This document shows positions 1-64,000 of a stretch of DNA of 64,000 nt, one piece after another. The translations under genes were made by a program, and so were the position numbers. Below the pieces are notes generated by a model, which made no database searches, had not been told where the DNA came from, and worked only from the letters and a program-made list of their open reading frames with translations. The stretch is from Calditrichales bacterium MX18-03 (GTDB taxonomy: Bacteria; Bacillota; Clostridia; Lutisporales; Lutisporaceae), in assembly GCA_021083345.1 (NCBI GenBank), contig JAJGRE010000005.1:62001-126000 (forward strand). The letters run 5' to 3'. Position 1 is the stretch's first letter; every line of letters begins with the position of its first letter.

Positions 1-3
1 GTA

Positions 4-798
4 ATGAAGATGCTTGGTAAGCTAATCGACCAGGAATTGGAATTCATGGACGGCTGTTTTTCTATTATCCTAAAGGATTTGACAAAGAATGAAGTGCTTT
101 ACGCCAGAGATCTGGATAGACAGCTGCCGTCAGCCAGTACCATCAAGGTTTTGATTATGGTGGAGGCCTTCAGGAGGATGCTCAAGGGATGCCTGGACAT
201 GAAGGAAAAGCTTCGGGTAAAAAAGGAAGACAAGGTCTCATTCAGTCTGATTACTGAAATGAAAGAGGAAGAATACGCGATAGGGGACCTGATTACACTG
301 ATGATGACCATAAGTGATAATACAGCTGCAAACCTTTTGATTGACAGGCTGGGTATGGATCCAATCAATGAGACTGCCTGGTCCATAGGGTTATCAAATA
401 CCGCTTTGAGAAGAAAAATGATGGACTTGGATGCCGTGAAAGCGGGCAGGCAAAACATGACCTCACCTAAGGATATGCAGCTGATTTTTGAGAAGCTGTA
501 TAGGAATGCGATCCTGACACCGGACGCATGCCGTGAAATGCTAGATATCATGAGTATTGTCATTCGGAAAGACGGTCTGATAAGGGACCTTCCTGTTGAG
601 GTCAGGGTTGCCCGGAAAACGGGTGAATTGGACAATCTGAATCATGATATCGGAATCTTCTTTATGGGAAGCGTAGATTATCTGCTGGGGGTATTTGCAA
701 CAGGCTTAAAAGATAATGTCGAAGGCAGTGAATACATAGCCCGGTTGTCAAAGATCATTTTCAGTCATCTGACTGAGGTCAAGGAGGAAACAGAATGA
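4..798 (+). CDS. Serine hydrolase of the class A beta-lactamase/PBP fold
   Basis: The 264-residue protein has the three active-site motifs of the penicillin-recognising serine hydrolases: S45-T-I-K48, S104-D-N106 and K205-T-G207. It has no signal peptide, so it is probably cytoplasmic. I do not find the ExxLN omega-loop motif that supplies the deacylating Glu of true class A beta-lactamases, so a peptidase or muropeptide-processing role fits better than resistance. It overlaps the following epimerase gene by 4 nt and is the first visible gene of the peptide-salvage operon. The frame is open to the left window edge, so the true start could lie upstream. The fold is certain; the substrate is inferred. 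Confidence 0.8.
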   Translation: MKMLGKLIDQELEFMDGCFSIILKDLTKNEVLYARDLDRQLPSASTIKVLIMVEAFRRMLKGCLDMKEKLRVKKEDKVSFSLITEMKEEEYAIGDLITLMMTISDNTAANLLIDRLGMDPINETAWSIGLSNTALRRKMMDLDAVKAGRQNMTSPKDMQLIFEKLYRNAILTPDACREMLDIMSIVIRKDGLIRDLPVEVRVARKTGELDNLNHDIGIFFMGSVDYLLGVFATGLKDNVEGSEYIARLSKIIFSHLTEVKEETE

Positions 799-1871
799 GA
801 ATAACCCATATTGAGACAAGAATACTCAGTACACCCTTAAAAAAGCCGTTTAAGACCGCTTTAAGAGAATTGCGCATTGCAGAAAACCTAATCGTAATGC
901 TTCATGGAGACGATGGTCAGATCGGTTATGGAGGTGCTCCGCCGACGGCAGTCATTACAGGCGATACACTGGAATCGGTCCAAGGGGCTATCGATAAGTC
1001 TATCGTACCTGCCATCCGGGGAATGGACATCGAAGAGCTGGAGGTCATTTTGAAATGCCTGGACACTGCCATTCATAAAAACACCAGCGCCAAGGCGGCA
1101 GTAGATATCGCACTTTATGACCTGTTCGGCAAGCATTTCAAATTGCCGCTGTATAAGCTGTTCGGGGGGGCAAGAAAACAGATTGAGTCTGATATTACAG
1201 TTAGCGTGAATCCCCCGGAGGAGATGGCAGCAGATGCATTATCTTACGTACAGGAAGGGTATACGACCTTGAAGACCAAGGTGGGACTGGATAGTGCATT
1301 GGATATTGTCAGGGTCAAGGCTATAAGGGAAGCGGTGGGTGGCAGGGTCAAAATCAGGCTGGATGCCAATCAGGGCTGGGGTGCAAAGGAGGCAGTAAGG
1401 ACCATAAGGAAGATTGAGGACATGGGGCTGGATATCGAGCTGATCGAGCAGCCGGTCAAAGCTTATGACATTGAAGGCCTGAAGTATGTAACAGAGCACG
1501 TGGATACACCGGTTATGGCAGACGAGTCCTTGTTCTCAACGGCGGATTGCTTTCAGATTCTAAAGCTGAGGGCAGCCGATATATTCAATATCAAGCTGAT
1601 GAAAAGCGGCGGACTGCACCATGCCTTGACAATCAACGCCATGGCTGAGAGCTGCGGCGTAGAGTGCATGATTGGCTCTATGATTGAAAGTAAAATTGGA
1701 ATCACGGCAGCTGCACATTTTGGATGTGGAAAGTTGAATATAACCAGAGCCGATCTGGATGCTGTATTCTTGATGGCGGAAGACCCGGTTGAAGGCGGCG
1801 TTCAGGTTAACGGCAGTTCGCTGGTTATGCCGGAAGGCTTTGGGCTCGGTATTATCGGACTGAAAGCATAG
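795..1871 (+). CDS. ykfB: L-Ala-D/L-Glu (dipeptide) epimerase, enolase superfamily
   Basis: This 358-residue enolase-superfamily protein has the muconate-lactonizing subgroup layout. The catalytic K160-T-K162 pair is present, with metal ligands D190, E218 and D243 and the second catalytic lysine K268 in NIKLMKSGG. These match the positions known for Ala-Glu epimerases such as B. subtilis YkfB. The enzyme converts L-Ala-D-Glu from murein into L-Ala-L-Glu so that ordinary dipeptidases can cut it. The ATG overlaps the preceding stop, which implies translational coupling. The NlpC/P60 endopeptidase downstream would produce its substrate. The precise dipeptide preference cannot be read from sequence. 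Confidence 0.9.
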   Translation: MRITHIETRILSTPLKKPFKTALRELRIAENLIVMLHGDDGQIGYGGAPPTAVITGDTLESVQGAIDKSIVPAIRGMDIEELEVILKCLDTAIHKNTSAKAAVDIALYDLFGKHFKLPLYKLFGGARKQIESDITVSVNPPEEMAADALSYVQEGYTTLKTKVGLDSALDIVRVKAIREAVGGRVKIRLDANQGWGAKEAVRTIRKIEDMGLDIELIEQPVKAYDIEGLKYVTEHVDTPVMADESLFSTADCFQILKLRAADIFNIKLMKSGGLHHALTINAMAESCGVECMIGSMIESKIGITAAAHFGCGKLNITRADLDAVFLMAEDPVEGGVQVNGSSLVMPEGFGLGIIGLKA

Positions 1872-1883
1872 GAGGTGGAAAGG

Positions 1884-2717
1884 ATGGAATCTGTTATGCC
1901 CGAAAAAGGGCTTGTCATTAAGAATGTGGGATCCATAAAGCTGAACCCATGTATGGAAAGCGAGGTTGCCGATGAGGTGCTTCACGGCATGGTGTTGGAG
2001 ATTGTTAAGAAAGAGAACCCGGAATGGTATCACATAAGGACCCACTACGACTACGATGGGTACATTCACAGGGACGACATCCTGATTGACAATAAAAAGG
2101 CCGAAGCATGGGAAAATGAGGACTATGTCCTATGGAAGAAGATCGTGAACGTCATGTCGGCGCCAGGCTATAGAAGCAATCCGATAGCTATGCTGACCAG
2201 AGGCTGTATCGTAAAAGGTTCCGGCAAGGTTGAGGGAGCGTGGGAACTGATCGAGCTGGCTGATGGGCGCGTTGGCTGGATCAGGCAGGGCTTTGCGCAA
2301 AAAAGGGTTCGGCTGCCGCTTACTGAGAATGAAGAGCCGATCCGGAAGAAACTGGTGCAAACCGCTTTGGATTACTTGGATACGCAATATCATTGGGGTG
2401 GCAAGACACCCCTCGGGATCGACTGCTCGGGCTTGTCGTCCATGGCCTATATGATGAACGGCTACCTGATTCCGAGAGACGCAGGACCACAGCAGAAGTA
2501 TCTCAAACCGGTAGAAATGAAGGATGCAAAGCCGGGAGACTTGCTCTTCTTTCCGGGGCATGTAGCCGTATACATGGGCGATGGACGTTATGTACATTCA
2601 ACTGGAAGAGAAGGCTTTGTATTGATTAATAGCCTGAATCCCGAAAGTGTGGACTATAGAGGGGATTTGGCAAATGCTTTCCTTGGTGCAGCTACAATTT
2701 TTGGAATGGAGGAATAG
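1884..2717 (+). CDS. NlpC/P60 gamma-D-glutamyl-L-diamino acid endopeptidase (YkfC-like)
   Basis: The protein has N-terminal SH3-like segments (about residues 10-65 and 85-140) and a C-terminal NlpC/P60 domain. That domain carries the catalytic Cys181 in GIDCSG, His226 in PGHVAVY and a third polar residue at His238. It has no signal peptide, consistent with a cytoplasmic enzyme cutting imported murein tripeptides to release L-Ala-D-Glu for the epimerase upstream. A GTG at 1875 is in frame, but the GGAGGT at 1871-1876 lies 7 nt before the ATG at 1884, so that ATG is chosen. It is tightly packed in the operon. YkfC of B. subtilis is the closest known architecture. Confidence 0.88.
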   Translation: MESVMPEKGLVIKNVGSIKLNPCMESEVADEVLHGMVLEIVKKENPEWYHIRTHYDYDGYIHRDDILIDNKKAEAWENEDYVLWKKIVNVMSAPGYRSNPIAMLTRGCIVKGSGKVEGAWELIELADGRVGWIRQGFAQKRVRLPLTENEEPIRKKLVQTALDYLDTQYHWGGKTPLGIDCSGLSSMAYMMNGYLIPRDAGPQQKYLKPVEMKDAKPGDLLFFPGHVAVYMGDGRYVHSTGREGFVLINSLNPESVDYRGDLANAFLGAATIFGMEE

Positions 2718-2720
2718 AGG

Positions 2721-3563
2721 ATGAAGAAAATCTTTGTAACGGTAGATTTGGAGGGGATAGGCGGCATTGTCAGCACCAGACAAGCGGGTATTGTGGAGAA
2801 TGCATTGTACCATGAAGCAAGGCTGCTGATGGTAGAAGAAGCTAATGCAGTCATTGAAGGCATAAACCAAGCAGGCGCGCTGGCAATTGTCGGGGATTCC
2901 CACGGAAATCAGCTGAATATGCCGATTGAACGCTTGAAGGGTGACTTCCTGCTCTGCTGCGGGGATGATAAAGCACTTTCAATGATGGACGGTATTGACG
3001 AGACCTGCAGTGGTGTTATTTTTCTTGGTTATCATGCCCGGTTCGGGACCCCCATGTCAGTCATGGACCATACCTACAGCCCATCCACGTTGAGAGAACT
3101 CAGAATAAACGGCATTCCGGTGGGAGAGGCAGAAATCAATGCCGAAGTAGCAGGCTATTATGGCGTGCCGGTGCTGATGGCAAGTGGAGACAGTACAACC
3201 ATGGCGCAGTTTAAAAAGTCCTTCCCGACGATTGAAACGGTTGAGGTCAAAAGAAGCACAGGAAGGTTCTCTGCCATATGCCTGCCGGTGGATACCGTGA
3301 GAGAGCGGCTGAGGGAAGCGGCTGAAAAAGTGACTGAAAACATTGAGCAATACGGTTTCCTGTATAAAACAGAAGCACCCATCACAATGGAATATGTATG
3401 GAATACGGCTGCCATGGCAGAAATCTGCATGTTTGTCCCCGGTGTCTTCCGGGTTGATGAAAGGACAACGGCTTATGTCTGTGATGACTATATTCAGGCA
3501 TTCAAGCTGTTTGCCGTTTTCAGGAGACTGGCCAGATCTGTTGCCGACAAGGATTATCTTTAA
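2721..3563 (+). CDS. dppA: D-aminopeptidase, M55 (DppA) family
   Basis: This 280-residue zinc D-aminopeptidase resembles B. subtilis DppA. The family metal ligands are visible as D9 and E11 (VDLEG), H61 (GDSHG), H105 (GYHAR) and a Glu near residue 136 (VGEAE), with the presumed nucleophile His117. Family members form decameric tunnels and release N-terminal D-Ala or D-amino acids. The ATG follows the NlpC/P60 stop by 3 nt. It is one of two M55 paralogues in this operon; the other is at 11.8 kb. Confidence 0.9.
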   Translation: MKKIFVTVDLEGIGGIVSTRQAGIVENALYHEARLLMVEEANAVIEGINQAGALAIVGDSHGNQLNMPIERLKGDFLLCCGDDKALSMMDGIDETCSGVIFLGYHARFGTPMSVMDHTYSPSTLRELRINGIPVGEAEINAEVAGYYGVPVLMASGDSTTMAQFKKSFPTIETVEVKRSTGRFSAICLPVDTVRERLREAAEKVTENIEQYGFLYKTEAPITMEYVWNTAAMAEICMFVPGVFRVDERTTAYVCDDYIQAFKLFAVFRRLARSVADKDYL

Positions 3564-3577
3564 AATAGGAGCGGTTT

Positions 3578-4933
3578 ATGGATATTGCTATAAAAAACGG
3601 TTTTATCATTGATCCGAAAAACAGAATTTATTCCCAACTCAATATCGGAATACATCAAGGCAAAATCATAGCTGTAACCGGAAATGAGTTGTACGGAGAG
3701 ATTATTATCGATGCAAATGGGCTGGTTGTCTGCCCGGGATTTATCGATGCACACATGCATGAGGACCCCTTTGACTCTGTAAAGGATGAGTTTAAAGCCG
3801 GCATCTTTGATTGTTTGCTGCGAATGGGTGTGACAACAGCTATAGGCGGCAACTGCGGGGGCGGCCCCGATAGACCGGACTTATACCTTGATGCTGTTGA
3901 CCGGATCGGCTTGCCCGTCAACTTCGGCATATTTGTACCCCACGGGGCTTTAAGGCGGCAGATTGGTGAGACTGATCGCTATAAAAAGGCAGCGGCTCAA
4001 AGCATCATAAGGATGAAAGCTCTTGCAGAGGCATACCTGGATAAAGGCTGCATGGGGATTTCCTTTGGGATTCGGTATATTCCGGGGATGGATGAGGAAG
4101 AGCTGATGACGGTAAGCGAACCGCTCAAAAAAGGGAATAGGCCGATATCCGCACATATACGTGATGATGCCCGAAATGTGGTGACCGCTGCACAGGAATT
4201 GATCCGTATCGGAAGGCAGCATGGAATACCCGTTCAGGTATCCCATATCGGAAGCATGGGTGCATACGGACAGATGAACGACCTTTTGAAGGAGCTGGAC
4301 CAAAGTAAGGCCAACGGGCTGGATATAGCAATGGACTGCTATCCATATAATGCATTCAGTACAGAACTGGGTGAAACGACATATGATGAAGGTTTTTTGG
4401 AACGGTACCAGACATCTTATGGCAGCATTGAAATTGCTGAAGGAGAATTTAGAGGAAGAAGGCTGGATGAAAAACTGTTTCATAGGCTTAGAAGGAAGCA
4501 GCCGGAGCTTGTCACCATCGGGCATGTGATGAAAGCGGAAGAAGTCGATATGGCCATTGCCCATCCGGGTGTACTGATTGGAAGTGACGGTTTTATGCAT
4601 AAGCAGCAGGGACATCCCAGAGCGAGCGGAACTTTCCCACGAGTACTGCACCGATATGTCAAAGAGAAAAAGGTACTGACCTTGTATCAGGCAATTGAGA
4701 AAATGACGTACCTGACTGCAGAAAGGTTTGGACTGAAGTCCAAGGGGCATCTCAGCGTCGGAAGCGATGCGGATATAACCCTTTTCAGCTTGGAAAAAAT
4801 CCGGGATAACGCGACTTTCACCGACCCGGTACTGCCGCCGGATGGAATCGAATATGTTATTGTAAATGGACAAATTGCTGTTAAGGGAAAGGACATATTA
4901 AATGGAAAGCTTGGGAAGTCGATAAGAAAGTAG
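3578..4933 (+). CDS. N-acyl-D-amino-acid deacylase family amidohydrolase
   Basis: This 451-residue TIM-barrel metal-dependent hydrolase carries H59-M-H61 in the strand-1 motif (FIDAHMHED), the GGNCGGGP segment typical of D-aminoacylases with a Cys metal ligand, and later VSHIG and IGSDG motifs. Family members remove acyl groups from N-acyl-D-amino acids or related compounds such as N-acyl-D-glutamate. Start ATG 3578 follows an AGGAG at about 3567. Its neighbours all handle D-amino-acid peptides, which supports a D-aminoacylase role over dihydroorotase- or hydantoinase-like alternatives. The exact acyl group is unknown. Confidence 0.85.
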   Translation: MDIAIKNGFIIDPKNRIYSQLNIGIHQGKIIAVTGNELYGEIIIDANGLVVCPGFIDAHMHEDPFDSVKDEFKAGIFDCLLRMGVTTAIGGNCGGGPDRPDLYLDAVDRIGLPVNFGIFVPHGALRRQIGETDRYKKAAAQSIIRMKALAEAYLDKGCMGISFGIRYIPGMDEEELMTVSEPLKKGNRPISAHIRDDARNVVTAAQELIRIGRQHGIPVQVSHIGSMGAYGQMNDLLKELDQSKANGLDIAMDCYPYNAFSTELGETTYDEGFLERYQTSYGSIEIAEGEFRGRRLDEKLFHRLRRKQPELVTIGHVMKAEEVDMAIAHPGVLIGSDGFMHKQQGHPRASGTFPRVLHRYVKEKKVLTLYQAIEKMTYLTAERFGLKSKGHLSVGSDADITLFSLEKIRDNATFTDPVLPPDGIEYVIVNGQIAVKGKDILNGKLGKSIRK

Positions 4934-5041
4934 CATAAGGAATAACTGGGAAAAGGGGGTCTGTTATGAGAAAAGATAGATAAATGCAATGATAGGGATC
5001 ATCAGAGGGGAAGTAATGAATTATTTAAGGAGGGATTCTCA

Positions 5042-6928
5042 GTGAAAAAAACTTTGTCACTATTACTTGTCATGCTTATGGTGATTACATCCTTTGCCGG
5101 CTGCAGCAGTAAAGCAACGACAACAACGACAACAACGACAACGGAAGCAGAGACCCAAAAACCGGAGATACTTCAAGAATTTACGACTGTATATGCCAGT
5201 GAAGTAACGACTCTCAACTACTTAACAACGGCTACCGAAATTGAATACGGCTTGGCAGGAAATTTGGTAGATACGCTTGTTGACTATGACAAATATGGTG
5301 TTATCCAGCCTTGCCTGGCAACAGAGTGGAAGGTCTCCCCGGACGGGCTTGTCTGGACCTTCAAGCTTCGTGAGAATGTACAGTGGGTGACCCATGAAGG
5401 AAAAGTCTACGCGCAGTTGACAGCGCAGGATTTCGTCGACTCCATGAAATATATACTGGACCCGGCAAAGGCTTCCTCTACAGCGGATATCGTTTATGGG
5501 GTCATAAAAAATGCGGAAGCGTTTTACAACGGTGAAATCAAAGATTTCAGCCAAGTTGGTGTGAAAGCGCTGGATAACCTTACATTGGAGTATACGCTTG
5601 CAAAGCCTGTCCCATATTTCTTGTCAATGCTTAGCTATGTTTGCTTCTTTCCGGTTAACGGGGCCTTTCTGAATGAAGTCGGTGACCGCTTCGGAACCGA
5701 CAATACAACGTTGCTTTACAACGGTGCCTACGTATTGGAAGTCTTTGAACCTCAGACAAGGAGAGTGCTGGCAAAAAATGAAAGCTACTGGGATAAGGAT
5801 AATGTCCATATTACGAAGCTCAATTATAAATACAATAAAGAAGCAGCTACCTTGGAAACTGAGCTTTACTTGCGAGGCGAAGTCTCATACATTGAGAAAA
5901 TTCCTTCTTCTACAGTGGATGAGTGGATGAAGGATCCTGAAAAAAAGGCAATGATACACCCCATTCGAACAAGTTCCTATAGCTATTTCTATGCTTTCAA
6001 CTTTGATCCAAAATTTGAAGCTGCATTAGAACCGGAAAACTGGAAAACCGTTGTGAACAACATGAGCTTTCGAAAATCTCTTTTCCATGCCTTGGATCGT
6101 AAGGCTGCCATGTTGACGTCGGAGCCCTACAACCCGGAAAAGAGGCTTACAAATACCGTCACACCTGCAAACTTTGCAACAGCGGATGGTAAGGACTATA
6201 CTCAGTTCGGCAATCTTGCCGCTATGGCTGCTAAAGACACTTTCAACGGAGACGAAGCACTCAATTTCAAATTGAAAGCAATGCAAGAGCTTAAAGGTAA
6301 AGCAACATTCCCTGTGAAGGTATTGATGCCTTACAATGCCGGTACCACAGAGTGGACCAACAGAGCACAGGTTGTTGAACAGCAAATGGAGAAATTGCTG
6401 GGACTGGACTACATTGATATAATCATAGCACCGTATCCTCCTACAGGCTTCCTGAATGCAACCAGAAGAGCCGGAAATTATGCATTCATGGAATGCAACT
6501 GGGGTCCGGACTATGCTGATCCCGAAACCTATACCGACCCCCTCTCAAGAGGAACAAACTACAATTTCCCTGAGAAATGTACGGAAAAGGGTGAAGACGG
6601 GCAGAACCTTTTTGAAACCTATGAAAAAATGGTTCTTGCAGCAAAAAGTGAATTAATGGATATGGGTCTGAGATATAAGCTATTTGCCGATGCAGAAGCA
6701 TATCTTATCGACCAGGCTTTTATTGTTCCCTACGGTTTAGGCGGCGGCGGATTTACAGCTTCCAAGCTGAACCCCCTGGAAGGGCCTTTCTCATCTTTTG
6801 GCGTATCCTATCTGCGTTACAAGGGGCAGAGAATACACGAAAAATCGATGAGTACGGAAGAATGGGATGCAGCCTATGCTACATGGCAGAAAGAAAGAGA
6901 AGCAGCACTTAAAAATGCGGTAAAATAA
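5042..6928 (+). CDS. Oligopeptide ABC transporter substrate-binding lipoprotein (SBP family 5)
   Basis: This 628-residue extracellular solute-binding protein has a lipoprotein signal peptide with a lipobox ending at Cys21 (FAGC) and a Thr-rich linker behind it. The family-5 region starts around LNYLTTATE and runs through the fold to the C-terminus. Start is GTG 5042, about 8 nt after AAGGAGGG. It captures peptides at the cell surface and hands them to the permeases encoded just downstream. Given the operon, the ligands are probably muropeptides or D-amino-acid-containing di/tripeptides. The stem-loop after the gene may let it be made in excess over the membrane subunits. Confidence 0.92.
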   Translation: MKKTLSLLLVMLMVITSFAGCSSKATTTTTTTTTEAETQKPEILQEFTTVYASEVTTLNYLTTATEIEYGLAGNLVDTLVDYDKYGVIQPCLATEWKVSPDGLVWTFKLRENVQWVTHEGKVYAQLTAQDFVDSMKYILDPAKASSTADIVYGVIKNAEAFYNGEIKDFSQVGVKALDNLTLEYTLAKPVPYFLSMLSYVCFFPVNGAFLNEVGDRFGTDNTTLLYNGAYVLEVFEPQTRRVLAKNESYWDKDNVHITKLNYKYNKEAATLETELYLRGEVSYIEKIPSSTVDEWMKDPEKKAMIHPIRTSSYSYFYAFNFDPKFEAALEPENWKTVVNNMSFRKSLFHALDRKAAMLTSEPYNPEKRLTNTVTPANFATADGKDYTQFGNLAAMAAKDTFNGDEALNFKLKAMQELKGKATFPVKVLMPYNAGTTEWTNRAQVVEQQMEKLLGLDYIDIIIAPYPPTGFLNATRRAGNYAFMECNWGPDYADPETYTDPLSRGTNYNFPEKCTEKGEDGQNLFETYEKMVLAAKSELMDMGLRYKLFADAEAYLIDQAFIVPYGLGGGGFTASKLNPLEGPFSSFGVSYLRYKGQRIHEKSMSTEEWDAAYATWQKEREAALKNAVK

Positions 6929-6960
6929 ACCCTTAAAGCTATTTTGAATGATACACGTAA

Positions 6961-6996
6961 TGAAACAAGGACGATTGCAAAATGGTCCTTGTTTCA
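6961..6996 (+). terminator. Intra-operon stem-loop between binding protein and permease genes
   Basis: A perfect 12-bp inverted repeat (TGAAACAAGGAC / GTCCTTGTTTCA) surrounds an 11-12 nt loop, 32 nt after the binding-protein stop. No T-run follows, so it looks like a partial terminator or an mRNA-stabilising hairpin. Such hairpins are common between a binding protein and its ABC permeases. Confidence 0.7.
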
Positions 6997-7032
6997 TAAA
7001 CTTCTCTTACCTTGAAAAGAAGGAGGCATAAC

Positions 7033-7977
7033 ATGTTAAAGTATTCGTTGAAACGCTTACTGCAGTCCGCACTAACACTCTTTATTGTTGTAACAGTCGT
7101 GTTCCTGCTCATGCGCTTGATGCCTGAAGAAGGATACTTTGGCAGCGGCTTTGAAAAACTTGATGAAGTACAGAAAGAGAATATTCTTAGAAGCATGGGT
7201 CTGAGAGACCCGTTGCATATCCAGTTAAAGAACTTTTACAGTAAGCTTTTGCACGGGGATTTGGGTACTTCCATCATCTATCGCCCCAAAGTACCTGTTT
7301 CAGTAATTTTAAAGAGCAAAGTACCCTATTCGCTTTGGTTAGGCCTTGCTTCTATCAGTGCTTCTCTTGCTTGCGGCATTACGTTGGGGATTCTGATGAC
7401 ACAGTATAAAGGAAAACTTTGGGACAAGATTGGAACAGCCTACATTGTTGTGATAAATGCTGTACCGGCAGCGGTGTACTATCTGTTTATACAGCTTTAT
7501 ACGACATCCTGGTTTAAGCTTCCCATACTCTTCAGCGTGGACCGGCCAATCAGTTGGATACTGCCTGTTGCTTCCATGTCACTGGGCAGTATGGCCGGCT
7601 ATGCAATGTGGATGAGACGGTATATGGTGGATGAGCTGAACAAGGACTATATCCGCCTTGCCCGTGCCAAAGGCTTGAAAAACAGATCAGTCATGGTGAA
7701 GCATGTGATGCGTAATGCTTTTGTTCCGATGGCGCAGTATTTGCCGACCTCGATACTGCTGACGATCGGGGGATCCCTGTACATCGAATATTTATATTCC
7801 ATACCCGGAATGGGCGGCCTTTTAATAGATGCGATTCAGAGGCAGGATAATCCGCTTGTCCAGGCACTGGTATTGATTTATTCTTCTATCAGCATTCTTG
7901 GTCTCTTCTTAGGTGACTTGCTTATGGCATTGTGTGATCCTCGAATCAAGCTTGAGCATCAGGGAGGTAGCCGGTAA
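7033..7977 (+). CDS. Oligopeptide ABC transporter permease, DppB/OppB type
   Basis: This membrane permease has an N-terminal TM segment (about residues 9-30) followed by a large external loop. The binding-protein-dependent transport domain carries the EAA-like cytoplasmic motif near ELNKDYIRLARAKGLKNRS. An in-frame TTG exists at 7012, but AGGAGG at 7021-7026 lies 6 nt before ATG 7033, so that start is preferred. It is the first of four transporter genes in tight order; its stop overlaps the next ATG (TAATG). It is the membrane partner of the DppC-type protein. Confidence 0.92.
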   Translation: MLKYSLKRLLQSALTLFIVVTVVFLLMRLMPEEGYFGSGFEKLDEVQKENILRSMGLRDPLHIQLKNFYSKLLHGDLGTSIIYRPKVPVSVILKSKVPYSLWLGLASISASLACGITLGILMTQYKGKLWDKIGTAYIVVINAVPAAVYYLFIQLYTTSWFKLPILFSVDRPISWILPVASMSLGSMAGYAMWMRRYMVDELNKDYIRLARAKGLKNRSVMVKHVMRNAFVPMAQYLPTSILLTIGGSLYIEYLYSIPGMGGLLIDAIQRQDNPLVQALVLIYSSISILGLFLGDLLMALCDPRIKLEHQGGSR

Positions 7978-8942
7978 TGAGTAAAAAGATGGATATAGCT
8001 GCCGACGGAATCGACGAAACGCTTTTCACCTTTGCAGAATACGATGCCCGCTCAGCAGAGCTGGGGGGATATTCCAATTACGCCTACTGGCGCTCAACCT
8101 GGCAGGCAATTCTTAAGAACAGAGCTGCTTTCGTCTTGCTGGTTATTATTACCGGCTTGCTGCTTTTTACAATGATACAACCTTATTTACCTTATCAAAA
8201 ATTGCCGACTGAGATCTATTTGGATCCGATTACCAAGATGCAGCTGAGGAATCACCAGCCATGTGCAGAGCACTGGTTCGGTACGAATTCGATAGGGCAG
8301 GACCTCTGGGCCCGCATCTGGAGCGGCACTAGGACATCGCTTTACATTGGTGTAATGGTAGGATTGCTGACAGCAATAATCGGCATCATAATCGGTGCAC
8401 TATGGGGCTATGTACGCAAGCTGGAACGCTTTTTCACGGAGATTTACAATGTATTCGACAATATTCCCACCACCGTAATTCTGGTGCTCCTGACCTATAT
8501 GATGCGGCCGTCTCTTTCAACACTGATATTTGCGATGTGTATCACGGGATGGCTTAATGTATCGCGCCTGATCCGCAATCTTATCGTCATCATAAGAGAC
8601 CGGGAGTACAACTTGGCTTCCCGCTGCCTTGGAACGCCGACCGGCAGGGTTATTACAAAAAATCTGCTGCCTTATTTGGTATCGGTCATTATGCTGAGAA
8701 TCGCGCTTGCCATTCCGCTTGCCATCGGCTCGGAGGTATTCTTAACCTATATCGGCTTAGGTTTGCCTGTCGATACACCTTCCCTGGGAAACCTTATTAA
8801 CGAAGGCCGGCTGGTCATGATGAGTTCCTCCTTAAGATATCAGCTGTTCTTCCCTGCGATTGTCATTTCAATCATTACAATTTCATTTTATGTAATGGGA
8901 AATGCCTTTGGCGATGCAGCAGATCCCAGAAATCACGTATAG
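7977..8942 (+). CDS. Oligopeptide ABC transporter permease, DppC/OppC type
   Basis: This 321-residue permease has the OppC N-terminal extension (hydrophobic segment around FVLLVIITGLLLFTM) followed by the conserved segment HWFGTNSIGQDLWARIWSG and a second multi-span domain with a typical EAA-like loop (NLASRCLGTPTGRVI). The ATG at 7977 overlaps the stop of the preceding permease by one base, with GGGAGG upstream. It pairs with DppB to form the membrane channel of the peptide importer. Confidence 0.92.
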   Translation: MSKKMDIAADGIDETLFTFAEYDARSAELGGYSNYAYWRSTWQAILKNRAAFVLLVIITGLLLFTMIQPYLPYQKLPTEIYLDPITKMQLRNHQPCAEHWFGTNSIGQDLWARIWSGTRTSLYIGVMVGLLTAIIGIIIGALWGYVRKLERFFTEIYNVFDNIPTTVILVLLTYMMRPSLSTLIFAMCITGWLNVSRLIRNLIVIIRDREYNLASRCLGTPTGRVITKNLLPYLVSVIMLRIALAIPLAIGSEVFLTYIGLGLPVDTPSLGNLINEGRLVMMSSSLRYQLFFPAIVISIITISFYVMGNAFGDAADPRNHV

Positions 8943-8953
8943 GAGGTAGAAAG

Positions 8954-10000
8954 ATGGAGACACCCGTAAGAATTCTATCGGTGAAAGATCTTGTCATCCG
9001 GTTTAATCTGCGCGGAAAGACGCTTACGGCTATACGTGAAGCTTCCTTGGACCTGTATAAGGGGGAAAGCTTGGCGATTGTCGGTGAATCAGGCTCAGGC
9101 AAATCCGTTTTCACAAAATCTTTCATGGGACTACTGGACAAGAATGGCTGGGTTGATTCAGGCTCAATATGCTACAAAGGGGAGGATCTTGCCCGATATA
9201 AAACAGAAAAGGACTGGCTCAGAGTCAGAGGTAAAGAAATTGCAATGGTTTTCCAGGACCCTATGACTTCGCTCAATCCGCTAAAAACCGTTGGAAAGCA
9301 AGTGCAAGAAGCAATCGAGCTTCATCAAGGCTTAAAAGGGGAAACCGCTAAACGTGCGGTTATGGAAATTTTTACAGACGTAGGTATTTCCAATCCGGAA
9401 AAGCGTTACAAGCAGTATCCCTTCGAGTTCTCAGGCGGTATGCGCCAGCGTGTTGTCATCGCCATCGCTATTGCTTGCCGGCCGGAAGTGCTCATTTGTG
9501 ACGAGCCGACGACGGCACTGGACGTTACCATTCAAGCTCAGATTCTGCAGCTTCTGAAAAGCCTTCAGGATAAATACAACCTTACTATCATCTATATCAC
9601 ACATGACTTAGGTGTTGTTGCACATGTTGCAGACAGAGTTGCCGTGATGTATGGGGGCGATATTATAGAAATAGGTACTTCCGAGGAAATATTCTTTGAT
9701 CCGCAGCATCCGTACACATGGGCGCTGTTATCCTCGTTGCCGCAGCTCGGCATAAAAGGAGAGCGGCTATATACCATTCATGGTACACCTCCTAACTTAT
9801 TCAAGGAAATTAAGGGTGATGCTTTTGCTCCGAGAAATCCAAAAGCCTTAAAAATTGATTTTGAACAGCGCCCGCCATATTTTGAAGTCAGCAAAACCCA
9901 CAAGGCCAAAACCTGGCTGTTGGACCCAAGAGCACCAAAGGCAGAGCGCCCGAAATCCATCGAAGCAATCCGTGCACAATGGGGGTGTTATAATGAGTAA
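8954..10000 (+). CDS. Oligopeptide ABC transporter ATPase, DppD/OppD type
   Basis: This 348-residue ABC ATPase has Walker [10 protein letters not shown]-loop [10 protein letters not shown], signature FSGGMRQR, Walker [13 protein letters not shown] and the H-loop ITHDLG. A C-terminal oligopeptide extension contains the family [12 protein letters not shown] motif. In some related proteins this extension binds an Fe-S cluster, but I do not see the usual cluster of cysteines here. Start ATG 8954 follows AGGAGGT at about 8941. Its end overlaps the next ATPase gene by 8 nt. Confidence 0.93.
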
Positions 10001-10901
10001 ACTCGAAAAGCTTTTGGAAATAAAGGATTTGCGGGTTGAATTCGGTAGAAAAAGGGATAGATTCGCAGCCGTCAACAATGTAAGTTTCGATATTTATAAA
10101 GGGGAGACCCTTGGACTGGTAGGAGAATCAGGCTCAGGAAAGACCAGCATCGGCAGAGCGATTGTCCGCATCACCCAAACCAGTCACGGCGATATCCTTT
10201 TCAAGGGGCGAAAAATTAATGGAAAAATTGATAAAGCCCTTGATCAGGAGGTCATCCGAAAAATTCAAATGATATTTCAAGACCCCATGGCATCCTTGAA
10301 TGAACGGGCAAAAATCGATTACATTGTGTCGGAAGGCATATATAATACCAAAAACTATAGCTCCGAAGCAGACAGAAAACAAAAGGTGGAAGAAGCGCTC
10401 TTAAGCGTCGGCTTGCTGCCTGAATTCGCATCCCGTTTCCCCCATGAGTTTTCAGGCGGACAGCGGCAGCGTATCGGTATCGCCCGCACCCTTGTTATGG
10501 AGCCGGAGCTTATTATTGCGGATGAGCCCATTTCTGCATTGGATGTATCTATAAGGGCACAGGTTCTAAACTTGATGAATGATCTAAAAAAAGAGCTTGG
10601 CTTAACCTATTTGTTTATTGCTCACGATTTGTCAGTAGTCCGCTTTATAACCGATCGGGTTGCTGTTCTTCACAAGGGCAGAATTGTTGAGCTTGCAGAA
10701 ACAGAGGTGCTTTTCAATAATCCGGTACACCCTTATACAAAGGGACTGCTTTCTGCTATTCCCATCCCGAATCCCAGGCTGGAAAGGACCAGAAAAATAG
10801 CATTTTACGATCCCAGTATGCATCAGTACGATCTCTATCCCCCCAAGTGGATTGAAGTTGAGTCGGAGCATTTTGTGCTGACTGACGAAAAGGAGGGCTG
10901 A
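9993..10901 (+). CDS. Oligopeptide ABC transporter ATPase, DppF/OppF type
   Basis: The second transporter ATPase, about 302 residues, has Walker [11 protein letters not shown]-loop [10 protein letters not shown], signature FSGGQRQR, Walker [13 protein letters not shown] and H-loop AHDLSVV, followed by the [12 protein letters not shown] oligopeptide extension. An open frame extends back to 9855 inside dppD, but the ATG at 9993 gives the normal family N-terminus ([18 protein letters not shown]) and follows a purine-rich GGGGGTG. It completes the importer whose other ATPase is immediately upstream. Confidence 0.93.
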
Positions 10902-10903
10902 AT

Positions 10904-11764
10904 TTGATTAAAACAAATAGAGACAGCTTGGTCATGCAATCGGTTCTGGGAGAAATTGCACACCCTAGAAAGCAGAACTATTATGTCATGAGCCAGGAGG
11001 GGACCATTGAGCATTTGCCCGGAATCGGTGCAATCACCTATAATGTAGGCATCGGCGACAGCGTCTATGGATGGGCGGCAGATCATATGGAGCCCGGTGT
11101 ATCGATCCGAAACCCCTCGGATATTGAGAATAATGCGCTCTTGCTGCTTGCCTGCATTGGGAATGAGGCAAAGGTAGTGAGCGGTGACGGAAAAGGCATC
11201 AAAGGCTTTGTGACAGGCAAACATGGCGGAAGGGACAATACGATTCTGCATTTTGACAAGAATGAGCTGGAGCTTTTGTGTGTGGGAGACAGGATTCAAA
11301 TAAAAGCGTATGGAATGGGCTTAAAACTGGTAGATTATCCGGCTATCAAAGTGATGAGCATTGCCCCGGATGTTCTGGAAACGATGGAAATAGTTGAAAG
11401 AAATGACGGGATAGAGGTGCCTGTCGTAGCGGAAGTTCCGGCTTACCTGATGGGGTCAGGGATGGGCGCAGAAACATCCTACAAAGGCGACTACGATATC
11501 ATGACAGGAGATAAGCGGGAAATAAAGAAATTGGGACTGGATCGGCTTAGATTCGGTGACTTTGTTATTCTAAGAGACTGTGACAACACATATGGAAGGG
11601 GTTATCTGAAAGGTGCCGTTACCATCGGCGTTGTTGTACACAGTGACTGCGTATGGGCTGGTCACGGACCGGGTGTTGTCACGGTTCTCAGCGCAAAACA
11701 GCCGTGCATATTTCCGACATTTACTCCAAAGGCAAATGTCGGGTATTATATGAAGATCTTGTAA
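10904..11764 (+). CDS. DUF4438 family protein
   Basis: This 286-residue soluble protein starts at TTG 10904, 7 nt after a strong AGGAGG. I recognise it as a DUF4438-type protein, a family of unknown function known from Thermotoga and Clostridia. Visible features are a Gly/His-rich segment (GFVTGKHGGRDN), GSGMGAETSYKGDYDI, and a C-terminal HSDCVWAGHGPGVVTVL segment whose His and Asp residues could bind metal. It is sandwiched between the transporter and a second M55 peptidase, which ties it to the peptide-salvage pathway. No reaction can be assigned. Confidence 0.75.
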   Translation: MIKTNRDSLVMQSVLGEIAHPRKQNYYVMSQEGTIEHLPGIGAITYNVGIGDSVYGWAADHMEPGVSIRNPSDIENNALLLLACIGNEAKVVSGDGKGIKGFVTGKHGGRDNTILHFDKNELELLCVGDRIQIKAYGMGLKLVDYPAIKVMSIAPDVLETMEIVERNDGIEVPVVAEVPAYLMGSGMGAETSYKGDYDIMTGDKREIKKLGLDRLRFGDFVILRDCDNTYGRGYLKGAVTIGVVVHSDCVWAGHGPGVVTVLSAKQPCIFPTFTPKANVGYYMKIL

Positions 11765-11823
11765 TAGGATTGGAATGGTCGTACATAAAGGCATTATCAT
11801 ATACAGAATAGAGGAGATCGCGT

Positions 11824-12621
11824 ATGAAGTTGTTTATCAGTGCCGATTTGGAAGGTGTAACCGGGATTGCTCATTGGGATGAAACGAAGCTGGAAAACCC
11901 TATGAGCAGGTATTTTTGCGAACAGATGACACAGGAAGTAAATGCGGCCTGTGAAGCGGCCATTGAAGCCGGTATTTCCGACATCCTGGTAAAGGATGCG
12001 CATAGTACCGGCAGGAATATTGATCCGTCCAAGCTCCCTGAACAGGTCAAAATATTGAGGGGATGGACAAAAAATCCCTTTGTCATGATGAGTGGGTTGG
12101 ATAGCACTTTTGCCGGCGTATTTTTTATCGGATATCATTCAGCGGCCGGTACAGACGGTAATCCGCTTGCCCATACCTTGAACGGTGAAAATGAATATAT
12201 ACAGATTAATGGAAAATTTGCCAGCGAATTCCTTCTGAATGCGTTCACGGCAGCATGGTTCGGAGTGCCCGTGTTGTTCCTAAGCGGTGATAAGATGGTG
12301 TGTGAAGAGGCAAGAGGAATCAACGGGAATATCGGTACTGTAGCAGTCAGCGAGGGCAAGGGGAATGCTTCCGTATCGATGCATCCCTGCCTAGCGGTTA
12401 GAAGCATTAAGGCAAAAATAACCGAAGTATTGAAGGATGATTTGTCAAAATACCAAATCAAGCTTCCAGAACGATTTAATGTAGAGATAAAATATAGAAA
12501 CCACTACAGGGCATATCAAGGCTCATTCTATCCGGGAGCCAGGCAAACCGGTGCAAATACGGTTGCCTACGAGGCGGAGGACTATTTTGAAGTATTGAGA
12601 TTTTTGTTCTTTGCCATGTAG
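11824..12621 (+). CDS. D-aminopeptidase, M55 family (second paralogue)
   Basis: This 265-residue M55 peptidase has D8 and E10 (ADLEG) and His residues in KDAHSTGRN, GYHSAAG and LAHTLNG that match the DppA metal and active-site pattern. It is clearly diverged from the paralogue at 2.7 kb, so the two probably differ in substrate. ATG 11824 has GAGGAGA upstream. It ends the operon, convergent with the helicase-loader gene only 6 bp away, and I see no obvious hairpin terminator between them. Confidence 0.88.
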   Translation: MKLFISADLEGVTGIAHWDETKLENPMSRYFCEQMTQEVNAACEAAIEAGISDILVKDAHSTGRNIDPSKLPEQVKILRGWTKNPFVMMSGLDSTFAGVFFIGYHSAAGTDGNPLAHTLNGENEYIQINGKFASEFLLNAFTAAWFGVPVLFLSGDKMVCEEARGINGNIGTVAVSEGKGNASVSMHPCLAVRSIKAKITEVLKDDLSKYQIKLPERFNVEIKYRNHYRAYQGSFYPGARQTGANTVAYEAEDYFEVLRFLFFAM

Positions 12622-12627
12622 GGTACC

Positions 12628-13608
12628 TTAAATGATACGGTGCATTTTCAGGCGTATATCGTCTCCGATGAACTTGCACATGTCGAAGTTGCCCAGGACC
12701 CTTGAGAAGATCCGCTCGGAATAGAGCTTGATGAACTCATCGATGTTCAGATTGGTGGCGATGACCATTTTCTTGCCCGACAGCATACGCTTGTTCAGAA
12801 TATTATAGATAGCCAGGTTGGAAAACTGTGTGGACAGCTCGGTGCCCAAGTCGTCGATGATCAACAGGTCGCAGCTGTACAACTCGTTAAGGTAAGGTGC
12901 GTTGATGTCCTCATTGTCAAAGTCGAACTTATATTTCCGGATCAGGTCAATCAGATCCGGTGCTGTCTGATAAATCACGCTTCGGCCGCGGTCCAGAAGA
13001 TCCTTGGCTATGGCATGGCAGAGAAAGGTTTTTCCCAGTCCCGGCCTGCCGATCAGGAGCAAGCTGCTGTCTTGCTGGTCAAAGCCGTCTGTGAAGCGGA
13101 TGCATTTCTGATAGACGGTCTTGATATTATCCCGTGGCGATACCCCGTCGGCTCCTTTTTCCTCCGAATAAAAATCAAAGCGGAATTGGTCAAAGTTCTC
13201 TTTTTTCAATACCGCTTCCAAATTGGATTGCCTGTAATGGAGGGCTATTTCCTTCTGGATATAGCAGCGGCACTTCTTATTCTCTACAAAGCCGGTATCC
13301 TTGCAATACTTGCATTGATAGTGCATATCCAGATAATCAATGGGATATTTGCAGGCAGACAACAGCTCGGCCTTTTCGATTTTGAGATCCATCTGCTTCT
13401 TCTTCAGGTTCTCCAGAAGCGCCTCACGCTTATGGGGATCTGAAAGGATGCTTCTGGTGACTTCAATGCTGAGACGGACCAGTGCATCCTCTATTTCTGC
13501 GAGTCTCGGAACCCGGGCATACAGGACTTTCTTTCGAGCCTCCAGATCCCGCCGTTCCTTTTCGCGGACGGCTTCATATTCATTTATAATGCTTTGCACC
13601 TTATTCAC
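12628..13608 (-). CDS. DnaC/DnaI-type helicase loader ATPase
   Basis: This 326-residue AAA+ protein has an N-terminal coiled-coil region (about 5-85) and a Cys-containing zinc-binding-like segment (CKYCKDTGFVENKKCRC, near 115-135). The ATPase domain shows Walker A GRPGLGKT and Walker B LLIIDDLGTE. Family members load the replicative helicase at origins or stalled forks. The GTG start at 13608 has GAGGTG 6 nt upstream and overlaps the last codons of the DnaD gene, so the two are translationally coupled as a primosome operon. Confidence 0.9.
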   Translation of the reverse strand: MNKVQSIINEYEAVREKERRDLEARKKVLYARVPRLAEIEDALVRLSIEVTRSILSDPHKREALLENLKKKQMDLKIEKAELLSACKYPIDYLDMHYQCKYCKDTGFVENKKCRCYIQKEIALHYRQSNLEAVLKKENFDQFRFDFYSEEKGADGVSPRDNIKTVYQKCIRFTDGFDQQDSSLLLIGRPGLGKTFLCHAIAKDLLDRGRSVIYQTAPDLIDLIRKYKFDFDNEDINAPYLNELYSCDLLIIDDLGTELSTQFSNLAIYNILNKRMLSGKKMVIATNLNIDEFIKLYSERIFSRVLGNFDMCKFIGDDIRLKMHRII

Positions 13609-14641
13609 TCAGTTCACCTCTGCTTTTTTTGAGCAGTGCCTGTTCCAAGGCCTTTGTATCATAATTGCGGCTTTCAAAATTGTTGAAGGAGGGTTTGGAA
13701 GTCTTGCTGCTTCTGCCGCCGGACTTGGGGGTGTCGTTGGATGCTGTTTTCACTATGTACGCTTCTACCTCTTGAAGGGTGGAGAGACCTTTTTCATGCC
13801 ATTCGGCCAGTATCTTGTCAATATAATTGAAGGAGGGCTTCAGTGTCTTGGCTGTCATCTCGCAGGCTTTCAGTACCATCTCCTCACTAAGGCCCATCAG
13901 GTAGAACCATTTGTGCATCATGCCTTCCTCAATGGCGGTAGGCTGTCTCCCAATGCGCAGAAAGTTCAGCACCTTGCCGTACTTGTGCCATTTCTCCTTG
14001 TGGCCTGCAGCATACTCCCGCGCCTTGTCGGCTGTGGTAATACCGGCGTCAAACCAATTTTTGGCTACCTGCTTGAGGTAATGCATGTCCTTTTTGTCCC
14101 TGGACAGACAGTCGTCTACGATCATTTTGACGGTTTCCGGCGTCATGTGATAATCGTCCAGCCAATCCAGAAAGGCAAAGAGATCATTGGGAGACAGCTC
14201 CCGTCCGAAGGCCCTGCGGATATAATCAAAAAGCTCACGGATCTGGCTGTTGCTCCGGGCATTTATGATGCGTTCGGGGCTGTACTTGCCGGCGGGCTCC
14301 TTCTTTTCCTTGATATTGAGAACGATTTCCTTTATACTCAAATATTCGACGGTATAATCTCCGTCCTTGTTGTCCACGCTATAGGGCAGCAGCTTGATGA
14401 TGCCTTGCTCTCCCCAGTATTTCCAGGCGGTCATAACCTCTTCGGCTGTAATGCCAAGGGTCTTTGCGATGGTCTCATTGGAAAGTGAATTATTGACATA
14501 GCTCTGCGCGTATTTGAGACCCAGCAGGTACACCTTCACATGGTTGCCGGGAGCAAAAGGCATGTAATGGCTCACAAAGGCGTTTTCTATGTAGGTATGG
14601 CCCAAATCTTCGTGATTGAGCTTGACTTTGAACAGGTTCAT
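13601..14641 (-). CDS. DnaD-domain primosome protein
   Basis: The N-terminal part (about 1-115) looks like the winged-helix DnaD/DnaB2 domain (TIAKTLGITAEEVMTAWKYW). The C-terminal part contains two DnaD-like segments (about 150-215 and 230-290) with the YxxxI-type motif NYIDKILAEW. Such proteins bring helicase and loader to the origin or restart site. It lies directly upstream of the loader gene with an 8-bp overlap. ATG 14641 is preceded by GAGGTGA. An extended -10 element lies about 50 bp upstream. Confidence 0.88.
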   Translation of the reverse strand: MNLFKVKLNHEDLGHTYIENAFVSHYMPFAPGNHVKVYLLGLKYAQSYVNNSLSNETIAKTLGITAEEVMTAWKYWGEQGIIKLLPYSVDNKDGDYTVEYLSIKEIVLNIKEKKEPAGKYSPERIINARSNSQIRELFDYIRRAFGRELSPNDLFAFLDWLDDYHMTPETVKMIVDDCLSRDKKDMHYLKQVAKNWFDAGITTADKAREYAAGHKEKWHKYGKVLNFLRIGRQPTAIEEGMMHKWFYLMGLSEEMVLKACEMTAKTLKPSFNYIDKILAEWHEKGLSTLQEVEAYIVKTASNDTPKSGGRSSKTSKPSFNNFESRNYDTKALEQALLKKSRGELSE

Positions 14642-14688
14642 GGGTTCACCTCTTATCTCTTGGGGTATATCATTAACAATATATCATA

Positions 14689-14697
14689 ATTATACCA
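14689..14697 (-). promoter_or_regulatory. Extended -10 element for the dnaD-like operon
   Basis: Reading the minus strand gives TGGTATAAT, a perfect -10 with an upstream TG motif, about 50 nt before the dnaD-like start codon. No good -35 hexamer is visible at 17 bp, which is usual for extended -10 promoters. Confidence 0.5.
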
Positions 14698-14895
14698 CAA
14701 TTGCCATTTGGTGCTGTCATAAATAATATAGCCAATATTTGGCATAATTATATTAAGGAACAACTAAATAGTAAATTCCCAATTTTGAAGCGGCTAGTTT
14801 TCGCCAATACTGCGTTGGAAATGCTATGCCACCATAAAGCATTATAGTTGGCAACCATTTGTCAGTCCGGAAACACATATACGTCACAGAAAGAA

Positions 14896-14924
14896 TTGAA
14901 CTATCTGACATTTTGTTGTAAAAT
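14896..14924 (+). promoter_or_regulatory. Sigma-A promoter of the M23 peptidase gene
   Basis: TTGAAC and TAAAAT are separated by 17 bp, a good match to the vegetative consensus. The expected transcription start near 14931 gives a leader of about 70 nt and lies downstream of the in-frame ATG at 14930, which supports translation from 14999. Confidence 0.65.
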
Positions 14925-14998
14925 CTATAGTGTGGCGAATTTTTGCCGGCTTCGTCCGCCAGGACGGGGTCGAGTCGGAATTGAAAGGAGTTGAACAG

Positions 14999-16489
14999 AT
15001 GGAGGTTGACAAGAATCGCAAACTGGCTGGAACGCATTTGGATCGTATCAAGCAGGCAGCTTCAAAAACCTTCAGCCAGATAAAGACGGTCGTCAATAAG
15101 GCATTCAAGTTTGACATCAACCATTCGCAAGCGCTTAAGAATAGATTCAGCAAGAAAATAGTCAATAAAAAACGCTTTTTAATAAGCTGCAGCTCAATTG
15201 CTCTGCTTGCCGTCATCGGGATTTATATTTGGGTTTCCGGAACGGCTTATGCAATGAAAATAAATGATGTGGAGATAGGAAAGGTCAAGAACCAGAAGGT
15301 TGCCGAAGCAGCAATCCAGACCTTCAAGCAGAAGCTTCAGGAGCAGAACAAGTGTGAAATCAGCTTCACCAGCGGCATCACCTATACCAAGTCCAGAGCA
15401 TCGAAAAAGGAGCTGCTGCAGGGAGCGGAGCTGGAAGAAGCATTGAAGAAGAGCATGAAATATTCCTTGCAGGCTTTCAGCATCTATGTAAACGGTAACC
15501 CGGTAGCCACCCTTAAATCCAAGGGGATTGCAGATGCCGTTCTTAAGGAGATACAGGACATTTACCTGAAGACGGTGGACCAGACAAAGCTCAAGGAAAT
15601 AGGCTTTGCTGAAAAGGTGGAGGTCAAGGCGGAGTTTACTGAGCTTGGCAAAATCATGGAGAAGGAAGATACCGTATCCTATCTGGCCAAGGGGACCAAC
15701 GAGATCAAGCTGCATACCATCGAATCGGGGGAAAGCTTCTGGAGTATATCAAAGAAATATAAGATGAGCCTGCAGGAGCTGGAGCGGGCCAATCCCGGCG
15801 TAGACTCCGAAAAAATAAAAATCGGTCAGACCCTCAACCTGATTATGCCGAAGCCCTTGGTCAGCGTGAAGACGGTGGAAACGGTGACGGCCATAGAGAA
15901 TGTGCCTTACGAGCAAAAGGTTGAGCTGACGGATACCATGTATAAGGATGAGACCAGGGTCAAGGTGAAGGGGCAGTACGGCGAAAAAGAAGTCGTAGCG
16001 GATGTCATCCGGGTCAATGGTCTTGAAACAGGCCGGACCATCCTGTCGGAAAAGCCGCTTAAGGACCCCAAGGCCGAGATTATTGTAAAGGGAACCAAAG
16101 CACTGCCGCCCAAAAAAGGAACAGGCACCTTCTCATTCCCGTCCAGGGGAAGCATCACTTCCCGTTTCGGACTGCGTTGGGGCAGGCGGCATGAGGGGAT
16201 CGACATCGGAGCACCCGTAGGGACGCCGGTCAGGGCATCCGACGGCGGTGTGGTCATTTGGGTCGGTACCGACGGCGGGTACGGCAAGCTGGTAAAGGTA
16301 GACCATGGCGCCGGATACATATCTTACTACGGACATCTGAGCAAGTACTATGTCAGCGTGGGGCAGAAGGTGTATAAAGGACAGAAGATTGCGGCAGTGG
16401 GCAATACCGGCAGAAGCACCGGTCCCCATCTGCATTTTGAGATCAGGAAGAACGGGGTTCCCAAGAACCCGCTGTCCTATTTGAAATAA
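14999..16489 (+). CDS. Cell-wall metalloendopeptidase: TM anchor, LysM, G5 and M23 domains
   Basis: The protein, about 496 residues long, has a basic cytoplasmic N-terminus, one TM segment (LISCSSIALLAVIGIYIWV), a long extracellular stalk, a LysM domain (HTIESGESFWSISKKY ... IGQTLNLIMP), a G5 domain (about 290-365) and a C-terminal M23 lysostaphin-type peptidase. The peptidase metal motifs are HEGIDIG and HLHFE. LysM binds glycan and M23 cuts cross-bridges or stem peptides. The frame opens at 14930, but AAAGGAG at 14984-14990 sits 8 nt before ATG 14999. It is single-gene, ended by a strong hairpin. Confidence 0.92.
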   Translation: MEVDKNRKLAGTHLDRIKQAASKTFSQIKTVVNKAFKFDINHSQALKNRFSKKIVNKKRFLISCSSIALLAVIGIYIWVSGTAYAMKINDVEIGKVKNQKVAEAAIQTFKQKLQEQNKCEISFTSGITYTKSRASKKELLQGAELEEALKKSMKYSLQAFSIYVNGNPVATLKSKGIADAVLKEIQDIYLKTVDQTKLKEIGFAEKVEVKAEFTELGKIMEKEDTVSYLAKGTNEIKLHTIESGESFWSISKKYKMSLQELERANPGVDSEKIKIGQTLNLIMPKPLVSVKTVETVTAIENVPYEQKVELTDTMYKDETRVKVKGQYGEKEVVADVIRVNGLETGRTILSEKPLKDPKAEIIVKGTKALPPKKGTGTFSFPSRGSITSRFGLRWGRRHEGIDIGAPVGTPVRASDGGVVIWVGTDGGYGKLVKVDHGAGYISYYGHLSKYYVSVGQKVYKGQKIAAVGNTGRSTGPHLHFEIRKNGVPKNPLSYLK

Positions 16490-16500
16490 AAAACATCGTT

Positions 16501-16549
16501 ATAAGAAAGCTGGAGGAATTCATTTCTTGAATTCCTCCAGCTTTCTTAT
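16501..16549. terminator. Bidirectional 22-bp hairpin terminator overlapping the subtilase 3' end
   Basis: A perfect 22-bp inverted repeat (16501-16522 and 16528-16549) with a 5-nt TTTCT loop lies between the convergent M23 and subtilase genes. The right arm, loop and part of the left arm also encode the last residues (KLEEFKK) and stop of the minus-strand protease. Confidence 0.85.
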
Positions 16550-17797
16550 ATGGATCATTCCCATGCCCTGCACTCTTTTCAGCTCATTGATGGAATGGGT
16601 GCAGGTCTTCAGGATGCTTTTGACATCGTCGGGCTTCAGGTCTTTATGGTTCTGGTACAACAGAGCGGCGGCCGCTGCCGCCAGGCTTGCCGAGACGGAG
16701 GTGCCGCTGGCTTCGCGGTAGCTCAGGCTGAGGGGTGGGATGTTGTAGCCGCCTCGGCCCTTGGGCAGGTACGCAGTGTCGGCAGCCAGCGTCTGTACCC
16801 TGCAGCCCGGCATGATGACATCGGGCTTATCAGCCTTTCCCGGCAGAGGTCCGCAGCCGCTGAAGGATGCCGCTCTGGGCTGCAGCTCTTCAGTGGAGCA
16901 GGCGGCCGCCGTCAGGCTGCTGCTGCAGGAGCCGGGACTGGTGATGGAGCCCTCCGAGGGACCCAGGTTGCCGGTACAGGTACAGACAAAGAGGCCGCTC
17001 TTCCAGGCTTCCTCCGTACCGCGGCGCAGTACGTCGAAATTGCGGTCGCAAAGCACAGTGCCGAAGGGAAGCACCAGGATCTTGACGGCATACTTTTCCT
17101 TGTTGGCAACGATCCACTGCATAGCGGCCAGGATATCGCTATAGAAGCCGTTCCCGAGACTGTCGAAGGCTTTGGCGCATACGATATTGGCATCGTATGC
17201 AAACGCCCTGAAGCGGCCGTCCATGGCGGCGCCGAAGCCCGCACCGATGCAGGCGGTCCCGTGGCCGTGATCATCGTATGGCGCTTCAAGGTCCCGGATG
17301 AAATCCTTGAAGGCGATGATCCTGTTCCGGGGCCGCGTCAGGTCGGGGTGCGGGTACACGCCGGAGTCGATAAAGGCGACGGTGACGCCTTTGCCGCTCA
17401 GGTAGGAACTCTTGATCTCCCAGGCCCGCTGCTCCTGGGGAACCGGCTCCGGCAGGCCGGTGACTGCCGGATGTGCTCCCGCAGATTGAGCACCAGCCAG
17501 CTGGGCTTTCCCGTCATAGTAGATCTTATGGATCTCGAAAAGGCTTGAAAAGCTGTCGATCTGATGCATGGGGATCCTGCCGCTCAGGCCGTTGATAAGC
17601 GGCAGGTGATACTTGACCTTGAGCCCCAGCCTTTTCACCTTAGCCTCCAGATCGGCATCTAAAGCAGTCCTGAAGGTGATGATGACGGGTAGGACCTTGA
17701 TTTTTTCGATTTTCATTTTGAAACGGATAGCACTATCGACTTTTTTTGTATATGCTGAAAAGGGGATTCTTTTTATGATTTCTTTAAGCGGTTTCAT
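16520..17797 (-). CDS. Subtilisin-like serine protease, S8 family
   Basis: This S8 peptidase of 425 residues has the catalytic triad D144 (FIDSGV), H177 (DDHGHGT) and S367 (SGTSVSA), with the oxyanion Asn277 (CTGN). The first 110 residues resemble an inhibitor-like prodomain with no signal peptide, so it may be intracellular or leave by another route. The open frame begins with GTG 17818, but GGAGG lies 6 nt before ATG 17797, which is used. The coding DNA is unusually GC-rich, and a long antisense open frame (16550-17548) is a shadow of this bias. The target protein is unknown. Confidence 0.9.
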   Translation of the reverse strand: MKPLKEIIKRIPFSAYTKKVDSAIRFKMKIEKIKVLPVIITFRTALDADLEAKVKRLGLKVKYHLPLINGLSGRIPMHQIDSFSSLFEIHKIYYDGKAQLAGAQSAGAHPAVTGLPEPVPQEQRAWEIKSSYLSGKGVTVAFIDSGVYPHPDLTRPRNRIIAFKDFIRDLEAPYDDHGHGTACIGAGFGAAMDGRFRAFAYDANIVCAKAFDSLGNGFYSDILAAMQWIVANKEKYAVKILVLPFGTVLCDRNFDVLRRGTEEAWKSGLFVCTCTGNLGPSEGSITSPGSCSSSLTAAACSTEELQPRAASFSGCGPLPGKADKPDVIMPGCRVQTLAADTAYLPKGRGGYNIPPLSLSYREASGTSVSASLAAAAAALLYQNHKDLKPDDVKSILKTCTHSINELKRVQGMGMIHIRKLEEFKK

Positions 17798-17945
17798 AGA
17801 CATCCTCCAAACTTGCACAGTGAAAGCTGTTAAATTTTTCAGGCTATTAGTATAGTATGCATATTGAAAAAGATTGGTGAATACTATATATATTTAGTAT
17901 AAGGATTAATAAAGAGGTATTAATGAATAGAACGGAGGGATCTAT

Positions 17946-18158
17946 ATGGCGGTATTGGATTTTAAATGCCAGGCATGCGGCGCGAAGTTTTTTGAGCTTG
18001 TCAGTTCTTCAAATAGAGACCAGGTGCAGTGTCCCAAGTGCGGCAGCAAGGAGGTCAAACAGGTATTTGAAGGCAAATGCAGCTTCGGGAGCGGCGGCAA
18101 AGGCGGTGGTGGAGGCTGCAGCAGCGGAAGCTGCGGCGGTTGCAGCGGATGTCACTAG
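17946..18158 (+). CDS. FmdB-type zinc-ribbon protein
   Basis: This 70-residue protein has two CxxC pairs (CQAC and CPKC) forming the FmdB-type zinc ribbon in the first 35 residues. The low-complexity Gly/Ser/Cys tail ends in GCSGCH. GGAGG lies 8 nt before the ATG. The zinc-ribbon part is well known, but the function is not; a regulatory or metal-handling role is speculative. The Cys-rich tail could bind more metal. It stands alone between the subtilase and the MA-type protease. Confidence 0.85.
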   Translation: MAVLDFKCQACGAKFFELVSSSNRDQVQCPKCGSKEVKQVFEGKCSFGSGGKGGGGGCSSGSCGGCSGCH

Positions 18159-18246
18159 CGCCCCTATAATATGCCAATGAAGTTAACATAAAATTATGGT
18201 ATAATGAATCCGGTTTCTACTTTCCATAGAAAAGAGGAATTGGATC

Positions 18247-19089
18247 ATGACAAAATTGAAGAAGTGGCCTTTGAGGCTTCTGATAGTACTCAGTATTTTT
18301 ACGGTACTATTTTTTTTCACCAGCGACAGGAGCCGGATCACGGCAAAAATATACGGACACAATACGCTGAAGGCCTTTGCACAGGCGGGAAGCCGCCAGT
18401 TGATTCCTGGTTTCGAAAGCTTCAAGACAGGGCATTTCAATATAAAATTCAAAGCGACTGACCGGGAAAATGTCGCTCGGGTGGGTGAGGTCCTGGAAAG
18501 AAGCTATGAAGCCGTGGGACGTGCATACGGATATTATCCGGACAAGCCGGTACTGGTCTTTCTATATGCCAGCCAGCGGGAAATGTGGAATTACCAATGG
18601 GCTGTCCGGGGACAAGCTGTTTTGGGACTTTATGATATGGGGATCATCCATGTGCTGTCGCCGGGTGCTTATCTTGAAGAAAATGAAGAGCAAATGCAGG
18701 ATTATGAAAAAAACGGACCCATCCTGCACGAATACGCACATCTTGTTATTGATGAATTGAGCGGCGGCAATGTAGAGAACTGGCTGACGGAAGGGTTGGC
18801 GCTGTATGAGGAATATGCCGTCAATGGCGTGGAGTGGGCACCCGGTTTTCAATATGATCATCGGTATAAAAGCCGGGAGCTGCGGCAGAGCTTCGGAGAA
18901 CTGAATGAATATCAGGCTTACAGGCAATCCTTTGAAATGGTAAGAATGTTGGCAGAGGACCATGGAAGGGAAAAGATCATAAAGCTTCTGGGAGAGCTGA
19001 AGAAGGGAAATGGAACCGATAAGGCCTTTGAAGCTGTTTACGGCTTTACGGCTGATGCATTTGTCAACGGCTTTGCAGGGGAAGGATAA
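18247..19089 (+). CDS. Membrane-anchored MA-type (gluzincin) metallopeptidase
   Basis: This 280-residue protein has an N-terminal signal anchor (LLIVLSIFTVLFFFTS) and an extracytoplasmic gluzincin domain. The zinc motif H161-E-Y-A-H165 is followed by E182 in WLTEGLA, the expected third ligand. This is the peptidase MA pattern found in many Clostridia. Substrate unknown; location and neighbours suggest a surface or wall-protein processing role. A short AT-rich hairpin after the stop probably ends transcription. Confidence 0.85.
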   Translation: MTKLKKWPLRLLIVLSIFTVLFFFTSDRSRITAKIYGHNTLKAFAQAGSRQLIPGFESFKTGHFNIKFKATDRENVARVGEVLERSYEAVGRAYGYYPDKPVLVFLYASQREMWNYQWAVRGQAVLGLYDMGIIHVLSPGAYLEENEEQMQDYEKNGPILHEYAHLVIDELSGGNVENWLTEGLALYEEYAVNGVEWAPGFQYDHRYKSRELRQSFGELNEYQAYRQSFEMVRMLAEDHGREKIIKLLGELKKGNGTDKAFEAVYGFTADAFVNGFAGEG

Positions 19090-19096
19090 AAAAAAA

Positions 19097-19126
19097 GAAA
19101 ACAAACAAATCAATCTGTTTTCTTAT
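19097..19126 (+). terminator. AT-rich hairpin after the MA-type peptidase
   Basis: AAGAAAACA and TGTTTTCTT form a 9-bp stem with a 12-nt loop directly after the stop codon, preceded by an A-run, so it could act in both directions. Confidence 0.5.
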
Positions 19127-19286
19127 ATCCGGGGGGATATAAAACTATTTTGTTGAGATAATTATATTTTAATCATTGCTTTCCTTTTTTTGTATAAGCA
19201 GCATGTCTTATATTTATAGGTCTAAAGTCCCTAATGAAGCAGCAGCGATAACCTGCGGATGCAGACGGGGCCCGGATTTCCCGTAG

Positions 19287-19315
19287 TTGCGCAATCACTT
19301 CAATCGTAGTAAAAT
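19287..19315 (+). promoter_or_regulatory. Probable walR promoter
   Basis: TTGCGC and TAAAAT are 17 bp apart, about 75 bp before the walR start. The -10 is good; the -35 matches the consensus only in its first half. Confidence 0.45.
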
Positions 19316-19392
19316 AGATATGAAGTACTGTTACGGCAGGAATGAAAAGAAACGAGAATACGACGATGAATCGTTAAGGGTGGTGTATTGGA

Positions 19393-20091
19393 ATGGATAA
19401 CAAAAAGATACTGGTCGTGGATGACGAGAGACCGATTGCCGATATAATCAAGTTCAACCTGGAGAAGGAGGGCTACAAGGTCTTTGTTGCCGAGGACGGA
19501 CAGCAGGCTGTCAATATGACCTATGAACACAAGCCGGACCTGATTGTCCTGGATATCATGCTTCCCATCATGGATGGCTTTACCGTCTGCAAGAAACTGA
19601 GGGAGAATATGACGACCCCCATCATCATGCTGACGGCCAAAGAGGAAGAAGTGGACAAAGTGCTGGGACTGGAGCTGGGAGCGGATGATTACATGACCAA
19701 GCCTTTCAGCGTCAGGGAACTGATGGCCAGGGTAAAGGCAAACATACGCCGCATCAACTTTGCATCCACCGGCGGCGACGGCTCGGGGCAGGTCATCCGG
19801 TCAGGCTCGCTGATCATTGACCTGAACCGCTATGAGGTGAGAAAAGAGAACCAAGTCATCGAGTTGACCCTGAGGGAGTTTGAGCTTCTGAGGTACCTGG
19901 CGCTGCATGCCGAGCAGGTGTTCTCACGGGAGACGCTGCTGGAAGAGGTCTGGGGGTATGAGTATTACGGCGATGTCAGGACGGTGGATGTAACAGTCAG
20001 AAGGCTGCGGGAAAAGGTTGAGGATGACCCCAGCAATGCCAGGTATGTGCAGACAAAGCGCGGTGTAGGCTACTACTTCAGGAGGATGTAA
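19393..20091 (+). CDS. walR: WalR (YycF) response regulator
   Basis: This 232-residue OmpR-family regulator has a receiver domain with phosphoacceptor D54 (IVLDIMLP) and a winged-helix DNA-binding domain ending in TKRGVGYYF. It pairs with WalK 4 nt downstream. The order walR-walK-yycH-yycI-walJ-htrA-rlmH, even with insertions, identifies it as the essential regulator of wall metabolism. In known Firmicutes it binds TGTWAH-N5-TGTWAH; one such box is present upstream of the secreted protein at 22.0 kb. Confidence 0.97.
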
Positions 20092-20095
20092 GTAA

Positions 20096-21859
20096 ATGTT
20101 GAAAAGCATCCAATGGAAGCTTGTCATCATCTCTTTTTTGCTGGTATGGCTTGCCATGTCCATTGTCGGTGTTTACATTACCGAAGCCATCAAGAGAGAT
20201 CAGATAGAAAGCGCTTTGCGGACTGTGGTGTCGCAAGGCTATTATCTGGCAGACAACATAAAGGACAAAACCGTGGGAGCCCCCAACATCCAGGAGATCG
20301 TCTCCAACTGGTTTGTGGGGCAGGGAAAGCATGTGAAGGCAGTATATGTCTACGAGAACGACATCTGCGTTGCCAGCCAGGAAAGCTACGACGCCTCCAT
20401 CAAGGATAACCTGAGGGGGCTTATTGTCGTGGAGGAGGCTATACGGCAGCGGAAGGAAAAATATTGGAACGACGAGAACAATGAGTTCTACAAAAGCATT
20501 GGTATTCCTATCATCACCTCCAACAACGAGGTGCTGGGCGCTATCTACATCGGCGCGGACATATCGGCTGTTCAGAGCAATATGAAGAACATCCGGGATA
20601 TCCTGACCAATGCCACGATCTGGGCGCTGTGCGTCACTGCTCTCTTGGGCAATTTTTTGGCAAAGACCATAACCGGTCCCATCAAGGAAGTTACGTCAAA
20701 GGCTGAGCGGCTTGCCAAGGGGGATTTCGGACAGATCATCGCCGTCAAGTCTCAGGATGAGGTAGGCCAGCTGACGGAGATGTTCAACTACCTGACCGTC
20801 CGGCTGAAAAGCACCCTGGATGAAATGCACAGCGAAAAGAACAAAGTGGAGACCATCCTGACCCATATGACGGACGGCATCATCGCCGTCAGCAAGCACG
20901 GCCATGTTATCCATGCAAACCCGGCTGCATACAAGATATTCAACGTCAGGGAAGCGGATTTGTATGAAAAAGACTTTGATGAAATTGCCGAGAGCCTAAA
21001 CCTAGGCATCACCATAGAGGATCTTTTCAATGACAGCGACAGGAATTTCAATATCCTATCCATTAACCACCTGATCATCAAGCTGAACGTCGTGCTTTTC
21101 AAAAACGAAAAGAACGAGACCGCAGGCGCAATTCTTGTGCTTCAGGATGTAACCGAGCAGGAGCGTCTGGATAAAATGCGCAAGGAGTTTGTGGCCAATG
21201 TATCCCATGAGCTGAGGACACCTCTGACAACAATCAAGAGTTATGCGGAAACCTTGCTGGATGGTGCCTTGGACAGCCGTGACATCGCAGTGAATTTCCT
21301 GAATGTCATCAACAGTGAATCCGAAAGGATGACGCGGCTGGTCAAGGACCTGCTGCAGCTTTCAAAGCTGGATTATGACAAAGTGGAATGGAATATGAAG
21401 GAGATCAAACTGCCGGAGATCATCAAGGAATGTGTATTCAAGATGGAAATAGCGGCAAAACAGAAGGAGCAAAGCCTGACTTACCGTCTTGATGAAGAAG
21501 GGCTGAAAATGGTCGGCGATAAGGATCGTGTGGAGCAGGTCATCATCAATATACTAAGCAATGCCATCAAGTATACCCCTGAGGGCGGTAGTATATCGGT
21601 TGCAGCAGGCAGGACGGAGGATGACCGGATCGAGCTCAGGATTGCAGACACCGGAATGGGAATACCCAAAGAGGACCTTCCCCGGCTGTTTGAAAGGTTC
21701 TACCGCGTGGATAAGGCACGCTCCAGGATGATGGGCGGAACCGGTTTGGGTCTTTCCATCGCAAAGAACATTGTGGAAGCCCATAATGGCAGCATTCGGA
21801 TAGAAAGTGAATATGGCAAAGGTACGGATGTTATTATCAATTTCCCCTGCAGTGCATAA
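20096..21859 (+). CDS. walK: WalK (YycG) sensor histidine kinase
   Basis: This 587-residue kinase has TM1 (about 8-28), an extracytoplasmic sensor loop (about 30-165), TM2 (about 168-187), a HAMP domain, a PAS domain (about 255-365), HisKA with the phosphorylated His in ANVSHELRTPLTT, and a HATPase_c domain with GGTGLGLSIA. This is the full WalK architecture. It phosphorylates WalR in response to wall cues; YycH and YycI, encoded downstream, modulate it in other Firmicutes. It starts with ATG 20096. Confidence 0.96.
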   Translation: MLKSIQWKLVIISFLLVWLAMSIVGVYITEAIKRDQIESALRTVVSQGYYLADNIKDKTVGAPNIQEIVSNWFVGQGKHVKAVYVYENDICVASQESYDASIKDNLRGLIVVEEAIRQRKEKYWNDENNEFYKSIGIPIITSNNEVLGAIYIGADISAVQSNMKNIRDILTNATIWALCVTALLGNFLAKTITGPIKEVTSKAERLAKGDFGQIIAVKSQDEVGQLTEMFNYLTVRLKSTLDEMHSEKNKVETILTHMTDGIIAVSKHGHVIHANPAAYKIFNVREADLYEKDFDEIAESLNLGITIEDLFNDSDRNFNILSINHLIIKLNVVLFKNEKNETAGAILVLQDVTEQERLDKMRKEFVANVSHELRTPLTTIKSYAETLLDGALDSRDIAVNFLNVINSESERMTRLVKDLLQLSKLDYDKVEWNMKEIKLPEIIKECVFKMEIAAKQKEQSLTYRLDEEGLKMVGDKDRVEQVIINILSNAIKYTPEGGSISVAAGRTEDDRIELRIADTGMGIPKEDLPRLFERFYRVDKARSRMMGGTGLGLSIAKNIVEAHNGSIRIESEYGKGTDVIINFPCSA

Positions 21860-21950
21860 TATAATAGTATCAGGCATATGATTAGCGTTGCGAACCGATT
21901 TGGAAAAATGACCGTTTTCTGATCCGAATGTAAAATAAGCTTAATTAGTC

Positions 21951-21983
21951 TGTAATCCTATTGTAATATATTCCATGTATAAT
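21951..21983 (+). promoter_or_regulatory. WalR box and -10 upstream of the secreted protein gene
   Basis: TGTAAT-CCTAT-TGTAAT (21951-21967) matches the WalR consensus TGTWAH-N5-TGTWAH perfectly. It lies 10 bp before a TATAAT at 21978-21983, covering the place of the -35 hexamer. That position is typical of activation by a response regulator. The gene starts at 22040. Confidence 0.7.
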
Positions 21984-22039
21984 GTTGTTAAGGCTTATTA
22001 TGGCTTATCAGGCAGTCTATCCAAACAGGGGGAGTTTCC

Positions 22040-22567
22040 ATGTTAAAGAAAATACTTGTTTCTACAGCTATCTTTGCAGCAATATTTGCATCGGGTTCAG
22101 CGGTCTATGCCCAGGCGGACAAAGCTATGGCAGCCCAAAAAGACATGCCGGCCTATGAACTCATTGAGGACAATCTGGAAAGCAAGACCTTCGAAAAGAT
22201 GCAGGTCATATCCGGAAGTGCACGGGAAGGCACCAGCTTCTCCCTGTCCTTGTATTGGTTTAAAGCGGATAATGGGAAAAGCATCATAGCAAAGAAGAAG
22301 GAAACGGGCAGTGCCGCGATAAACGGCGAGTGGCTCCATCAGGATACGGCAGAATGGAAGGTAGGCCCTTCCGGCATATTTGTCCAACCCGTTACATTGG
22401 AGATCGGAAAGAATAAGCTGGTTCTGAACATAACGGATACGGCCGGCAACAAGGCTGAAAGGGTTTGGGAAATAGAGCTTCAGGAAGAAGCCATGGTTAA
22501 AGAGCACATCAACAGCTATGTTTTTAAAGATATCAACAAGGCCATCGAGAATCCCGGACAAAAATAA
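22040..22567 (+). CDS. Secreted protein of unknown function inside the wal locus
   Basis: This 175-residue protein has a clear signal peptide (LVSTAIFAAIFASGSAVYA, cut near residue 25). The mature part ends in an Ig-like beta-sandwich pattern (VTLEIGKNKLVLNITDTAGNKA). I do not recognise a named family. Its gene sits between walK and yycH, where other Firmicutes normally have none, behind its own promoter with a consensus WalR box. It is probably a WalR-controlled extracytoplasmic protein, perhaps sensing or binding wall. Start ATG follows CAGGGGGAG. Confidence 0.8.
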   Translation: MLKKILVSTAIFAAIFASGSAVYAQADKAMAAQKDMPAYELIEDNLESKTFEKMQVISGSAREGTSFSLSLYWFKADNGKSIIAKKKETGSAAINGEWLHQDTAEWKVGPSGIFVQPVTLEIGKNKLVLNITDTAGNKAERVWEIELQEEAMVKEHINSYVFKDINKAIENPGQK

Positions 22568-22596
22568 ATATACGGCAGATACTAAAGGTGATTATA

Positions 22597-24009
22597 TTGA
22601 ATTGGGAACGGTTTAAATCTATCCTTTTGTTCCTATTGGTAATAACAAGCTTTGTATTGACTACCCGAATATGGTTTTTTACTTCCATTGAGGGTATTTT
22701 TGTTATGCCCCAAAACAAGCCGGCGGAAACGGCCGGGCTGGAGACTTACGGAAAGGACAACTTTCTGAAGCCTCATAAAATGGTTATCACCTACGACAGC
22801 AGGCAGGCACTTCTGACCAATGACGGCAGCCATGAGACGATGTATACCAGCTTGTTTGTAGAGACAAAGACCCTGATCCGCAGTGCATTTTCAGCCGCTC
22901 AGACCATTACGGGAGAAAAGCTGTCTTTGGAGAAATGGGATGAAGTAAGATCCCAGAGGGGCGTAGCATTCCTTTATGGGTCTTCCATAGAGGCAGATGC
23001 ATTCCTGAGTATGCTGGGCGCAAGCAATATCAAGCTTCAGGGCGTCAAGGGCATCGATGCCGTAAAAATTTCCACAGCAGATGATAAGCTGTACATTCTG
23101 GACAACAGAACTGAAAGCTGTTTTGCGTATTCTATACCGGATACACTGACCGATCTGGGCTATCTTCTATTCAGACTTGAAAAGGGAGACGCGGATACCG
23201 GGGTGTTCTTGAGTAAGATCGATCCCCGGCAGTATGGACGGAATGTTATCGTGCCCACCTGGACGCAGCCCAACAGCATTGCAGTACTGGAAGCGGTAAA
23301 TGAGATGAGGACGCCAAAGGATACAATACCCGACAGCATTGCGGCTTTATTCAATGAAGAAGTATCGGCATTAAGCATCATAAAGAATACGGAAGGTACG
23401 ACGATTTATACCGACCGTGAAGACCAGGTCGTGAAGCTGTACAGCAACGGCCTTTTCGAGTATGCACGCTACAATATCCCCGGTCAGGCACAAAGCAGCG
23501 TCAGTGTGGCTGATGCCATCGACATCAGCACAGCTTTCATCAATCGTCATTTTGGCTTCCCCAAAGACACGGTTCTTTCGGAGATCATCCGGACCATGCA
23601 GGGGGACAAGTATATTATCCGTTATAAATACCGCAATGAGGGGATTCCGGTGGTACTGGACTCAGCGTCGGGGGCGGAGGCTATAGAAATAGAGATCGCA
23701 GGAGGAGAGGTCAAACGATATAAGCGTGTGGTACGCAGCGTAACCCAAGTCCTGGAGGCTAAAGAAGTCATGAGTTCGGTGGAAATACTGGATATCCTGC
23801 TGAACAAAAAAATTACAGCCTTCAGCGGCGAGAATATTATTGCCGTCAACGACCTGTACATCGCTTATTTTGAGCGTCGCTTTCAGGACAGGATTAACTA
23901 CATACCGGTATGGGTAGCCGATGTGACGGTGGAAAAAGCAGACAGCAGCATGCATCAGCGGATGCGTTACATTATAAACGGTGAAACAGGTATCATCATG
24001 GACAAATAG
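22597..24009 (+). CDS. yycH: WalRK accessory protein YycH
   Basis: This protein of about 470 residues has a single N-terminal TM anchor (ILLFLLVITSFVLTTRIWFF) and a large extracytoplasmic part typical of YycH. In characterised Firmicutes YycH and YycI form a complex with WalK and tune its activity. The frame allows a GTG at 22588, but AAAGG at 22584-22588 overlaps it. TTG 22597 gives the family N-terminus MNWERFK at good spacing, so it is chosen. The yycI gene follows after 21 bp. Confidence 0.88.
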   Translation: MNWERFKSILLFLLVITSFVLTTRIWFFTSIEGIFVMPQNKPAETAGLETYGKDNFLKPHKMVITYDSRQALLTNDGSHETMYTSLFVETKTLIRSAFSAAQTITGEKLSLEKWDEVRSQRGVAFLYGSSIEADAFLSMLGASNIKLQGVKGIDAVKISTADDKLYILDNRTESCFAYSIPDTLTDLGYLLFRLEKGDADTGVFLSKIDPRQYGRNVIVPTWTQPNSIAVLEAVNEMRTPKDTIPDSIAALFNEEVSALSIIKNTEGTTIYTDREDQVVKLYSNGLFEYARYNIPGQAQSSVSVADAIDISTAFINRHFGFPKDTVLSEIIRTMQGDKYIIRYKYRNEGIPVVLDSASGAEAIEIEIAGGEVKRYKRVVRSVTQVLEAKEVMSSVEILDILLNKKITAFSGENIIAVNDLYIAYFERRFQDRINYIPVWVADVTVEKADSSMHQRMRYIINGETGIIMDK

Positions 24010-24030
24010 TACTTTGAGAGGGGCATCGGG

Positions 24031-24915
24031 ATGGATTGGGCAAGGGCAAAAACCATACTCATTGCAGTATTTCTCATCATCAATCTTTTTCTCGGCTATC
24101 AGGTTTTCAGCAACAGGATCGGCAACATCAGCTATGTAGACCGCGAAAAGATCGCTGAAGTGATTTCCTACCTGGGAACGAAGGAAGTTCACGTAGAGGG
24201 CGAGATTCCTTACCGGAAGCTGGATGTACCGGCGCTGACGGTGCAGTACAAGCAGTTCAAAACGGAAGAGGCGCAGGCGTGCCTGTTCAGGCCGGAAGAA
24301 AAGGTGACGGCAGCCGAAGGGAAAGCGTTTATCAGCATGATCAGCACCGATACGGCCGCCAGTATCCGAAATGGTACTGAGCTTCATTTCGAACGCACAT
24401 CCATCCCGCCTTCAGCAGGTACGGTGGATGAACAGCAGACACGCCGATTGATTGATGACCAGCTTAATGCATTGGGTATCAAGCACAAGGAGAAGTTCGA
24501 GCGGTCCAAAGCCATAGAGGACGGGTTCCTGACATTGAGGTATGAGCAGCGGTACAAGGGGCTGGCCATATACAACAGCCGCATGCTTTTTTCTGCCAAT
24601 GAATACGGTATCCGCGATGCAACGCTGGTTTGGTTCAATTCGGTAGAGCCGGTGAAGCAGAAGACCAAGATTATGTCGCCTACCGATGCGCTCCTGAAGG
24701 CACATCGGTTTATGGAGGCAAACGAAATGCTGCCGGTTAAGATCAGCAGCATAGAGCAGGGATACTACTTCAGCACCGGTGAAAACACCGAGCTGGATGT
24801 CTCCAAGGTTGTCGTCGGTACTGCCTTCCCGGTGTGGAAGGTGTCCACCGATAGAGGCATACTCTATATCAATGCCATCAATCTGATGATCGAAGGCTTC
24901 AGAAAAGCGATGTAA
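24031..24915 (+). CDS. yycI: WalRK accessory protein YycI
   Basis: This 294-residue protein begins with the family N-terminus MDWARAKTILI and a TM helix (LIAVFLIINLFLGYQVF), with the rest outside the membrane. This is the usual YycI architecture, and the position directly after yycH confirms it. It interacts with YycH and WalK at the membrane. GAGAGGGG precedes the ATG. A strong terminator pair follows. Confidence 0.9.
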   Translation: MDWARAKTILIAVFLIINLFLGYQVFSNRIGNISYVDREKIAEVISYLGTKEVHVEGEIPYRKLDVPALTVQYKQFKTEEAQACLFRPEEKVTAAEGKAFISMISTDTAASIRNGTELHFERTSIPPSAGTVDEQQTRRLIDDQLNALGIKHKEKFERSKAIEDGFLTLRYEQRYKGLAIYNSRMLFSANEYGIRDATLVWFNSVEPVKQKTKIMSPTDALLKAHRFMEANEMLPVKISSIEQGYYFSTGENTELDVSKVVVGTAFPVWKVSTDRGILYINAINLMIEGFRKAM

Positions 24916-24952
24916 AGGTACCGTCAAGGTATTAAAGAATATCATGGGATAT

Positions 24953-25013
24953 GGACCCCTTCACCCTTCGGGTGAGGGGGTTCTTTGCATAAATCACCCT
25001 TTTTGGGTGACGA
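24953..25013 (+). terminator. Tandem hairpins after yycI
   Basis: The first hairpin has a CACCC-TTCG-GGGTG core with a 13-bp stem (24953-24983) followed by TTCTTT. The second (about 24992-25011) has the same TCACCC / GGGTGA arms around TTTTT. The first is a standard terminator; the second may back it up or act on the next gene's leader. Confidence 0.75.
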
Positions 25014-25075
25014 TTTCCAGAAGTGAAAAGCTTACTATACAAGTGTGAGCCAAAATATTAAAAGGAGATGGGATC

Positions 25076-26461
25076 ATGCTGCGCATGAAAAGAATGGCAA
25101 GGCTTTTGCTGCTGGTAGCTCTTTCGGCTGCGCTAATGCTGCCGCAATCACTGTCCGTATCGGCAGCTGCAGACGGAAAGCGGTACGTGCTGACCAAGAT
25201 CGTTGAAGCTGCAATAGATGGCTATACCTATGAAGACCGGGTCGCAATGATGAAGGGATATTATGAACAGGAAATTGCAAAAGGGATGTTTTTTAACTAT
25301 GACTGGTATATGGAGGATGGGAAATTCTACTACCATATCCAGCATCAATATGACGGCAAGATTTACCCGCCCCATGACAAGATTACCGAGGACCTGACGA
25401 TGCTCTTCTCCAAGCCCGAGGGAATCGTTCCCGGAACCTCTGTCAAAGTGCCCTTCACCCTGGGTTGGAAGGGTATAAACAAAGCGCCCTCAGGGAGTCT
25501 GGGATCCTTTCAGGTTTTGTTGTTTGCAGGGGATGACCCGGCCAATATGCAGCAAAAGGCAGGAGAAAACTATTACCTGGCAGATAATGACGATCTCCAG
25601 GGAGAGTTCGTATACAAGCTGGATGAAAACCACGACTATAAATATATTACACTTTATATTTTCGGCGGTAATTTTTACGCAGGAGGCTTGGGCTACGGCT
25701 ATATCTATGAGCTGATGGATGCGCCGGATGAAGCCGGACAGGGAGCAGTGACAGCCTCTCCGGCGACAGAAAGTACAGCTGAAGCCTTCGCATCCGGATC
25801 AAGGCTTATGTGGCAGCCGACATCCGGTCTTGGCTACAGGCTTTTCAGGTCCGAGTCTAAGAGCAGCCTGGGCATCTCCGTCACCGATTTCTATATTACC
25901 GGTACCTCCTACGCTGATGTTAACATAGAACCCAATACCACCTACTATTATACTGTGAAGCCTGTATTGGCAGAGGCCAATCCTTTCAACGGAACTGAAG
26001 AAAAGCTTGGGAGCGCCATAGCCACTTTTACCGTAAAAACCGGCGACCAAACCTACAAGCCGGGAAGCTACAAGCATTTCATCATGCTGAAGCTGGATAG
26101 TCCCAGTATGAGTGTTGACGGCATCAGCCAGGAAGTGGACCCGGGCAGAGGGACAGCGCCCTTGACCATCGCAGGCAGGACCATGGTGCCCATAAGGTCT
26201 GTGGTTGAAGCCATGGGCGGAACAGTGGAATGGGACGGTGCTTCACAGAAGATTACGCTGAAAGCCAGAGGCAATACCGTTGAAATGTGGATGGGAAAAA
26301 CAGATATCCGGATCAACGGCGTGGCAAAAAAAATGGATGTAGCCCCTGCATCAAAGAACAGCAGAACCTTTGTACCGGTGCGGTTTGCAGCAGAGAATCT
26401 GAACTGCAAGGTGGACTGGATCAACAGCACCAAGGAAGCTATTATCGTCTATGAAGAATAG
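25076..26461 (+). CDS. Secreted stalk-domain (copper amine oxidase N-terminal-like) protein
   Basis: This 461-residue protein has a signal peptide (LLLLVALSAALMLPQSLSVSA), a unique N-terminal part (about 30-220), a fibronectin-like module around residues 235-325 and a C-terminal stalk domain (about 345-460). The stalk domain carries the usual GRTMVPIRSVVEAMGG and FVPVRFAAENL motifs. Stalk domains attach proteins to the clostridial cell surface. AAAAGGAG precedes the ATG. Its last 681 bp are nearly identical to the end of the next gene. Confidence 0.85.
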   Translation: MLRMKRMARLLLLVALSAALMLPQSLSVSAAADGKRYVLTKIVEAAIDGYTYEDRVAMMKGYYEQEIAKGMFFNYDWYMEDGKFYYHIQHQYDGKIYPPHDKITEDLTMLFSKPEGIVPGTSVKVPFTLGWKGINKAPSGSLGSFQVLLFAGDDPANMQQKAGENYYLADNDDLQGEFVYKLDENHDYKYITLYIFGGNFYAGGLGYGYIYELMDAPDEAGQGAVTASPATESTAEAFASGSRLMWQPTSGLGYRLFRSESKSSLGISVTDFYITGTSYADVNIEPNTTYYYTVKPVLAEANPFNGTEEKLGSAIATFTVKTGDQTYKPGSYKHFIMLKLDSPSMSVDGISQEVDPGRGTAPLTIAGRTMVPIRSVVEAMGGTVEWDGASQKITLKARGNTVEMWMGKTDIRINGVAKKMDVAPASKNSRTFVPVRFAAENLNCKVDWINSTKEAIIVYEE

Positions 26462-26540
26462 GATTTTACATCCGGCTGTTTTCAGTAACTGTTTCTAATA
26501 AGGCCTGCTGCAGCTCTATCAAATGAAGAAGGAGAAAGTT

Positions 26541-28448
26541 ATGAAAAGATTATTGTCATGGGTTGTTATCTTGGTTATCATTTCTTGTATGAGCATGGGT
26601 GTTGTGCTAAGTACAGTGGCAGAATCAGAAGGCTCGGGGTGGCACCTTATCGATTATAAATTCAAAGATGCGACAAGTACCAGATCCGACCGGTTAATGG
26701 GGACTACCGCAACGATGACGAATGTTATCAAATATAGCGGAGAGAAAGGCAATATCCAAATAACCTACAACCGCTATGATGACAGCAGCGGAAAGCTCCT
26801 CCACGGGATTACCTACGGGGTAATCTGGTCCGATCCGCCCAATTATATCAGAGCGGGAGAAAAGATATCCGTCAATTATGAGATCAGAGTACTGACCACA
26901 ACGGGAAGCTGGACAAAGCCGCCCCAGAACAGTGCCAACATAAATCAGGGCATGGGAGTGAATTTTTCGACACCCGAGGGGGTTCGATACCTTAGCGACA
27001 ACATCAGGACGGTCTTGACCAGCGAGAAAGCCATTGAAGCAGGTACAAAAGGAAAAACCAGAACAATACAGATGATATTCGGGAATGGCTATATGGCGGA
27101 GTATATCTATGAATGGAGAGATACGGGAAGCACGCCCGCAGCTCCGCCCGCACCTGCAGTAGCCGGTGAAGCAGGTTGGTATCTAATCAATTACAAATTC
27201 AGAGATGTATCCGCTACTACGCCGGATCGGTTGATGGGAACCTCCGCTACAATGACAAATGTCATCAAGTACAAAGGGGAAAAAGGCGATGTGGAGATAA
27301 CCTACAACAGGTACGACGACAGCACCGGAAAACTCCTTCATGGGATAACCTACGGGGTAAGTTGGTCGGACCCGCCCAGCTATATCAGGGTGGGAGAAAA
27401 GATATCCATCAATTATGAGATCAGAATACTGTCCACAACGGGAAGCTGGACAAAGCCGTCGCAGAACAGTGCCAACATAAATCAGGGCATGGGAGTGAAT
27501 TTTTCGACACCCGAGGGGGTTCGATACCTTAGCGACAACATCAGGACGGTCTTGACCAGCGAGAAAGCCATTGAAGCAGGCACTAAAGGAAGGACCAGAA
27601 CAATACAGCTGGTTCTGGGAACCGGCTATATGGCGGAGTATATTTATGAGTGGCGGGATGCAGGAAGTACTGGAGCCGTTGCCCAGACACCGCCGATATC
27701 AATAACAGCGCCAGCGACGGCACCGACTCCGGCAGCCGCAGCGCCAACGATGACCGGCACAGCAGCAGAAGCCTTCGCATCCGGGTCAAGGATCATGTGG
27801 CAGCCGTCAGCCGGCCTTGGCTACAGGCTTTTCAGATCGGAGTCCAAGAGCAGCCTTGGCATCTCCGTCACCGATTTTTATATTACCGGTACTTCATATG
27901 CGGATGTCAACGTAGAACCCAATACCACTTACTATTATACTGTGAAGCCCGTATTGGCAGAGGCAAATCCTTTCAACGGAACTGAGGAAAAGCTTGGGAG
28001 CGCCATCGCCACTTTTACCGTAAAGACCGGCGACCAGGCCTACAAGCCGGGCAGCTACAAGCATTTTATCATGCTGAAGCTGGACAGTCCCAGCATGAGC
28101 ATTGACGGCATCAGCCAGGAAGTGGATCCGGGCAGAGGGACAGCGCCTCTGACCATCACAGGCAGGACCATGGTGCCCATCCGGTCCGTGGTTGAAGCCA
28201 TGGGCGGAACGGTAGAATGGGACGGCACTTCACAGAAGATCACGCTGAAAGCCAGGGGCAATACTGTTGAAATGTGGATGGGAAAAACAGATATCCGCAT
28301 TAATGGCGTGGCAAAAAAGATGGATGTAGCCCCCGCATCAAAGAACAGCAGGACCTTTGTACCGGTGCGGTTTGCAGCAGAGAATCTGAACTGCAAGGTG
28401 GATTGGATCAACAGTACAAAGGAAGCTATTATCGTCTATGAAGAATAG
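26541..28448 (+). CDS. Secreted stalk-domain protein with duplicated N-terminal module
   Basis: This protein of about 635 residues has a signal peptide. Two near-identical copies of a roughly 165-residue module (each starting GW-L-YKF and containing SWTKP and NINQGMGVNFSTPEG) are joined by Pro/Ala linkers. They are followed by the same fibronectin-like and stalk region as the preceding gene. AAGGAG lies 6 nt before ATG 26541, preferred over the in-frame ATG 26523. The role is probably a surface-exposed binding or structural protein; no enzymatic motif is visible. Confidence 0.85.
   Translation: MKRLLSWVVILVIISCMSMGVVLSTVAESEGSGWHLIDYKFKDATSTRSDRLMGTTATMTNVIKYSGEKGNIQITYNRYDDSSGKLLHGITYGVIWSDPPNYIRAGEKISVNYEIRVLTTTGSWTKPPQNSANINQGMGVNFSTPEGVRYLSDNIRTVLTSEKAIEAGTKGKTRTIQMIFGNGYMAEYIYEWRDTGSTPAAPPAPAVAGEAGWYLINYKFRDVSATTPDRLMGTSATMTNVIKYKGEKGDVEITYNRYDDSTGKLLHGITYGVSWSDPPSYIRVGEKISINYEIRILSTTGSWTKPSQNSANINQGMGVNFSTPEGVRYLSDNIRTVLTSEKAIEAGTKGRTRTIQLVLGTGYMAEYIYEWRDAGSTGAVAQTPPISITAPATAPTPAAAAPTMTGTAAEAFASGSRIMWQPSAGLGYRLFRSESKSSLGISVTDFYITGTSYADVNVEPNTTYYYTVKPVLAEANPFNGTEEKLGSAIATFTVKTGDQAYKPGSYKHFIMLKLDSPSMSIDGISQEVDPGRGTAPLTITGRTMVPIRSVVEAMGGTVEWDGTSQKITLKARGNTVEMWMGKTDIRINGVAKKMDVAPASKNSRTFVPVRFAAENLNCKVDWINSTKEAIIVYEE
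26925..27580 (+). repeat. Internal tandem duplication with a 119-bp identical core
   Basis: Bases 26925-27043 and 27462-27580 are identical over 119 bp, inside two copies of a module about 490-540 bp long that is otherwise slightly diverged. The period is 537 bp, in frame. The pattern shows recent duplication or ongoing gene conversion. Confidence 0.9.
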
Positions 28449-28490
28449 GTTTGAAAACAAAAAAAGCCAACAAAATAATCAATAGAACGC

Positions 28491-28530
28491 AGTCCGGATA
28501 CAATGTGTGTTGCATCCGGACTGTTTGCAT
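28491..28530 (+). terminator. Terminator after the stalk-protein genes
   Basis: CAGTCCGGAT and ATCCGGACTG form a 10-bp GC-rich stem (28491-28500 / 28515-28524), followed by TTTGCATCTT. Confidence 0.75.
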
Positions 28531-28594
28531 CTTGTGCGGCCTGTATGATCAGCGGGTCTGATTGAATGAAAATTTTCAATAAGATGCAGACATA

Positions 28595-28623
28595 TTATCA
28601 AATGTATAAAACAGTGTTATAAT
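28595..28623 (+). promoter_or_regulatory. murA promoter
   Basis: TTATCA and TATAAT are 17 bp apart. The expected transcript start near 28630 lies after the in-frame GTG at 28625, which supports the TTG at 28679 as the murA start. Confidence 0.65.
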
Positions 28624-28678
28624 AGTGATACATGCAGTCTACCATAATAGAATACCACAGGATAAAGGAGCTTCAATC

Positions 28679-29935
28679 TTGGAAGAAAAACTAGTAATTA
28701 GAGGAAATAGGAAACTGGCCGGGGAAATCAGCATCAGCGGAGCTAAAAACTCTGCGGTGGGAATCATTCCGGCAGCGATTTTAGCAGATGGGATTTGCAC
28801 CATTAAGAATTTGCCGGATATAGACGACGTTAGACACCTGAAGGAGCTGTTGCAGCACTGTGGGGCGAAGGTTCACGGGGCGGACGGTGAAATGACCGTC
28901 AACAGCGGCACCATTAAGAGCCATAAGGTGGATTTCGAGCTGGCAAAAAAAATGCGTGCTTCTTATTATTTTCTGGGCGCTTTTTTGGGGAAGTTCAAAA
29001 AGGCAGAGGTGCCCTTTCCGGGAGGCTGCGATATCGGCATCCGGCCCATTGACCAGCACATTAAAGGTTTTGAGGCCCTGGGCGCCAAAATCAAGGTGGA
29101 GCACGGCATTATCAAGGCAAAGGCCACAGAATTGGTGGGCGCGTCCATCTATCTTGACGTTGTAAGTGTGGGTGCAACCATCAACATCATGCTGGCTGCC
29201 TGCAAGGCCAGAGGGCTGACAACCATAGAAAATGCGGCGAAAGAGCCATATATCGTTGATATAGCCAACTTGTTGAACGCCATGGGTGCCAATGTCAAAG
29301 GCGCAGGCACGGATGTCATCAAAATAAAGGGCGTGGAGCAGCTTCACGGCTGTGAGCATTCCATCATCCCCGACATGATGGAAGCCGGAACATATATGAT
29401 TGCGGCGGCAGCAACCCACGGCGATGTGCTGATCAGGAACGTCATCCCGACACACCTGGAGTCTGTTTCGGCAAAGCTTAGGGAAATGGGCATAGAGGTG
29501 CTGGAATATGAGGATGCTGTCAATATAAAAGCCAACGGCAGGCCGAAGGCTGTCAATGTCAAGACTATTCCTTACCCGGGCTTTCCCACCGATCTGCAGC
29601 AGCCCATGAGTGTTCTGCTCTCTATAGCAGACGGTACCGGCATCATCACTGAAAGCATCTGGGAGGGACGGTTCAAGCATGTGGATGAGCTGAAGCGAAT
29701 GGGAGCCAAGATCAAGGTGGAAGGCAGGGTCGCCATCATTGATGGCATCAACAGGCTTTCCGGTTCACCGGTGACTGCAACCGATTTGCGTGCGGGAGCG
29801 GCGATGGTCATTGCCGGCTTGGCGGCAGACGGCGAAACCACCATTGGAAACCTGAAGCATATCGACAGGGGTTATGAAGGACTTGTTGACAAGCTAAGCA
29901 GCCTGGGAGCGGAAATCAGGCGGATAGAAGAATGA
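28679..29935 (+). CDS. murA: UDP-N-acetylglucosamine 1-carboxyvinyltransferase MurA
   Basis: This protein of about 418 residues catalyses the first committed step of peptidoglycan synthesis, transferring enolpyruvate from PEP to UDP-GlcNAc. The catalytic loop Cys is present in [11 protein letters not shown], the residue modified by fosfomycin, so no intrinsic Cys-to-Asp resistance is evident. The N-terminal motif SGAKNSAVG is typical. Start is TTG 28679, 8 nt after AAAGGAG. Many Firmicutes carry two MurA paralogues; this one is embedded in the wal block. Confidence 0.95.
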
Positions 29936-29966
29936 TCGCCATAGTATCGTCTTTTTGGAGGAACTT

Positions 29967-30764
29967 ATGACAATAAAACTGTGCTCTCTGGCAAGCGGCA
30001 GCAGCGGAAACTGTATTTATGTGGGCGGTGACCGGACAGGCCTTCTGGTGGATTGCGGCGTCAGCGGCAAGGAAATCCTCAACAACCTCAGGAACCTGGG
30101 CATCTGCACAAGCACCATAAAAGGAATCCTTGTTACCCACGAGCACTCCGACCATATCCGGAGCGTGGGGATCGTATCCAGAAAATTGAACATACCCATC
30201 TATGCCAACCTGAAGACCTGGGATCAGATGAGCGGCAATATCGGTGACATCCGGGCTGAGAATATGAAGGTGTTTACAACCGGAGAAGACTTTGTGCTGG
30301 AGGAAATAACGGTGGAGTCCTACTGCACGCCCCACGATGCGGCGGAATCCGTGGGCTATTGCTTTTACTCCGGAAACAGGAAGGTCAGCATCGCCACCGA
30401 CCTTGGCTATTTCAGCGATTCGGTCAAAGAATGCATCAGCGGCTCGGATCTGGTACTGCTGGAGTCCAACCATGATGTGGAGATGCTGAAGGTAGGCCGT
30501 TATCCTTACTTCCTGAAGCGAAGGATCCTAAGCAACCACGGCCATTTGTCCAATGAAGCGGCGGGTCTGGCAGTTTATGAGCTGCTTAAAACAGGGGTCA
30601 AGGAAGTGCTGCTGGGGCATCTGAGCAAGGAAAACAATTTTCCGGAACTGGCCTTTGAAACAGTGAAGGGTGTATTGCAGCAGAAGGATGTGACAGTGGG
30701 CAAGGACATACAGATAGAGCTGGCGCCGAGAAGCGGAGTCAGCAAGTGCTATCATATCGACTAA
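29967..30764 (+). CDS. walJ: WalJ (YycJ) metallo-beta-lactamase-fold hydrolase
   Basis: This protein of about 265 residues has the metallo-beta-lactamase metal motif THEHSDHI, an upstream SLASGSSGNC segment and downstream ligands including the late His in LSNHGHLSN, as in YycJ/WalJ. In other bacteria it is linked to exonuclease activity and DNA repair-wall coordination, though its exact role is unsettled. GGAGG lies 5 nt before ATG 29967, preferred over TTG 29955. It follows murA by 31 bp. Confidence 0.92.
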   Translation: MTIKLCSLASGSSGNCIYVGGDRTGLLVDCGVSGKEILNNLRNLGICTSTIKGILVTHEHSDHIRSVGIVSRKLNIPIYANLKTWDQMSGNIGDIRAENMKVFTTGEDFVLEEITVESYCTPHDAAESVGYCFYSGNRKVSIATDLGYFSDSVKECISGSDLVLLESNHDVEMLKVGRYPYFLKRRILSNHGHLSNEAAGLAVYELLKTGVKEVLLGHLSKENNFPELAFETVKGVLQQKDVTVGKDIQIELAPRSGVSKCYHID

Positions 30765-30806
30765 CTGAAAATGGATAAGGTCAGGTTTTGACATGGAAAG
30801 AATAGG

Positions 30807-30842
30807 CGGATTGCTCATGCCCGGTGCATGCAGTCCGTTTTT
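30807..30842 (+). terminator. Terminator after walJ
   Basis: A CGGA-TGC / GCA-TCCG stem with a 2-nt bulge and an inner ATGC/GCAT pairing is followed by TTTTT. Confidence 0.7.
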
Positions 30843-30936
30843 GCTATGCATTGCATTGCTTTGATTGGATATATTAATCTGGAGAGTCTTTTTAATACAT
30901 ATCCTATTCTGGTTAGCAAGGAAGGGAGGGTAAACG

Positions 30937-32199
30937 ATGGATCGATTTGATCACGAGGAGAAGCAAAGGATGACGGGCAACGGCGATGCGCAGGAAAGCG
31001 TCATACAGCCCATACATCAGGAAACAGCACAAACAATGGAGCAGCAGGTGCGGGATACTGAGCCGAGACGCCGCGACAGGGAAGACAATGGATACAGGCG
31101 GCCGTCGGGTATGTCTTACCTGGCAGTGGGACTTATCGGAGCCATTATCGGCGGCAGCATCGTAGCGGCAATGGCACCCCGGTATTTCTACAGCCGGATA
31201 ACACCCCCTCAGCAGGAGTATGCGCAAATGGGTCAGAACATTGTCATCAATCCCACAGAAGATATTACAGTAGCAACGGCAGTTGCGCAGAAGGTCACGC
31301 CGACAGTGGTCCGTATCAGCACAGTTACGGTAGAGAGAGACCTGTTCTTCGGAAAGCGGTCTTACGAGGGCGTTGGCTCGGGTGTCGTCATCAATCCCAA
31401 CGGGTACATATTGACCAATGCCCATGTGGTGGGAGAGCACCCCGAGGAGCTGAAGGTTTTCTTCAAGGACGGGAAGGAGCTTGACGGGGAAGTACTATGG
31501 AAGGATACACTGCTGGATCTGGCAGTGGTAAAGGTCAGTGCAGCCAATCTGCCCGCTGCGGAGCTGGGGGATTCGGATAAGCTGGTTGTTGGGGAGACGA
31601 CGATAGCCATTGGCAACCCCTTGGGCATGCGATTCGAGAGGACGGTAACCCAGGGCATCGTTTCGGGGCTGAACCGGAGCATTATGGTTGAGCAAGGTGC
31701 GGTCATGGAAGACCTGATCCAGACAGATGCTGCCATCAACCCCGGCAACAGCGGCGGTCCGCTGATGAACAGCCAAGGGCAGGTAATAGGCATCAACACG
31801 GTAAAGGCTTCTGCAGAGGGGCTGGGTTTTGCCATACCGGTCAATATCACAAAGCCCATTACAAAGAAGCTAATAGAAAAGGGCGAATTCGTACCCACCT
31901 ATATGGGGATCACGCCCTTGGACAGCGAAATGCTGGGATACTATGAAACGGAAATCGAGATCCAAAAAGGCATCTACGTATACAATGTCAACCGCGATAC
32001 ACCAGCCGACAAGGCAGGACTCAGGGCAAAGGACATTATCCTGTCCATTGACGGCGAGGTGGTCAATACCCTCGTCAAGTTCAAATCCGTTCTGTACAAC
32101 CGGGATCCTGGCGATGTGATCCGGGTCAGGTATCTGAGGAACGGCAGCGAGGACGCGATGGATATTACATTGATAGAAATGCCGGAGGCGCTGCGATAA
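30937..32199 (+). CDS. htrA: HtrA/DegP-family serine protease with PDZ domain
   Basis: This 420-residue protein has a cytoplasmic charged N-terminus, one TM anchor ([19 protein letters not shown], about 65-85) and an extracytoplasmic trypsin-like domain. The triad is visible as His in TNAHVVG, Asp in DTLLDLAVV and Ser in NPGNSGGPL, followed by a PDZ domain with the [13 protein letters not shown] motif. It degrades or refolds misfolded envelope proteins. Start ATG follows GAAGGGAGGG. The stop overlaps the rlmH ATG by one base. Position in the wal block is conserved in Firmicutes. Confidence 0.95.
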
Positions 32200-32678
32200 T
32201 GAACATTACACTGGTCACCGTGGGAAAATTGAAGGAAAAGCATTACAGGGAAGCCGTGGCGGAATATGCGACACGGCTTTCAAAATACTGCAGGCTTGAT
32301 ATGGTCGAGGTGCCGGATGAGAAAGCGCCAGAGAGCATGAGCGCCGCGCAGGAGCTTATTGTCCGGCAAAAAGAGGGACAAGGGATCCTGCGCCATATAA
32401 AGGAGGACACCTATGTGATCGCACTGGCGATACAGGGGAAGATGCTCTCCTCCGAAGGCTTTGCTGATCTGATCAATCAGCTGGGGATCAAGGGGCGCAG
32501 CAGCATCGCTTTCGTCATCGGCGGCTCCTTGGGCTTAAGCGACGAAGTGATGAAGCGGGCGGATTACGCCTTGTCGTTCTCACCGATGACGTTTCCGCAT
32601 CAGCTGATGCGGGTGGTGCTGCTGGAGCAGGTGTACCGGGGGTTCCGGATCATCAAGGGGGAACCGTATCACAAGTAA
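32199..32678 (+). CDS. rlmH: 23S rRNA pseudouridine1915 N3-methyltransferase RlmH
   Basis: This 159-residue SPOUT methyltransferase has the SAM-binding knot motif [13 protein letters not shown] and the family C-terminus [16 protein letters not shown]. It methylates pseudouridine 1915 in helix 69 of 23S rRNA. The gene is intact. Its last five codons and stop, GAACCGTATCACAAGTAA, form the first of five direct repeats across the next 29 kb; in staphylococci this same end of rlmH (orfX) is the attachment site of SCC elements. Confidence 0.97.
32661..32678 (+). repeat. att-like repeat A (3' end of rlmH)
   Basis: GAACCGTATCACAAGTAA is the rlmH coding end. It is identical to copies B, D and E and differs from C at two positions. 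It is followed by AAATGCGAAA (32677-32686) and by a hairpin. Confidence 0.85.
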
Positions 32679-32689
32679 ATGCGAAACCG

Positions 32690-32730
32690 GCCCAGGAGCG
32701 TTGATTAGTAATGCTTCTGGGCTGTTGATT
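32690..32730 (+). terminator. rlmH terminator hairpin
   Basis: GCCCAGGAGCGT pairs with ATGCTTCTGGGC, 12 bp with two G-U pairs. A closely similar hairpin follows repeats D and E, and a more diverged one follows B. Confidence 0.7.
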
Positions 32731-32755
32731 TATGAATATGCAGCAAATTCTGTGG

Positions 32756-32784
32756 TTGTAAAAAAGTGTAACGTTGTATAGAAT
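32756..32784 (+). promoter_or_regulatory. Promoter of the AraC-family gene
   Basis: TTGTAA and TAGAAT are spaced 17 bp apart about 100 bp before the start. The same two hexamers with the same spacing occur before kaiB. Confidence 0.45.
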
Positions 32785-32886
32785 AAATATAGAAATATCA
32801 ACGCTTAGGTGAATATATGAGCGATATAAATTATATAGAAAAACTGATTTGTTGCTGTGCCAGATTATATTATAAAAGGTGATTTT

Positions 32887-33810
32887 ATGGAATTATTTAC
32901 TGATGCAATCAGATTTTACCGAGAAAAAAGAATTCCTATCTGGTTCAATCTAAATGAGAAATTTGAAGAACTAAATGGAACAGATGAAAGGTTAAGGGTA
33001 GTACTGGTTCAAAGGGGTACTGGGATCTTGAGTATCGATGAAAGGAGACTTTCAATTATTGCACCTGCAATCATTTGCATCAATGAAAAAGAGAATATCA
33101 GTATGGAAGTTAAAGTTGACTGGGTCGCAAAAGCGATTTATTTTCACCCTATGTATATAAATGGAAATTTAACCTTTGATAATATTAGAGAAACAGGCGA
33201 AATAGATTTAATCACTAATAGACAGGATACTTTTTTGTTCAGACCATTTATGAGAAAAGATAAAGACTATGTAGGGTTACTGAATGTAGATTCTATAACA
33301 ATGAATAGAATCGCTGAATTGTTCGATTGTGTGAGACATGAGATAGAAGAACAGTCACACCATACTTGGTCATGCTGTGCGAGATCCTATTTTTTGGAGT
33401 TTCTTTTTGCATTGATAAAGGTATATGAAGCTCCGGAGTCAAAGGCTGATAGTAGTATTAAAAACTCGTCGGATTTAGTAAAAAATGTAGTACTATATAT
33501 CAGTTCAAATTATGAGAAAAGAATTACTGTTTCAGAGTTATGCTCTATGTTCAGCACCAATAAAACAACCTTGCAGAAGCAATTTACTCGTGCTACAGGT
33601 CAATCGGTTATAGCATATTTAATGGCTTTGAGGGTTAAATTAGCTACGCTAATGCTGAGTGACACATCAATAGCAATATCACAAATAGCAGAAAGGTTAG
33701 GTTTTAGCGATAGCACTCATTTTAATAGGACATTTCATAAGTTGACCAGGTATTCACCTACTCAATACCGCAAGGAATTTAGAGATTCTAGAGAAAAATT
33801 TCCTATTTGA
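32887..33810 (+). CDS. AraC-family transcriptional regulator
   Basis: This protein of about 307 residues has an N-terminal cupin-like ligand-binding part (about 1-190) and a C-terminal pair of helix-turn-helix motifs (about 205-300). The diagnostic second helix-turn-helix reads AERLGFSDSTHFNRTFHKL. AAAAGGTG precedes ATG 32887; the in-frame GTG 32857 lacks a site. It probably controls the two genes that follow, or itself; the effector is unknown. Codon use is far more AT-rich than in rlmH upstream, which fits acquired DNA. Confidence 0.88.
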   Translation: MELFTDAIRFYREKRIPIWFNLNEKFEELNGTDERLRVVLVQRGTGILSIDERRLSIIAPAIICINEKENISMEVKVDWVAKAIYFHPMYINGNLTFDNIRETGEIDLITNRQDTFLFRPFMRKDKDYVGLLNVDSITMNRIAELFDCVRHEIEEQSHHTWSCCARSYFLEFLFALIKVYEAPESKADSSIKNSSDLVKNVVLYISSNYEKRITVSELCSMFSTNKTTLQKQFTRATGQSVIAYLMALRVKLATLMLSDTSIAISQIAERLGFSDSTHFNRTFHKLTRYSPTQYRKEFRDSREKFPI

Positions 33811-33932
33811 ATACAAGTATTTCCTATTTACAATTCATTTACTGAAGTGTACCCGATATACTGAAATCATGATATAAAAACTGAATCGATGGAAAGATCA
33901 GATGTCAGATTAAAGTATAAGGGAGGATATTT

Positions 33933-34496
33933 ATGGAAATTTTAGCTAATAAGGTCATGTCATTAACAAAGGAATATGGTGGACAATGGGGTGTAAACCA
34001 TATCAAACGTATTTTGCAGATAATTTCAATAATAGGTGAAGGATTGCAGTATGATAATGAAGCTGTAATGCTTGCAGCGTACCTACATGACTGGGGTGCA
34101 TATCCTAAATGGATTGAATCAGAAGTAGATCATGCAATTAGGTCTAGGCAAATAGCAGAAGAGCTCTTAACTGAAAACCAATGTGAAAAGCATTTGATAG
34201 GAATTGTATTGGAATGTATTGAATATCATCATTCTGCAACTTTGGATAATTCAATCGAAGCAATCCTATTAAGTGACGCAGATGCTTTAGATTTTTTTGG
34301 TGCAGTAGGCGTATTAAGAGAAGTTTCGAAGAATCCTAAGGATTTGAGAAAGGCTTATTCAATTATTAAGGATCGCAGATGTAAACTACCTAATAGACTA
34401 TTACTTGAAAAAACCTGGAAGATTGCCAACGCAAGAATTGTTTTTATGGATGAATTGCTACAGAAATTTGAAGAGGAGACCTTCGGTTTCTTCTGA
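33933..34496 (+). CDS. HD-domain hydrolase
   Basis: This 187-residue HD-superfamily phosphohydrolase has metal residues H23, H52-D53 (LHDWG), H67, H99 and H100, and a later Asp (SDADALDFFG). Single-domain HD proteins of this size act on small nucleotides or related phosphates; the substrate is unknown. GGGAGGA lies 7 nt before the ATG. The flavin reductase gene follows after 34 bp. Confidence 0.85.
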   Translation: MEILANKVMSLTKEYGGQWGVNHIKRILQIISIIGEGLQYDNEAVMLAAYLHDWGAYPKWIESEVDHAIRSRQIAEELLTENQCEKHLIGIVLECIEYHHSATLDNSIEAILLSDADALDFFGAVGVLREVSKNPKDLRKAYSIIKDRRCKLPNRLLLEKTWKIANARIVFMDELLQKFEEETFGFF

Positions 34497-34530
34497 TAAA
34501 ATTTCTTGACAAAAAAAGGAGAAATACTTC

Positions 34531-35040
34531 ATGTATAGAGAAATGAGTATTACGGAGTTTTCAGGAGACTTACTAAATCAACTTAACAAAGGGGCATTTC
34601 TAATCGTCAAATCGAAGGAAAAGCTCAATGTCATGACGATTTCATGCGGATCAATTGGTTTTACTTGGATGAAGCCTACTTTTACTATTATGGTACGGGG
34701 CTCTAGATATACATATGAGCTTATGGAAGAATCAGAAAACTATACAGTAAGTTTTCCTTTTAGTGGACAGTTAAAGAATGAGTTGGCTGTATGTGGGACT
34801 ATGTCCGGAAGAAATATTGATAAAATAAAGGAGTGCAGGTTCTCCCTAAAGGAAGGTAATTTAGCAAATACGTTTATTTTGGATGAATGTGAATTCCATT
34901 TGGAGTGCAAAATTATTTATAAGCATTTCATAGATAAAACAAAACTGGATAGCAAAATCAAAGAGAATATTTACGCAAATGAAGATTATCATGTGCTTTA
35001 TTTTGGTGAAATTGTGAGTGCTTATAGGAAAGATGATTAA
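34531..35040 (+). CDS. Flavin reductase-like (FMN-binding split barrel) protein
   Basis: This 169-residue protein resembles flavin reductase-like domain proteins, with the N-terminal GAFLIVKSKEKLNVMTIS and central TWMKPTFTIMVRGSRYTYEL segments typical of FMN-binding split barrels. Family members reduce flavin for monooxygenases or act as redox enzymes. It is the last gene before repeat B. AAAAGGAG precedes the ATG. The partner is unknown. Confidence 0.82.
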   Translation: MYREMSITEFSGDLLNQLNKGAFLIVKSKEKLNVMTISCGSIGFTWMKPTFTIMVRGSRYTYELMEESENYTVSFPFSGQLKNELAVCGTMSGRNIDKIKECRFSLKEGNLANTFILDECEFHLECKIIYKHFIDKTKLDSKIKENIYANEDYHVLYFGEIVSAYRKDD

Positions 35041-35335
35041 GCTGAAGCTGAGGTGCCGTAAAGGCCAGACCAGACAGATAGATAGGTAGTTATTGATTGC
35101 ATCAACTTAATTTATAACTGCAAAAGCAACTTTCCTACTAAAGGGCTAAATATTGAAAACTCACTGGTCGAAATAAAACTATACCATATGTATTCATGCA
35201 TTTTTTGAATTCAAGATATGGTATAATTTTATGTCAAAGAGTCTATTTTCTCAGCGGTTTCTTAGGTAGCCGGTTAGAGAGTTATAAATAATTGCATTGA
35301 TTCAACATAACTTTCGCATTTGCCGATGTTACGCA

Positions 35336-35353
35336 GAACCGTATCACAAGTAA
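35336..35353 (+). repeat. att-like repeat B
   Basis: GAACCGTATCACAAGTAA is identical to the rlmH end. The upstream flank, from CTTTCGCATTTGC through ACGCA, is nearly the same as that of repeat C and related to that of E. The rest of rlmH is not present here. Confidence 0.85.
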
Positions 35354-35356
35354 AGG

Positions 35357-35409
35357 CCATAACAGCCAAAAAGCGTGGCATGCCAACGCTTTTGAGCCGA
35401 ACGCTATGG
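35357..35409 (+). terminator. Hairpin behind repeat B
   Basis: AAAAGCGT / ACGCTTTT with an inner GGC/GCC, and an outer CCATA/TATGG, form a long imperfect stem. Its position relative to the repeat equals that of the rlmH terminator. Confidence 0.6.
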
Positions 35410-35478
35410 TGAAGTGCCTCCACATAATGCGCATAGTGAGGCAGTAACACTGGTGATTACGAAGGAAGAGTAGAATGT

Positions 35479-35515
35479 AAAAACCTCAGTTGAGTATTAA
35501 TCAACTGAGGTTTTT
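35479..35515. terminator. Terminator of iolR
   Basis: A perfect 15-bp inverted repeat, AAAAACCTCAGTTGA / TCAACTGAGGTTTTT, with a 7-nt loop has A- and T-runs at both ends, so it works in both directions. Confidence 0.9.
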
Positions 35516-35570
35516 GTCGTTTAAATAAGTGCTTGAGTATTCCCTTTTCAAGAAGTTGGTAATCCTGTTC

Positions 35571-36326
35571 TTAAAGTAATTTATAATCTATCCCGTGGCT
35601 CGAAAGGTACTCTTTATAAGGGGACTTCAGCTTATTACAGATAAAGCAGCTTATTTGTGAAAGTGACGATACTGGGTACATTGAAATTTTGTCAAATTTC
35701 TCATTGTCAGCTATAACATACCAGTTATTTGTTATTTCGGGAATGCTTTTATATATATAACTACTTATAATAGAATCAACAGTAAGTCCGGCTTTTATAT
35801 CTATTCCAGAAATACTTGTGAAGGCTTTGTTAACAAAAATGTTTTCAAAGTATTTTATTGGGTTTTCCACACTGGAAAACAAAGTATTTCCATCAACAGA
35901 GGTAACTTCGCCTCCAATTAAATAAACCTTATAGACCTTAGTCAGCAAGTCGCTCAAAGCTGTAATGTTATTTGTAACGACAGTAAGATTTTTAAAACGA
36001 TTAAGTTTTGAAGCCAAAACACAGCAGGTTCTACCGGAGCCTACAAAAATGCTGTCACCATCTTTGATTTCGTTGCAAGCAAGCTCAGCAAGGGCATTTC
36101 TTATTTCATCGTTATAAAAATCTTTTTCAGGATGGTTGATGGATTTCTTTTCAAGTAGAATAGCGCCGCCATGAAATTTTTTTACAAGACCTTGTTTTTG
36201 CAATGTATCAAGGTCTTTTCTTATTGTTACCTCACTTACACCATACTTCCGTTTTAAGTCTTTTACGAAAACCTTTTTACTCGTATATAGCTGCCGTTTT
36301 ATATCCTCTATTCTATCTATTAACAT
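35571..36326 (-). CDS. iolR: DeoR-family regulator, probable IolR
   Basis: This 251-residue DeoR repressor has an N-terminal helix-turn-helix (KYGVSEVTIRKDLDTLQKQG) and a C-terminal sugar-phosphate sensing domain (VGSGRTCCVLA). It is divergent from the inositol operon and separated by a 170-bp region with facing promoters, the usual arrangement for IolR. In B. subtilis the inducer is 2-deoxy-5-keto-gluconate 6-phosphate. AAAGGGGTG precedes the start. Assignment as iolR rests on context. Confidence 0.82.
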   Translation of the reverse strand: MLIDRIEDIKRQLYTSKKVFVKDLKRKYGVSEVTIRKDLDTLQKQGLVKKFHGGAILLEKKSINHPEKDFYNDEIRNALAELACNEIKDGDSIFVGSGRTCCVLASKLNRFKNLTVVTNNITALSDLLTKVYKVYLIGGEVTSVDGNTLFSSVENPIKYFENIFVNKAFTSISGIDIKAGLTVDSIISSYIYKSIPEITNNWYVIADNEKFDKISMYPVSSLSQISCFICNKLKSPYKEYLSSHGIDYKLL

Positions 36327-36350
36327 AAATACACCCCTTTGATGGTTATA

Positions 36351-36380
36351 ATTGTATTACGATTAGTTTCGATTTGTCAA
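36351..36380 (-). promoter_or_regulatory. iolR promoter
   Basis: On the minus strand TTGACA and TACAAT are separated by 18 bp, about 25 bp before the iolR start. Confidence 0.65.
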
Positions 36381-36415
36381 CAAGTAATAATAAGAGAAAT
36401 AAGAAAATGAAACTA

Positions 36416-36445
36416 TTGACAGTTATAATAATATTATGATAAATT
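36416..36445 (+). promoter_or_regulatory. iol operon promoter
   Basis: A consensus TTGACA at 36416-36421 is followed at 17-18 bp by ATAAAT/TAAATT, about 50 bp before iolC. Spacing to the divergent iolR promoter allows one repressor region to serve both. Confidence 0.65.
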
Positions 36446-36496
36446 GAAAGCGTAATAAATAAAAATAAAACGAAACAAAAAGAAAGAAGGTAAATC

Positions 36497-37504
36497 ATGT
36501 TTAGCATTAAATTTGATTTAAGTAGACCTATAAATATTATTGTTGCAGGACGTGCAGGGATTGACCTTAATACAATGGATATTAATTGTGATTTTAAAGA
36601 CATTAGTGGTTATACAAAATCAGTAGGAGGATCCCCTGCAAATATTGCCCAGGGACTTGCAAAGCTGGGAGTAAAGGTAGGGTTTATTGGTAAGATAGCA
36701 GACAATGGAATGGGCGAATACATCAAAGAAACCCTTGATGGTGCTAAAATTGATACCAATGGAATTGTTTTCGATAAAACAGGAGCACCTAACTGTGTTG
36801 CAATGACATATATTAAGACACCAGTGGATTGTGGCTCATTCTTCTATAGAAACGGCACAGCCGACCTTTTGCTTGAGCCACGGGAAATCTCGGAGGATTA
36901 TATAAAAAATGCTGCAGCAGTTTTGCTTTCAGGCACTGCATTTTCTGAAAGCCCATCAAGAGAAGCAATGTTTGCGATTATTAGCTATGCTAAGAAGCAT
37001 AAAACAAAAGTAATAATTGATATTGATTATAGACCCTATGGGTGGAAATCCTTAGAAGAGTCTGCGATATATTATAATCTTGCTTTAAAGACTTGTGACA
37101 TTATAATCGGAAATCGTGAAGAATTTAATGCCGTTGAATACTTGACAATGAGAGATAATCGGGACAACTATAAAAGTGGCGAGACTTTTCTAAATAGCAA
37201 TGCAAGCCTTGTAATTATTAAAGAAGGTGAAAAAGGATCAATTGCTTTTATTAAAGATGAGGAACCAATAAGATGCGGAATAATTAAGACAGATGCTTTG
37301 AAAACCTTCGGTTCAGGTGATGCCTTTGCAGCTGGGCTTTTGTATGGGCTTTTTAATGATATGGAGCTGCTAGATGCCATGAAATTCGGATCTGCCTGTG
37401 CATCTATCGCCCTTAAAACAGTAAGCTGTGCAGATGGTATGCCTAAATATGACCAGGTAATTAGGTACATGGCTGAAAAAAATTTGAGCTTCTCCAATAT
37501 TTAA
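36497..37504 (+). CDS. iolC: 5-dehydro-2-deoxygluconokinase
   Basis: This 335-residue PfkB-family sugar kinase has the N-terminal GGSPANIAQGLAKLG motif and the catalytic FGSGDAFAAGLLYG motif. It phosphorylates 5-dehydro-2-deoxygluconate, the fifth step of myo-inositol breakdown. It is the first gene of the operon, with AGAAGG before the ATG. The aldolase for its product is encoded directly downstream. Confidence 0.92.
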   Translation: MFSIKFDLSRPINIIVAGRAGIDLNTMDINCDFKDISGYTKSVGGSPANIAQGLAKLGVKVGFIGKIADNGMGEYIKETLDGAKIDTNGIVFDKTGAPNCVAMTYIKTPVDCGSFFYRNGTADLLLEPREISEDYIKNAAAVLLSGTAFSESPSREAMFAIISYAKKHKTKVIIDIDYRPYGWKSLEESAIYYNLALKTCDIIIGNREEFNAVEYLTMRDNRDNYKSGETFLNSNASLVIIKEGEKGSIAFIKDEEPIRCGIIKTDALKTFGSGDAFAAGLLYGLFNDMELLDAMKFGSACASIALKTVSCADGMPKYDQVIRYMAEKNLSFSNI

Positions 37505-37556
37505 GAGACCTAGGATCATGACAAATTTTATGAGCTAGAAAGGTAAGCAGTGGATA

Positions 37557-38375
37557 ATGAGAACTTTAGATATAATAAAAAAAGCAAAAGAAAGCGCACA
37601 GATTATTGCTGGATTTAACGTATTTGGCTATGAGGATGCCCTTGAAATTGTGAGAGCAGCTGAAGAGGCACAGCAAAGTGTGCTATTGATGACGAATAGG
37701 GATGCTTGTAAGGCTATGAATGTAGAGCACTGGGGAGCACTTTTGAGATCTATTGCTGAAAAGGCTAAGGTGCCAGTTGGTGTTCACCTTGATCACTGCG
37801 ATGATAAAGAGATAATACTCACAGCAATAGAAAGCGGTTATACATCTGTAATGTATGACGGAAGCAAGCTGTCTATTAACGAAAACATAAGCAACACAAG
37901 GCATATTGTAAGCATTGCCCATAAACATGGAGTATATGTTGAGGGAGAGGTAGGATATGTACCTTACAGCGACAAAGCTGAAACAAAAATTGAATATACA
38001 TTGCCAGAGGAAGCCAAAAGGTTAGAGCAAGAAAGCGGACTTGACATGCTGGCAGTATCTGTTGGAAATGTTCACAGATTAACAGACACTAAGGTAAACA
38101 TTAAGTTTGCCTTGCTTCAACAAATCGAAGCAGTTTGTACTGTCCCATTGGTAATACATGGAGCAAGTGGAATACATCAAGACGATCTTATTAGACTTAA
38201 GGAACATAGCATAGGTAAAATCAACATAGGCACAGTACTCAGGCAAGAATTTGGGAAAAGTCTAAGAAAAGAGTTTTTAGAAAAACCAAAGGAGTTTGAC
38301 AGGCTTAAGCTTATGGAAAAACCAAGAGAACTTGTTTATAAAAAAGCCCTGGAGATAATTACAAGCTTAAAATAA
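37557..38375 (+). CDS. iolJ: 6-phospho-5-dehydro-2-deoxy-D-gluconate aldolase (class II)
   Basis: This 272-residue class II aldolase has the zinc site VGVHLDHCDD, GEVGYVPYSDK and the late VIHGASGI motif. Fructose-bisphosphate aldolases share the fold; position between iolC and iolB favours IolJ, which splits the kinase product into dihydroxyacetone phosphate and malonate semialdehyde. The start ATG 37557 is preceded by a weak purine-rich site. Confidence 0.85.
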   Translation: MRTLDIIKKAKESAQIIAGFNVFGYEDALEIVRAAEEAQQSVLLMTNRDACKAMNVEHWGALLRSIAEKAKVPVGVHLDHCDDKEIILTAIESGYTSVMYDGSKLSINENISNTRHIVSIAHKHGVYVEGEVGYVPYSDKAETKIEYTLPEEAKRLEQESGLDMLAVSVGNVHRLTDTKVNIKFALLQQIEAVCTVPLVIHGASGIHQDDLIRLKEHSIGKINIGTVLRQEFGKSLRKEFLEKPKEFDRLKLMEKPRELVYKKALEIITSLK

Positions 38376-38393
38376 AGATAGGAGAATAACATT

Positions 38394-39185
38394 ATGAGAC
38401 TTCGGCAGAAAGAGCTCTTTGCAAAGGGCTACAACAGCATAACAGAACTAAATGGTAAGCATAGTGATATGCTAATGGATTTTGGAATACTAGAACTTGA
38501 AAAAGGCCAAAGCTTCTGGGATGATAAGCCTCTTGAAAAGGTTTATATTTTACTTTCCGGTGAAACAGAGGTTAGCTGGAAGGATAATCGCGTAAAGGTT
38601 TTTCGAGACAACTGCTTTGATGATAATCTGTGGTGCTTAAATGCCGACAAAGATACTATGGTTGAAATCAGAGGTTTATCCACAAACAGTGAGATTGCTG
38701 TTGTAAGAACAGAAAACAGCAGAACTTTTGGTGCAGCTATTTATGAAAAAGATAAGATAGTTAATGAAGTGCGTGGGGCAAACACTATGATGGATGCAGG
38801 CAGACGTATTGTTCGTACTGCAATGGATGTAAGACTATCCCCCCAATCAAACATCATGCTTGGTGAGGATGTACATATTCCTGGCAGATGGGCAGGCTTT
38901 CCATCTCATCATCACAAACAACCAGAAATTTATTACTATAAATTCCATCCAGAGAATGGCTTTGGATTATTAAGGCATGGTGATGAAGCTATCCTACTGG
39001 AACATAACGATACTGTTAAAATAATGCCCAATCATGTACATCCACAGGTTGCAGCACCTGGCTATGCAATGTATTTTCTCTGGATAATAAGACATCTTGA
39101 TGGCGATCCATATATTAACCCTACCTTTGAAGAGGAGCATCTATGGACAGAAAAGCCTGGCGCAAAATATTGGCCAGAAATATAA
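38394..39185 (+). CDS. iolB: 5-deoxy-glucuronate isomerase
   Basis: This 263-residue bicupin-type protein has metal-binding residues in PSHHHKQPEIYYYK and MPNHVHPQVAAPGYAMYF. It converts 5-deoxy-glucuronate to 5-dehydro-2-deoxygluconate, the IolC substrate. It follows iolJ after 18 bp with AGGAG upstream. The family and pathway position are clear. Confidence 0.92.
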   Translation: MRLRQKELFAKGYNSITELNGKHSDMLMDFGILELEKGQSFWDDKPLEKVYILLSGETEVSWKDNRVKVFRDNCFDDNLWCLNADKDTMVEIRGLSTNSEIAVVRTENSRTFGAAIYEKDKIVNEVRGANTMMDAGRRIVRTAMDVRLSPQSNIMLGEDVHIPGRWAGFPSHHHKQPEIYYYKFHPENGFGLLRHGDEAILLEHNDTVKIMPNHVHPQVAAPGYAMYFLWIIRHLDGDPYINPTFEEEHLWTEKPGAKYWPEI

Positions 39186-39211
39186 AGCATCTATAAATGT
39201 GAGGAAGAAAT

Positions 39212-41068
39212 ATGAAAACTATTAAACTTACAATGGCACAGGCACTTGTAAAATTTTTGAATGCACAGTATGTAAATTTTGATGGCGTGGAAACAAAGTT
39301 TGTAGAAGGTGTAATGGGTATTTTTGGTCACGGGAATGTTGTTGGTATTGGTCAGGCCCTTGAGCAATATAAAAATGAGATAACCTATATTCAAGGTAAA
39401 AACGAGCAGGATATAGCCCATGCATGTATTGGCTTTGCAAAGCAAAGTAAAAGAAGAAAAATTTATGCTTGCACAGCTTCTATAGGTCCCGGCTCTTTGA
39501 ATATGGTTACAGCAGCAGGAACAGCCACTGTAAATAAGATTCCCGTTCTATTGCTTCCTGGAGACACCTTTGCTGACAGACAGCCAGATCCGGTACTTCA
39601 ACAGCTTGAAAATGAAGGAGATTATTCTGTTAGTGTAAATGATTCATTTAAGGCAGTGAGCAAGTACTGGGACAGAATTGTTAGACCGGAACAGCTTATG
39701 ACTGCTATGCTCAATGCTTTTAGGGTACTGACTGACCCTGCACAAACAGGTGCTGTAACAATATGCCTACCTCAGGATGTACAGGGTGAAAGCTATGCAT
39801 ACCCTGTAGAATTTTTAGAAAAAAGAGTATGGTATGTTAATCGATTAGTGCCCTCAATGAGTTCAATTGAAAGAGCCGCAAAGATAATAGAAGAAAGTAA
39901 GAAACCCTTAATAATTGCCGGTGGTGGTGTTAGATATAGTGATGCTGGCAAAGAGCTAATGAATTTTGCAAAAGAATTTAATATTCCCTTTGCAGAAACA
40001 CAAGCAGGAAAGGGTGAGGTATCCTTTGACTTTCCTCAAAATTTAGGCTGTGCTGGTGTCTGTGGCACCTTGTGCGCTAACACAATAGCAAAAGAAGCTG
40101 ATGTGGTTATTGGAGTGGGCACAAAGCTTAATGATTTTGTTACATCATCTAAAAGTGCATTCGCCATGGAAAATGTAAAGCTTGTTTCAATAAATGTAAA
40201 CTTAAAAGATTCTTTAAAGATGGATTCTGCTTCAGTTGTAGCAGATGCAAAGCTAGGACTAGAGGCCTTAGGACAGGTGCTAAAGAAAAGACGCTATAAG
40301 TCCGGGTATACCAACGATATTGAGAAAGCAAAAGAGTTGTGGCAATCAGAGCTTGACCGTTTAAGCGGTATTAGCTGTGATGAAGGGCTATCTCAAACAA
40401 GAGTTCTAATTGAGCTTAATAACATGCTGGGCATAAATGATATTATTGTTTCTGCTTCCGGCAGTATGCCATCTGATCTTGAAAGAATTTGGCGTCCCAA
40501 AAAACCTGGAACATATCACCTTGAATATGGTTTTTCTTGTATGGGGTATGAGATACCTGCTGCTCTAGGTGTAAAAATTGCTCATCCTGACTGTGAGGTA
40601 TATGCTCTGTTAGGTGACGGTGTGTTTATAATGTCACACTCTGAATTTATAACAAGCCTACAAGAAAAGAAGAAAATAAATGTAGTTTTATTTGATAATA
40701 ATGGGCACCAGTGTATCCATAATCTCCAACGTTCTCAGGGTATTGATTCCTTTGCTACAGAATTTAGATATAGAGATAATTTAACTTTATCCGGTGACTA
40801 TGTACCAATTGACTTTGCAAAAATTGCAGAGGGATATGGTGCTAAGGCATATAGAGTTAGAAACCTGGAAGAGCTAAAGTCTGCAATTATAGACAGTAAA
40901 AAGCAAACAATCTCTACCCTTATCGATATTAAAGTATTATCAGGTACTATGACAGAAGGATATGAGAACTTCTGGAGAGTTGGAACAGCATCCGTTGCGG
41001 AAAATGAAAACGTTGTTAAAGCTTTTAAAAAGTTAGCAAATAAGGTGAAAAGCTTAAAAAAGTATTAA
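39212..41068 (+). CDS. iolD: 3D-(3,5/4)-trihydroxycyclohexane-1,2-dione acylhydrolase
   Basis: This 618-residue thiamine-diphosphate enzyme has the N-terminal Pyr domain with the conserved Glu region (NEQDIAHACIGFA), a central Rossmann-like domain and a C-terminal PP domain with GDGVF...NNGHQC for ThDP-Mg binding. It opens the inositol ring by C-C hydrolysis. A GAGGAAG site precedes the ATG. Confidence 0.93.
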   Translation: MKTIKLTMAQALVKFLNAQYVNFDGVETKFVEGVMGIFGHGNVVGIGQALEQYKNEITYIQGKNEQDIAHACIGFAKQSKRRKIYACTASIGPGSLNMVTAAGTATVNKIPVLLLPGDTFADRQPDPVLQQLENEGDYSVSVNDSFKAVSKYWDRIVRPEQLMTAMLNAFRVLTDPAQTGAVTICLPQDVQGESYAYPVEFLEKRVWYVNRLVPSMSSIERAAKIIEESKKPLIIAGGGVRYSDAGKELMNFAKEFNIPFAETQAGKGEVSFDFPQNLGCAGVCGTLCANTIAKEADVVIGVGTKLNDFVTSSKSAFAMENVKLVSINVNLKDSLKMDSASVVADAKLGLEALGQVLKKRRYKSGYTNDIEKAKELWQSELDRLSGISCDEGLSQTRVLIELNNMLGINDIIVSASGSMPSDLERIWRPKKPGTYHLEYGFSCMGYEIPAALGVKIAHPDCEVYALLGDGVFIMSHSEFITSLQEKKKINVVLFDNNGHQCIHNLQRSQGIDSFATEFRYRDNLTLSGDYVPIDFAKIAEGYGAKAYRVRNLEELKSAIIDSKKQTISTLIDIKVLSGTMTEGYENFWRVGTASVAENENVVKAFKKLANKVKSLKKY

Positions 41069-41079
41069 AGGGGTGTAAT

Positions 41080-41967
41080 ATGAGTATTCAATTAGGTTGT
41101 GCACCGATTAATTGGTCAAATGATGATCTGCCAAGCCTTGGTGGAGAGCTTACCTATCAACAATGTTTAAGTGAAATAGCCCTAGCTGGCTTTACAGGCA
41201 GTGAAGGCGGTATTAAATATCCAAAGGCGTTTGATGTAATTAAAAAAGCAATTGATTTAAGAGGTATAACAATTTGCAATATGTGGTTTAGTACTGAGTT
41301 TACAATTTTTAAAAACGAAGATACCTACGAGCGGTTTGACAAGCATCTTGATTATACCTATGGACTAGGTGCAAGAGTTGTTGGTGCTGGGGAGTGTGGC
41401 ATTACTATTCACGGGAATGAAGAAATACCCCTTTTCAAAAATCGTCCTATTTTGAATGATGAGCAGTTTGAAAATCTAGCTGATGGTTTAAACGAGCTTG
41501 GCAAAAGAGCAAAGGATAAAGGAATGAAATTATGCTTTCACCCCCATGTTGGGACTGGTATTGAAACTAAGGCAGAAATTGACAGACTGATGTCATTGAC
41601 AGATAAGGAAACTGTGTTCCTTTTGTTTGATACTGGACATTTAACTCTTGCAGGGGAAAACCCTGTGGAGGTAATACAGCAGTATATCAACAGAATTGGA
41701 CATATTCATGTTAAAGATGTGAGGAGAAATATATTTGCGCAAGTGACAAAAAATGACCTAAGCTTTCTACAGGGCATTAAAAAAGGTTTGTTTACAGTTC
41801 CAGGCGATGGAGATATGGTTGATTGGGACGCTATCTTTAAAATTATTAGGGATAATCATTATGAAGGTTGGATCGTTGTAGAAGCAGAGCAAGATCCAGC
41901 AATTGCTGATCCTCTTGAATATGCCATTATAGCTCGTAAATTCATGGGCGAAAAACTTGGACTATAA
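41080..41967 (+). CDS. iolE: myo-inosose-2 dehydratase
   Basis: This 295-residue TIM-barrel xylose-isomerase-like protein begins with the IolE signature (LGCAPINWSNDDLP) and carries metal-binding Glu/His residues in CFHPHVGTGIET, FDTGH and HVKDV. It dehydrates 2-keto-myo-inositol to the trione used by IolD. It follows iolD after 11 bp. Confidence 0.93.
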   Translation: MSIQLGCAPINWSNDDLPSLGGELTYQQCLSEIALAGFTGSEGGIKYPKAFDVIKKAIDLRGITICNMWFSTEFTIFKNEDTYERFDKHLDYTYGLGARVVGAGECGITIHGNEEIPLFKNRPILNDEQFENLADGLNELGKRAKDKGMKLCFHPHVGTGIETKAEIDRLMSLTDKETVFLLFDTGHLTLAGENPVEVIQQYINRIGHIHVKDVRRNIFAQVTKNDLSFLQGIKKGLFTVPGDGDMVDWDAIFKIIRDNHYEGWIVVEAEQDPAIADPLEYAIIARKFMGEKLGL

Positions 41968-41988
41968 AGCCATAGAAAGGAAAAAACC

Positions 41989-42816
41989 ATGAAAAAATCA
42001 CTTCACACTAAAACAATATACAGAAGTAATTTAATATCAGATATTAGAATTGCTAAAGAAGCAGGCTATGACGCAGTTGAAATGGTTGGTACAAAAATAA
42101 TGAATTTTTTGGAGGCAGGCTATACATCAGCTGATGCAAAGGCGCTGCTAGATAAATATGATATGAAAATGGTCAGCATTGTAGATATTGCCCATGTTGA
42201 AAGAACAGATGCAGAATCGGTAAAAAGAATGTGCTATGAGGCTGAAGTGTTTTCTAAGTTTGCAAAAGATGTAGGCTGTAAACATATTCAGTTAGTACCC
42301 CTTTGCGCCCATGAGGGGAAAGCCTGGAATGAAGTCAAAAGGCTTACAGCCAGCAGTGTAAATCAAGTACTTGATATTGGGAAAGAAAATGATATCGTTT
42401 TTCAGCTGGAGCCAGTAGCCTGGTCACCAATACACTCCCTGTCACAGAGCCTTGATTTTATTGCCTACACAGGCAGAGATAATCTTGCTATGGTTATAGA
42501 TTTTTGGCATTTATGGTATGGGAATGAGACGAAGCCTTGCGAAGTCGCTGCATTAGATAAGAATATGATTTGCAATATTCACTTTTGTGATGGCAATAGG
42601 AATGCCCCAGGAACTGTTTGTGATGAAGAAGTTTTAAGGGCAGTATATGCAGGGGAAGGTTCTATTGATATGCAGGAGTGGATTGATGCAGTAAGAGCTA
42701 CAGGATATGACGGATATTGGTCCTATGAGCTTGTAAGTAGAAAGCATTGGGAAGCAGATACCAAGCTAGTAGCAAATACAACAAGTGCTGTTTTAGATAA
42801 GTATCTAAGCCGCTAA
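41989..42816 (+). CDS. Xylose-isomerase-like TIM-barrel sugar isomerase (IolI-like)
   Basis: This 275-residue protein belongs to the AP-endonuclease-2/xylose-isomerase-like superfamily, with likely metal ligands in FQLEPVAW, VIDFWHLWYG, IHFCDGNR and SYELVS. In the operon it may be an inosose isomerase (IolI), but related proteins isomerise hydroxypyruvate or other sugars. GAAAGGA precedes the ATG. Confidence 0.75.
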   Translation: MKKSLHTKTIYRSNLISDIRIAKEAGYDAVEMVGTKIMNFLEAGYTSADAKALLDKYDMKMVSIVDIAHVERTDAESVKRMCYEAEVFSKFAKDVGCKHIQLVPLCAHEGKAWNEVKRLTASSVNQVLDIGKENDIVFQLEPVAWSPIHSLSQSLDFIAYTGRDNLAMVIDFWHLWYGNETKPCEVAALDKNMICNIHFCDGNRNAPGTVCDEEVLRAVYAGEGSIDMQEWIDAVRATGYDGYWSYELVSRKHWEADTKLVANTTSAVLDKYLSR

Positions 42817-42871
42817 GAAAGTATTTAAGTTAAATAAAGCATGGGATCCGTGCCGTTGAGGTGAAAAGATT

Positions 42872-44050
42872 ATGTTTAATGAAGAGCTAAAGTATGATAG
42901 ACCAATTCGCTGGGCTATGGTAGGTGGCGGAAGAGGAAGCCAAATAGGATATATACACAGGTCATCAGCACTAAGAGATAGATCCTTTCAGCTTGTTGCA
43001 GGTGCCTTTGATGTCGATGTGACAAGAGGCAGAGAGTTTGGAGTAAACATTGGTGTTGCACCAGAGAGATGCTATAAGGACTATAAAGAAATGTTTGAGT
43101 CGGAAGGTAAAAGGGAGGATGGTATTGAAGCTGTTTCCATAGCAACACCTAATTTTACCCATTACGAAATATGTAAGACTGCTCTTCTAGAGGGCCTTCA
43201 TGTTATATGTGAAAAACCACTGTGCTTTTCTACGGAACAAGCAGAGGAGCTTGCAGAGCTTGCTGAAAAGCATAATAAGGTTGTTGGTGTGACCTATGGT
43301 TATACGGGTGCACAAATGATACATCAAGCTAGAAACATGATACAAAGAGGAGATCTTGGAGAAATTCGTATTATTAATATGCAGTTTGCTCATGGTTACC
43401 ATAGTACAGAAGTAGAAAAAAATGATTTAGGAACAAAGTGGCGGGTAAATCCTGCTACATCAGGGCCTAGTTATGTTTTAGGTGATACGGGAACCCACGC
43501 ACTATTTTTGGCTCAAACTATGGTACCTGATCTAAAAATTAAAAGTCTTCTTTGTACAAGACAAAGCTTTGTCAAAAGTAGAGCACCTCTCGAAGATAAT
43601 GCAACAGTTTTAATTAATTTTGAAAATGGTATTGTTGGAACCCTTTGGGCAAGTGCAGTGAATGCCGGCTCAATGCATCAACAAAAAATTAGAGTGATTG
43701 GCTCTAAGGCAAGTATTGAGTGGTGGGATGAACAACCAAATCAGCTTAAATATGAAATTCAAGGTCAGCCAGCACAGCTGTTAGAAAGAGGAATGGGCTA
43801 TCTTTATAATGAAGATGAGGCTGTATCGGGCGACCGAATAGGTGCAGGTCATGTTGAAGGCTTATTTGAGGCTTGGTCAAATCTATATCGCAGGTTTTGC
43901 ATTGCCATACATGCTAAAATAGACGGTAATAATGAAGCAGTGAAGGACCTATGGTATCCAAATATTCATGATGGTGTAGAAGGTGTAAGGTTTATCGAAA
44001 ACTGTTTACGCTCTGCAGACAACGGGTCTGTTTGGGTGGATTATAACTGA
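42872..44050 (+). CDS. Gfo/Idh/MocA-family dehydrogenase, candidate inositol dehydrogenase
   Basis: This 392-residue NAD(P)-dependent oxidoreductase has the Rossmann motif VGGGRGSQIG and the EKPLC catalytic Lys segment, with a C-terminal substrate domain. It is longer than typical IolG (about 340), so it may act on another inositol isomer or sugar. It ends the operon, which lacks visible iolA and a transporter. The start ATG follows GAGGTGA. Confidence 0.82.
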   Translation: MFNEELKYDRPIRWAMVGGGRGSQIGYIHRSSALRDRSFQLVAGAFDVDVTRGREFGVNIGVAPERCYKDYKEMFESEGKREDGIEAVSIATPNFTHYEICKTALLEGLHVICEKPLCFSTEQAEELAELAEKHNKVVGVTYGYTGAQMIHQARNMIQRGDLGEIRIINMQFAHGYHSTEVEKNDLGTKWRVNPATSGPSYVLGDTGTHALFLAQTMVPDLKIKSLLCTRQSFVKSRAPLEDNATVLINFENGIVGTLWASAVNAGSMHQQKIRVIGSKASIEWWDEQPNQLKYEIQGQPAQLLERGMGYLYNEDEAVSGDRIGAGHVEGLFEAWSNLYRRFCIAIHAKIDGNNEAVKDLWYPNIHDGVEGVRFIENCLRSADNGSVWVDYN

Positions 44051-44157
44051 AGGTGCCAGGTGACCAAACAAAGAATATAGTTAATGCATGGAGACCCAAA
44101 AAGTTCTGAAGTTCAGTGCATGCTGGAAGCTGAGATGGATGAGATGCAACTTTACTT

Positions 44158-44268
44158 ATAAGAAATGAACTTGTACAGGATACGGTAGTAAGGAATTTAG
44201 AGGTCATTGGAGAAGCAGTTAAAAAGATTCCAGAGGATATAAGAAGTAGTTACAAGGATATACCATGA
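44158..44268 (+). pseudogene. Remnant of a HepT-like (DUF86) toxin gene
   Basis: In one frame the DNA encodes IRNELVQDTVVRNLEVIGEA and continues VKKIPEDIRSSYKDIP before a TGA. This matches the middle of HepT-like proteins, where the next codon is normally Trp, so TGG probably became TGA. No start codon or remaining length is present and the partner MntA-type nucleotidyltransferase gene is absent. It is a dead fragment. Confidence 0.75.
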
Positions 44269-44408
44269 AAGAAGTAAGGCAGGACTGGGGAAAGAACCCT
44301 CAGTCCTTTTCATATGCCGATAGTTTGCCTGGGAGATATCAATGAAATTGGCAGCTTGGAGTCCAACAATACATGTCAGAATATTGAAAACCTTTTTGCA
44401 CTTAGTCG

Positions 44409-44437
44409 TTGTAAAATAATAGCGAAAATGATAGAAT
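44409..44437 (+). promoter_or_regulatory. Candidate kaiB promoter
   Basis: TTGTAA and TAGAAT are 17 bp apart, about 90 bp before kaiB. The same hexamer pair precedes the AraC gene of island 1. Confidence 0.45.
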
Positions 44438-44526
44438 TTTAGTAGATAATGTCGAATATAAATAGGTTTCGACTGAGCAAATGGAAGCCGATTATTTAAA
44501 AAAAATATCATAAGTGAGGGATCCAA

Positions 44527-44814
44527 ATGGAGGATAATGCTAACAGGTATATTCTGACGCTATATATAACCGGTGAGACGCAGACATCCAGGAAGACTAT
44601 AACGCTTTTGGAGGAGATTCTCGATAGTGAACTGCATGGAATGTATGAATTAAAGATTATTGATGTGTTGAAGCATCCCCAACTAGCTGAAGATGACAAG
44701 ATACTGGCGACACCAACATTGATTAAAATACTGCCTCCACCAGTAAGAAAGATCATTGGTGAATTGACAGACAAAAAAAAGATATTATTGGGCTTGGATT
44801 TTACTACTAAGTAA
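44527..44814 (+). CDS. kaiB: KaiB circadian clock protein homologue
   Basis: This 95-residue thioredoxin-like protein closely resembles cyanobacterial Kai[38 protein letters not shown] and [13 protein letters not shown] match the conserved core almost residue for residue. In cyanobacteria KaiB switches fold to bind phosphorylated KaiC and drive the cycle. It is followed by kaiC after 31 bp. GAGGG lies 6 nt before the ATG. Finding it in a Clostridium-like genome on an apparent island is unusual. Confidence 0.93.
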
Positions 44815-44845
44815 CCAAAGGCTAATAAATTTTTGAGGTGAAAGT

Positions 44846-46306
44846 ATGGAAGAAATAAGAAAAGGAATTAGCAAACTTAACACTGGAATTAAGGGATTAG
44901 ATGAAATGCTGATGGGAGGACTTCCAAAGGGTAGAGCTGCCTTAATAACAGGGCCTACAGGGACAGGAAAGACCGTTTTCTTAAATAGTTTTATATATTT
45001 AGGAATTACAAGGTATGATGAAAATGGAGTGTATGTTACTTTTGAAGAGACTCCTCAAGATATCATCTTGAATGTTCAAGGTTTTGGATGGGATTATAAA
45101 TCCCTTGTTGAAAATAAAAGGCTCGCATTTGTAGATGTTTCACCAAATGATGTGATTATGGAGATTGGCACCAATTATGATTTCACACCCCTTTTTAAAA
45201 GAATAGAACATGCTATAGAAAAAGTAAGTGCCAAACGAGTAGTGTTAGACTGCATTGATGCATTCTTCGCAAGATTTTTAAACAAGGATGCTGTAAGGTC
45301 ATCACTTAATCAGATTGCAGTTCATTTAAAGAGTTTAGGAGTTACAACCTTAATAAGTGGTGAACGGACAAGTGATGGAAGCGGGCATACAAGATATGGG
45401 ATTGAGGAGTTTGTTTCAGATGCAGTTTTGGAATTGGACTTAGTAGGAGGACAGCAACAGTTTCTCAGGACTATTTGTGTTAGAAAGATAAGGGGGACAA
45501 ATTATAGAAGCGGCTTGATGGAATTTGATATTACCTCTGAGGGTATTGAAGTATTTCCCAAAATACCGTACAAGAAAATTGAAATGAATACTGATTACAG
45601 CATTAGAAGAAAGTTTGGAATAAGACAACTGGATAGGATGTTATATGGGGGTATACCGCAGGGACATATGGTATTGCTCTCCGGCAACACAGGAACAGGA
45701 AAAACTACTTTTGGCATGCAGTTTTTAGTTAACGGAATCAAAGAAGGAGAAAACGTTGTTTTTGTAGCTTTGGAAGAGCCAATTGAACAACTTAAAAAGA
45801 CTGCGAAAAATCATGGATGGGATTTTGAACGCTTCCAAAAGGAGGGTAGATTAGATTTTGTCAGTACAGATTTAATAGATATCAGAAATGACAGATTGCT
45901 TTACTCAATTGTGAATGCCGTTAATTGCATAGGTGCCTCAAGAGTTGTTATAGATTCCGTTTCAAGTTTAATGTCAGCTTCGATGAATGAAGAGCAGGTA
46001 AGACAGTTTTTGATTCAACTATCCGGCTTCTTTAAAGAAAAAGGGGTAACCTGCATCATGAACTATTTAACTGGAAGCAGCTTTGGTGCAGTTAAGGGAC
46101 AACTAATGAGCAATATAATGACAAATGATATGAGACTCAGTTCGATTACAGATGGTATTATCCTGTTATTGTATGTTGAAAGGGGGCAAAGTGTTAAGAA
46201 GATGTTGAATATATTGAAGTTAAGGGGAAGCAAACATAGTAAGGAAGTCTATCGTTATGAAATTGAAAAGGGCAGGATAAGCATAATAGAGAAATATGAG
46301 GAGTAG
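44846..46306 (+). CDS. kaiC: KaiC double-domain ATPase/autokinase
   Basis: This 486-residue protein has two RecA-like domains: CI with Walker A GPTGTGKT (36-43) and the catalytic E67-E68, and CII with GNTGTGKT (280-287) and E310-E311. The CII phosphorylation site reads L-S432-S433-ITD, where cyanobacterial KaiC has Ser431-Thr432. The chain stops right after the CII domain, so the C-terminal A-loop tail that binds KaiA is missing; no KaiA gene is present either. GAGGTGA precedes the ATG. Confidence 0.93.
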   Translation: MEEIRKGISKLNTGIKGLDEMLMGGLPKGRAALITGPTGTGKTVFLNSFIYLGITRYDENGVYVTFEETPQDIILNVQGFGWDYKSLVENKRLAFVDVSPNDVIMEIGTNYDFTPLFKRIEHAIEKVSAKRVVLDCIDAFFARFLNKDAVRSSLNQIAVHLKSLGVTTLISGERTSDGSGHTRYGIEEFVSDAVLELDLVGGQQQFLRTICVRKIRGTNYRSGLMEFDITSEGIEVFPKIPYKKIEMNTDYSIRRKFGIRQLDRMLYGGIPQGHMVLLSGNTGTGKTTFGMQFLVNGIKEGENVVFVALEEPIEQLKKTAKNHGWDFERFQKEGRLDFVSTDLIDIRNDRLLYSIVNAVNCIGASRVVIDSVSSLMSASMNEEQVRQFLIQLSGFFKEKGVTCIMNYLTGSSFGAVKGQLMSNIMTNDMRLSSITDGIILLLYVERGQSVKKMLNILKLRGSKHSKEVYRYEIEKGRISIIEKYEE

Positions 46307-46312
46307 GTCAAT

Positions 46313-48649
46313 GTGAATAACGAAAATCCAAATGAATATTTATCTTGTTCCAATATTGACTTCAGACAGTTGATTGAAAGGATTCCAACCGGTATTATTC
46401 TTACTGATAAAAAAGGGATAATCCAGTATGCCAATCCTGCGTGTGAGGTGCTGTTCAATCGCAAAATAGAAGCACTGCTTGGACAAGATTTTGGAATACC
46501 TGTTGAATTAGGCAGAAAAACAGAAGTCGACATTTTTCGAAAGAACAGTAGTCCGGGTGTTGCACTTATGGAAGTGTTTGAAACAGAGTATAAGAATGAA
46601 AAAGCAAATCTTATTTGTTTTATAGATATTACCGAAAGAAAAGAAGCTGAGCAGGAGGTAATAAAACTCAACAGTGAGCTTGAAAAAAAAGTCACTGAGC
46701 AGCAAATTCTTTTAGAAACCACATTTGATAACAGCCAAGCAGGTATAGTAATAGCTGATGCTCCCGATGGAAGGCTGCGGTATGTCAATAAAGCAGGACT
46801 TTTAATAAGTAACACATCGGAAGAAGAAATTATTCAAAACGTAGATATTCAAAAATTTACATCAATATGGAATATACTGCATCTTGATAATACGCCTTAC
46901 AATCCGGAGGATGTGCCTTTGGCCAGGGCAGTTCTAAGGGGGGAAACCTGCAGCGAGGAATTTAAAATAAGAAGAGGTAATATGCAGGATAGGATAGTAT
47001 GGGCAAATGCTGCGCCGATTAAGGATAGGGAAGGCAATTTAACGGCTGGAATAGTGATGTTTCTTGATATTACAGACCGTAAGCAAGCTGAAGAAGAGCT
47101 GCTTGAGAGTGAAGAGAAGTACAGGACACTATATGAAACTGCAGGTGTTGGTATAGGATACTACAAATTGGATGGGACCATTATTTCATACAACAAAATA
47201 GCGGCAGAAAACATGGGAGGAATGCCCGCAGATTTCGTTGGGAAATCCATATTTGATGTGTTTCCAAAACGGGATGCGGATGTATATATGGACAGGATAA
47301 AAAGGGCAGCAGCCTCTGAAAGCAAGTTGGTATTTGAGGATAAGGTAGCGCTGCCAATTGGTGATATGTGGTTTTTAAGTACATTCAACAAAATACATGA
47401 CATAAACAATAATGTTACCGGCATACAAATTATTTCACAGGATATAACCAGTATAAAGCTAACAGAGGCTGCCTTGGCTGCGAGTAAAGAGGCAGCGGAT
47501 GCAGCAAATATTGCCAAGAGCGAATTCTTGGCAAATATGTCACATGAAATCAGAACTCCCATGAATGGGGTTATGGGAATGCTGCAGCTAATGCAAATGA
47601 CTGAATTAACGGAGGAGCAGGCTGAGTATATTAAAGCTTTCAAGACATCATCTGACTCGCTGCTAAAGGTAATAAATGATATCCTCGATTATTCAAAGAT
47701 TGAGTCGGGGAAATTAAAGGTTGAGAAGCTTAAATTTGATCTTTATGAATTTATCAGTAATATAGAAATTATATTTAAGCCTTCTCTTTTAGATAGCGGG
47801 CTGGTCTTGAATATACATATAGGGGATGATGTACCTCATAAGCTTATCGGTGATTCTTTTAAGCTGAGACAGATACTCTTAAACCTTATAGGTAATGCTA
47901 TTAAATTTACCCATAAGGGGCAGATCGATCTTGTCATAAGAAAAATATTTGAAAATGCAAATAATGAAATCAAGCTGGAATGGTTGGTGCAGGATACAGG
48001 AATTGGAATAAGCCAGGATAGAATTTTGGATATTTTCAATAGCTTTAGCCAAGCTGACAGTTCAATAACCAGAAGATATGGCGGGACTGGATTAGGACTA
48101 ACCATTTGTAAAGGACTAGTGGAGATTATGAAAGGAGAAATCTGGGCAGAAAGCAAAGAAGGTGAAGGTAGCAGGTTTTATTTTACTTGTGTACTAGATA
48201 AATATGATGATGAAGATAATATCATGAAAAAAGTAACAAAAAACAATGAAGATATAACGAAAGAAAGTGCACTGAGACTTCTCATAGTTGAGGATGATGA
48301 AATAAATCGGATAGTTATAGAGCGTTTAGCAAGGCAAAAGGGATGGCTAGTTACATTGGCTGAGAACGGTAAAGAAGCCATTGACGCATATAAAAGCCGC
48401 AGCTTTGATGTAATTATTATGGACATTCAAATGCCTGTTTTGGATGGGTTTCATGCTACGATAATGATAAGACAAATAGAGAGCCAAATAAAAAAGCATA
48501 CACCTATTATCGCTATGACTGCCTATGCGTTACAGGGTGATAGAGAAAAGTGCCTAGAAGCAGGAATGGATGATTATTTAACAAAACCAATTGATGTAAA
48601 CAAATTTTATACAGTAGTTGAGAAATTCTTTAAGGGTAGAACGAAATAA
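46313..48649 (+). CDS. PAS-domain hybrid histidine kinase with C-terminal receiver
   Basis: This 778-residue soluble kinase has three PAS domains (about 15-110, 130-255 and 265-385), HisKA with H411 (ANMSHEIRTPMNG), a HATPase_c domain (GGTGLGLTICKG, about 590) and a receiver with phosphoacceptor D704 (IIMDIQMP). No TM segment is seen, so it senses a cytoplasmic signal. It starts with GTG 46313 only 6 nt after the kaiC stop, with GAGGAG upstream, so it is almost surely the output or input partner of KaiC. Non-cyanobacterial KaiC genes are often paired with such kinases. Confidence 0.92.
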   Translation: MNNENPNEYLSCSNIDFRQLIERIPTGIILTDKKGIIQYANPACEVLFNRKIEALLGQDFGIPVELGRKTEVDIFRKNSSPGVALMEVFETEYKNEKANLICFIDITERKEAEQEVIKLNSELEKKVTEQQILLETTFDNSQAGIVIADAPDGRLRYVNKAGLLISNTSEEEIIQNVDIQKFTSIWNILHLDNTPYNPEDVPLARAVLRGETCSEEFKIRRGNMQDRIVWANAAPIKDREGNLTAGIVMFLDITDRKQAEEELLESEEKYRTLYETAGVGIGYYKLDGTIISYNKIAAENMGGMPADFVGKSIFDVFPKRDADVYMDRIKRAAASESKLVFEDKVALPIGDMWFLSTFNKIHDINNNVTGIQIISQDITSIKLTEAALAASKEAADAANIAKSEFLANMSHEIRTPMNGVMGMLQLMQMTELTEEQAEYIKAFKTSSDSLLKVINDILDYSKIESGKLKVEKLKFDLYEFISNIEIIFKPSLLDSGLVLNIHIGDDVPHKLIGDSFKLRQILLNLIGNAIKFTHKGQIDLVIRKIFENANNEIKLEWLVQDTGIGISQDRILDIFNSFSQADSSITRRYGGTGLGLTICKGLVEIMKGEIWAESKEGEGSRFYFTCVLDKYDDEDNIMKKVTKNNEDITKESALRLLIVEDDEINRIVIERLARQKGWLVTLAENGKEAIDAYKSRSFDVIIMDIQMPVLDGFHATIMIRQIESQIKKHTPIIAMTAYALQGDREKCLEAGMDDYLTKPIDVNKFYTVVEKFFKGRTK

Positions 48650-48754
48650 GACAGTAAAAAGCTTTGTTGGAGGCTTTATGGACTTCAAAATGTAGCAATG
48701 AATAAAGTTAAAAAAATTAATAAGAAAGACTTTCGTATTTGCTGATGTAACGGT

Positions 48755-48772
48755 GAACCGTATCATAAATAA
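48755..48772 (+). repeat. att-like repeat C (variant)
   Basis: GAACCGTATCATAAATAA differs from the rlmH end at two bases (CAC to CAT, AAG to AAA), both silent in the His-Lys-stop frame. The upstream flank CTTTCGTATTTGCTGATGT is nearly that of repeat B. Silent changes suggest it derives from the rlmH of a different lineage. Confidence 0.8.
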
Positions 48773-48893
48773 AGCGAAAATAGCCTAGAAGCAAGAAGCA
48801 CGAATATTTCCGAACTGTTTTGCTATATAGGCATTCAGGCTTGAAGGAAAATACAAAAAATGGTTGATGGAATGAGATGGAATATAAGAAATT

Positions 48894-48918
48894 GGGGCGG
48901 CAGCCCCTTTTATTTTTT
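48894..48918 (+). terminator. Rho-independent terminator
   Basis: GGGGC-GGCA-GCCCC is followed by TTTTATTTTTTT. It lies 245 bp past the hybrid kinase stop and past repeat C, so it may end read-through from the kai cluster. Confidence 0.85.
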
Positions 48919-48974
48919 TGCGCTTATTCAGATGAGGATGCTCAATGTAAGTAGCCCTTTTCATGAGTGATGAA

Positions 48975-49005
48975 TATACTAGTATATGGTGCGACCACAT
49001 ATAAT
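48975..49005 (+). promoter_or_regulatory. Palindromic operator and -10 of the glycan cluster
   Basis: TATACTAGTATA is a perfect 12-bp palindrome (48975-48986), and a half-site CTAGTATG lies just downstream. TATAAT is at 49000-49005, about 28 bp before the first gene. No -35 consensus is seen, so an activator may be required or the palindrome may bind a repressor. Confidence 0.5.
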
Positions 49006-49032
49006 CTAGTATGTAATTGAGAGGGAAATGCA

Positions 49033-49995
49033 ATGATCAAGCTTGCTTTGATAGGCTGTGGAAAATGGGGAAAGAATTATCTGAAAACTTTAGCTGCAAT
49101 AGAGGACTGTGAATTGAAGTGGGTCTGTGACCTTGACGATCAAAAGCTAAATCAGGCCGCTCCTGTTTACCTGCAGACGAGGTTCACTGAAAACAAAGCA
49201 GATATATTGGATGACAGTGAGGTACAGGGGGTTATTATAGCCACAACACCTGAAAGCCATTACATGCTGGCGAAGCAAGCAATAAACAAAGGTAAAGCTG
49301 TTCTCGTAGAAAAGCCTGTGACGATTAACAGGAGAGACAGTAATGATCTGATTGAATTGGCGGCTGCTCAAAATACCATATTGATGGCTGGTTACACATT
49401 GATTTACCATCCTGCCGTCAAAAAGATAAAGGGGCTCCTGGAAGAAAAAGATATTATTGATGAGCTATATTACTTGAACATGTCTAGAACCAGTTCGGCC
49501 TCTCAGGCTCCCGACGTAGATGTTCTTCATGATCTGGCAGTTCATGATATCTATCTTTCCCGCAACTTGATAGGGGTCGACCCTATCTGGGTAACTGCCC
49601 ATGGGGAAAGTTATAATCAAAGTCCTTATAACAATGTTATTAATATACTGATGGGTTTCCCGGATGGTAAAATAGCTTCTATATTTGCAAGCTTCATTCA
49701 TAGCGAAAAAACCAGGAGAATTACACTGGTGGCATCGAAAACAAAATTAGTATTTGATGATGCACAGACCACCGATAGAAAAGTCCAAATCTTCGTTAAC
49801 GGGGAGCGGGAGCATTTCTTGGCAGTTGAAGAGAATATGGAACCTCTGACACAGGAGTGTCTTCATTTTATCGAATGCATTAGAGAAAACAAGGAACCCC
49901 TTAGCGGCAGAGAAAATATAAATTTTGTGGCAAAAATAACGGATTGCATTTCCGACTCTCTTGCAAAAGGCGGAGAAAAAATCATCATCCGCTGA
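49033..49995 (+). CDS. Gfo/Idh/MocA-family sugar oxidoreductase
   Basis: This 320-residue NAD(P)-dependent oxidoreductase has the Rossmann motif LIGCGKWGKNY and the EKPVT catalytic Lys. The substrate domain is typical of nucleotide-sugar 3-dehydrogenases. With the aminotransferase four genes downstream it could make a 3-amino-sugar (dehydrogenation, then transamination) for a glycan. GAGAGGG precedes the ATG. The exact sugar is not known. Confidence 0.85.
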   Translation: MIKLALIGCGKWGKNYLKTLAAIEDCELKWVCDLDDQKLNQAAPVYLQTRFTENKADILDDSEVQGVIIATTPESHYMLAKQAINKGKAVLVEKPVTINRRDSNDLIELAAAQNTILMAGYTLIYHPAVKKIKGLLEEKDIIDELYYLNMSRTSSASQAPDVDVLHDLAVHDIYLSRNLIGVDPIWVTAHGESYNQSPYNNVINILMGFPDGKIASIFASFIHSEKTRRITLVASKTKLVFDDAQTTDRKVQIFVNGEREHFLAVEENMEPLTQECLHFIECIRENKEPLSGRENINFVAKITDCISDSLAKGGEKIIIR

Positions 49996-50038
49996 TGGAG
50001 ACGGTAAGTATTATTATCAGGTAAGTGTGGTAGAAATT

Positions 50039-51025
50039 ATGTTGGTTGTAAAGAGCTATTCGAAAGAACTTGAGAATGAATGGGAGGGATTTGTCGGTTC
50101 CTCAGTTAACGGTACTTTTATGCAGGAGAGAAAATTCCTGGGTTATCATCCTTCAGACAAGTTTTCAGATCATTCCCTGATATTTATGGAGGATAAGAGA
50201 ATCATTGCCGTTCTTCCTGCTGCCGTAGTACAGCAAGAGAATAAACGCATCCTATATTCTCACCCCGGCGCTTCCCATGGAGGGCTGATTATCAAGTCCA
50301 GTCTAAGCACTAAAAAATGCTTGGAGTTAGTAAGTGCCCTTGTTGAATATTGTGCCATGACCGGTTTTGACTATATACGGCTAAAACCTGTTCCGAGGGT
50401 TTACCATAGTGGGCTTTCGGACCAACTTGACTTTGCATTAAGGTTCTCGGGGTTTGAAATTGAGTATACAGAGCTGGCTACAGCCCTTGAGCTTAAGAAA
50501 GGCGAGGTACATTTTTTAAAGCAGGTGATGAGTTCCACAGCTTTTCGAAACTATCAAAAGGCACTGGAAAGCGGACTTTCGGTTATTGAGGATGCGGATA
50601 TAAATGATTATTGGACTATATTAGAGAATAAGCTTGAACTTAGCCATAATGCAAAGCCTACACATACATTTGAGGAAATCAGACATTTAAAAGAGCTTTA
50701 CCCTGATAAGATCAAGCTCTTTGCAGCCTATAAGGGGGAAACTCTTACAGCGGGTGCTCTGGTGTTTTTGCTAAACGAAAGAGCAATAAACTGTTTTTAT
50801 ATTGCCCATGACAACCAATACCAGCAAATGCGGCCTCTAAACCTTGTTTTTGGTTATCTGATGGAGTGGGGGCGAAAAAACGGTTTTTTTTATTTGGATT
50901 GGGGTATTTCCACTGAGGGAAAAGGAAGCAGGGTTAATGCCGGACTGTTTCAGTTCAAAGAAGGCTTTGGTGGGCATGGAGTGTTACGGGAAAGTTATTT
51001 GTATGCCGTAAACATTAAAAAATAG
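50039..51025 (+). CDS. FemAB/GNAT-fold acyl- or aminoacyltransferase
   Basis: This protein of about 328 residues has a double GNAT fold as in FemAB-like and BioF2-like acetyltransferases. Motifs include SHPGASHGGLI and, in the second half, KLFAAYKGETLTAGALVF and YLDWGISTEGKGS. It may acylate or aminoacylate a sugar amine in the cluster. The frame is open back to 49961, inside the previous gene; ATG 50039 gives a normal N-terminus, though its ribosome site is weak. Confidence 0.8.
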   Translation: MLVVKSYSKELENEWEGFVGSSVNGTFMQERKFLGYHPSDKFSDHSLIFMEDKRIIAVLPAAVVQQENKRILYSHPGASHGGLIIKSSLSTKKCLELVSALVEYCAMTGFDYIRLKPVPRVYHSGLSDQLDFALRFSGFEIEYTELATALELKKGEVHFLKQVMSSTAFRNYQKALESGLSVIEDADINDYWTILENKLELSHNAKPTHTFEEIRHLKELYPDKIKLFAAYKGETLTAGALVFLLNERAINCFYIAHDNQYQQMRPLNLVFGYLMEWGRKNGFFYLDWGISTEGKGSRVNAGLFQFKEGFGGHGVLRESYLYAVNIKK

Positions 51026-51042
51026 TTTAGTGGGGTAGGGCA

Positions 51043-51738
51043 ATGAAATTAGCAGGTCATCAACCGAATTATATTCCCTGGCCGGGATATTTTGTTAAGA
51101 TGGCACAGTGTGATATTTTTTTTATTTTAGATACTGCCCAGTTTCAAACAGGCAGTTCATTGGATAATAGGAATCTTATCAAAACTCCGCAAGGGGCTCA
51201 GATGCTCACTGTGCCGGTCAAACGCAAAGGCATGGGCTTGCAGCGATTTGATGAAGTTATGGTTATACCGGGTTGGAAAAGGAACCATCTTATGGCACTC
51301 CAAGTAAACTACGCAAAGGCACCTTGTTTTAAAGAAGTTTTCCCGTTGCTGGAGCAGGTATTGCAAGATACCGGGTATCTTATAGATACCAACAAAGCTT
51401 TTATCAAGCTTGTATGTGACCTGCTCAGACTGGAAACAAAGCTTGTTTTTTTGTCAGCTTTACCTCAATTTGTCGATCTTAGAAAAAATGAACTGATAGC
51501 TGCAATCTGCCGCCACTTTTCTGCTGACTGTTACCTGTCCGGTATTGGCGGGAGGGCATATAATCAACCCGAGATTTTTGAAAAACAAGGCATCAAGTTG
51601 GAATATCTGGACTATCAGCCTGTAACATATCCGCAGCTTTGGGGCAGCTTTATCCCCAATCTGTCTATAGTTGATATGTTATTTAACTGTGGGGCGGAGG
51701 GCACACGCAAGCTTTTGTTGAGCGAGGTGCAAGTATGA
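51043..51738 (+). CDS. WbqC-family protein
   Basis: This 231-residue protein has the WbqC-like signature at its N-terminus (HQPNYIPWPGYFVKM) and the LDTAQFQTGS segment. The family occurs in many O-antigen, glycopeptide and natural-product clusters and is thought to act on sugar or amino groups, but its reaction is not established. It overlaps the next gene by 4 nt. A GGGGTAGGG site precedes the ATG. Confidence 0.88.
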   Translation: MKLAGHQPNYIPWPGYFVKMAQCDIFFILDTAQFQTGSSLDNRNLIKTPQGAQMLTVPVKRKGMGLQRFDEVMVIPGWKRNHLMALQVNYAKAPCFKEVFPLLEQVLQDTGYLIDTNKAFIKLVCDLLRLETKLVFLSALPQFVDLRKNELIAAICRHFSADCYLSGIGGRAYNQPEIFEKQGIKLEYLDYQPVTYPQLWGSFIPNLSIVDMLFNCGAEGTRKLLLSEVQV

Positions 51739-52700
51739 TCAGGGTACTTTTTTTTTCACATGACTCGAAATATATTCTTGGGCTGCCGCAGGGCTTTAGG
51801 GAACTGAACTGCCCTGTTTTTGTCCTCAGGGATTTAAGTAGAAGTTCTATAAAAGAGGCAGTTGACCACTTTAGGCCTGACCTTATGATATCAACGGGAT
51901 GGGCTTACCGCCGGCATAAACGTGAGCATATAGACGAGCTGGTCAAAAGAGCTGCTAAATACAAGGTGAAACATGTCTATTGGGCAACTGAAGATCCAAG
52001 ATGGACGGAGGAATGTTCTTTCAAGTGTATTGAAATATATAAACCTGACGCGGTTTTTAGCATACATCCTGATAGTGTGAGTAAATACCATGCGCTGGGG
52101 CTTAGTGCCGGACACCTGGATTTTGGCTGCAATCCGGAGTTCAACAAGTTTGAGCCTCCCAGCAGCAAATATGCTTACGATGTGGTCTTAGTCGGAAATG
52201 GTGGCAAAGCCTGGAAGTCATACCGCAAGGATAGTGTACAGATACTGCTTAAGCCTTTGGTCGAAAGAGGCTATGACGTCGCGATCTGGGGTAGCAGATG
52301 GAATCGCTTCAACGAAGAGCTGATGGGTTTTAAGATCCCGAAGCACATGATAAAAGGGGAGCTGCCCTATGAGGAAACAAATAAGGTATATAACTCAGCA
52401 AAAATCATACTGGGACTTCAAAATGACCAGGAAATGTTAACCTCCAGAACCTTCGAAGTGCTGGGTTCGGGTGGTTTTCTTCTGACAGTGCCCACTCGGT
52501 CTGTCAATAATTTATTTACAAACAATGTTCACTTGACATGTTCAGATTCTCCAGAACATACTGTCAGGCTGGTAGATTACTTTTTGAAATATGACGAAAC
52601 ACGTAAGGCGATAGCACGAAACGGACAATCGGAGGTGTACACTAAACACACTTATAAGGAGCGCGCAGATCGAATTTTGAATTTTATGCAATTATGCTGA
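51735..52700 (+). CDS. CgeB-like glycosyltransferase
   Basis: This 321-residue protein has the features of CgeB/DUF3880 glycosyltransferases: an N-terminal Rossmann-like half (YWATEDPRWTEE) and a C-terminal nucleotide-sugar half (LTSRTFEVLGSGGFLLT). CgeB of B. subtilis decorates spores with sugars. Here it is probably the transferase that adds the modified sugar. It overlaps WbqC by 4 nt. Confidence 0.85.
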   Translation: MIRVLFFSHDSKYILGLPQGFRELNCPVFVLRDLSRSSIKEAVDHFRPDLMISTGWAYRRHKREHIDELVKRAAKYKVKHVYWATEDPRWTEECSFKCIEIYKPDAVFSIHPDSVSKYHALGLSAGHLDFGCNPEFNKFEPPSSKYAYDVVLVGNGGKAWKSYRKDSVQILLKPLVERGYDVAIWGSRWNRFNEELMGFKIPKHMIKGELPYEETNKVYNSAKIILGLQNDQEMLTSRTFEVLGSGGFLLTVPTRSVNNLFTNNVHLTCSDSPEHTVRLVDYFLKYDETRKAIARNGQSEVYTKHTYKERADRILNFMQLC

Positions 52701-52711
52701 AAGGAATCGAT

Positions 52712-53572
52712 ATGTTCAACCAGACTACTATCAATGATAAGGTCTCTATAATTGGTACCAGCATAACTGGTGGGACTGATGCAAAGGTTTCTTTTTATCC
52801 GGCCCCACCAGATACAGGCATAGTATTTATACGCAACGACCTTCCGGGTCGCCCCCAAATAAAGTGCACATTTGAAAAAGCAAAGGTTGAATACAGATGG
52901 ACTTCCCTCGTTGATGGAGATATACGCATTGAACACACAGAACATGCTCTAGCTGCTATATCAGGGTTAGAACTGGACAATTTGTTTATTGAGCTGGAAC
53001 AGCCCAGTTTGCCTGTGACACCGGATTACAGCAGTAAAGAGTTTACTCGGGCTCTCATGGGAGCTGGGGTAGCGGAACAATTCTCGAAGAAAGAGAAGAT
53101 AAAAATACATAAGCCCATTATTATTTACAAGCGTGAAAGCTCAGAGGAAGGAGAATATGAAAAGCTGCTGATTGCTCTTCCCTACGATGGGTTTAAATTA
53201 AGCTATGTACTTGATTATCCTAATCTGCCGCAATTATCACAAATAGCTGAAATGAACGTGACCCCAGAGACCTTTATCAAAGAGTTAGCGGAGGCCCGCT
53301 CTTATATAATTGAGTCGGAGCTAGAAGAAGTTGTAAACCTGACTGGAAAAGTCAGCTCAAATGTATTGGTGGTCAAATCCGGGGCTGAAAACAGGTCGTG
53401 GAAATGGCCCAATGAACCTGCCCGGCATAAAGTGCTGGACCTTCTCGGAGACCTTGGCTTGCTTGGGAAAAAGGTACTGGGACATGTGATAGGCTTCAGA
53501 TCCGGTCACCGGTTAAATCTAGAGCTGTGTAAAAAAATTTTTGAGGAGTGTAATGATGATTGCTTTGGCTAA
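52712..53572 (+). CDS. LpxC-like zinc-dependent N-acyl-sugar deacetylase
   Basis: This 286-residue protein has the LpxC metal and catalytic residues: E77-H78 (HTEHALAAI), H239 and D243 (ARHKVLDLLGDL) and H266 (FRSGHRLN). They fall at almost the same positions as E. coli LpxC H79, H238, D242 and H265. LpxC deacetylates UDP-3-acyl-GlcNAc for lipid A. No other lipid A gene is present here, so it probably deacetylates a UDP-GlcNAc-type sugar for this cluster. AAAGGA lies 5-6 nt before ATG 52712, preferred over ATG 52694, which overlaps cgeB. Confidence 0.88.
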   Translation: MFNQTTINDKVSIIGTSITGGTDAKVSFYPAPPDTGIVFIRNDLPGRPQIKCTFEKAKVEYRWTSLVDGDIRIEHTEHALAAISGLELDNLFIELEQPSLPVTPDYSSKEFTRALMGAGVAEQFSKKEKIKIHKPIIIYKRESSEEGEYEKLLIALPYDGFKLSYVLDYPNLPQLSQIAEMNVTPETFIKELAEARSYIIESELEEVVNLTGKVSSNVLVVKSGAENRSWKWPNEPARHKVLDLLGDLGLLGKKVLGHVIGFRSGHRLNLELCKKIFEECNDDCFG

Positions 53573-54635
53573 ACCCATGCTTGGTATAGAGGAAAAAATA
53601 CTGGTCAATGAAGTTCTTTCCAGTGGAAAGTTAGCCCAGGGAGAATATGTGGAAAGGTTTGAACGGGACTTTGCCGTATTCCAGGGCAGTAAGCATTGTG
53701 TCGCCACCTCTTCAGGAACCTCGGCCCTTCATGCGGCACTGCTGTCTTTGGGTATTAAACCGGGGGACAAAGTGATAACCACACCTTTCTCATTTATTGC
53801 AACTGCAAATGCCATCCTTTATGTACAAGCTGTTCCTGTCTTTTGTGACATTGATTTGCAGGATTACAACATTTCGCCTCAAGAGCTGCTGGATACCATC
53901 AAAAAACATCCTGATGCAAAAGCAATCATAATAGTTCATCTCTACGGGTATCCCGCGCATATGGCAGAGCTAATGGTGATAGCCGATAAATACAATCTGG
54001 CAGTGATAGAGGATTGCGCACAAGCTCACGGTGCGTCAATCAATGGCAAGAAAGTCGGAACCTTTGGGCACTTTGGGGTTTTTAGCTTTTATCCTACAAA
54101 AAACATGACCTGCGGAGAAGGCGGAATGCTTGCGACCTGGGACAAAGAGCTGGCTGAGAGGGCCAGGAGGTTGATAAACCATGGCCAGACAGCCAAATAC
54201 CAGCATGATGTGCTTGGGTACAATTACAGGATGACCAATATACATGCAGCAATAGGCATAGAACAGCTGCACAAGCTGACCGGCTTTAATGAAAGGCGCA
54301 AAACGATTGCAGCCCGATATTCGAGGGAGATAACCAACCCTGCTTTTATTAAGCCTGTATGCTTACCGGGCTTTGAGCATGTATATCACCAATATACCCT
54401 TTGGGTCAATAACCGGAACAGTTTCATAGAGTTCTTGGAAACACAGGGTATTGGGTATGGCATTCATTATCCCGCAGCTATCCCTGATCAGCCCCTGTAT
54501 CAGCAGGGAGAAATCCTCGGATTTTTCACAAATGCCCGCGTAGCTGCCGAAAGGGTAGTTTCAATTCCCGTTCACCCGGGATTAACAGAACAGGAGGTTG
54601 ATTACATTGTCAGCAGCTTACAAAAATATGCATGA
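53556..54635 (+). CDS. DegT/DnrJ/EryC1/StrS-family sugar aminotransferase
   Basis: This PLP-dependent aminotransferase of about 359 residues has the conserved start MIALAKPMLG, the SGTSALHAALLSLGI motif, and the PLP lysine in FYPTKNMTCGEGGM. It aminates a keto-sugar nucleotide. The frame allows TTG 53541 and ATG 53553, but GAGGAG ending at 53548 gives best spacing for ATG 53556. It overlaps the LpxC-like gene by 17 nt. Confidence 0.9.
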   Translation: MIALAKPMLGIEEKILVNEVLSSGKLAQGEYVERFERDFAVFQGSKHCVATSSGTSALHAALLSLGIKPGDKVITTPFSFIATANAILYVQAVPVFCDIDLQDYNISPQELLDTIKKHPDAKAIIIVHLYGYPAHMAELMVIADKYNLAVIEDCAQAHGASINGKKVGTFGHFGVFSFYPTKNMTCGEGGMLATWDKELAERARRLINHGQTAKYQHDVLGYNYRMTNIHAAIGIEQLHKLTGFNERRKTIAARYSREITNPAFIKPVCLPGFEHVYHQYTLWVNNRNSFIEFLETQGIGYGIHYPAAIPDQPLYQQGEILGFFTNARVAAERVVSIPVHPGLTEQEVDYIVSSLQKYA

Positions 54636-55686
54636 AATCAATAGTCCTCTGAGTGTGTTGGTTACAGGGGCAGGTTCGGTATACGGGCTGGGTATTATCA
54701 AGGCACTTAAAGCATCGGTGCTGCCTGTTGAAATAACAGCAATTGACGTTAACCCATATTCCCTGGGTTTATTTTTTGCCGACAAAGGCTTTATCGCTCC
54801 CCGGGCAGCAGCTGAAGAAAGCTATTATATGTTTATTGAAAACCTTTGTAAAGATCATCAGATTGAAGCGATATTTATCGGCTCTACAGCGGAGCTTTCA
54901 TTTTATGCAAAAAATAGAGAATCCCTTGAAAGGTCTACAGGAGCAAAGGTGTTTGTAAATTCTCCCGGAGTTTTGGAGATTTGCAGCGATAAGTGGCTGA
55001 CCATGTGCCATTTGTCACGCTACGGTTTTCAGGTTCCTGCAAGTATCAGGTATCCTGAAGATACTGGTATGCTCTCCTCATTTATAAAAAGTTCGGGTTT
55101 TCCCTTGATAGTCAAGCCGCGTATGGGACGTGGCTCAGAAGGTGTCGTTCTGGTCAAGGATAAGGAGCAGCTGCTTGGAAATGTAAAGGGTAAGAAAAGC
55201 CTAATTATACAGGAATATCTCACAGATGAGGAGCAAGAGTTTACCGTGGGGATTTGTATTAATCAAATAGGAAAGGTTATTTCCCAAATCGCTTTAAGGC
55301 GGTATTTGCAGGAAGGAGTTTCTATTGCTGCAGTTTCTGGTGGTTATCACGACATTGCAGATTATTGTGCCAGAGTTGCAAGTACACTGGGAGCGTATGG
55401 GGCTATAAATATTCAATTGCGCCTCAAAGATGGAATGCCGGTAATTTTCGAAATAAATCCCAGATTCAGCAGTTCCACAGGTATGCGGTTACTATTTGGA
55501 ATAAATGAGCCGGAAAGCTTAATACGCTCAGAAGTGCTTTGCCAAGAGGTAATACCCTGCCGCGCGGCGACCGGCATGGTATTGAGACAATACACTGATT
55601 ATTACTTTCCACTAGATAAGCTTAACTCGCTTTGTACAGACAGGCTTCACCATAGGGATTTAGGTGCCAGGTTACAAAACGAATAG
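54607..55686 (+). CDS. ATP-grasp ligase (CarB/PylC-like)
   Basis: This protein of about 359 residues has a preATP-grasp Rossmann part (LVTGAGSVYGLG) and an ATP-grasp domain with PLIVKPRMGRGSEGV, IQEYLTDEEQEFTV and metal-binding VIFEINPRFSSSTG. Such enzymes form amide or peptide bonds between a carboxylate and an amine. It overlaps the aminotransferase. Start is TTG 54607 after AGGAGG, less likely ATG 54628. It could attach an amino acid to the amino-sugar. The C-terminal codons include the AGGTGCCAGGT motif also seen at 44.05 kb. Confidence 0.82.
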   Translation: MSAAYKNMHEINSPLSVLVTGAGSVYGLGIIKALKASVLPVEITAIDVNPYSLGLFFADKGFIAPRAAAEESYYMFIENLCKDHQIEAIFIGSTAELSFYAKNRESLERSTGAKVFVNSPGVLEICSDKWLTMCHLSRYGFQVPASIRYPEDTGMLSSFIKSSGFPLIVKPRMGRGSEGVVLVKDKEQLLGNVKGKKSLIIQEYLTDEEQEFTVGICINQIGKVISQIALRRYLQEGVSIAAVSGGYHDIADYCARVASTLGAYGAINIQLRLKDGMPVIFEINPRFSSSTGMRLLFGINEPESLIRSEVLCQEVIPCRAATGMVLRQYTDYYFPLDKLNSLCTDRLHHRDLGARLQNE

Positions 55687-55769
55687 ATAAAACTCTGAGC
55701 CCTTTGCTTATCAGAATGGATTGTAGTATCATAAAATTGGCGTGGATATATTGAGTCAGGGGGTTAACA

Positions 55770-56993
55770 ATGCCTAGATGGAAAAAGAACCTATATATAT
55801 TGTGGACATCACAGGTAATATCACTTCTTAGCTTTAGTTTGGGTTTACCTTTTATATCATTATATATACAGGAATTTGGGATAACAGATCCGAACCAAAT
55901 AAAATTTTACACAGGGATTTTAAGTGCAGCGCCAGCAATTACGATGGCAATAATGTCGCCTTTTTGGGGCAGACTTGCAGATATGTTTGGAAGAAAGCTT
56001 ATGATTCTTAGGGCTATGTTTGCGGCAAGCCTGATTATTGCAGGAATGGGTATGGTCAATGCAGTATGGCAGCTTGTGGCGCTAAGGCTATTTCAGGGGA
56101 TTTTTACCGGTACGATAACTGCGGCGAATGCCTTTATTGCCTCAAATACGCCTTCCAACAAAATGTCTTCCTCACTGGGATTTATGTCATCGGCTAATTT
56201 TATTGGATTTGCCATAGGTCCGATTGTTGGTGGCTATTTTGCTGAGACTGCAGGATACAGGTTCAGCTTCTATACTGGCGGAATATTGATGTTTCTCGGA
56301 TTCGCCTTGGTGCAGCTGCTGCTGGTCGAGGATAAATCCACGTATGGCTTTGTAAAAACACAAACAGAACGGAATAAATTAGAGAAGGGTATTTTTACCA
56401 GCTTTATTGTCTCACTCCTATTTGTGCTGTTTTTCCATAGGATTTTGAGATCTGTTTTCACTCCTTTTATCGCTTTATTTGTTCAGGAAAACCTGGGTTC
56501 TGCCTCGGGGGTCGCTTCAGTTACCGGTTTTATTAATGGAGGGGTTGCTTTTATTACTGCCATGTCCGGTATTGTATTTGGAAAGCTTGGGGAAAGATAC
56601 AATAAAAAGCTGATACTTATCGTATCACTAGCTGCTTCCACATTATTATCGATACTTGTAAATTTATCAGGAAATCTTGCTATCTTTACATGCGTTTATA
56701 TAAGTTTTTACCTCTTTATTGGCGGCGTTGAACCGCTTATAACATCGATTACTGCAGAAAAAACAGCCCCTGAAAACAGAGGAATACTCTTTGGATATCA
56801 GGGCACTGTAGGAAGCATAGGACTGCTGGCTTCTCCCATTTTAGGCACATTTGTTTCGGTGAATTTTTCTATCAAAGCAATTTTGATTCTATTACCGGTT
56901 ATTTGTGCTGCAACACTGGGCTTAAGTTCCAAATTGAAATATAATGAAAACACGATGATGGAAAGCAATCAAAATATAGAGAAATCAATATAA
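55770..56993 (+). CDS. MFS multidrug-type transporter
   Basis: This 407-residue permease has about 12 TM segments, the conserved MFS loop 2-3 motif GRLADMFGRKLMI, and the TM5-like GPIVGGYFAETAG. It resembles drug/H+ antiporters. It is preceded by an 83-bp gap with GGGGG before the ATG. It may export the cluster product or act alone. The substrate is unknown. Confidence 0.85.
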   Translation: MPRWKKNLYILWTSQVISLLSFSLGLPFISLYIQEFGITDPNQIKFYTGILSAAPAITMAIMSPFWGRLADMFGRKLMILRAMFAASLIIAGMGMVNAVWQLVALRLFQGIFTGTITAANAFIASNTPSNKMSSSLGFMSSANFIGFAIGPIVGGYFAETAGYRFSFYTGGILMFLGFALVQLLLVEDKSTYGFVKTQTERNKLEKGIFTSFIVSLLFVLFFHRILRSVFTPFIALFVQENLGSASGVASVTGFINGGVAFITAMSGIVFGKLGERYNKKLILIVSLAASTLLSILVNLSGNLAIFTCVYISFYLFIGGVEPLITSITAEKTAPENRGILFGYQGTVGSIGLLASPILGTFVSVNFSIKAILILLPVICAATLGLSSKLKYNENTMMESNQNIEKSI

Positions 56994-57038
56994 TGTCGGA
57001 GTTGTTGGTACCAGTTACCGAAGCCAGTGGGTTTTTTT

Positions 57039-57090
57039 GAATTATTCTTCTAGTAGTTACATAGCGGCTGGTCCAGTAGCTTGTGGTTAT
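57039..57090 (-). pseudogene. Remnant of an NlpC/P60 hydrolase 3' end
   Basis: On the minus strand it encodes TTSYWTSRYVTTRRIIQ, the C-terminus of the NlpC/P60 protein encoded at 59.55-60.44 kb, with about 6 mismatches in 53 bp and no stop following. Upstream homology ends abruptly. Confidence 0.8.
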
Positions 57091-57401
57091 AGCTGATATG
57101 CTTTGCGGGACTTAGCGGAGATTCAATCTGCAACATGGGACTCAGCTTACTTCAACGAGATTTTAGATGAAAAACGAGACATATGAACAGGCTTCTTTGT
57201 TTTGAGGTTAATGTACTTATGATATAATAAGAACAGGACTAGCACTGAAGCGAATGATAACCAAATATTTACACAAACATCTCTGCAAACGGAGCAATTA
57301 TGAGGAGATAGCAGGGAGGAAGATTTCGGGACTTCGTGATATAAAGGGATAGGCATGAGCCTATTTCTTTGAGTATAAATTGCAGACTAAATAGTTACGC
57401 A

Positions 57402-57419
57402 GAACCGTATCACAAGTAA
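57402..57419 (+). repeat. att-like repeat D
   Basis: GAACCGTATCACAAGTAA is identical to the rlmH end, preceded by TTACGCA as in B. Confidence 0.85.
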
Positions 57420-57420
57420 A

Positions 57421-57472
57421 AGCGAAAACATCTCGGAAGCGTGATGTATCAATGCTTCTGGGATGTTTTGCT
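57421..57472 (+). terminator. Hairpin behind repeat D
   Basis: An AGCGAAAACATC-type arm pairs with GATGTTTTGCT and the inner GGAAGCG with TGCTTCT, a stem of about 20 bp. It resembles the rlmH terminator in its inner part. Confidence 0.75.
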
Positions 57473-57570
57473 TTAGCGATTATTTACCCCGAAATGATAA
57501 CCCTATAACTAAATATTTAACTGGGTAATGGGAAAACTAACAAAGTATCTAATCAAAAGGAGATAAAAAG

Positions 57571-58869
57571 TTGTTATTTAAGGACTTAAACCTAATCATG
57601 CCCATTCAGAAGGCTTTAAAAACTGAAGAATATGATAAGCCTACCTCTATACAGGAAAGAGCTATTCCATCCATACTTGCAGGAAGGGACCTGCTTGGGT
57701 GTGCTCAGACAGGGACTGGAAAGACGGCTGCCTTTGCCATCCCTATATTACAGATCCTTTCACAAGAAAGAAGAACTACCAGGGCTGCTCATCAAATAAG
57801 GGCATTGATATTAGCACCTACCCGTGAACTGGCTATCCAGATCAAGGATAGTTTTGAAGCGTATGGACAATATTTAAGCCTTAGGACTGTGGTCATCTAC
57901 GGCGGCGTATCACAGAATAACCAAACTGACGCGTTAAGAGCCGGTGTTGATATATTGGTTGCAACTCCAGGCAGACTGCTTGATTTGACCAATCAGGGGT
58001 ATATTAAGCTGCACAGCGTGGAACTGTTTGTACTTGATGAGGCAGACCGTATGTTGGATATGGGAATGGTACAAGATGTGAAAAGGATAATAGCACAGCT
58101 GCCTAGAAAAAGGCAAAACTTGTTATTTTCTGCAACCATGCCGCAGGAAGTTTCACAGCTTGTAAACTCTATTTTGACAGACCCGGTTAAAATAGATGTG
58201 AAACATAATTCATCCACTGCCAAGAAGATTAAGCAGGTTTTATATTTTGTTGATGGAAAAGATAAGATTACCTTGCTTTTCCACCTATTAAAAAGCAAAT
58301 CGATTGTATCCGCTTTGGTATTCACACGAACAAAGCAAAGAGCAGATAAAGTTGCCAAAGCGCTCCAAAAAGAAGGGATTAAGGCGCAAGCTATTCATGG
58401 AGATAAGTCACAGAATGCCAGGCAAAGGGTTCTGACTGGTTTTAAAAATATGGAATTCAGGGTCTTAGTTGCAACGGACGTAGCAGCAAGAGGTATTGAT
58501 GTTGACGAATTATCACATGTAGTTAATTTTGACTTGCCGAATATACCGGAAACTTATGTACATCGGATTGGCCGTACCGGCAGGGCTGGTATGACAGGAA
58601 CAGCAATATCCTTCTGTGATAATCAAGAGAAACCATTTCTTAAGGACATTGAAAAACTCATATCAAAGCCAATCGAGGTAATCAAAGATCATCCATATCC
58701 ACTCATGAATATGGTAATCGAGCAGAATAGAGCTCTTGAAAAAAAGTCTTATATAAAAGCTGCAACAGCAAAGCCTGATCTGAAAGCCGGTTCAAGAGCC
58801 GATGAAAAAGAATCAACGGATAAACGATGGCATAAAAGAGACAGGGTTAAAAAGAGTACGAGAAAGTAG
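57571..58869 (+). CDS. DEAD-box ATP-dependent RNA helicase (RhlE-like)
   Basis: This 432-residue helicase has the Q-motif region PTSIQERAIP, Walker A AQTGTGKT, DEAD in VLDEADRMLD, SAT in FSATMP, and HRIGRTGRAG in the second domain, followed by a basic Lys/Arg-rich tail. It unwinds RNA structure, often during cold or ribosome assembly. Start is TTG 57571, 8 nt after AAAAGGAG. A cold-shock protein lies two genes on, which supports a cold-adaptation role. Confidence 0.93.
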   Translation: MLFKDLNLIMPIQKALKTEEYDKPTSIQERAIPSILAGRDLLGCAQTGTGKTAAFAIPILQILSQERRTTRAAHQIRALILAPTRELAIQIKDSFEAYGQYLSLRTVVIYGGVSQNNQTDALRAGVDILVATPGRLLDLTNQGYIKLHSVELFVLDEADRMLDMGMVQDVKRIIAQLPRKRQNLLFSATMPQEVSQLVNSILTDPVKIDVKHNSSTAKKIKQVLYFVDGKDKITLLFHLLKSKSIVSALVFTRTKQRADKVAKALQKEGIKAQAIHGDKSQNARQRVLTGFKNMEFRVLVATDVAARGIDVDELSHVVNFDLPNIPETYVHRIGRTGRAGMTGTAISFCDNQEKPFLKDIEKLISKPIEVIKDHPYPLMNMVIEQNRALEKKSYIKAATAKPDLKAGSRADEKESTDKRWHKRDRVKKSTRK

Positions 58870-58907
58870 TTTTCAATAAAATAAACATATTAAAAAGGAG
58901 TGAGTTA

Positions 58908-59165
58908 ATGAAGTCTAACAAGCCAAGACAGCTAAATGACCAAAGCAATCTGAGAGGACATGGTCAACATGAGGAATACCAACGATGTGAATTGTGTAAT
59001 GTGCCTGTATTCCGTAACCCTTGCTGTGATGTAAGAAGTAGTGGGGTATTTCAAGGTAAAGGCAAAATACTTTGCAATAAGTGTGCGGCAGTTCTAGAAA
59101 AGATACCTGCAGAACAAGCGATTCAGGCTTTAAACAATGCGGCAGAGACCTACCCCAGAGAGTAA
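58908..59165 (+). CDS. Small zinc-binding protein of unknown family
   Basis: This 85-residue hydrophilic protein has Cys pairs CELC and CNKC around a central CC (FRNPCCDVR), suggesting a zinc-finger fold. AAAAGGAG lies 9 nt before the ATG, 38 bp after the helicase stop, so they are probably co-transcribed. No family recognised. Confidence 0.75.
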   Translation: MKSNKPRQLNDQSNLRGHGQHEEYQRCELCNVPVFRNPCCDVRSSGVFQGKGKILCNKCAAVLEKIPAEQAIQALNNAAETYPRE

Positions 59166-59173
59166 TAAAAAAT

Positions 59174-59212
59174 GGAAATGGAATAGTAAACAAAAGTACC
59201 AATTCCATTTCC
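59174..59212. terminator. Bidirectional terminator
   Basis: GGAAATGGAAT and ATTCCATTTCC form an 11-bp stem between the convergent zinc-protein and cold-shock genes. Confidence 0.75.
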
Positions 59213-59223
59213 AAAGATCCATT

Positions 59224-59421
59224 TTAAGAAAGAGTTACATTTGTAGCCTGAGGTCCACGTTGTCCTTTTTCGATATCAAATTGTACCTTTTGGCCTTCTT
59301 CAAGTGATTTGTATCCTTCGGATTTTATTGCGGAAAAATGTACAAACACATCTTCCCCGCCTTCTCTCTCAATAAAGCCAAAGCCTTTTTCGGCGTTGAA
59401 CCACTTTACGACACCCTGCAT
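59224..59421 (-). CDS. Cold-shock protein, CspA/CspB family
   Basis: This 65-residue OB-fold protein has RNP1 KGFGFIE and RNP2 VFVHFSAI. It binds single-stranded RNA/DNA and melts structure at low temperature. The open frame starts at 59430, but AGGAGG lies 8 nt before ATG 59421, which gives the normal start MQGVVKWFN. Confidence 0.95.
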
Positions 59422-59549
59422 ATAAAGCACCTCCTAAATAGTTTTAATCAAAATAGCTGTCTGGGATTTTAGTTATCACCTTATTATTATTATGAGGCTG
59501 AAGACTGAGAGTTATACTTGAAAGATTTTGATTCAAAGTCTCAAGGATT

Positions 59550-60440
59550 TTACTGAATGATTCTTCTGGTCGTTACATAACGGCTAGTCCAGTAGCTTGT
59601 GGTTACATCCGTTATTTTAACAACATCTCCTGTTTTTGGGCTGTTTATCATCTTGCCGCTTCCAAGGTAGATACCGACGTGGCTAATGACTCCATTTCCT
59701 TCGAAGGAGTAGAAAACCAGATCGCCTGGCTGTGTGTATCCTCTAGGTACATAGGTTCCATTTAACGCTTGATCCTTGGATATACGGTTTAAGGTGTATC
59801 CATATTTCCCAAAAACATATTGCGTAAAGCCTGAGCAATCAAATCCCCCATCACTTGGAGAATCACCACCATAAACATAGGGTGTACCAAGAAAAGACTT
59901 GGAGTAGGCAATGACAGCATCCACTTTTTCTTGCCTTGTCGTTTCCTGATGGTTCAGACTCAAATACTGACCGCTTGCCCATCCGATTCTTCCGTCTGAT
60001 AGTCTTATCTGATACCAGCCATTGGACTCGCCTATAATCTTAACGATATTCCCCTTCCACAACACATGCATAATTGAGTAGGCTGTTGACGGTCCGCTGC
60101 GCATGTTTAAGCTGCTGGCTGTGACTGTTGCTGTTGTATCGAGTGATACTGCATCAGAGTATGTGGTAGCTGCGGTTGTAGCAGCAAATGTGTTAATGCC
60201 TGGAAGGAAGGAAAGGGTCCCAACCACAATGGTGCCGATCATCAGTTTCACAGAGTTGATCTTAACATCTGAGAATTTTTCCTGTATAAGTTTTTTGATT
60301 TGCTCATCAAGCCGAAGTGTATTTTCCTTATCACCTGCTAAAAGTTCAGAGGAAAACTCTTCAGAGTCAGGATCCAGATATATCTCAAGGGTATAGCCCT
60401 TAACATCTTCCACCAACCTGTAGCTTTTATAAAAACTCAT
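59550..60440 (-). CDS. SH3b-NlpC/P60 cell-wall endopeptidase
   Basis: This protein of about 296 residues has an unusual charged cytoplasmic-like N-terminus (about 75 residues), a hydrophobic anchor or signal (LMIGTIVVGTLSFLPGI), an SH3b domain (about 105-165, SLNMRSGPSTAY) and an NlpC/P60 domain with catalytic Cys in FDCSGF and His in ISHVGIY. It cuts D-Glu-diamino acid bonds in the wall. GAGGTGG lies 6 nt before ATG 60440, so that start is used. Confidence 0.88.
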   Translation of the reverse strand: MSFYKSYRLVEDVKGYTLEIYLDPDSEEFSSELLAGDKENTLRLDEQIKKLIQEKFSDVKINSVKLMIGTIVVGTLSFLPGINTFAATTAATTYSDAVSLDTTATVTASSLNMRSGPSTAYSIMHVLWKGNIVKIIGESNGWYQIRLSDGRIGWASGQYLSLNHQETTRQEKVDAVIAYSKSFLGTPYVYGGDSPSDGGFDCSGFTQYVFGKYGYTLNRISKDQALNGTYVPRGYTQPGDLVFYSFEGNGVISHVGIYLGSGKMINSPKTGDVVKITDVTTSYWTSRYVTTRRIIQ

Positions 60441-60634
60441 ATTAATCCACCTCATAGCCTTTATAAATATTTATTTACTATTTATAATTACCATGATTTC
60501 AGATAATATTAGTTCAAGTGCAACGCTGTCAACTTATCAGATTGGAGTACCAAATATTGGATCGCAGGCTGATTATTGATATAATAGATATAAGCTCCCT
60601 GAGTCAACGGATGAAAGAAAAAGGAGGTCTCTTT

Positions 60635-61696
60635 ATGTGGCTAGAAAAATTGGAAACACCGGCACTTATTTTGGACTTGGACATTTTTGAAGAAAATATG
60701 AAGACAATGAAGGAATTTTTAGGGCCTGCGGGATTGGCTCTGCGGCCGCATTATAAATCCCATAAGTGTACGGACATCGCACACCGCCAAATTGCAGCGG
60801 GTGCAAAGGGGATCACGTGCGCTAAGCTTGGAGAGGCAGAGGATCTGGCCAATTCTGGCATAGAAGACATTCTTATTGCGAACCAGGTTGTACAGCCGTC
60901 TAAAATTGCACGGGTGGCATATCTTGCCGGCTGCTGCCATTTAACTGTCTGCGTGGACAACGCAGATAATGTCTATGCGCTGGAAAAAGCTGCTTCAATA
61001 CAGGGTTCTACCATATACTGTTTAGTGGAGTTTGAGGTCGGTATGAATAGGTGCGGCGTCGATACATTTAAAAAATTCTATGAGTTAGCTGAATTGATCA
61101 GCAAGTGCCCGCACCTTGTTTTTGAGGGGATTCAGGCCTATGCTGGCCATCTTTCCCATGAAACGGACTATGAAAGAAGAAAATCCGAAGTTGGAGAAAT
61201 TGAACAAAGAATAGCAGAACTCCGTGGTTATGTTGAGAAGAGAGGATTACATGTCAAAGAAGTGAGTGGTGTAAGTACAGGAACTGTTGAATTCCGTAAA
61301 GGGGGTAGTGTCTATACGGAAATTCAGGCTGGAAGCTATATATTTATGGATGCAGCTTATAATTCTTTAAATCTCCATTTCAAAAACGCTCTTTTTGTTC
61401 TAACCACGGTAATCAGCACAAATACAAATTTAATCGTTGCGGATGCAGGTAAAAAATCCGTATCTGTTGATCAGGCGACGCCTGTTTTCAAGGAGTTCCC
61501 TCAATTGCCCGTTGATATGAGTGAGGAACACAGTACAGTTTCAGTCAAAGAGCATAGTATCGTCCTGGGGAATAAGCTCATGCTGATTCCAGGGCACTGC
61601 TGTACTACCATGAACCTCCACAGCCATTTATACCTGGTTCGAAATGGCAGAGTCGAAGATAAAATACCAGTTACAAGCCGGGGGAAAAGCCTATAA
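60635..61696 (+). CDS. D-threonine aldolase / D-serine dehydratase-like PLP enzyme
   Basis: This protein of about 353 residues has an alanine-racemase-like N-terminal barrel with the PLP lysine in RPHYKSHKC and a C-terminal D-serine dehydratase-like domain with the HCC zinc motif (GHCCTTMNLH). It acts on D-amino acids: D-threonine or D-serine. The frame opens at 60518, but AAAGGAGG 60620-60627 gives ATG 60635. It sits next to repeat E and is functionally related to the D-amino-acid operon at the left of the window. Confidence 0.85.
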   Translation: MWLEKLETPALILDLDIFEENMKTMKEFLGPAGLALRPHYKSHKCTDIAHRQIAAGAKGITCAKLGEAEDLANSGIEDILIANQVVQPSKIARVAYLAGCCHLTVCVDNADNVYALEKAASIQGSTIYCLVEFEVGMNRCGVDTFKKFYELAELISKCPHLVFEGIQAYAGHLSHETDYERRKSEVGEIEQRIAELRGYVEKRGLHVKEVSGVSTGTVEFRKGGSVYTEIQAGSYIFMDAAYNSLNLHFKNALFVLTTVISTNTNLIVADAGKKSVSVDQATPVFKEFPQLPVDMSEEHSTVSVKEHSIVLGNKLMLIPGHCCTTMNLHSHLYLVRNGRVEDKIPVTSRGKSL

Positions 61697-61734
61697 ATAC
61701 CGGCTAAGCCGATTTCATTTACCGCCATCACGCA

Positions 61735-61752
61735 GAACCGTATCACAAGTAA
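61735..61752 (+). repeat. att-like repeat E
   Basis: GAACCGTATCACAAGTAA is identical to the rlmH end. The following sequence, AAATGCAAAG and then CAGCCCAGGAGC, is the closest match to that after rlmH itself. The upstream flank TTTCATTTACCGCC is related to that of B. Confidence 0.85.
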
Positions 61753-61757
61753 ATGCA

Positions 61758-61812
61758 AAGAACAGCCCAGGAGCGAGATATACCAATGCTTCGGGGCTGC
61801 TTAATCTGTTCT
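61758..61812 (+). terminator. Hairpin behind repeat E
   Basis: CAGCCCAGGAGC pairs with GCTTCGGGGCTG, with an outer GAACAG/CTGTTC. It is homologous to the hairpin behind rlmH. Confidence 0.75.
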
Positions 61813-61971
61813 TCATTGGAATCTATGTTGGATATAATGTCACAATTTTTCCAGAATATCGACACAATGTGACTAAAATTTCAAAACCCGTCAAAAAACA
61901 TAGAAAACGATGTTTCATAACGGTATAATAGCATTAATAGATATTTATGGAAAAACAGGGGGTTTGTTGAG

Positions 61972-62613
61972 GTGAAGAGAGGATTATCTTTTGATGAAAT
62001 AAGTAATAGCCTTAAAACCGGTGACGTGGTACTATGTCACGGAACGGCTGCAGAAAGCCATATCATTGAGGCGGTTGAATGGTCACACTGGTCTCATGTA
62101 GGAATGATAATACTTCCGGAGGATATAGGCCTGCAAAATACAAAGGGTCCTTTGTTCTGGGAGTCCACATCTTCTTCCGACGGGATCAAGGATGTTATCC
62201 TGAAGCAATGCAAAACAAACGGACCGATGTTGATTCCTTTAAAGGACAGGCTTACGGTGGATATTACAAAAAAGTACGATACGGATTTTCAGATCAGGTA
62301 TTTGGATGGCGCCTTGACAGATGAGATGTATACTGCACTAAAAAGCTTTATTGACAAGGTGCACAATTTACCTTTTCCTGATACAAAAAAGTTTTTAAAG
62401 GATTATTTAGAGGGAAGGGATTCAAATAAAACAGCTGACAAAACAACATATTTTTGCAGTCAACTGGTTTCGGATACATATATGAGTATGGGTATCCTTT
62501 CTTCCAGATATGTCAGCAACAGCTACGCCCCAAAGGATTTCTCAGGTGAAGGGGCGCTACCTTTTACTTGCAGGATGTTTTTAAGGGATGGGAGTTATAT
62601 AGAGTTTGTATAG
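61972..62613 (+). CDS. YiiX/YebB-like NlpC/P60-type cysteine hydrolase
   Basis: This 213-residue cytoplasmic protein of the permuted NlpC/P60 (YiiX-like) group has the His in WSHVGMII near the N-terminus and the Cys in TYFCSQLVSDTY near the C-terminus. Such enzymes may act on lipids or peptides. Start is GTG 61972, with AGGGGG upstream. It is the first gene after repeat E. TATAAT at 61924-61929 is a possible -10. Confidence 0.82.
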   Translation: MKRGLSFDEISNSLKTGDVVLCHGTAAESHIIEAVEWSHWSHVGMIILPEDIGLQNTKGPLFWESTSSSDGIKDVILKQCKTNGPMLIPLKDRLTVDITKKYDTDFQIRYLDGALTDEMYTALKSFIDKVHNLPFPDTKKFLKDYLEGRDSNKTADKTTYFCSQLVSDTYMSMGILSSRYVSNSYAPKDFSGEGALPFTCRMFLRDGSYIEFV

Positions 62614-62628
62614 TAGAGGGTGAATATA

Positions 62629-64000
62629 GTGAGAGCGAAATATGCCATTATTATATTGATAATTTTAGTAACAGCGATCAGTTTTTGCTATGCAATGGAT
62701 AACAGTGATATGCCCATGGCCCAGAAAGGTGTGCTGGATTTGACCTCATGGGATTTTACGAAGAACGGGCCAGTGCTGCTAAACGGAGAATGGGAGCTTT
62801 ACCTTAATCAATTCATAGACCCAGAGGATTTCAAAAATGGATTAGTTGTGTCGCCTGAGTATATACGGTTTCCGGCAACCGGCGGAGATTTTGAAAAACT
62901 GGATCCTGCTATTAATAATAAGGCGTATGCGACATTCCGGCTCCGCGTAAAACTGAATGATTTGGGCAAAAAGCTGGGCTTAAAAACTTACATCATGCTT
63001 TCATCATACAAGGTGTTTGTGAATGATGAATTCAAGGCTGAAGTGGGTAAGGTCGGTGCAAGCAAAGAGGAAAGTAAGCCGTACTATATGAATTCACAGG
63101 TTTATTTTCAAAAGGACGGCGATGAAGTGGAAATCATATACCATGCGTCGGATTTTCACCTGAATGACTTGTCAATAAGAAGCCCTGTGTTTGGGTCGGA
63201 TACTCAGATTGAAAAGCAGGCAAGCTATAACCTAGGTAAAGATATGTTTTTGTTTGGCAGCTTATTTATTATGAGTATTTACCATTTCGGACTTTTTGCC
63301 AAAAGGAGGAAGGAAAAGGCACCCCTGTATTTCGGGCTGTTGTGTTTATTAATCGCTCTGAGGACTCTGGTGACAGGAGAACGGTTTCTAGAACAGGTCG
63401 TTTTTCTACCCTATGAAGTGTACAGCAAGATAGGCTATATCAGTGCTTTTATGGGATTACCCGCGTTTATCAATTTTCTCGATAAAACAATTAACAAGCT
63501 GCTTTGGGAAAAGGCTGTGAGAATAACGAATTACGTAGGCATTGCCTTGACATCAGTCACCTTACTGACATCAAGAAAATTCTATGATGCTTTTCTCAAT
63601 CCCTTTTTTGTTCTTGTTGCCGTGATATTGCTGTATGCCTTGATAAGGCTGCTGTTAGCATTTTATAGGAGAACCCGGTATGCCGGACTTGTATTGGTTG
63701 GCTTTTTAGCCATTGGGGTTACTGTAGTAAATGATATGATTTATCAAAATAAGTTGACCGGCATTGGCTCAATCGTACCCATTGGGGTATTTCTGTTTAT
63801 ATTTTCCCAGTCCTACCTGCTGGCGTCCAAATTTTCAAGCGCTTTTAACGAAGCGGAGAAGCTGACGGCTGAGAACCAAAGCATTCTATCGGAGCTAAAG
63901 GAGCTGAATGCAGGCCTCGAGAGAAAAGTTGAAGAAAGGACGGAGGAGCTGAACGCTCTGATGCTTGAGCTGGAGAGCAGCAACATGGATCTGAAGGAAA
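62629..64000 (+). CDS. 7TM-DISM sensor protein, C-terminus beyond the window
   Basis: The frame from GTG 62629 (GAGGG upstream) is open to the window end, 457 codons. It has a signal peptide (IIILIILVTAISFCYA), a galactose-binding-like extracellular domain (LNGEWELYLNQF), seven TM segments (about residues 205-405) and a coiled coil (ERKVEERTEELN). This is the 7TMR-DISM layout; the output domain, often a histidine kinase or GGDEF domain, is not visible. Confidence 0.85.
   Translation, partial: MRAKYAIIILIILVTAISFCYAMDNSDMPMAQKGVLDLTSWDFTKNGPVLLNGEWELYLNQFIDPEDFKNGLVVSPEYIRFPATGGDFEKLDPAINNKAYATFRLRVKLNDLGKKLGLKTYIMLSSYKVFVNDEFKAEVGKVGASKEESKPYYMNSQVYFQKDGDEVEIIYHASDFHLNDLSIRSPVFGSDTQIEKQASYNLGKDMFLFGSLFIMSIYHFGLFAKRRKEKAPLYFGLLCLLIALRTLVTGERFLEQVVFLPYEVYSKIGYISAFMGLPAFINFLDKTINKLLWEKAVRITNYVGIALTSVTLLTSRKFYDAFLNPFFVLVAVILLYALIRLLLAFYRRTRYAGLVLVGFLAIGVTVVNDMIYQNKLTGIGSIVPIGVFLFIFSQSYLLASKFSSAFNEAEKLTAENQSILSELKELNAGLERKVEERTEELNALMLELESSNMDLKE

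What the first reader, a model, noticed from the sequence alone, without database searches (positions are those of the whole stretch)
49033..55686. Seven-gene cluster with an LpxC-like deacetylase: possible new amino-sugar glycoconjugate
A sugar dehydrogenase, FemAB/GNAT transferase, WbqC protein, CgeB-type glycosyltransferase, LpxC-like deacetylase, DegT aminotransferase and ATP-grasp ligase overlap or nearly overlap as one operon. Together they could make an amino-acylated, deacetylated amino-sugar and attach it to a surface, spore or small-molecule acceptor. I do not recognise this combination as a described pathway.
Basis: inference. Interest (0 to 1): 0.7.

Follow-up and report, generated by a model that had tools for sequence, protein, structure and literature searches.

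The report
Mobile LpxC-bearing amino-sugar cassette in Clostridia
Some spore-forming Clostridia and their relatives carry a compact, horizontally moving set of seven genes that includes a reshaped version of an enzyme otherwise known for making endotoxin, and together they most likely build an unusual amino-acid-decorated amino sugar of unknown structure.

Summary
The seven genes are real, intact and in one operon at 49033-55686. They form a defined cassette. The same genes in the same order sit in eight other genomes with different flanks, including five Clostridium species, four of which have lost DegT. At 35-70% identity and in two other orders the set recurs in eleven genomes of a sister class.

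Carriers tested lack LpxA and LpxB. The cassette LpxC is a separate 100/100 clade. It keeps every catalytic residue but loses the GLH[ST]G motif, has Trp at position 63, and has an acyl-tunnel insert three residues shorter. The WbqC model matches BshC, the bacillithiol ligase, at Z 14.2.

Most likely it makes a 2,3-diamino sugar from UDP-GlcNAc, deacetylates it, adds amino acids and transfers it through CgeB. The acceptor is unknown; spore coat is the leading guess, weakly supported. The repeated clean DegT deletions are not explained by this model.

A lone "lpxC2" in monoderm Bacillota was noted in 2024 as a possible remnant (PMC11448272); I found no report of the seven-gene operon.

The parts
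48875..49032 (+). Leader shared by the close cassettes: terminator-like hairpin followed by a promoter region with a conserved GAATATACTA box about 60-50 bp before the Gfo start
   Evidence: Alignment of nine upstream regions; sigK-like scoring, weak for the window itself (6 of 8)
49033..49995 (+). Gfo/Idh/MocA sugar dehydrogenase; nearest NCBIfam model UDP-GlcNAc 3-dehydrogenase, below its cut-off
50039..51025 (+). FemAB/GNAT-type acyl or aminoacyl transferase (ORF opens at 49961; ATG 50039 matches relatives)
51043..51738 (+). WbqC family protein; predicted fold closest to BshC, the cysteine ligase of bacillithiol synthesis
51735..52700 (+). CgeB-type glycosyltransferase (Glyco_trans_1_2 + DUF3880)
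52694..53572 (+). LpxC-type Zn deacetylase of a distinct, non-lipid-A clade (true start perhaps a few codons downstream)
53541..54635 (+). DegT/DnrJ PLP aminotransferase; Lys187 conserved; lost from four Clostridium cassettes
54598..55686 (+). ATP-grasp ligase, PRK12767 type (carbamoyl-phosphate-synthase-like)
   Evidence: (311 bits, cut-off 218)

Best explanation
A self-contained, horizontally spreading biosynthetic operon of monoderm, mostly spore-forming bacteria that makes an amino-acid-substituted amino sugar. Proposed steps: (1) Gfo/Idh oxidises C3 of UDP-GlcNAc and DegT aminates it, giving a 3-amino sugar (inferred; GnnA/GnnB precedent). (2) The LpxC-type enzyme removes the 2-N-acetyl group (catalytic residues shown; substrate inferred); its substrate does not carry a long fatty acid at C3, because the acyl-tunnel insert is shortened (inferred). 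(3) WbqC, with a BshC-like predicted fold, and the ATP-grasp and FemAB enzymes put amino acids or acyl groups on the amines (family and fold shown; activity inferred). (4) CgeB transfers the sugar to an acceptor (inferred). The acceptor is unknown; a spore-coat component is somewhat more likely than a soluble small molecule. Shown: gene set, conservation, mobility, absence of lipid A genes, LpxC divergence. Everything about the product is inferred.
For: Co-conservation of the seven families across 20 loci in two classes with three gene orders. No LpxA or LpxB in nine carriers. Cassette LpxC monophyletic, 100/100. Zn and catalytic residues 19/19, but H19 0/19 versus 72/72 in canonical LpxC, residue 63 Trp 19/19, insert II 27 versus 30 residues; E. 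coli tunnel residues include C207 and F212 (PMC11472313), and C207 falls in the deletion. Gfo's top NCBIfam model is UDP-GlcNAc 3-dehydrogenase. GnnA/GnnB make GlcN3N from UDP-GlcNAc (PMC8036547). WbqC model matches BshC at Z 14.2 over 222 of 231 residues, next best 8.6; BshC is the putative cysteine ligase acting after a GlcNAc deacetylase (PMC4360819). Spore link: two CotE genes and an APH-type kinase beside the cassette in two genera, CotE being present in only 18 of 113 genomes there; sigK-like boxes scoring 7-8 of 8 in 14 of 20 leaders versus 14-20% background; CgeB is listed among B. subtilis crust glycosyltransferases (PMC10502511).
Against: DegT is cleanly deleted in four Clostridium genomes, with no close copy elsewhere, while the other six genes stay under selection; so 3-amination cannot be essential there unless a 32-38% identical paralogue substitutes. 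NCBIfam equivalog cut-offs for UDP-GlcNAc 3-dehydrogenase (119 of 450 bits) and LpxC (153.6 of 187.25) are not met, and DegT scores best against PseC, a C4 aminotransferase, also below cut-off. WbqC-BshC kinship is seen only in a predicted structure; a sequence profile does not find it. CotE is next to the cassette in one family only and absent from other carriers; the window itself has no spore gene beside the cassette; SpoIVA is near-universal in the sister class, so it does not discriminate. The sigK-box counts are not independent, as leaders within a family are related.
Confidence: 0.5

Rival explanations
1. Bacillithiol-like small molecule: CgeB joins the amino sugar to a small acid or cyclitol, LpxC takes the BshB role, WbqC the BshC role and FemAB the MshD role, giving a soluble pseudo-disaccharide thiol or exported metabolite rather than a surface glycan.
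For: WbqC model closest to BshC, Z 14.2; glycosyltransferase, deacetylase, Cys ligase and acetyltransferase is the bacillithiol/mycothiol order of steps (PMC4360819); no flippase, polymerase or anchoring gene in the cassette; self-contained and mobile.
Against: Gfo/Idh, DegT and ATP-grasp have no place in bacillithiol synthesis as known; BshB is an LmbE-type enzyme, not LpxC (own knowledge); no thiol-utilisation gene travels with it; BshC-WbqC kinship is structural only.
Confidence: 0.22
2. Ordinary surface or O-antigen-type glycan fragment: the cassette only makes one decorated monosaccharide for a vegetative polysaccharide or flagellin.
For: FemAB-type, DegT and glycosyltransferase genes are common neighbours in polysaccharide loci; in L145 the cassette lies in a stretch with other glycosyltransferases and RmlB/RmlD-like genes, and L147 also has glycosyltransferase-like neighbours.
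Against: In most carriers no polysaccharide, flagellar or export gene lies beside it.
Confidence: 0.2
3. Relic of an ancestral lipid A pathway: the LpxC is a vestige left after loss of the outer membrane.
For: PMC11448272 reads lone lpxC genes of Desulfotomaculum acetoxidans and a Dehalobacteriia strain as possible remnants of an lpxC2 region; diderm ancestry of Firmicutes is argued in PMC5007114.
Against: Intact catalytic residues, purifying selection, strict linkage to six other genes, horizontal transfer with foreign base composition in Clostridium, and no LpxA or LpxB.
Confidence: 0.05

Closest known systems
GnnA/GnnB (+LpxA/LpxC) route to GlcN3N lipid A
   Same: Gfo/Idh oxidoreductase plus DegT aminotransferase alongside an LpxC-type 2-N-deacetylase
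   Different: No LpxA, no LpxB; LpxC lacks H19 and has a shortened acyl-tunnel insert; extra FemAB, WbqC, ATP-grasp and CgeB; DegT dispensable in some species
Bacillithiol/mycothiol synthesis (BshA-BshB-BshC; MshA-MshB-MshC-MshD)
   Same: Glycosyltransferase, GlcNAc-type deacetylase and a ligase of BshC-like predicted fold; GNAT-type transferase
   Different: Deacetylase is LpxC-type, not LmbE-type; C3 oxidation and amination, plus an ATP-grasp ligase; acceptor unknown
Bacillus subtilis spore-crust glycan genes (spsA-L, spsM, cgeAB)
   Same: CgeB-family glycosyltransferase, aminotransferase and acyltransferase for an amino sugar; spore formers; CotE genes adjacent in two relatives
   Different: No 4,6-dehydratase, nonulosonate synthase or cytidylyltransferase in the cassette; LpxC, WbqC and ATP-grasp not part of sps/cge as described
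lpxC2 region of some Bacillota (PMC11448272)
   Different: That paper's main text treats the genes as isolated and possibly vestigial; here the LpxC belongs to an intact seven-gene operon. Its supplement was not readable here

Membership tests
LpxC superfamily (Pfam PF03331) | Sequence and fold of the LpxC deacetylase | tested here: met
   207.7 bits, cut-off 27; model Z 31 to P. aeruginosa LpxC
LpxC superfamily (Pfam PF03331) | Zn ligands H79, H238, D242 and catalytic E78, H265 | tested here: met
   19 of 19 cassette sequences
Canonical lipid A LpxC (TIGR00325) | Equivalog score | tested here: not met
   153.6 bits, cut-off 187.25
Canonical lipid A LpxC (TIGR00325) | GLH[ST]G motif and 30-residue insert II that forms part of the acyl tunnel | tested here: not met
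   H19 0/19 versus 72/72; insert II 27 versus 30 residues
Lipid A pathway | Co-occurring LpxA and LpxB | tested here: not met
   No PF13720 or PF02684 match in nine carrier genomes
GnnA/GnnB 3-amination | Gfo/Idh plus DegT pair with intact catalytic residues | tested here: met
   EKP and HD motifs, PLP lysine; met in the window, but DegT is absent in four other cassettes
GnnA/GnnB 3-amination | Equivalog-level similarity to UDP-GlcNAc 3-dehydrogenase | tested here: inconclusive
   119 bits, cut-off 450, but the only such model is archaeal (NF040723)
GnnA/GnnB 3-amination | Activity on UDP-GlcNAc | not testable with these tools
   Needs enzymology
Bacillithiol synthesis | BshC ligase | tested here: inconclusive
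   WbqC model Z 14.2, TM 0.52 to 4wbd; no sequence-profile match
Bacillithiol synthesis | LmbE-type (BshB) deacetylase in the set | tested here: not met
   The deacetylase is PF03331
Spore-crust glycan (sps/cge type) | CgeB-type glycosyltransferase domain | tested here: met
   Glyco_trans_1_2 and DUF3880 above cut-off; direct comparison with B. subtilis CgeB was not made
Spore-crust glycan (sps/cge type) | Expression in the mother cell late in sporulation | tested here: inconclusive
   sigK-like boxes enriched but weak and non-independent; no expression data
Spore-crust glycan (sps/cge type) | Nonulosonate synthase and cytidylyltransferase genes (legionaminic acid route) | tested here: not met
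   Not among the seven genes that make up the cassettes

The most novel reading that the evidence does not exclude
A new class of amino-sugar/amino-acid conjugate, made in monoderm bacteria by an LpxC recruited away from lipid A chemistry and a WbqC ligase related to BshC: a mobile pathway that combines lipid A-type and bacillithiol-type chemistry and gives the WbqC family a testable activity.
Probability: 0.3. Interest if true: 0.85.

Novelty: new variant of a known kind. Interest (0 to 1): 0.66.

Why it matters
LpxC is a main target for new Gram-negative antibiotics and is thought of as an outer-membrane enzyme; a conserved, reshaped LpxC working in Gram-positive-type Clostridia would change how a lone lpxC gene is read and would show what the fold can do without an acyl chain. 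The cassette links WbqC, a widespread family for which I found no assigned function, to amino-acid ligation on amino sugars, in a form that can be tested with a handful of purified enzymes. Cultured carriers exist, such as Clostridium sulfidigenes and C. pascui.

Tried and rejected
Lipid A synthesis in the host: rejected, no LpxA or LpxB. MFS transporter and KaiC/kinase as members: rejected, not conserved at other sites. Phage carriage: no viral-contig relative. Plasmid carriage: only canonical LpxC at about 31% or less. Replacement DegT elsewhere in DegT-less genomes: only 32-38% paralogues, and C. peptidivorans, which keeps the cassette DegT, has such paralogues as well. sigE, sigG and sigA consensus promoters: no better than shuffles. 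SpoIVA as a discriminating marker: fails, 104 of 113 genomes have it. WbqC to BshC by sequence profile: nothing; a profile-profile comparison was not possible without BshC sequences. L020, a Clostridia MAG with a 37% LpxC, proved to hold a canonical lpx operon (BamA, LpxD, LpxC, LpxA genes). Whether PDB entry 7bvj is a GnnA could not be verified.

Full report
WHAT IS THERE. The seven ORFs at 49033-55686 all lie on the + strand and each matches its named family above the Pfam cut-off. The relatives' starts suggest that FemAB begins at 50039. The genome (4.69 Mb, 15 contigs) has one LpxC, this one.

IT IS A CASSETTE. In the window's class, 4 of 391 genomes carry the LpxC, all in the window's own family. 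Each holds the same seven genes in the same order with different flanking genes. A scan of named genomes added Clostridium sulfidigenes, C. peptidivorans, C. pascui, Clostridium sp. BSD9I1 and C. rhizosphaerae at about 80-83% LpxC identity. A FemAB search reached three genomes of a sister class with the same seven genes at 34-54% identity. With an LpxC profile of both sets, 12 of 113 genomes of that class were found, in seven genera and four families. Eleven of them hold all seven gene types and one (G828) a decayed remnant. Two further gene orders occur there: WbqC moved behind DegT, and CgeB moved to the end with a second WbqC. One sister-class genome is a single contig of 4,545,624 bases, which from memory is the length of the Desulfotomaculum (Desulfofarcimen) acetoxidans genome; this was not verified here.

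IT MOVES. In five Clostridium species the cassette has 39-41% GC while its flanks have 29-33%. Window and Clostridium sp. BSD9I1 copies differ at only 0.25-0.31 synonymous changes per site in Gfo, WbqC and ATP-grasp, though the genomes belong to different families. No integrase was seen travelling with it.

THE LpxC IS NOT A LIPID A ENZYME. None of nine carriers tested has LpxA or LpxB. In a tree of 109 rows the 36 cassette rows (duplicates included) form one side of a branch with 100/100 support. The AlphaFold model matches solved LpxC at Z about 31. All Zn-binding and catalytic residues are kept in 19 of 19 sequences. H19 of the GLH[ST]G motif is lost in all 19 and kept in 72 of 72 canonical sequences; position 63 is always Trp; insert II is 27 instead of 30 residues, with the deletion at C207. 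In E. coli the acyl tunnel includes L18, L62, I198, C207, F212 and V217 (PMC11472313). I infer a deacetylase whose substrate does not carry a long acyl chain.

THE OTHER ENZYMES. Gfo/Idh is nearest to UDP-GlcNAc 3-dehydrogenase, below cut-off; DegT is nearest to PseC, below cut-off, and its PDB relatives include WbpE and QdtB. The pair resembles GnnA/GnnB, which make GlcN3N from UDP-GlcNAc (PMC8036547). FemAB's best PDB relative is an aminoacyl-tRNA-dependent peptide synthase, at E 0.001. The ATP-grasp passes the PRK12767 cut-off. WbqC has no PDB relative by sequence. Its model (pLDDT 83.6) matches BshC of B. subtilis at Z 14.2 over 222 of 231 residues, against 8.6 for the next structure (Foldseek E 1.6e-4, TM 0.52). 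BshC is the putative cysteine ligase that follows a GlcNAc deacetylase in bacillithiol synthesis (PMC4360819). So a deacetylase that frees an amine and a ligase that may use it lie in one operon.

WHERE THE PRODUCT GOES. Open. For the spore: two CotE genes and an APH-type kinase lie beside the cassette in two genera of one family, where CotE occurs in only 18 of 113 genomes; AC-N17-nATAnnnTA boxes score 7-8 of 8 in 14 of 20 leaders, against 19.5% in Markov shuffles and 14% in other intergenic regions, although the leaders are not independent and the window's own leader scores only 6; 19 of 21 carriers have SpoIVA, which does not discriminate in the sister class. CgeB is counted among B. subtilis crust glycosyltransferases (PMC10502511), and crust legionaminic acid needs spsC, spsD, spsE and spsG (PMC7439481). 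Against: most carriers, including the window, have no spore gene beside it. A soluble bacillithiol-like product is the main rival.

THE UNEXPLAINED PART. DegT is absent from four of five Clostridium cassettes. The three junctions differ: C. sulfidigenes keeps a short start and about the last 25 codons, C. rhizosphaerae joins a short start to the last codons, and C. pascui and BSD9I1 share a deletion that places the DegT start directly before the ATP-grasp. No close DegT exists elsewhere in these genomes. The six remaining genes stay constrained: between C. pascui and BSD9I1, which share the loss, dN/dS is 0.11-0.32. Either the product tolerates loss of one amine or another aminotransferase serves. 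This is the strongest argument against a strict 3-amination pathway.

PRIOR KNOWLEDGE. A 2024 survey reported a lone lpxC in D. acetoxidans and in a Dehalobacteriia strain and suggested remnants of a paralogous lpxC2 region (PMC11448272). The cassette described here gives such genes an operon and argues against a vestige. Ten literature searches found no report of the seven-gene set, within an open-access library only.

VERDICT. Observation confirmed; interpretation partly supported; pathway chemistry inferred with about even odds; a new combination built from known enzyme families.

Noticed in passing
window 44527-48649: A kaiB (PF07689, 94.8 bits) - double-domain kaiC - hybrid histidine kinase operon directly upstream of the cassette, in a Clostridia-type genome.
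   Followed up: partly
window 32199-32678 and 33000-49000; L015 11941-12450; L016 14987-15466: GC falls from about 0.48 to 0.37 just after rlmH; in two Clostridium genomes the cassette itself lies next to or near rlmH, so the rlmH region may be an insertion hotspot.
   Followed up: no
window 51735-53569 versus L007 11489-13322: CgeB and LpxC differ by dS 0.83 and 0.58 between two cassettes whose other five genes differ by only 0.13-0.23, suggesting mosaic exchange inside the cassette.
   Followed up: no
L148 8366-9380 (G828): Decayed remnant of the cassette, with fragments of Gfo, CgeB, LpxC and ATP-grasp in about 1 kb.
   Followed up: no
L012, L015, L016, L017 near 10830-10960: Three different clean deletions of the aminotransferase gene alone from otherwise intact cassettes.
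   Followed up: partly
L009 2411-3115: LpxC of MAG G007 lacks its first 57 or so residues in the matched frame; truncation or assembly error.
   Followed up: no
L145 13615-14301 and L147 13663-14349: A second WbqC gene follows CgeB in one family, so two WbqC proteins serve one cassette.
   Followed up: no
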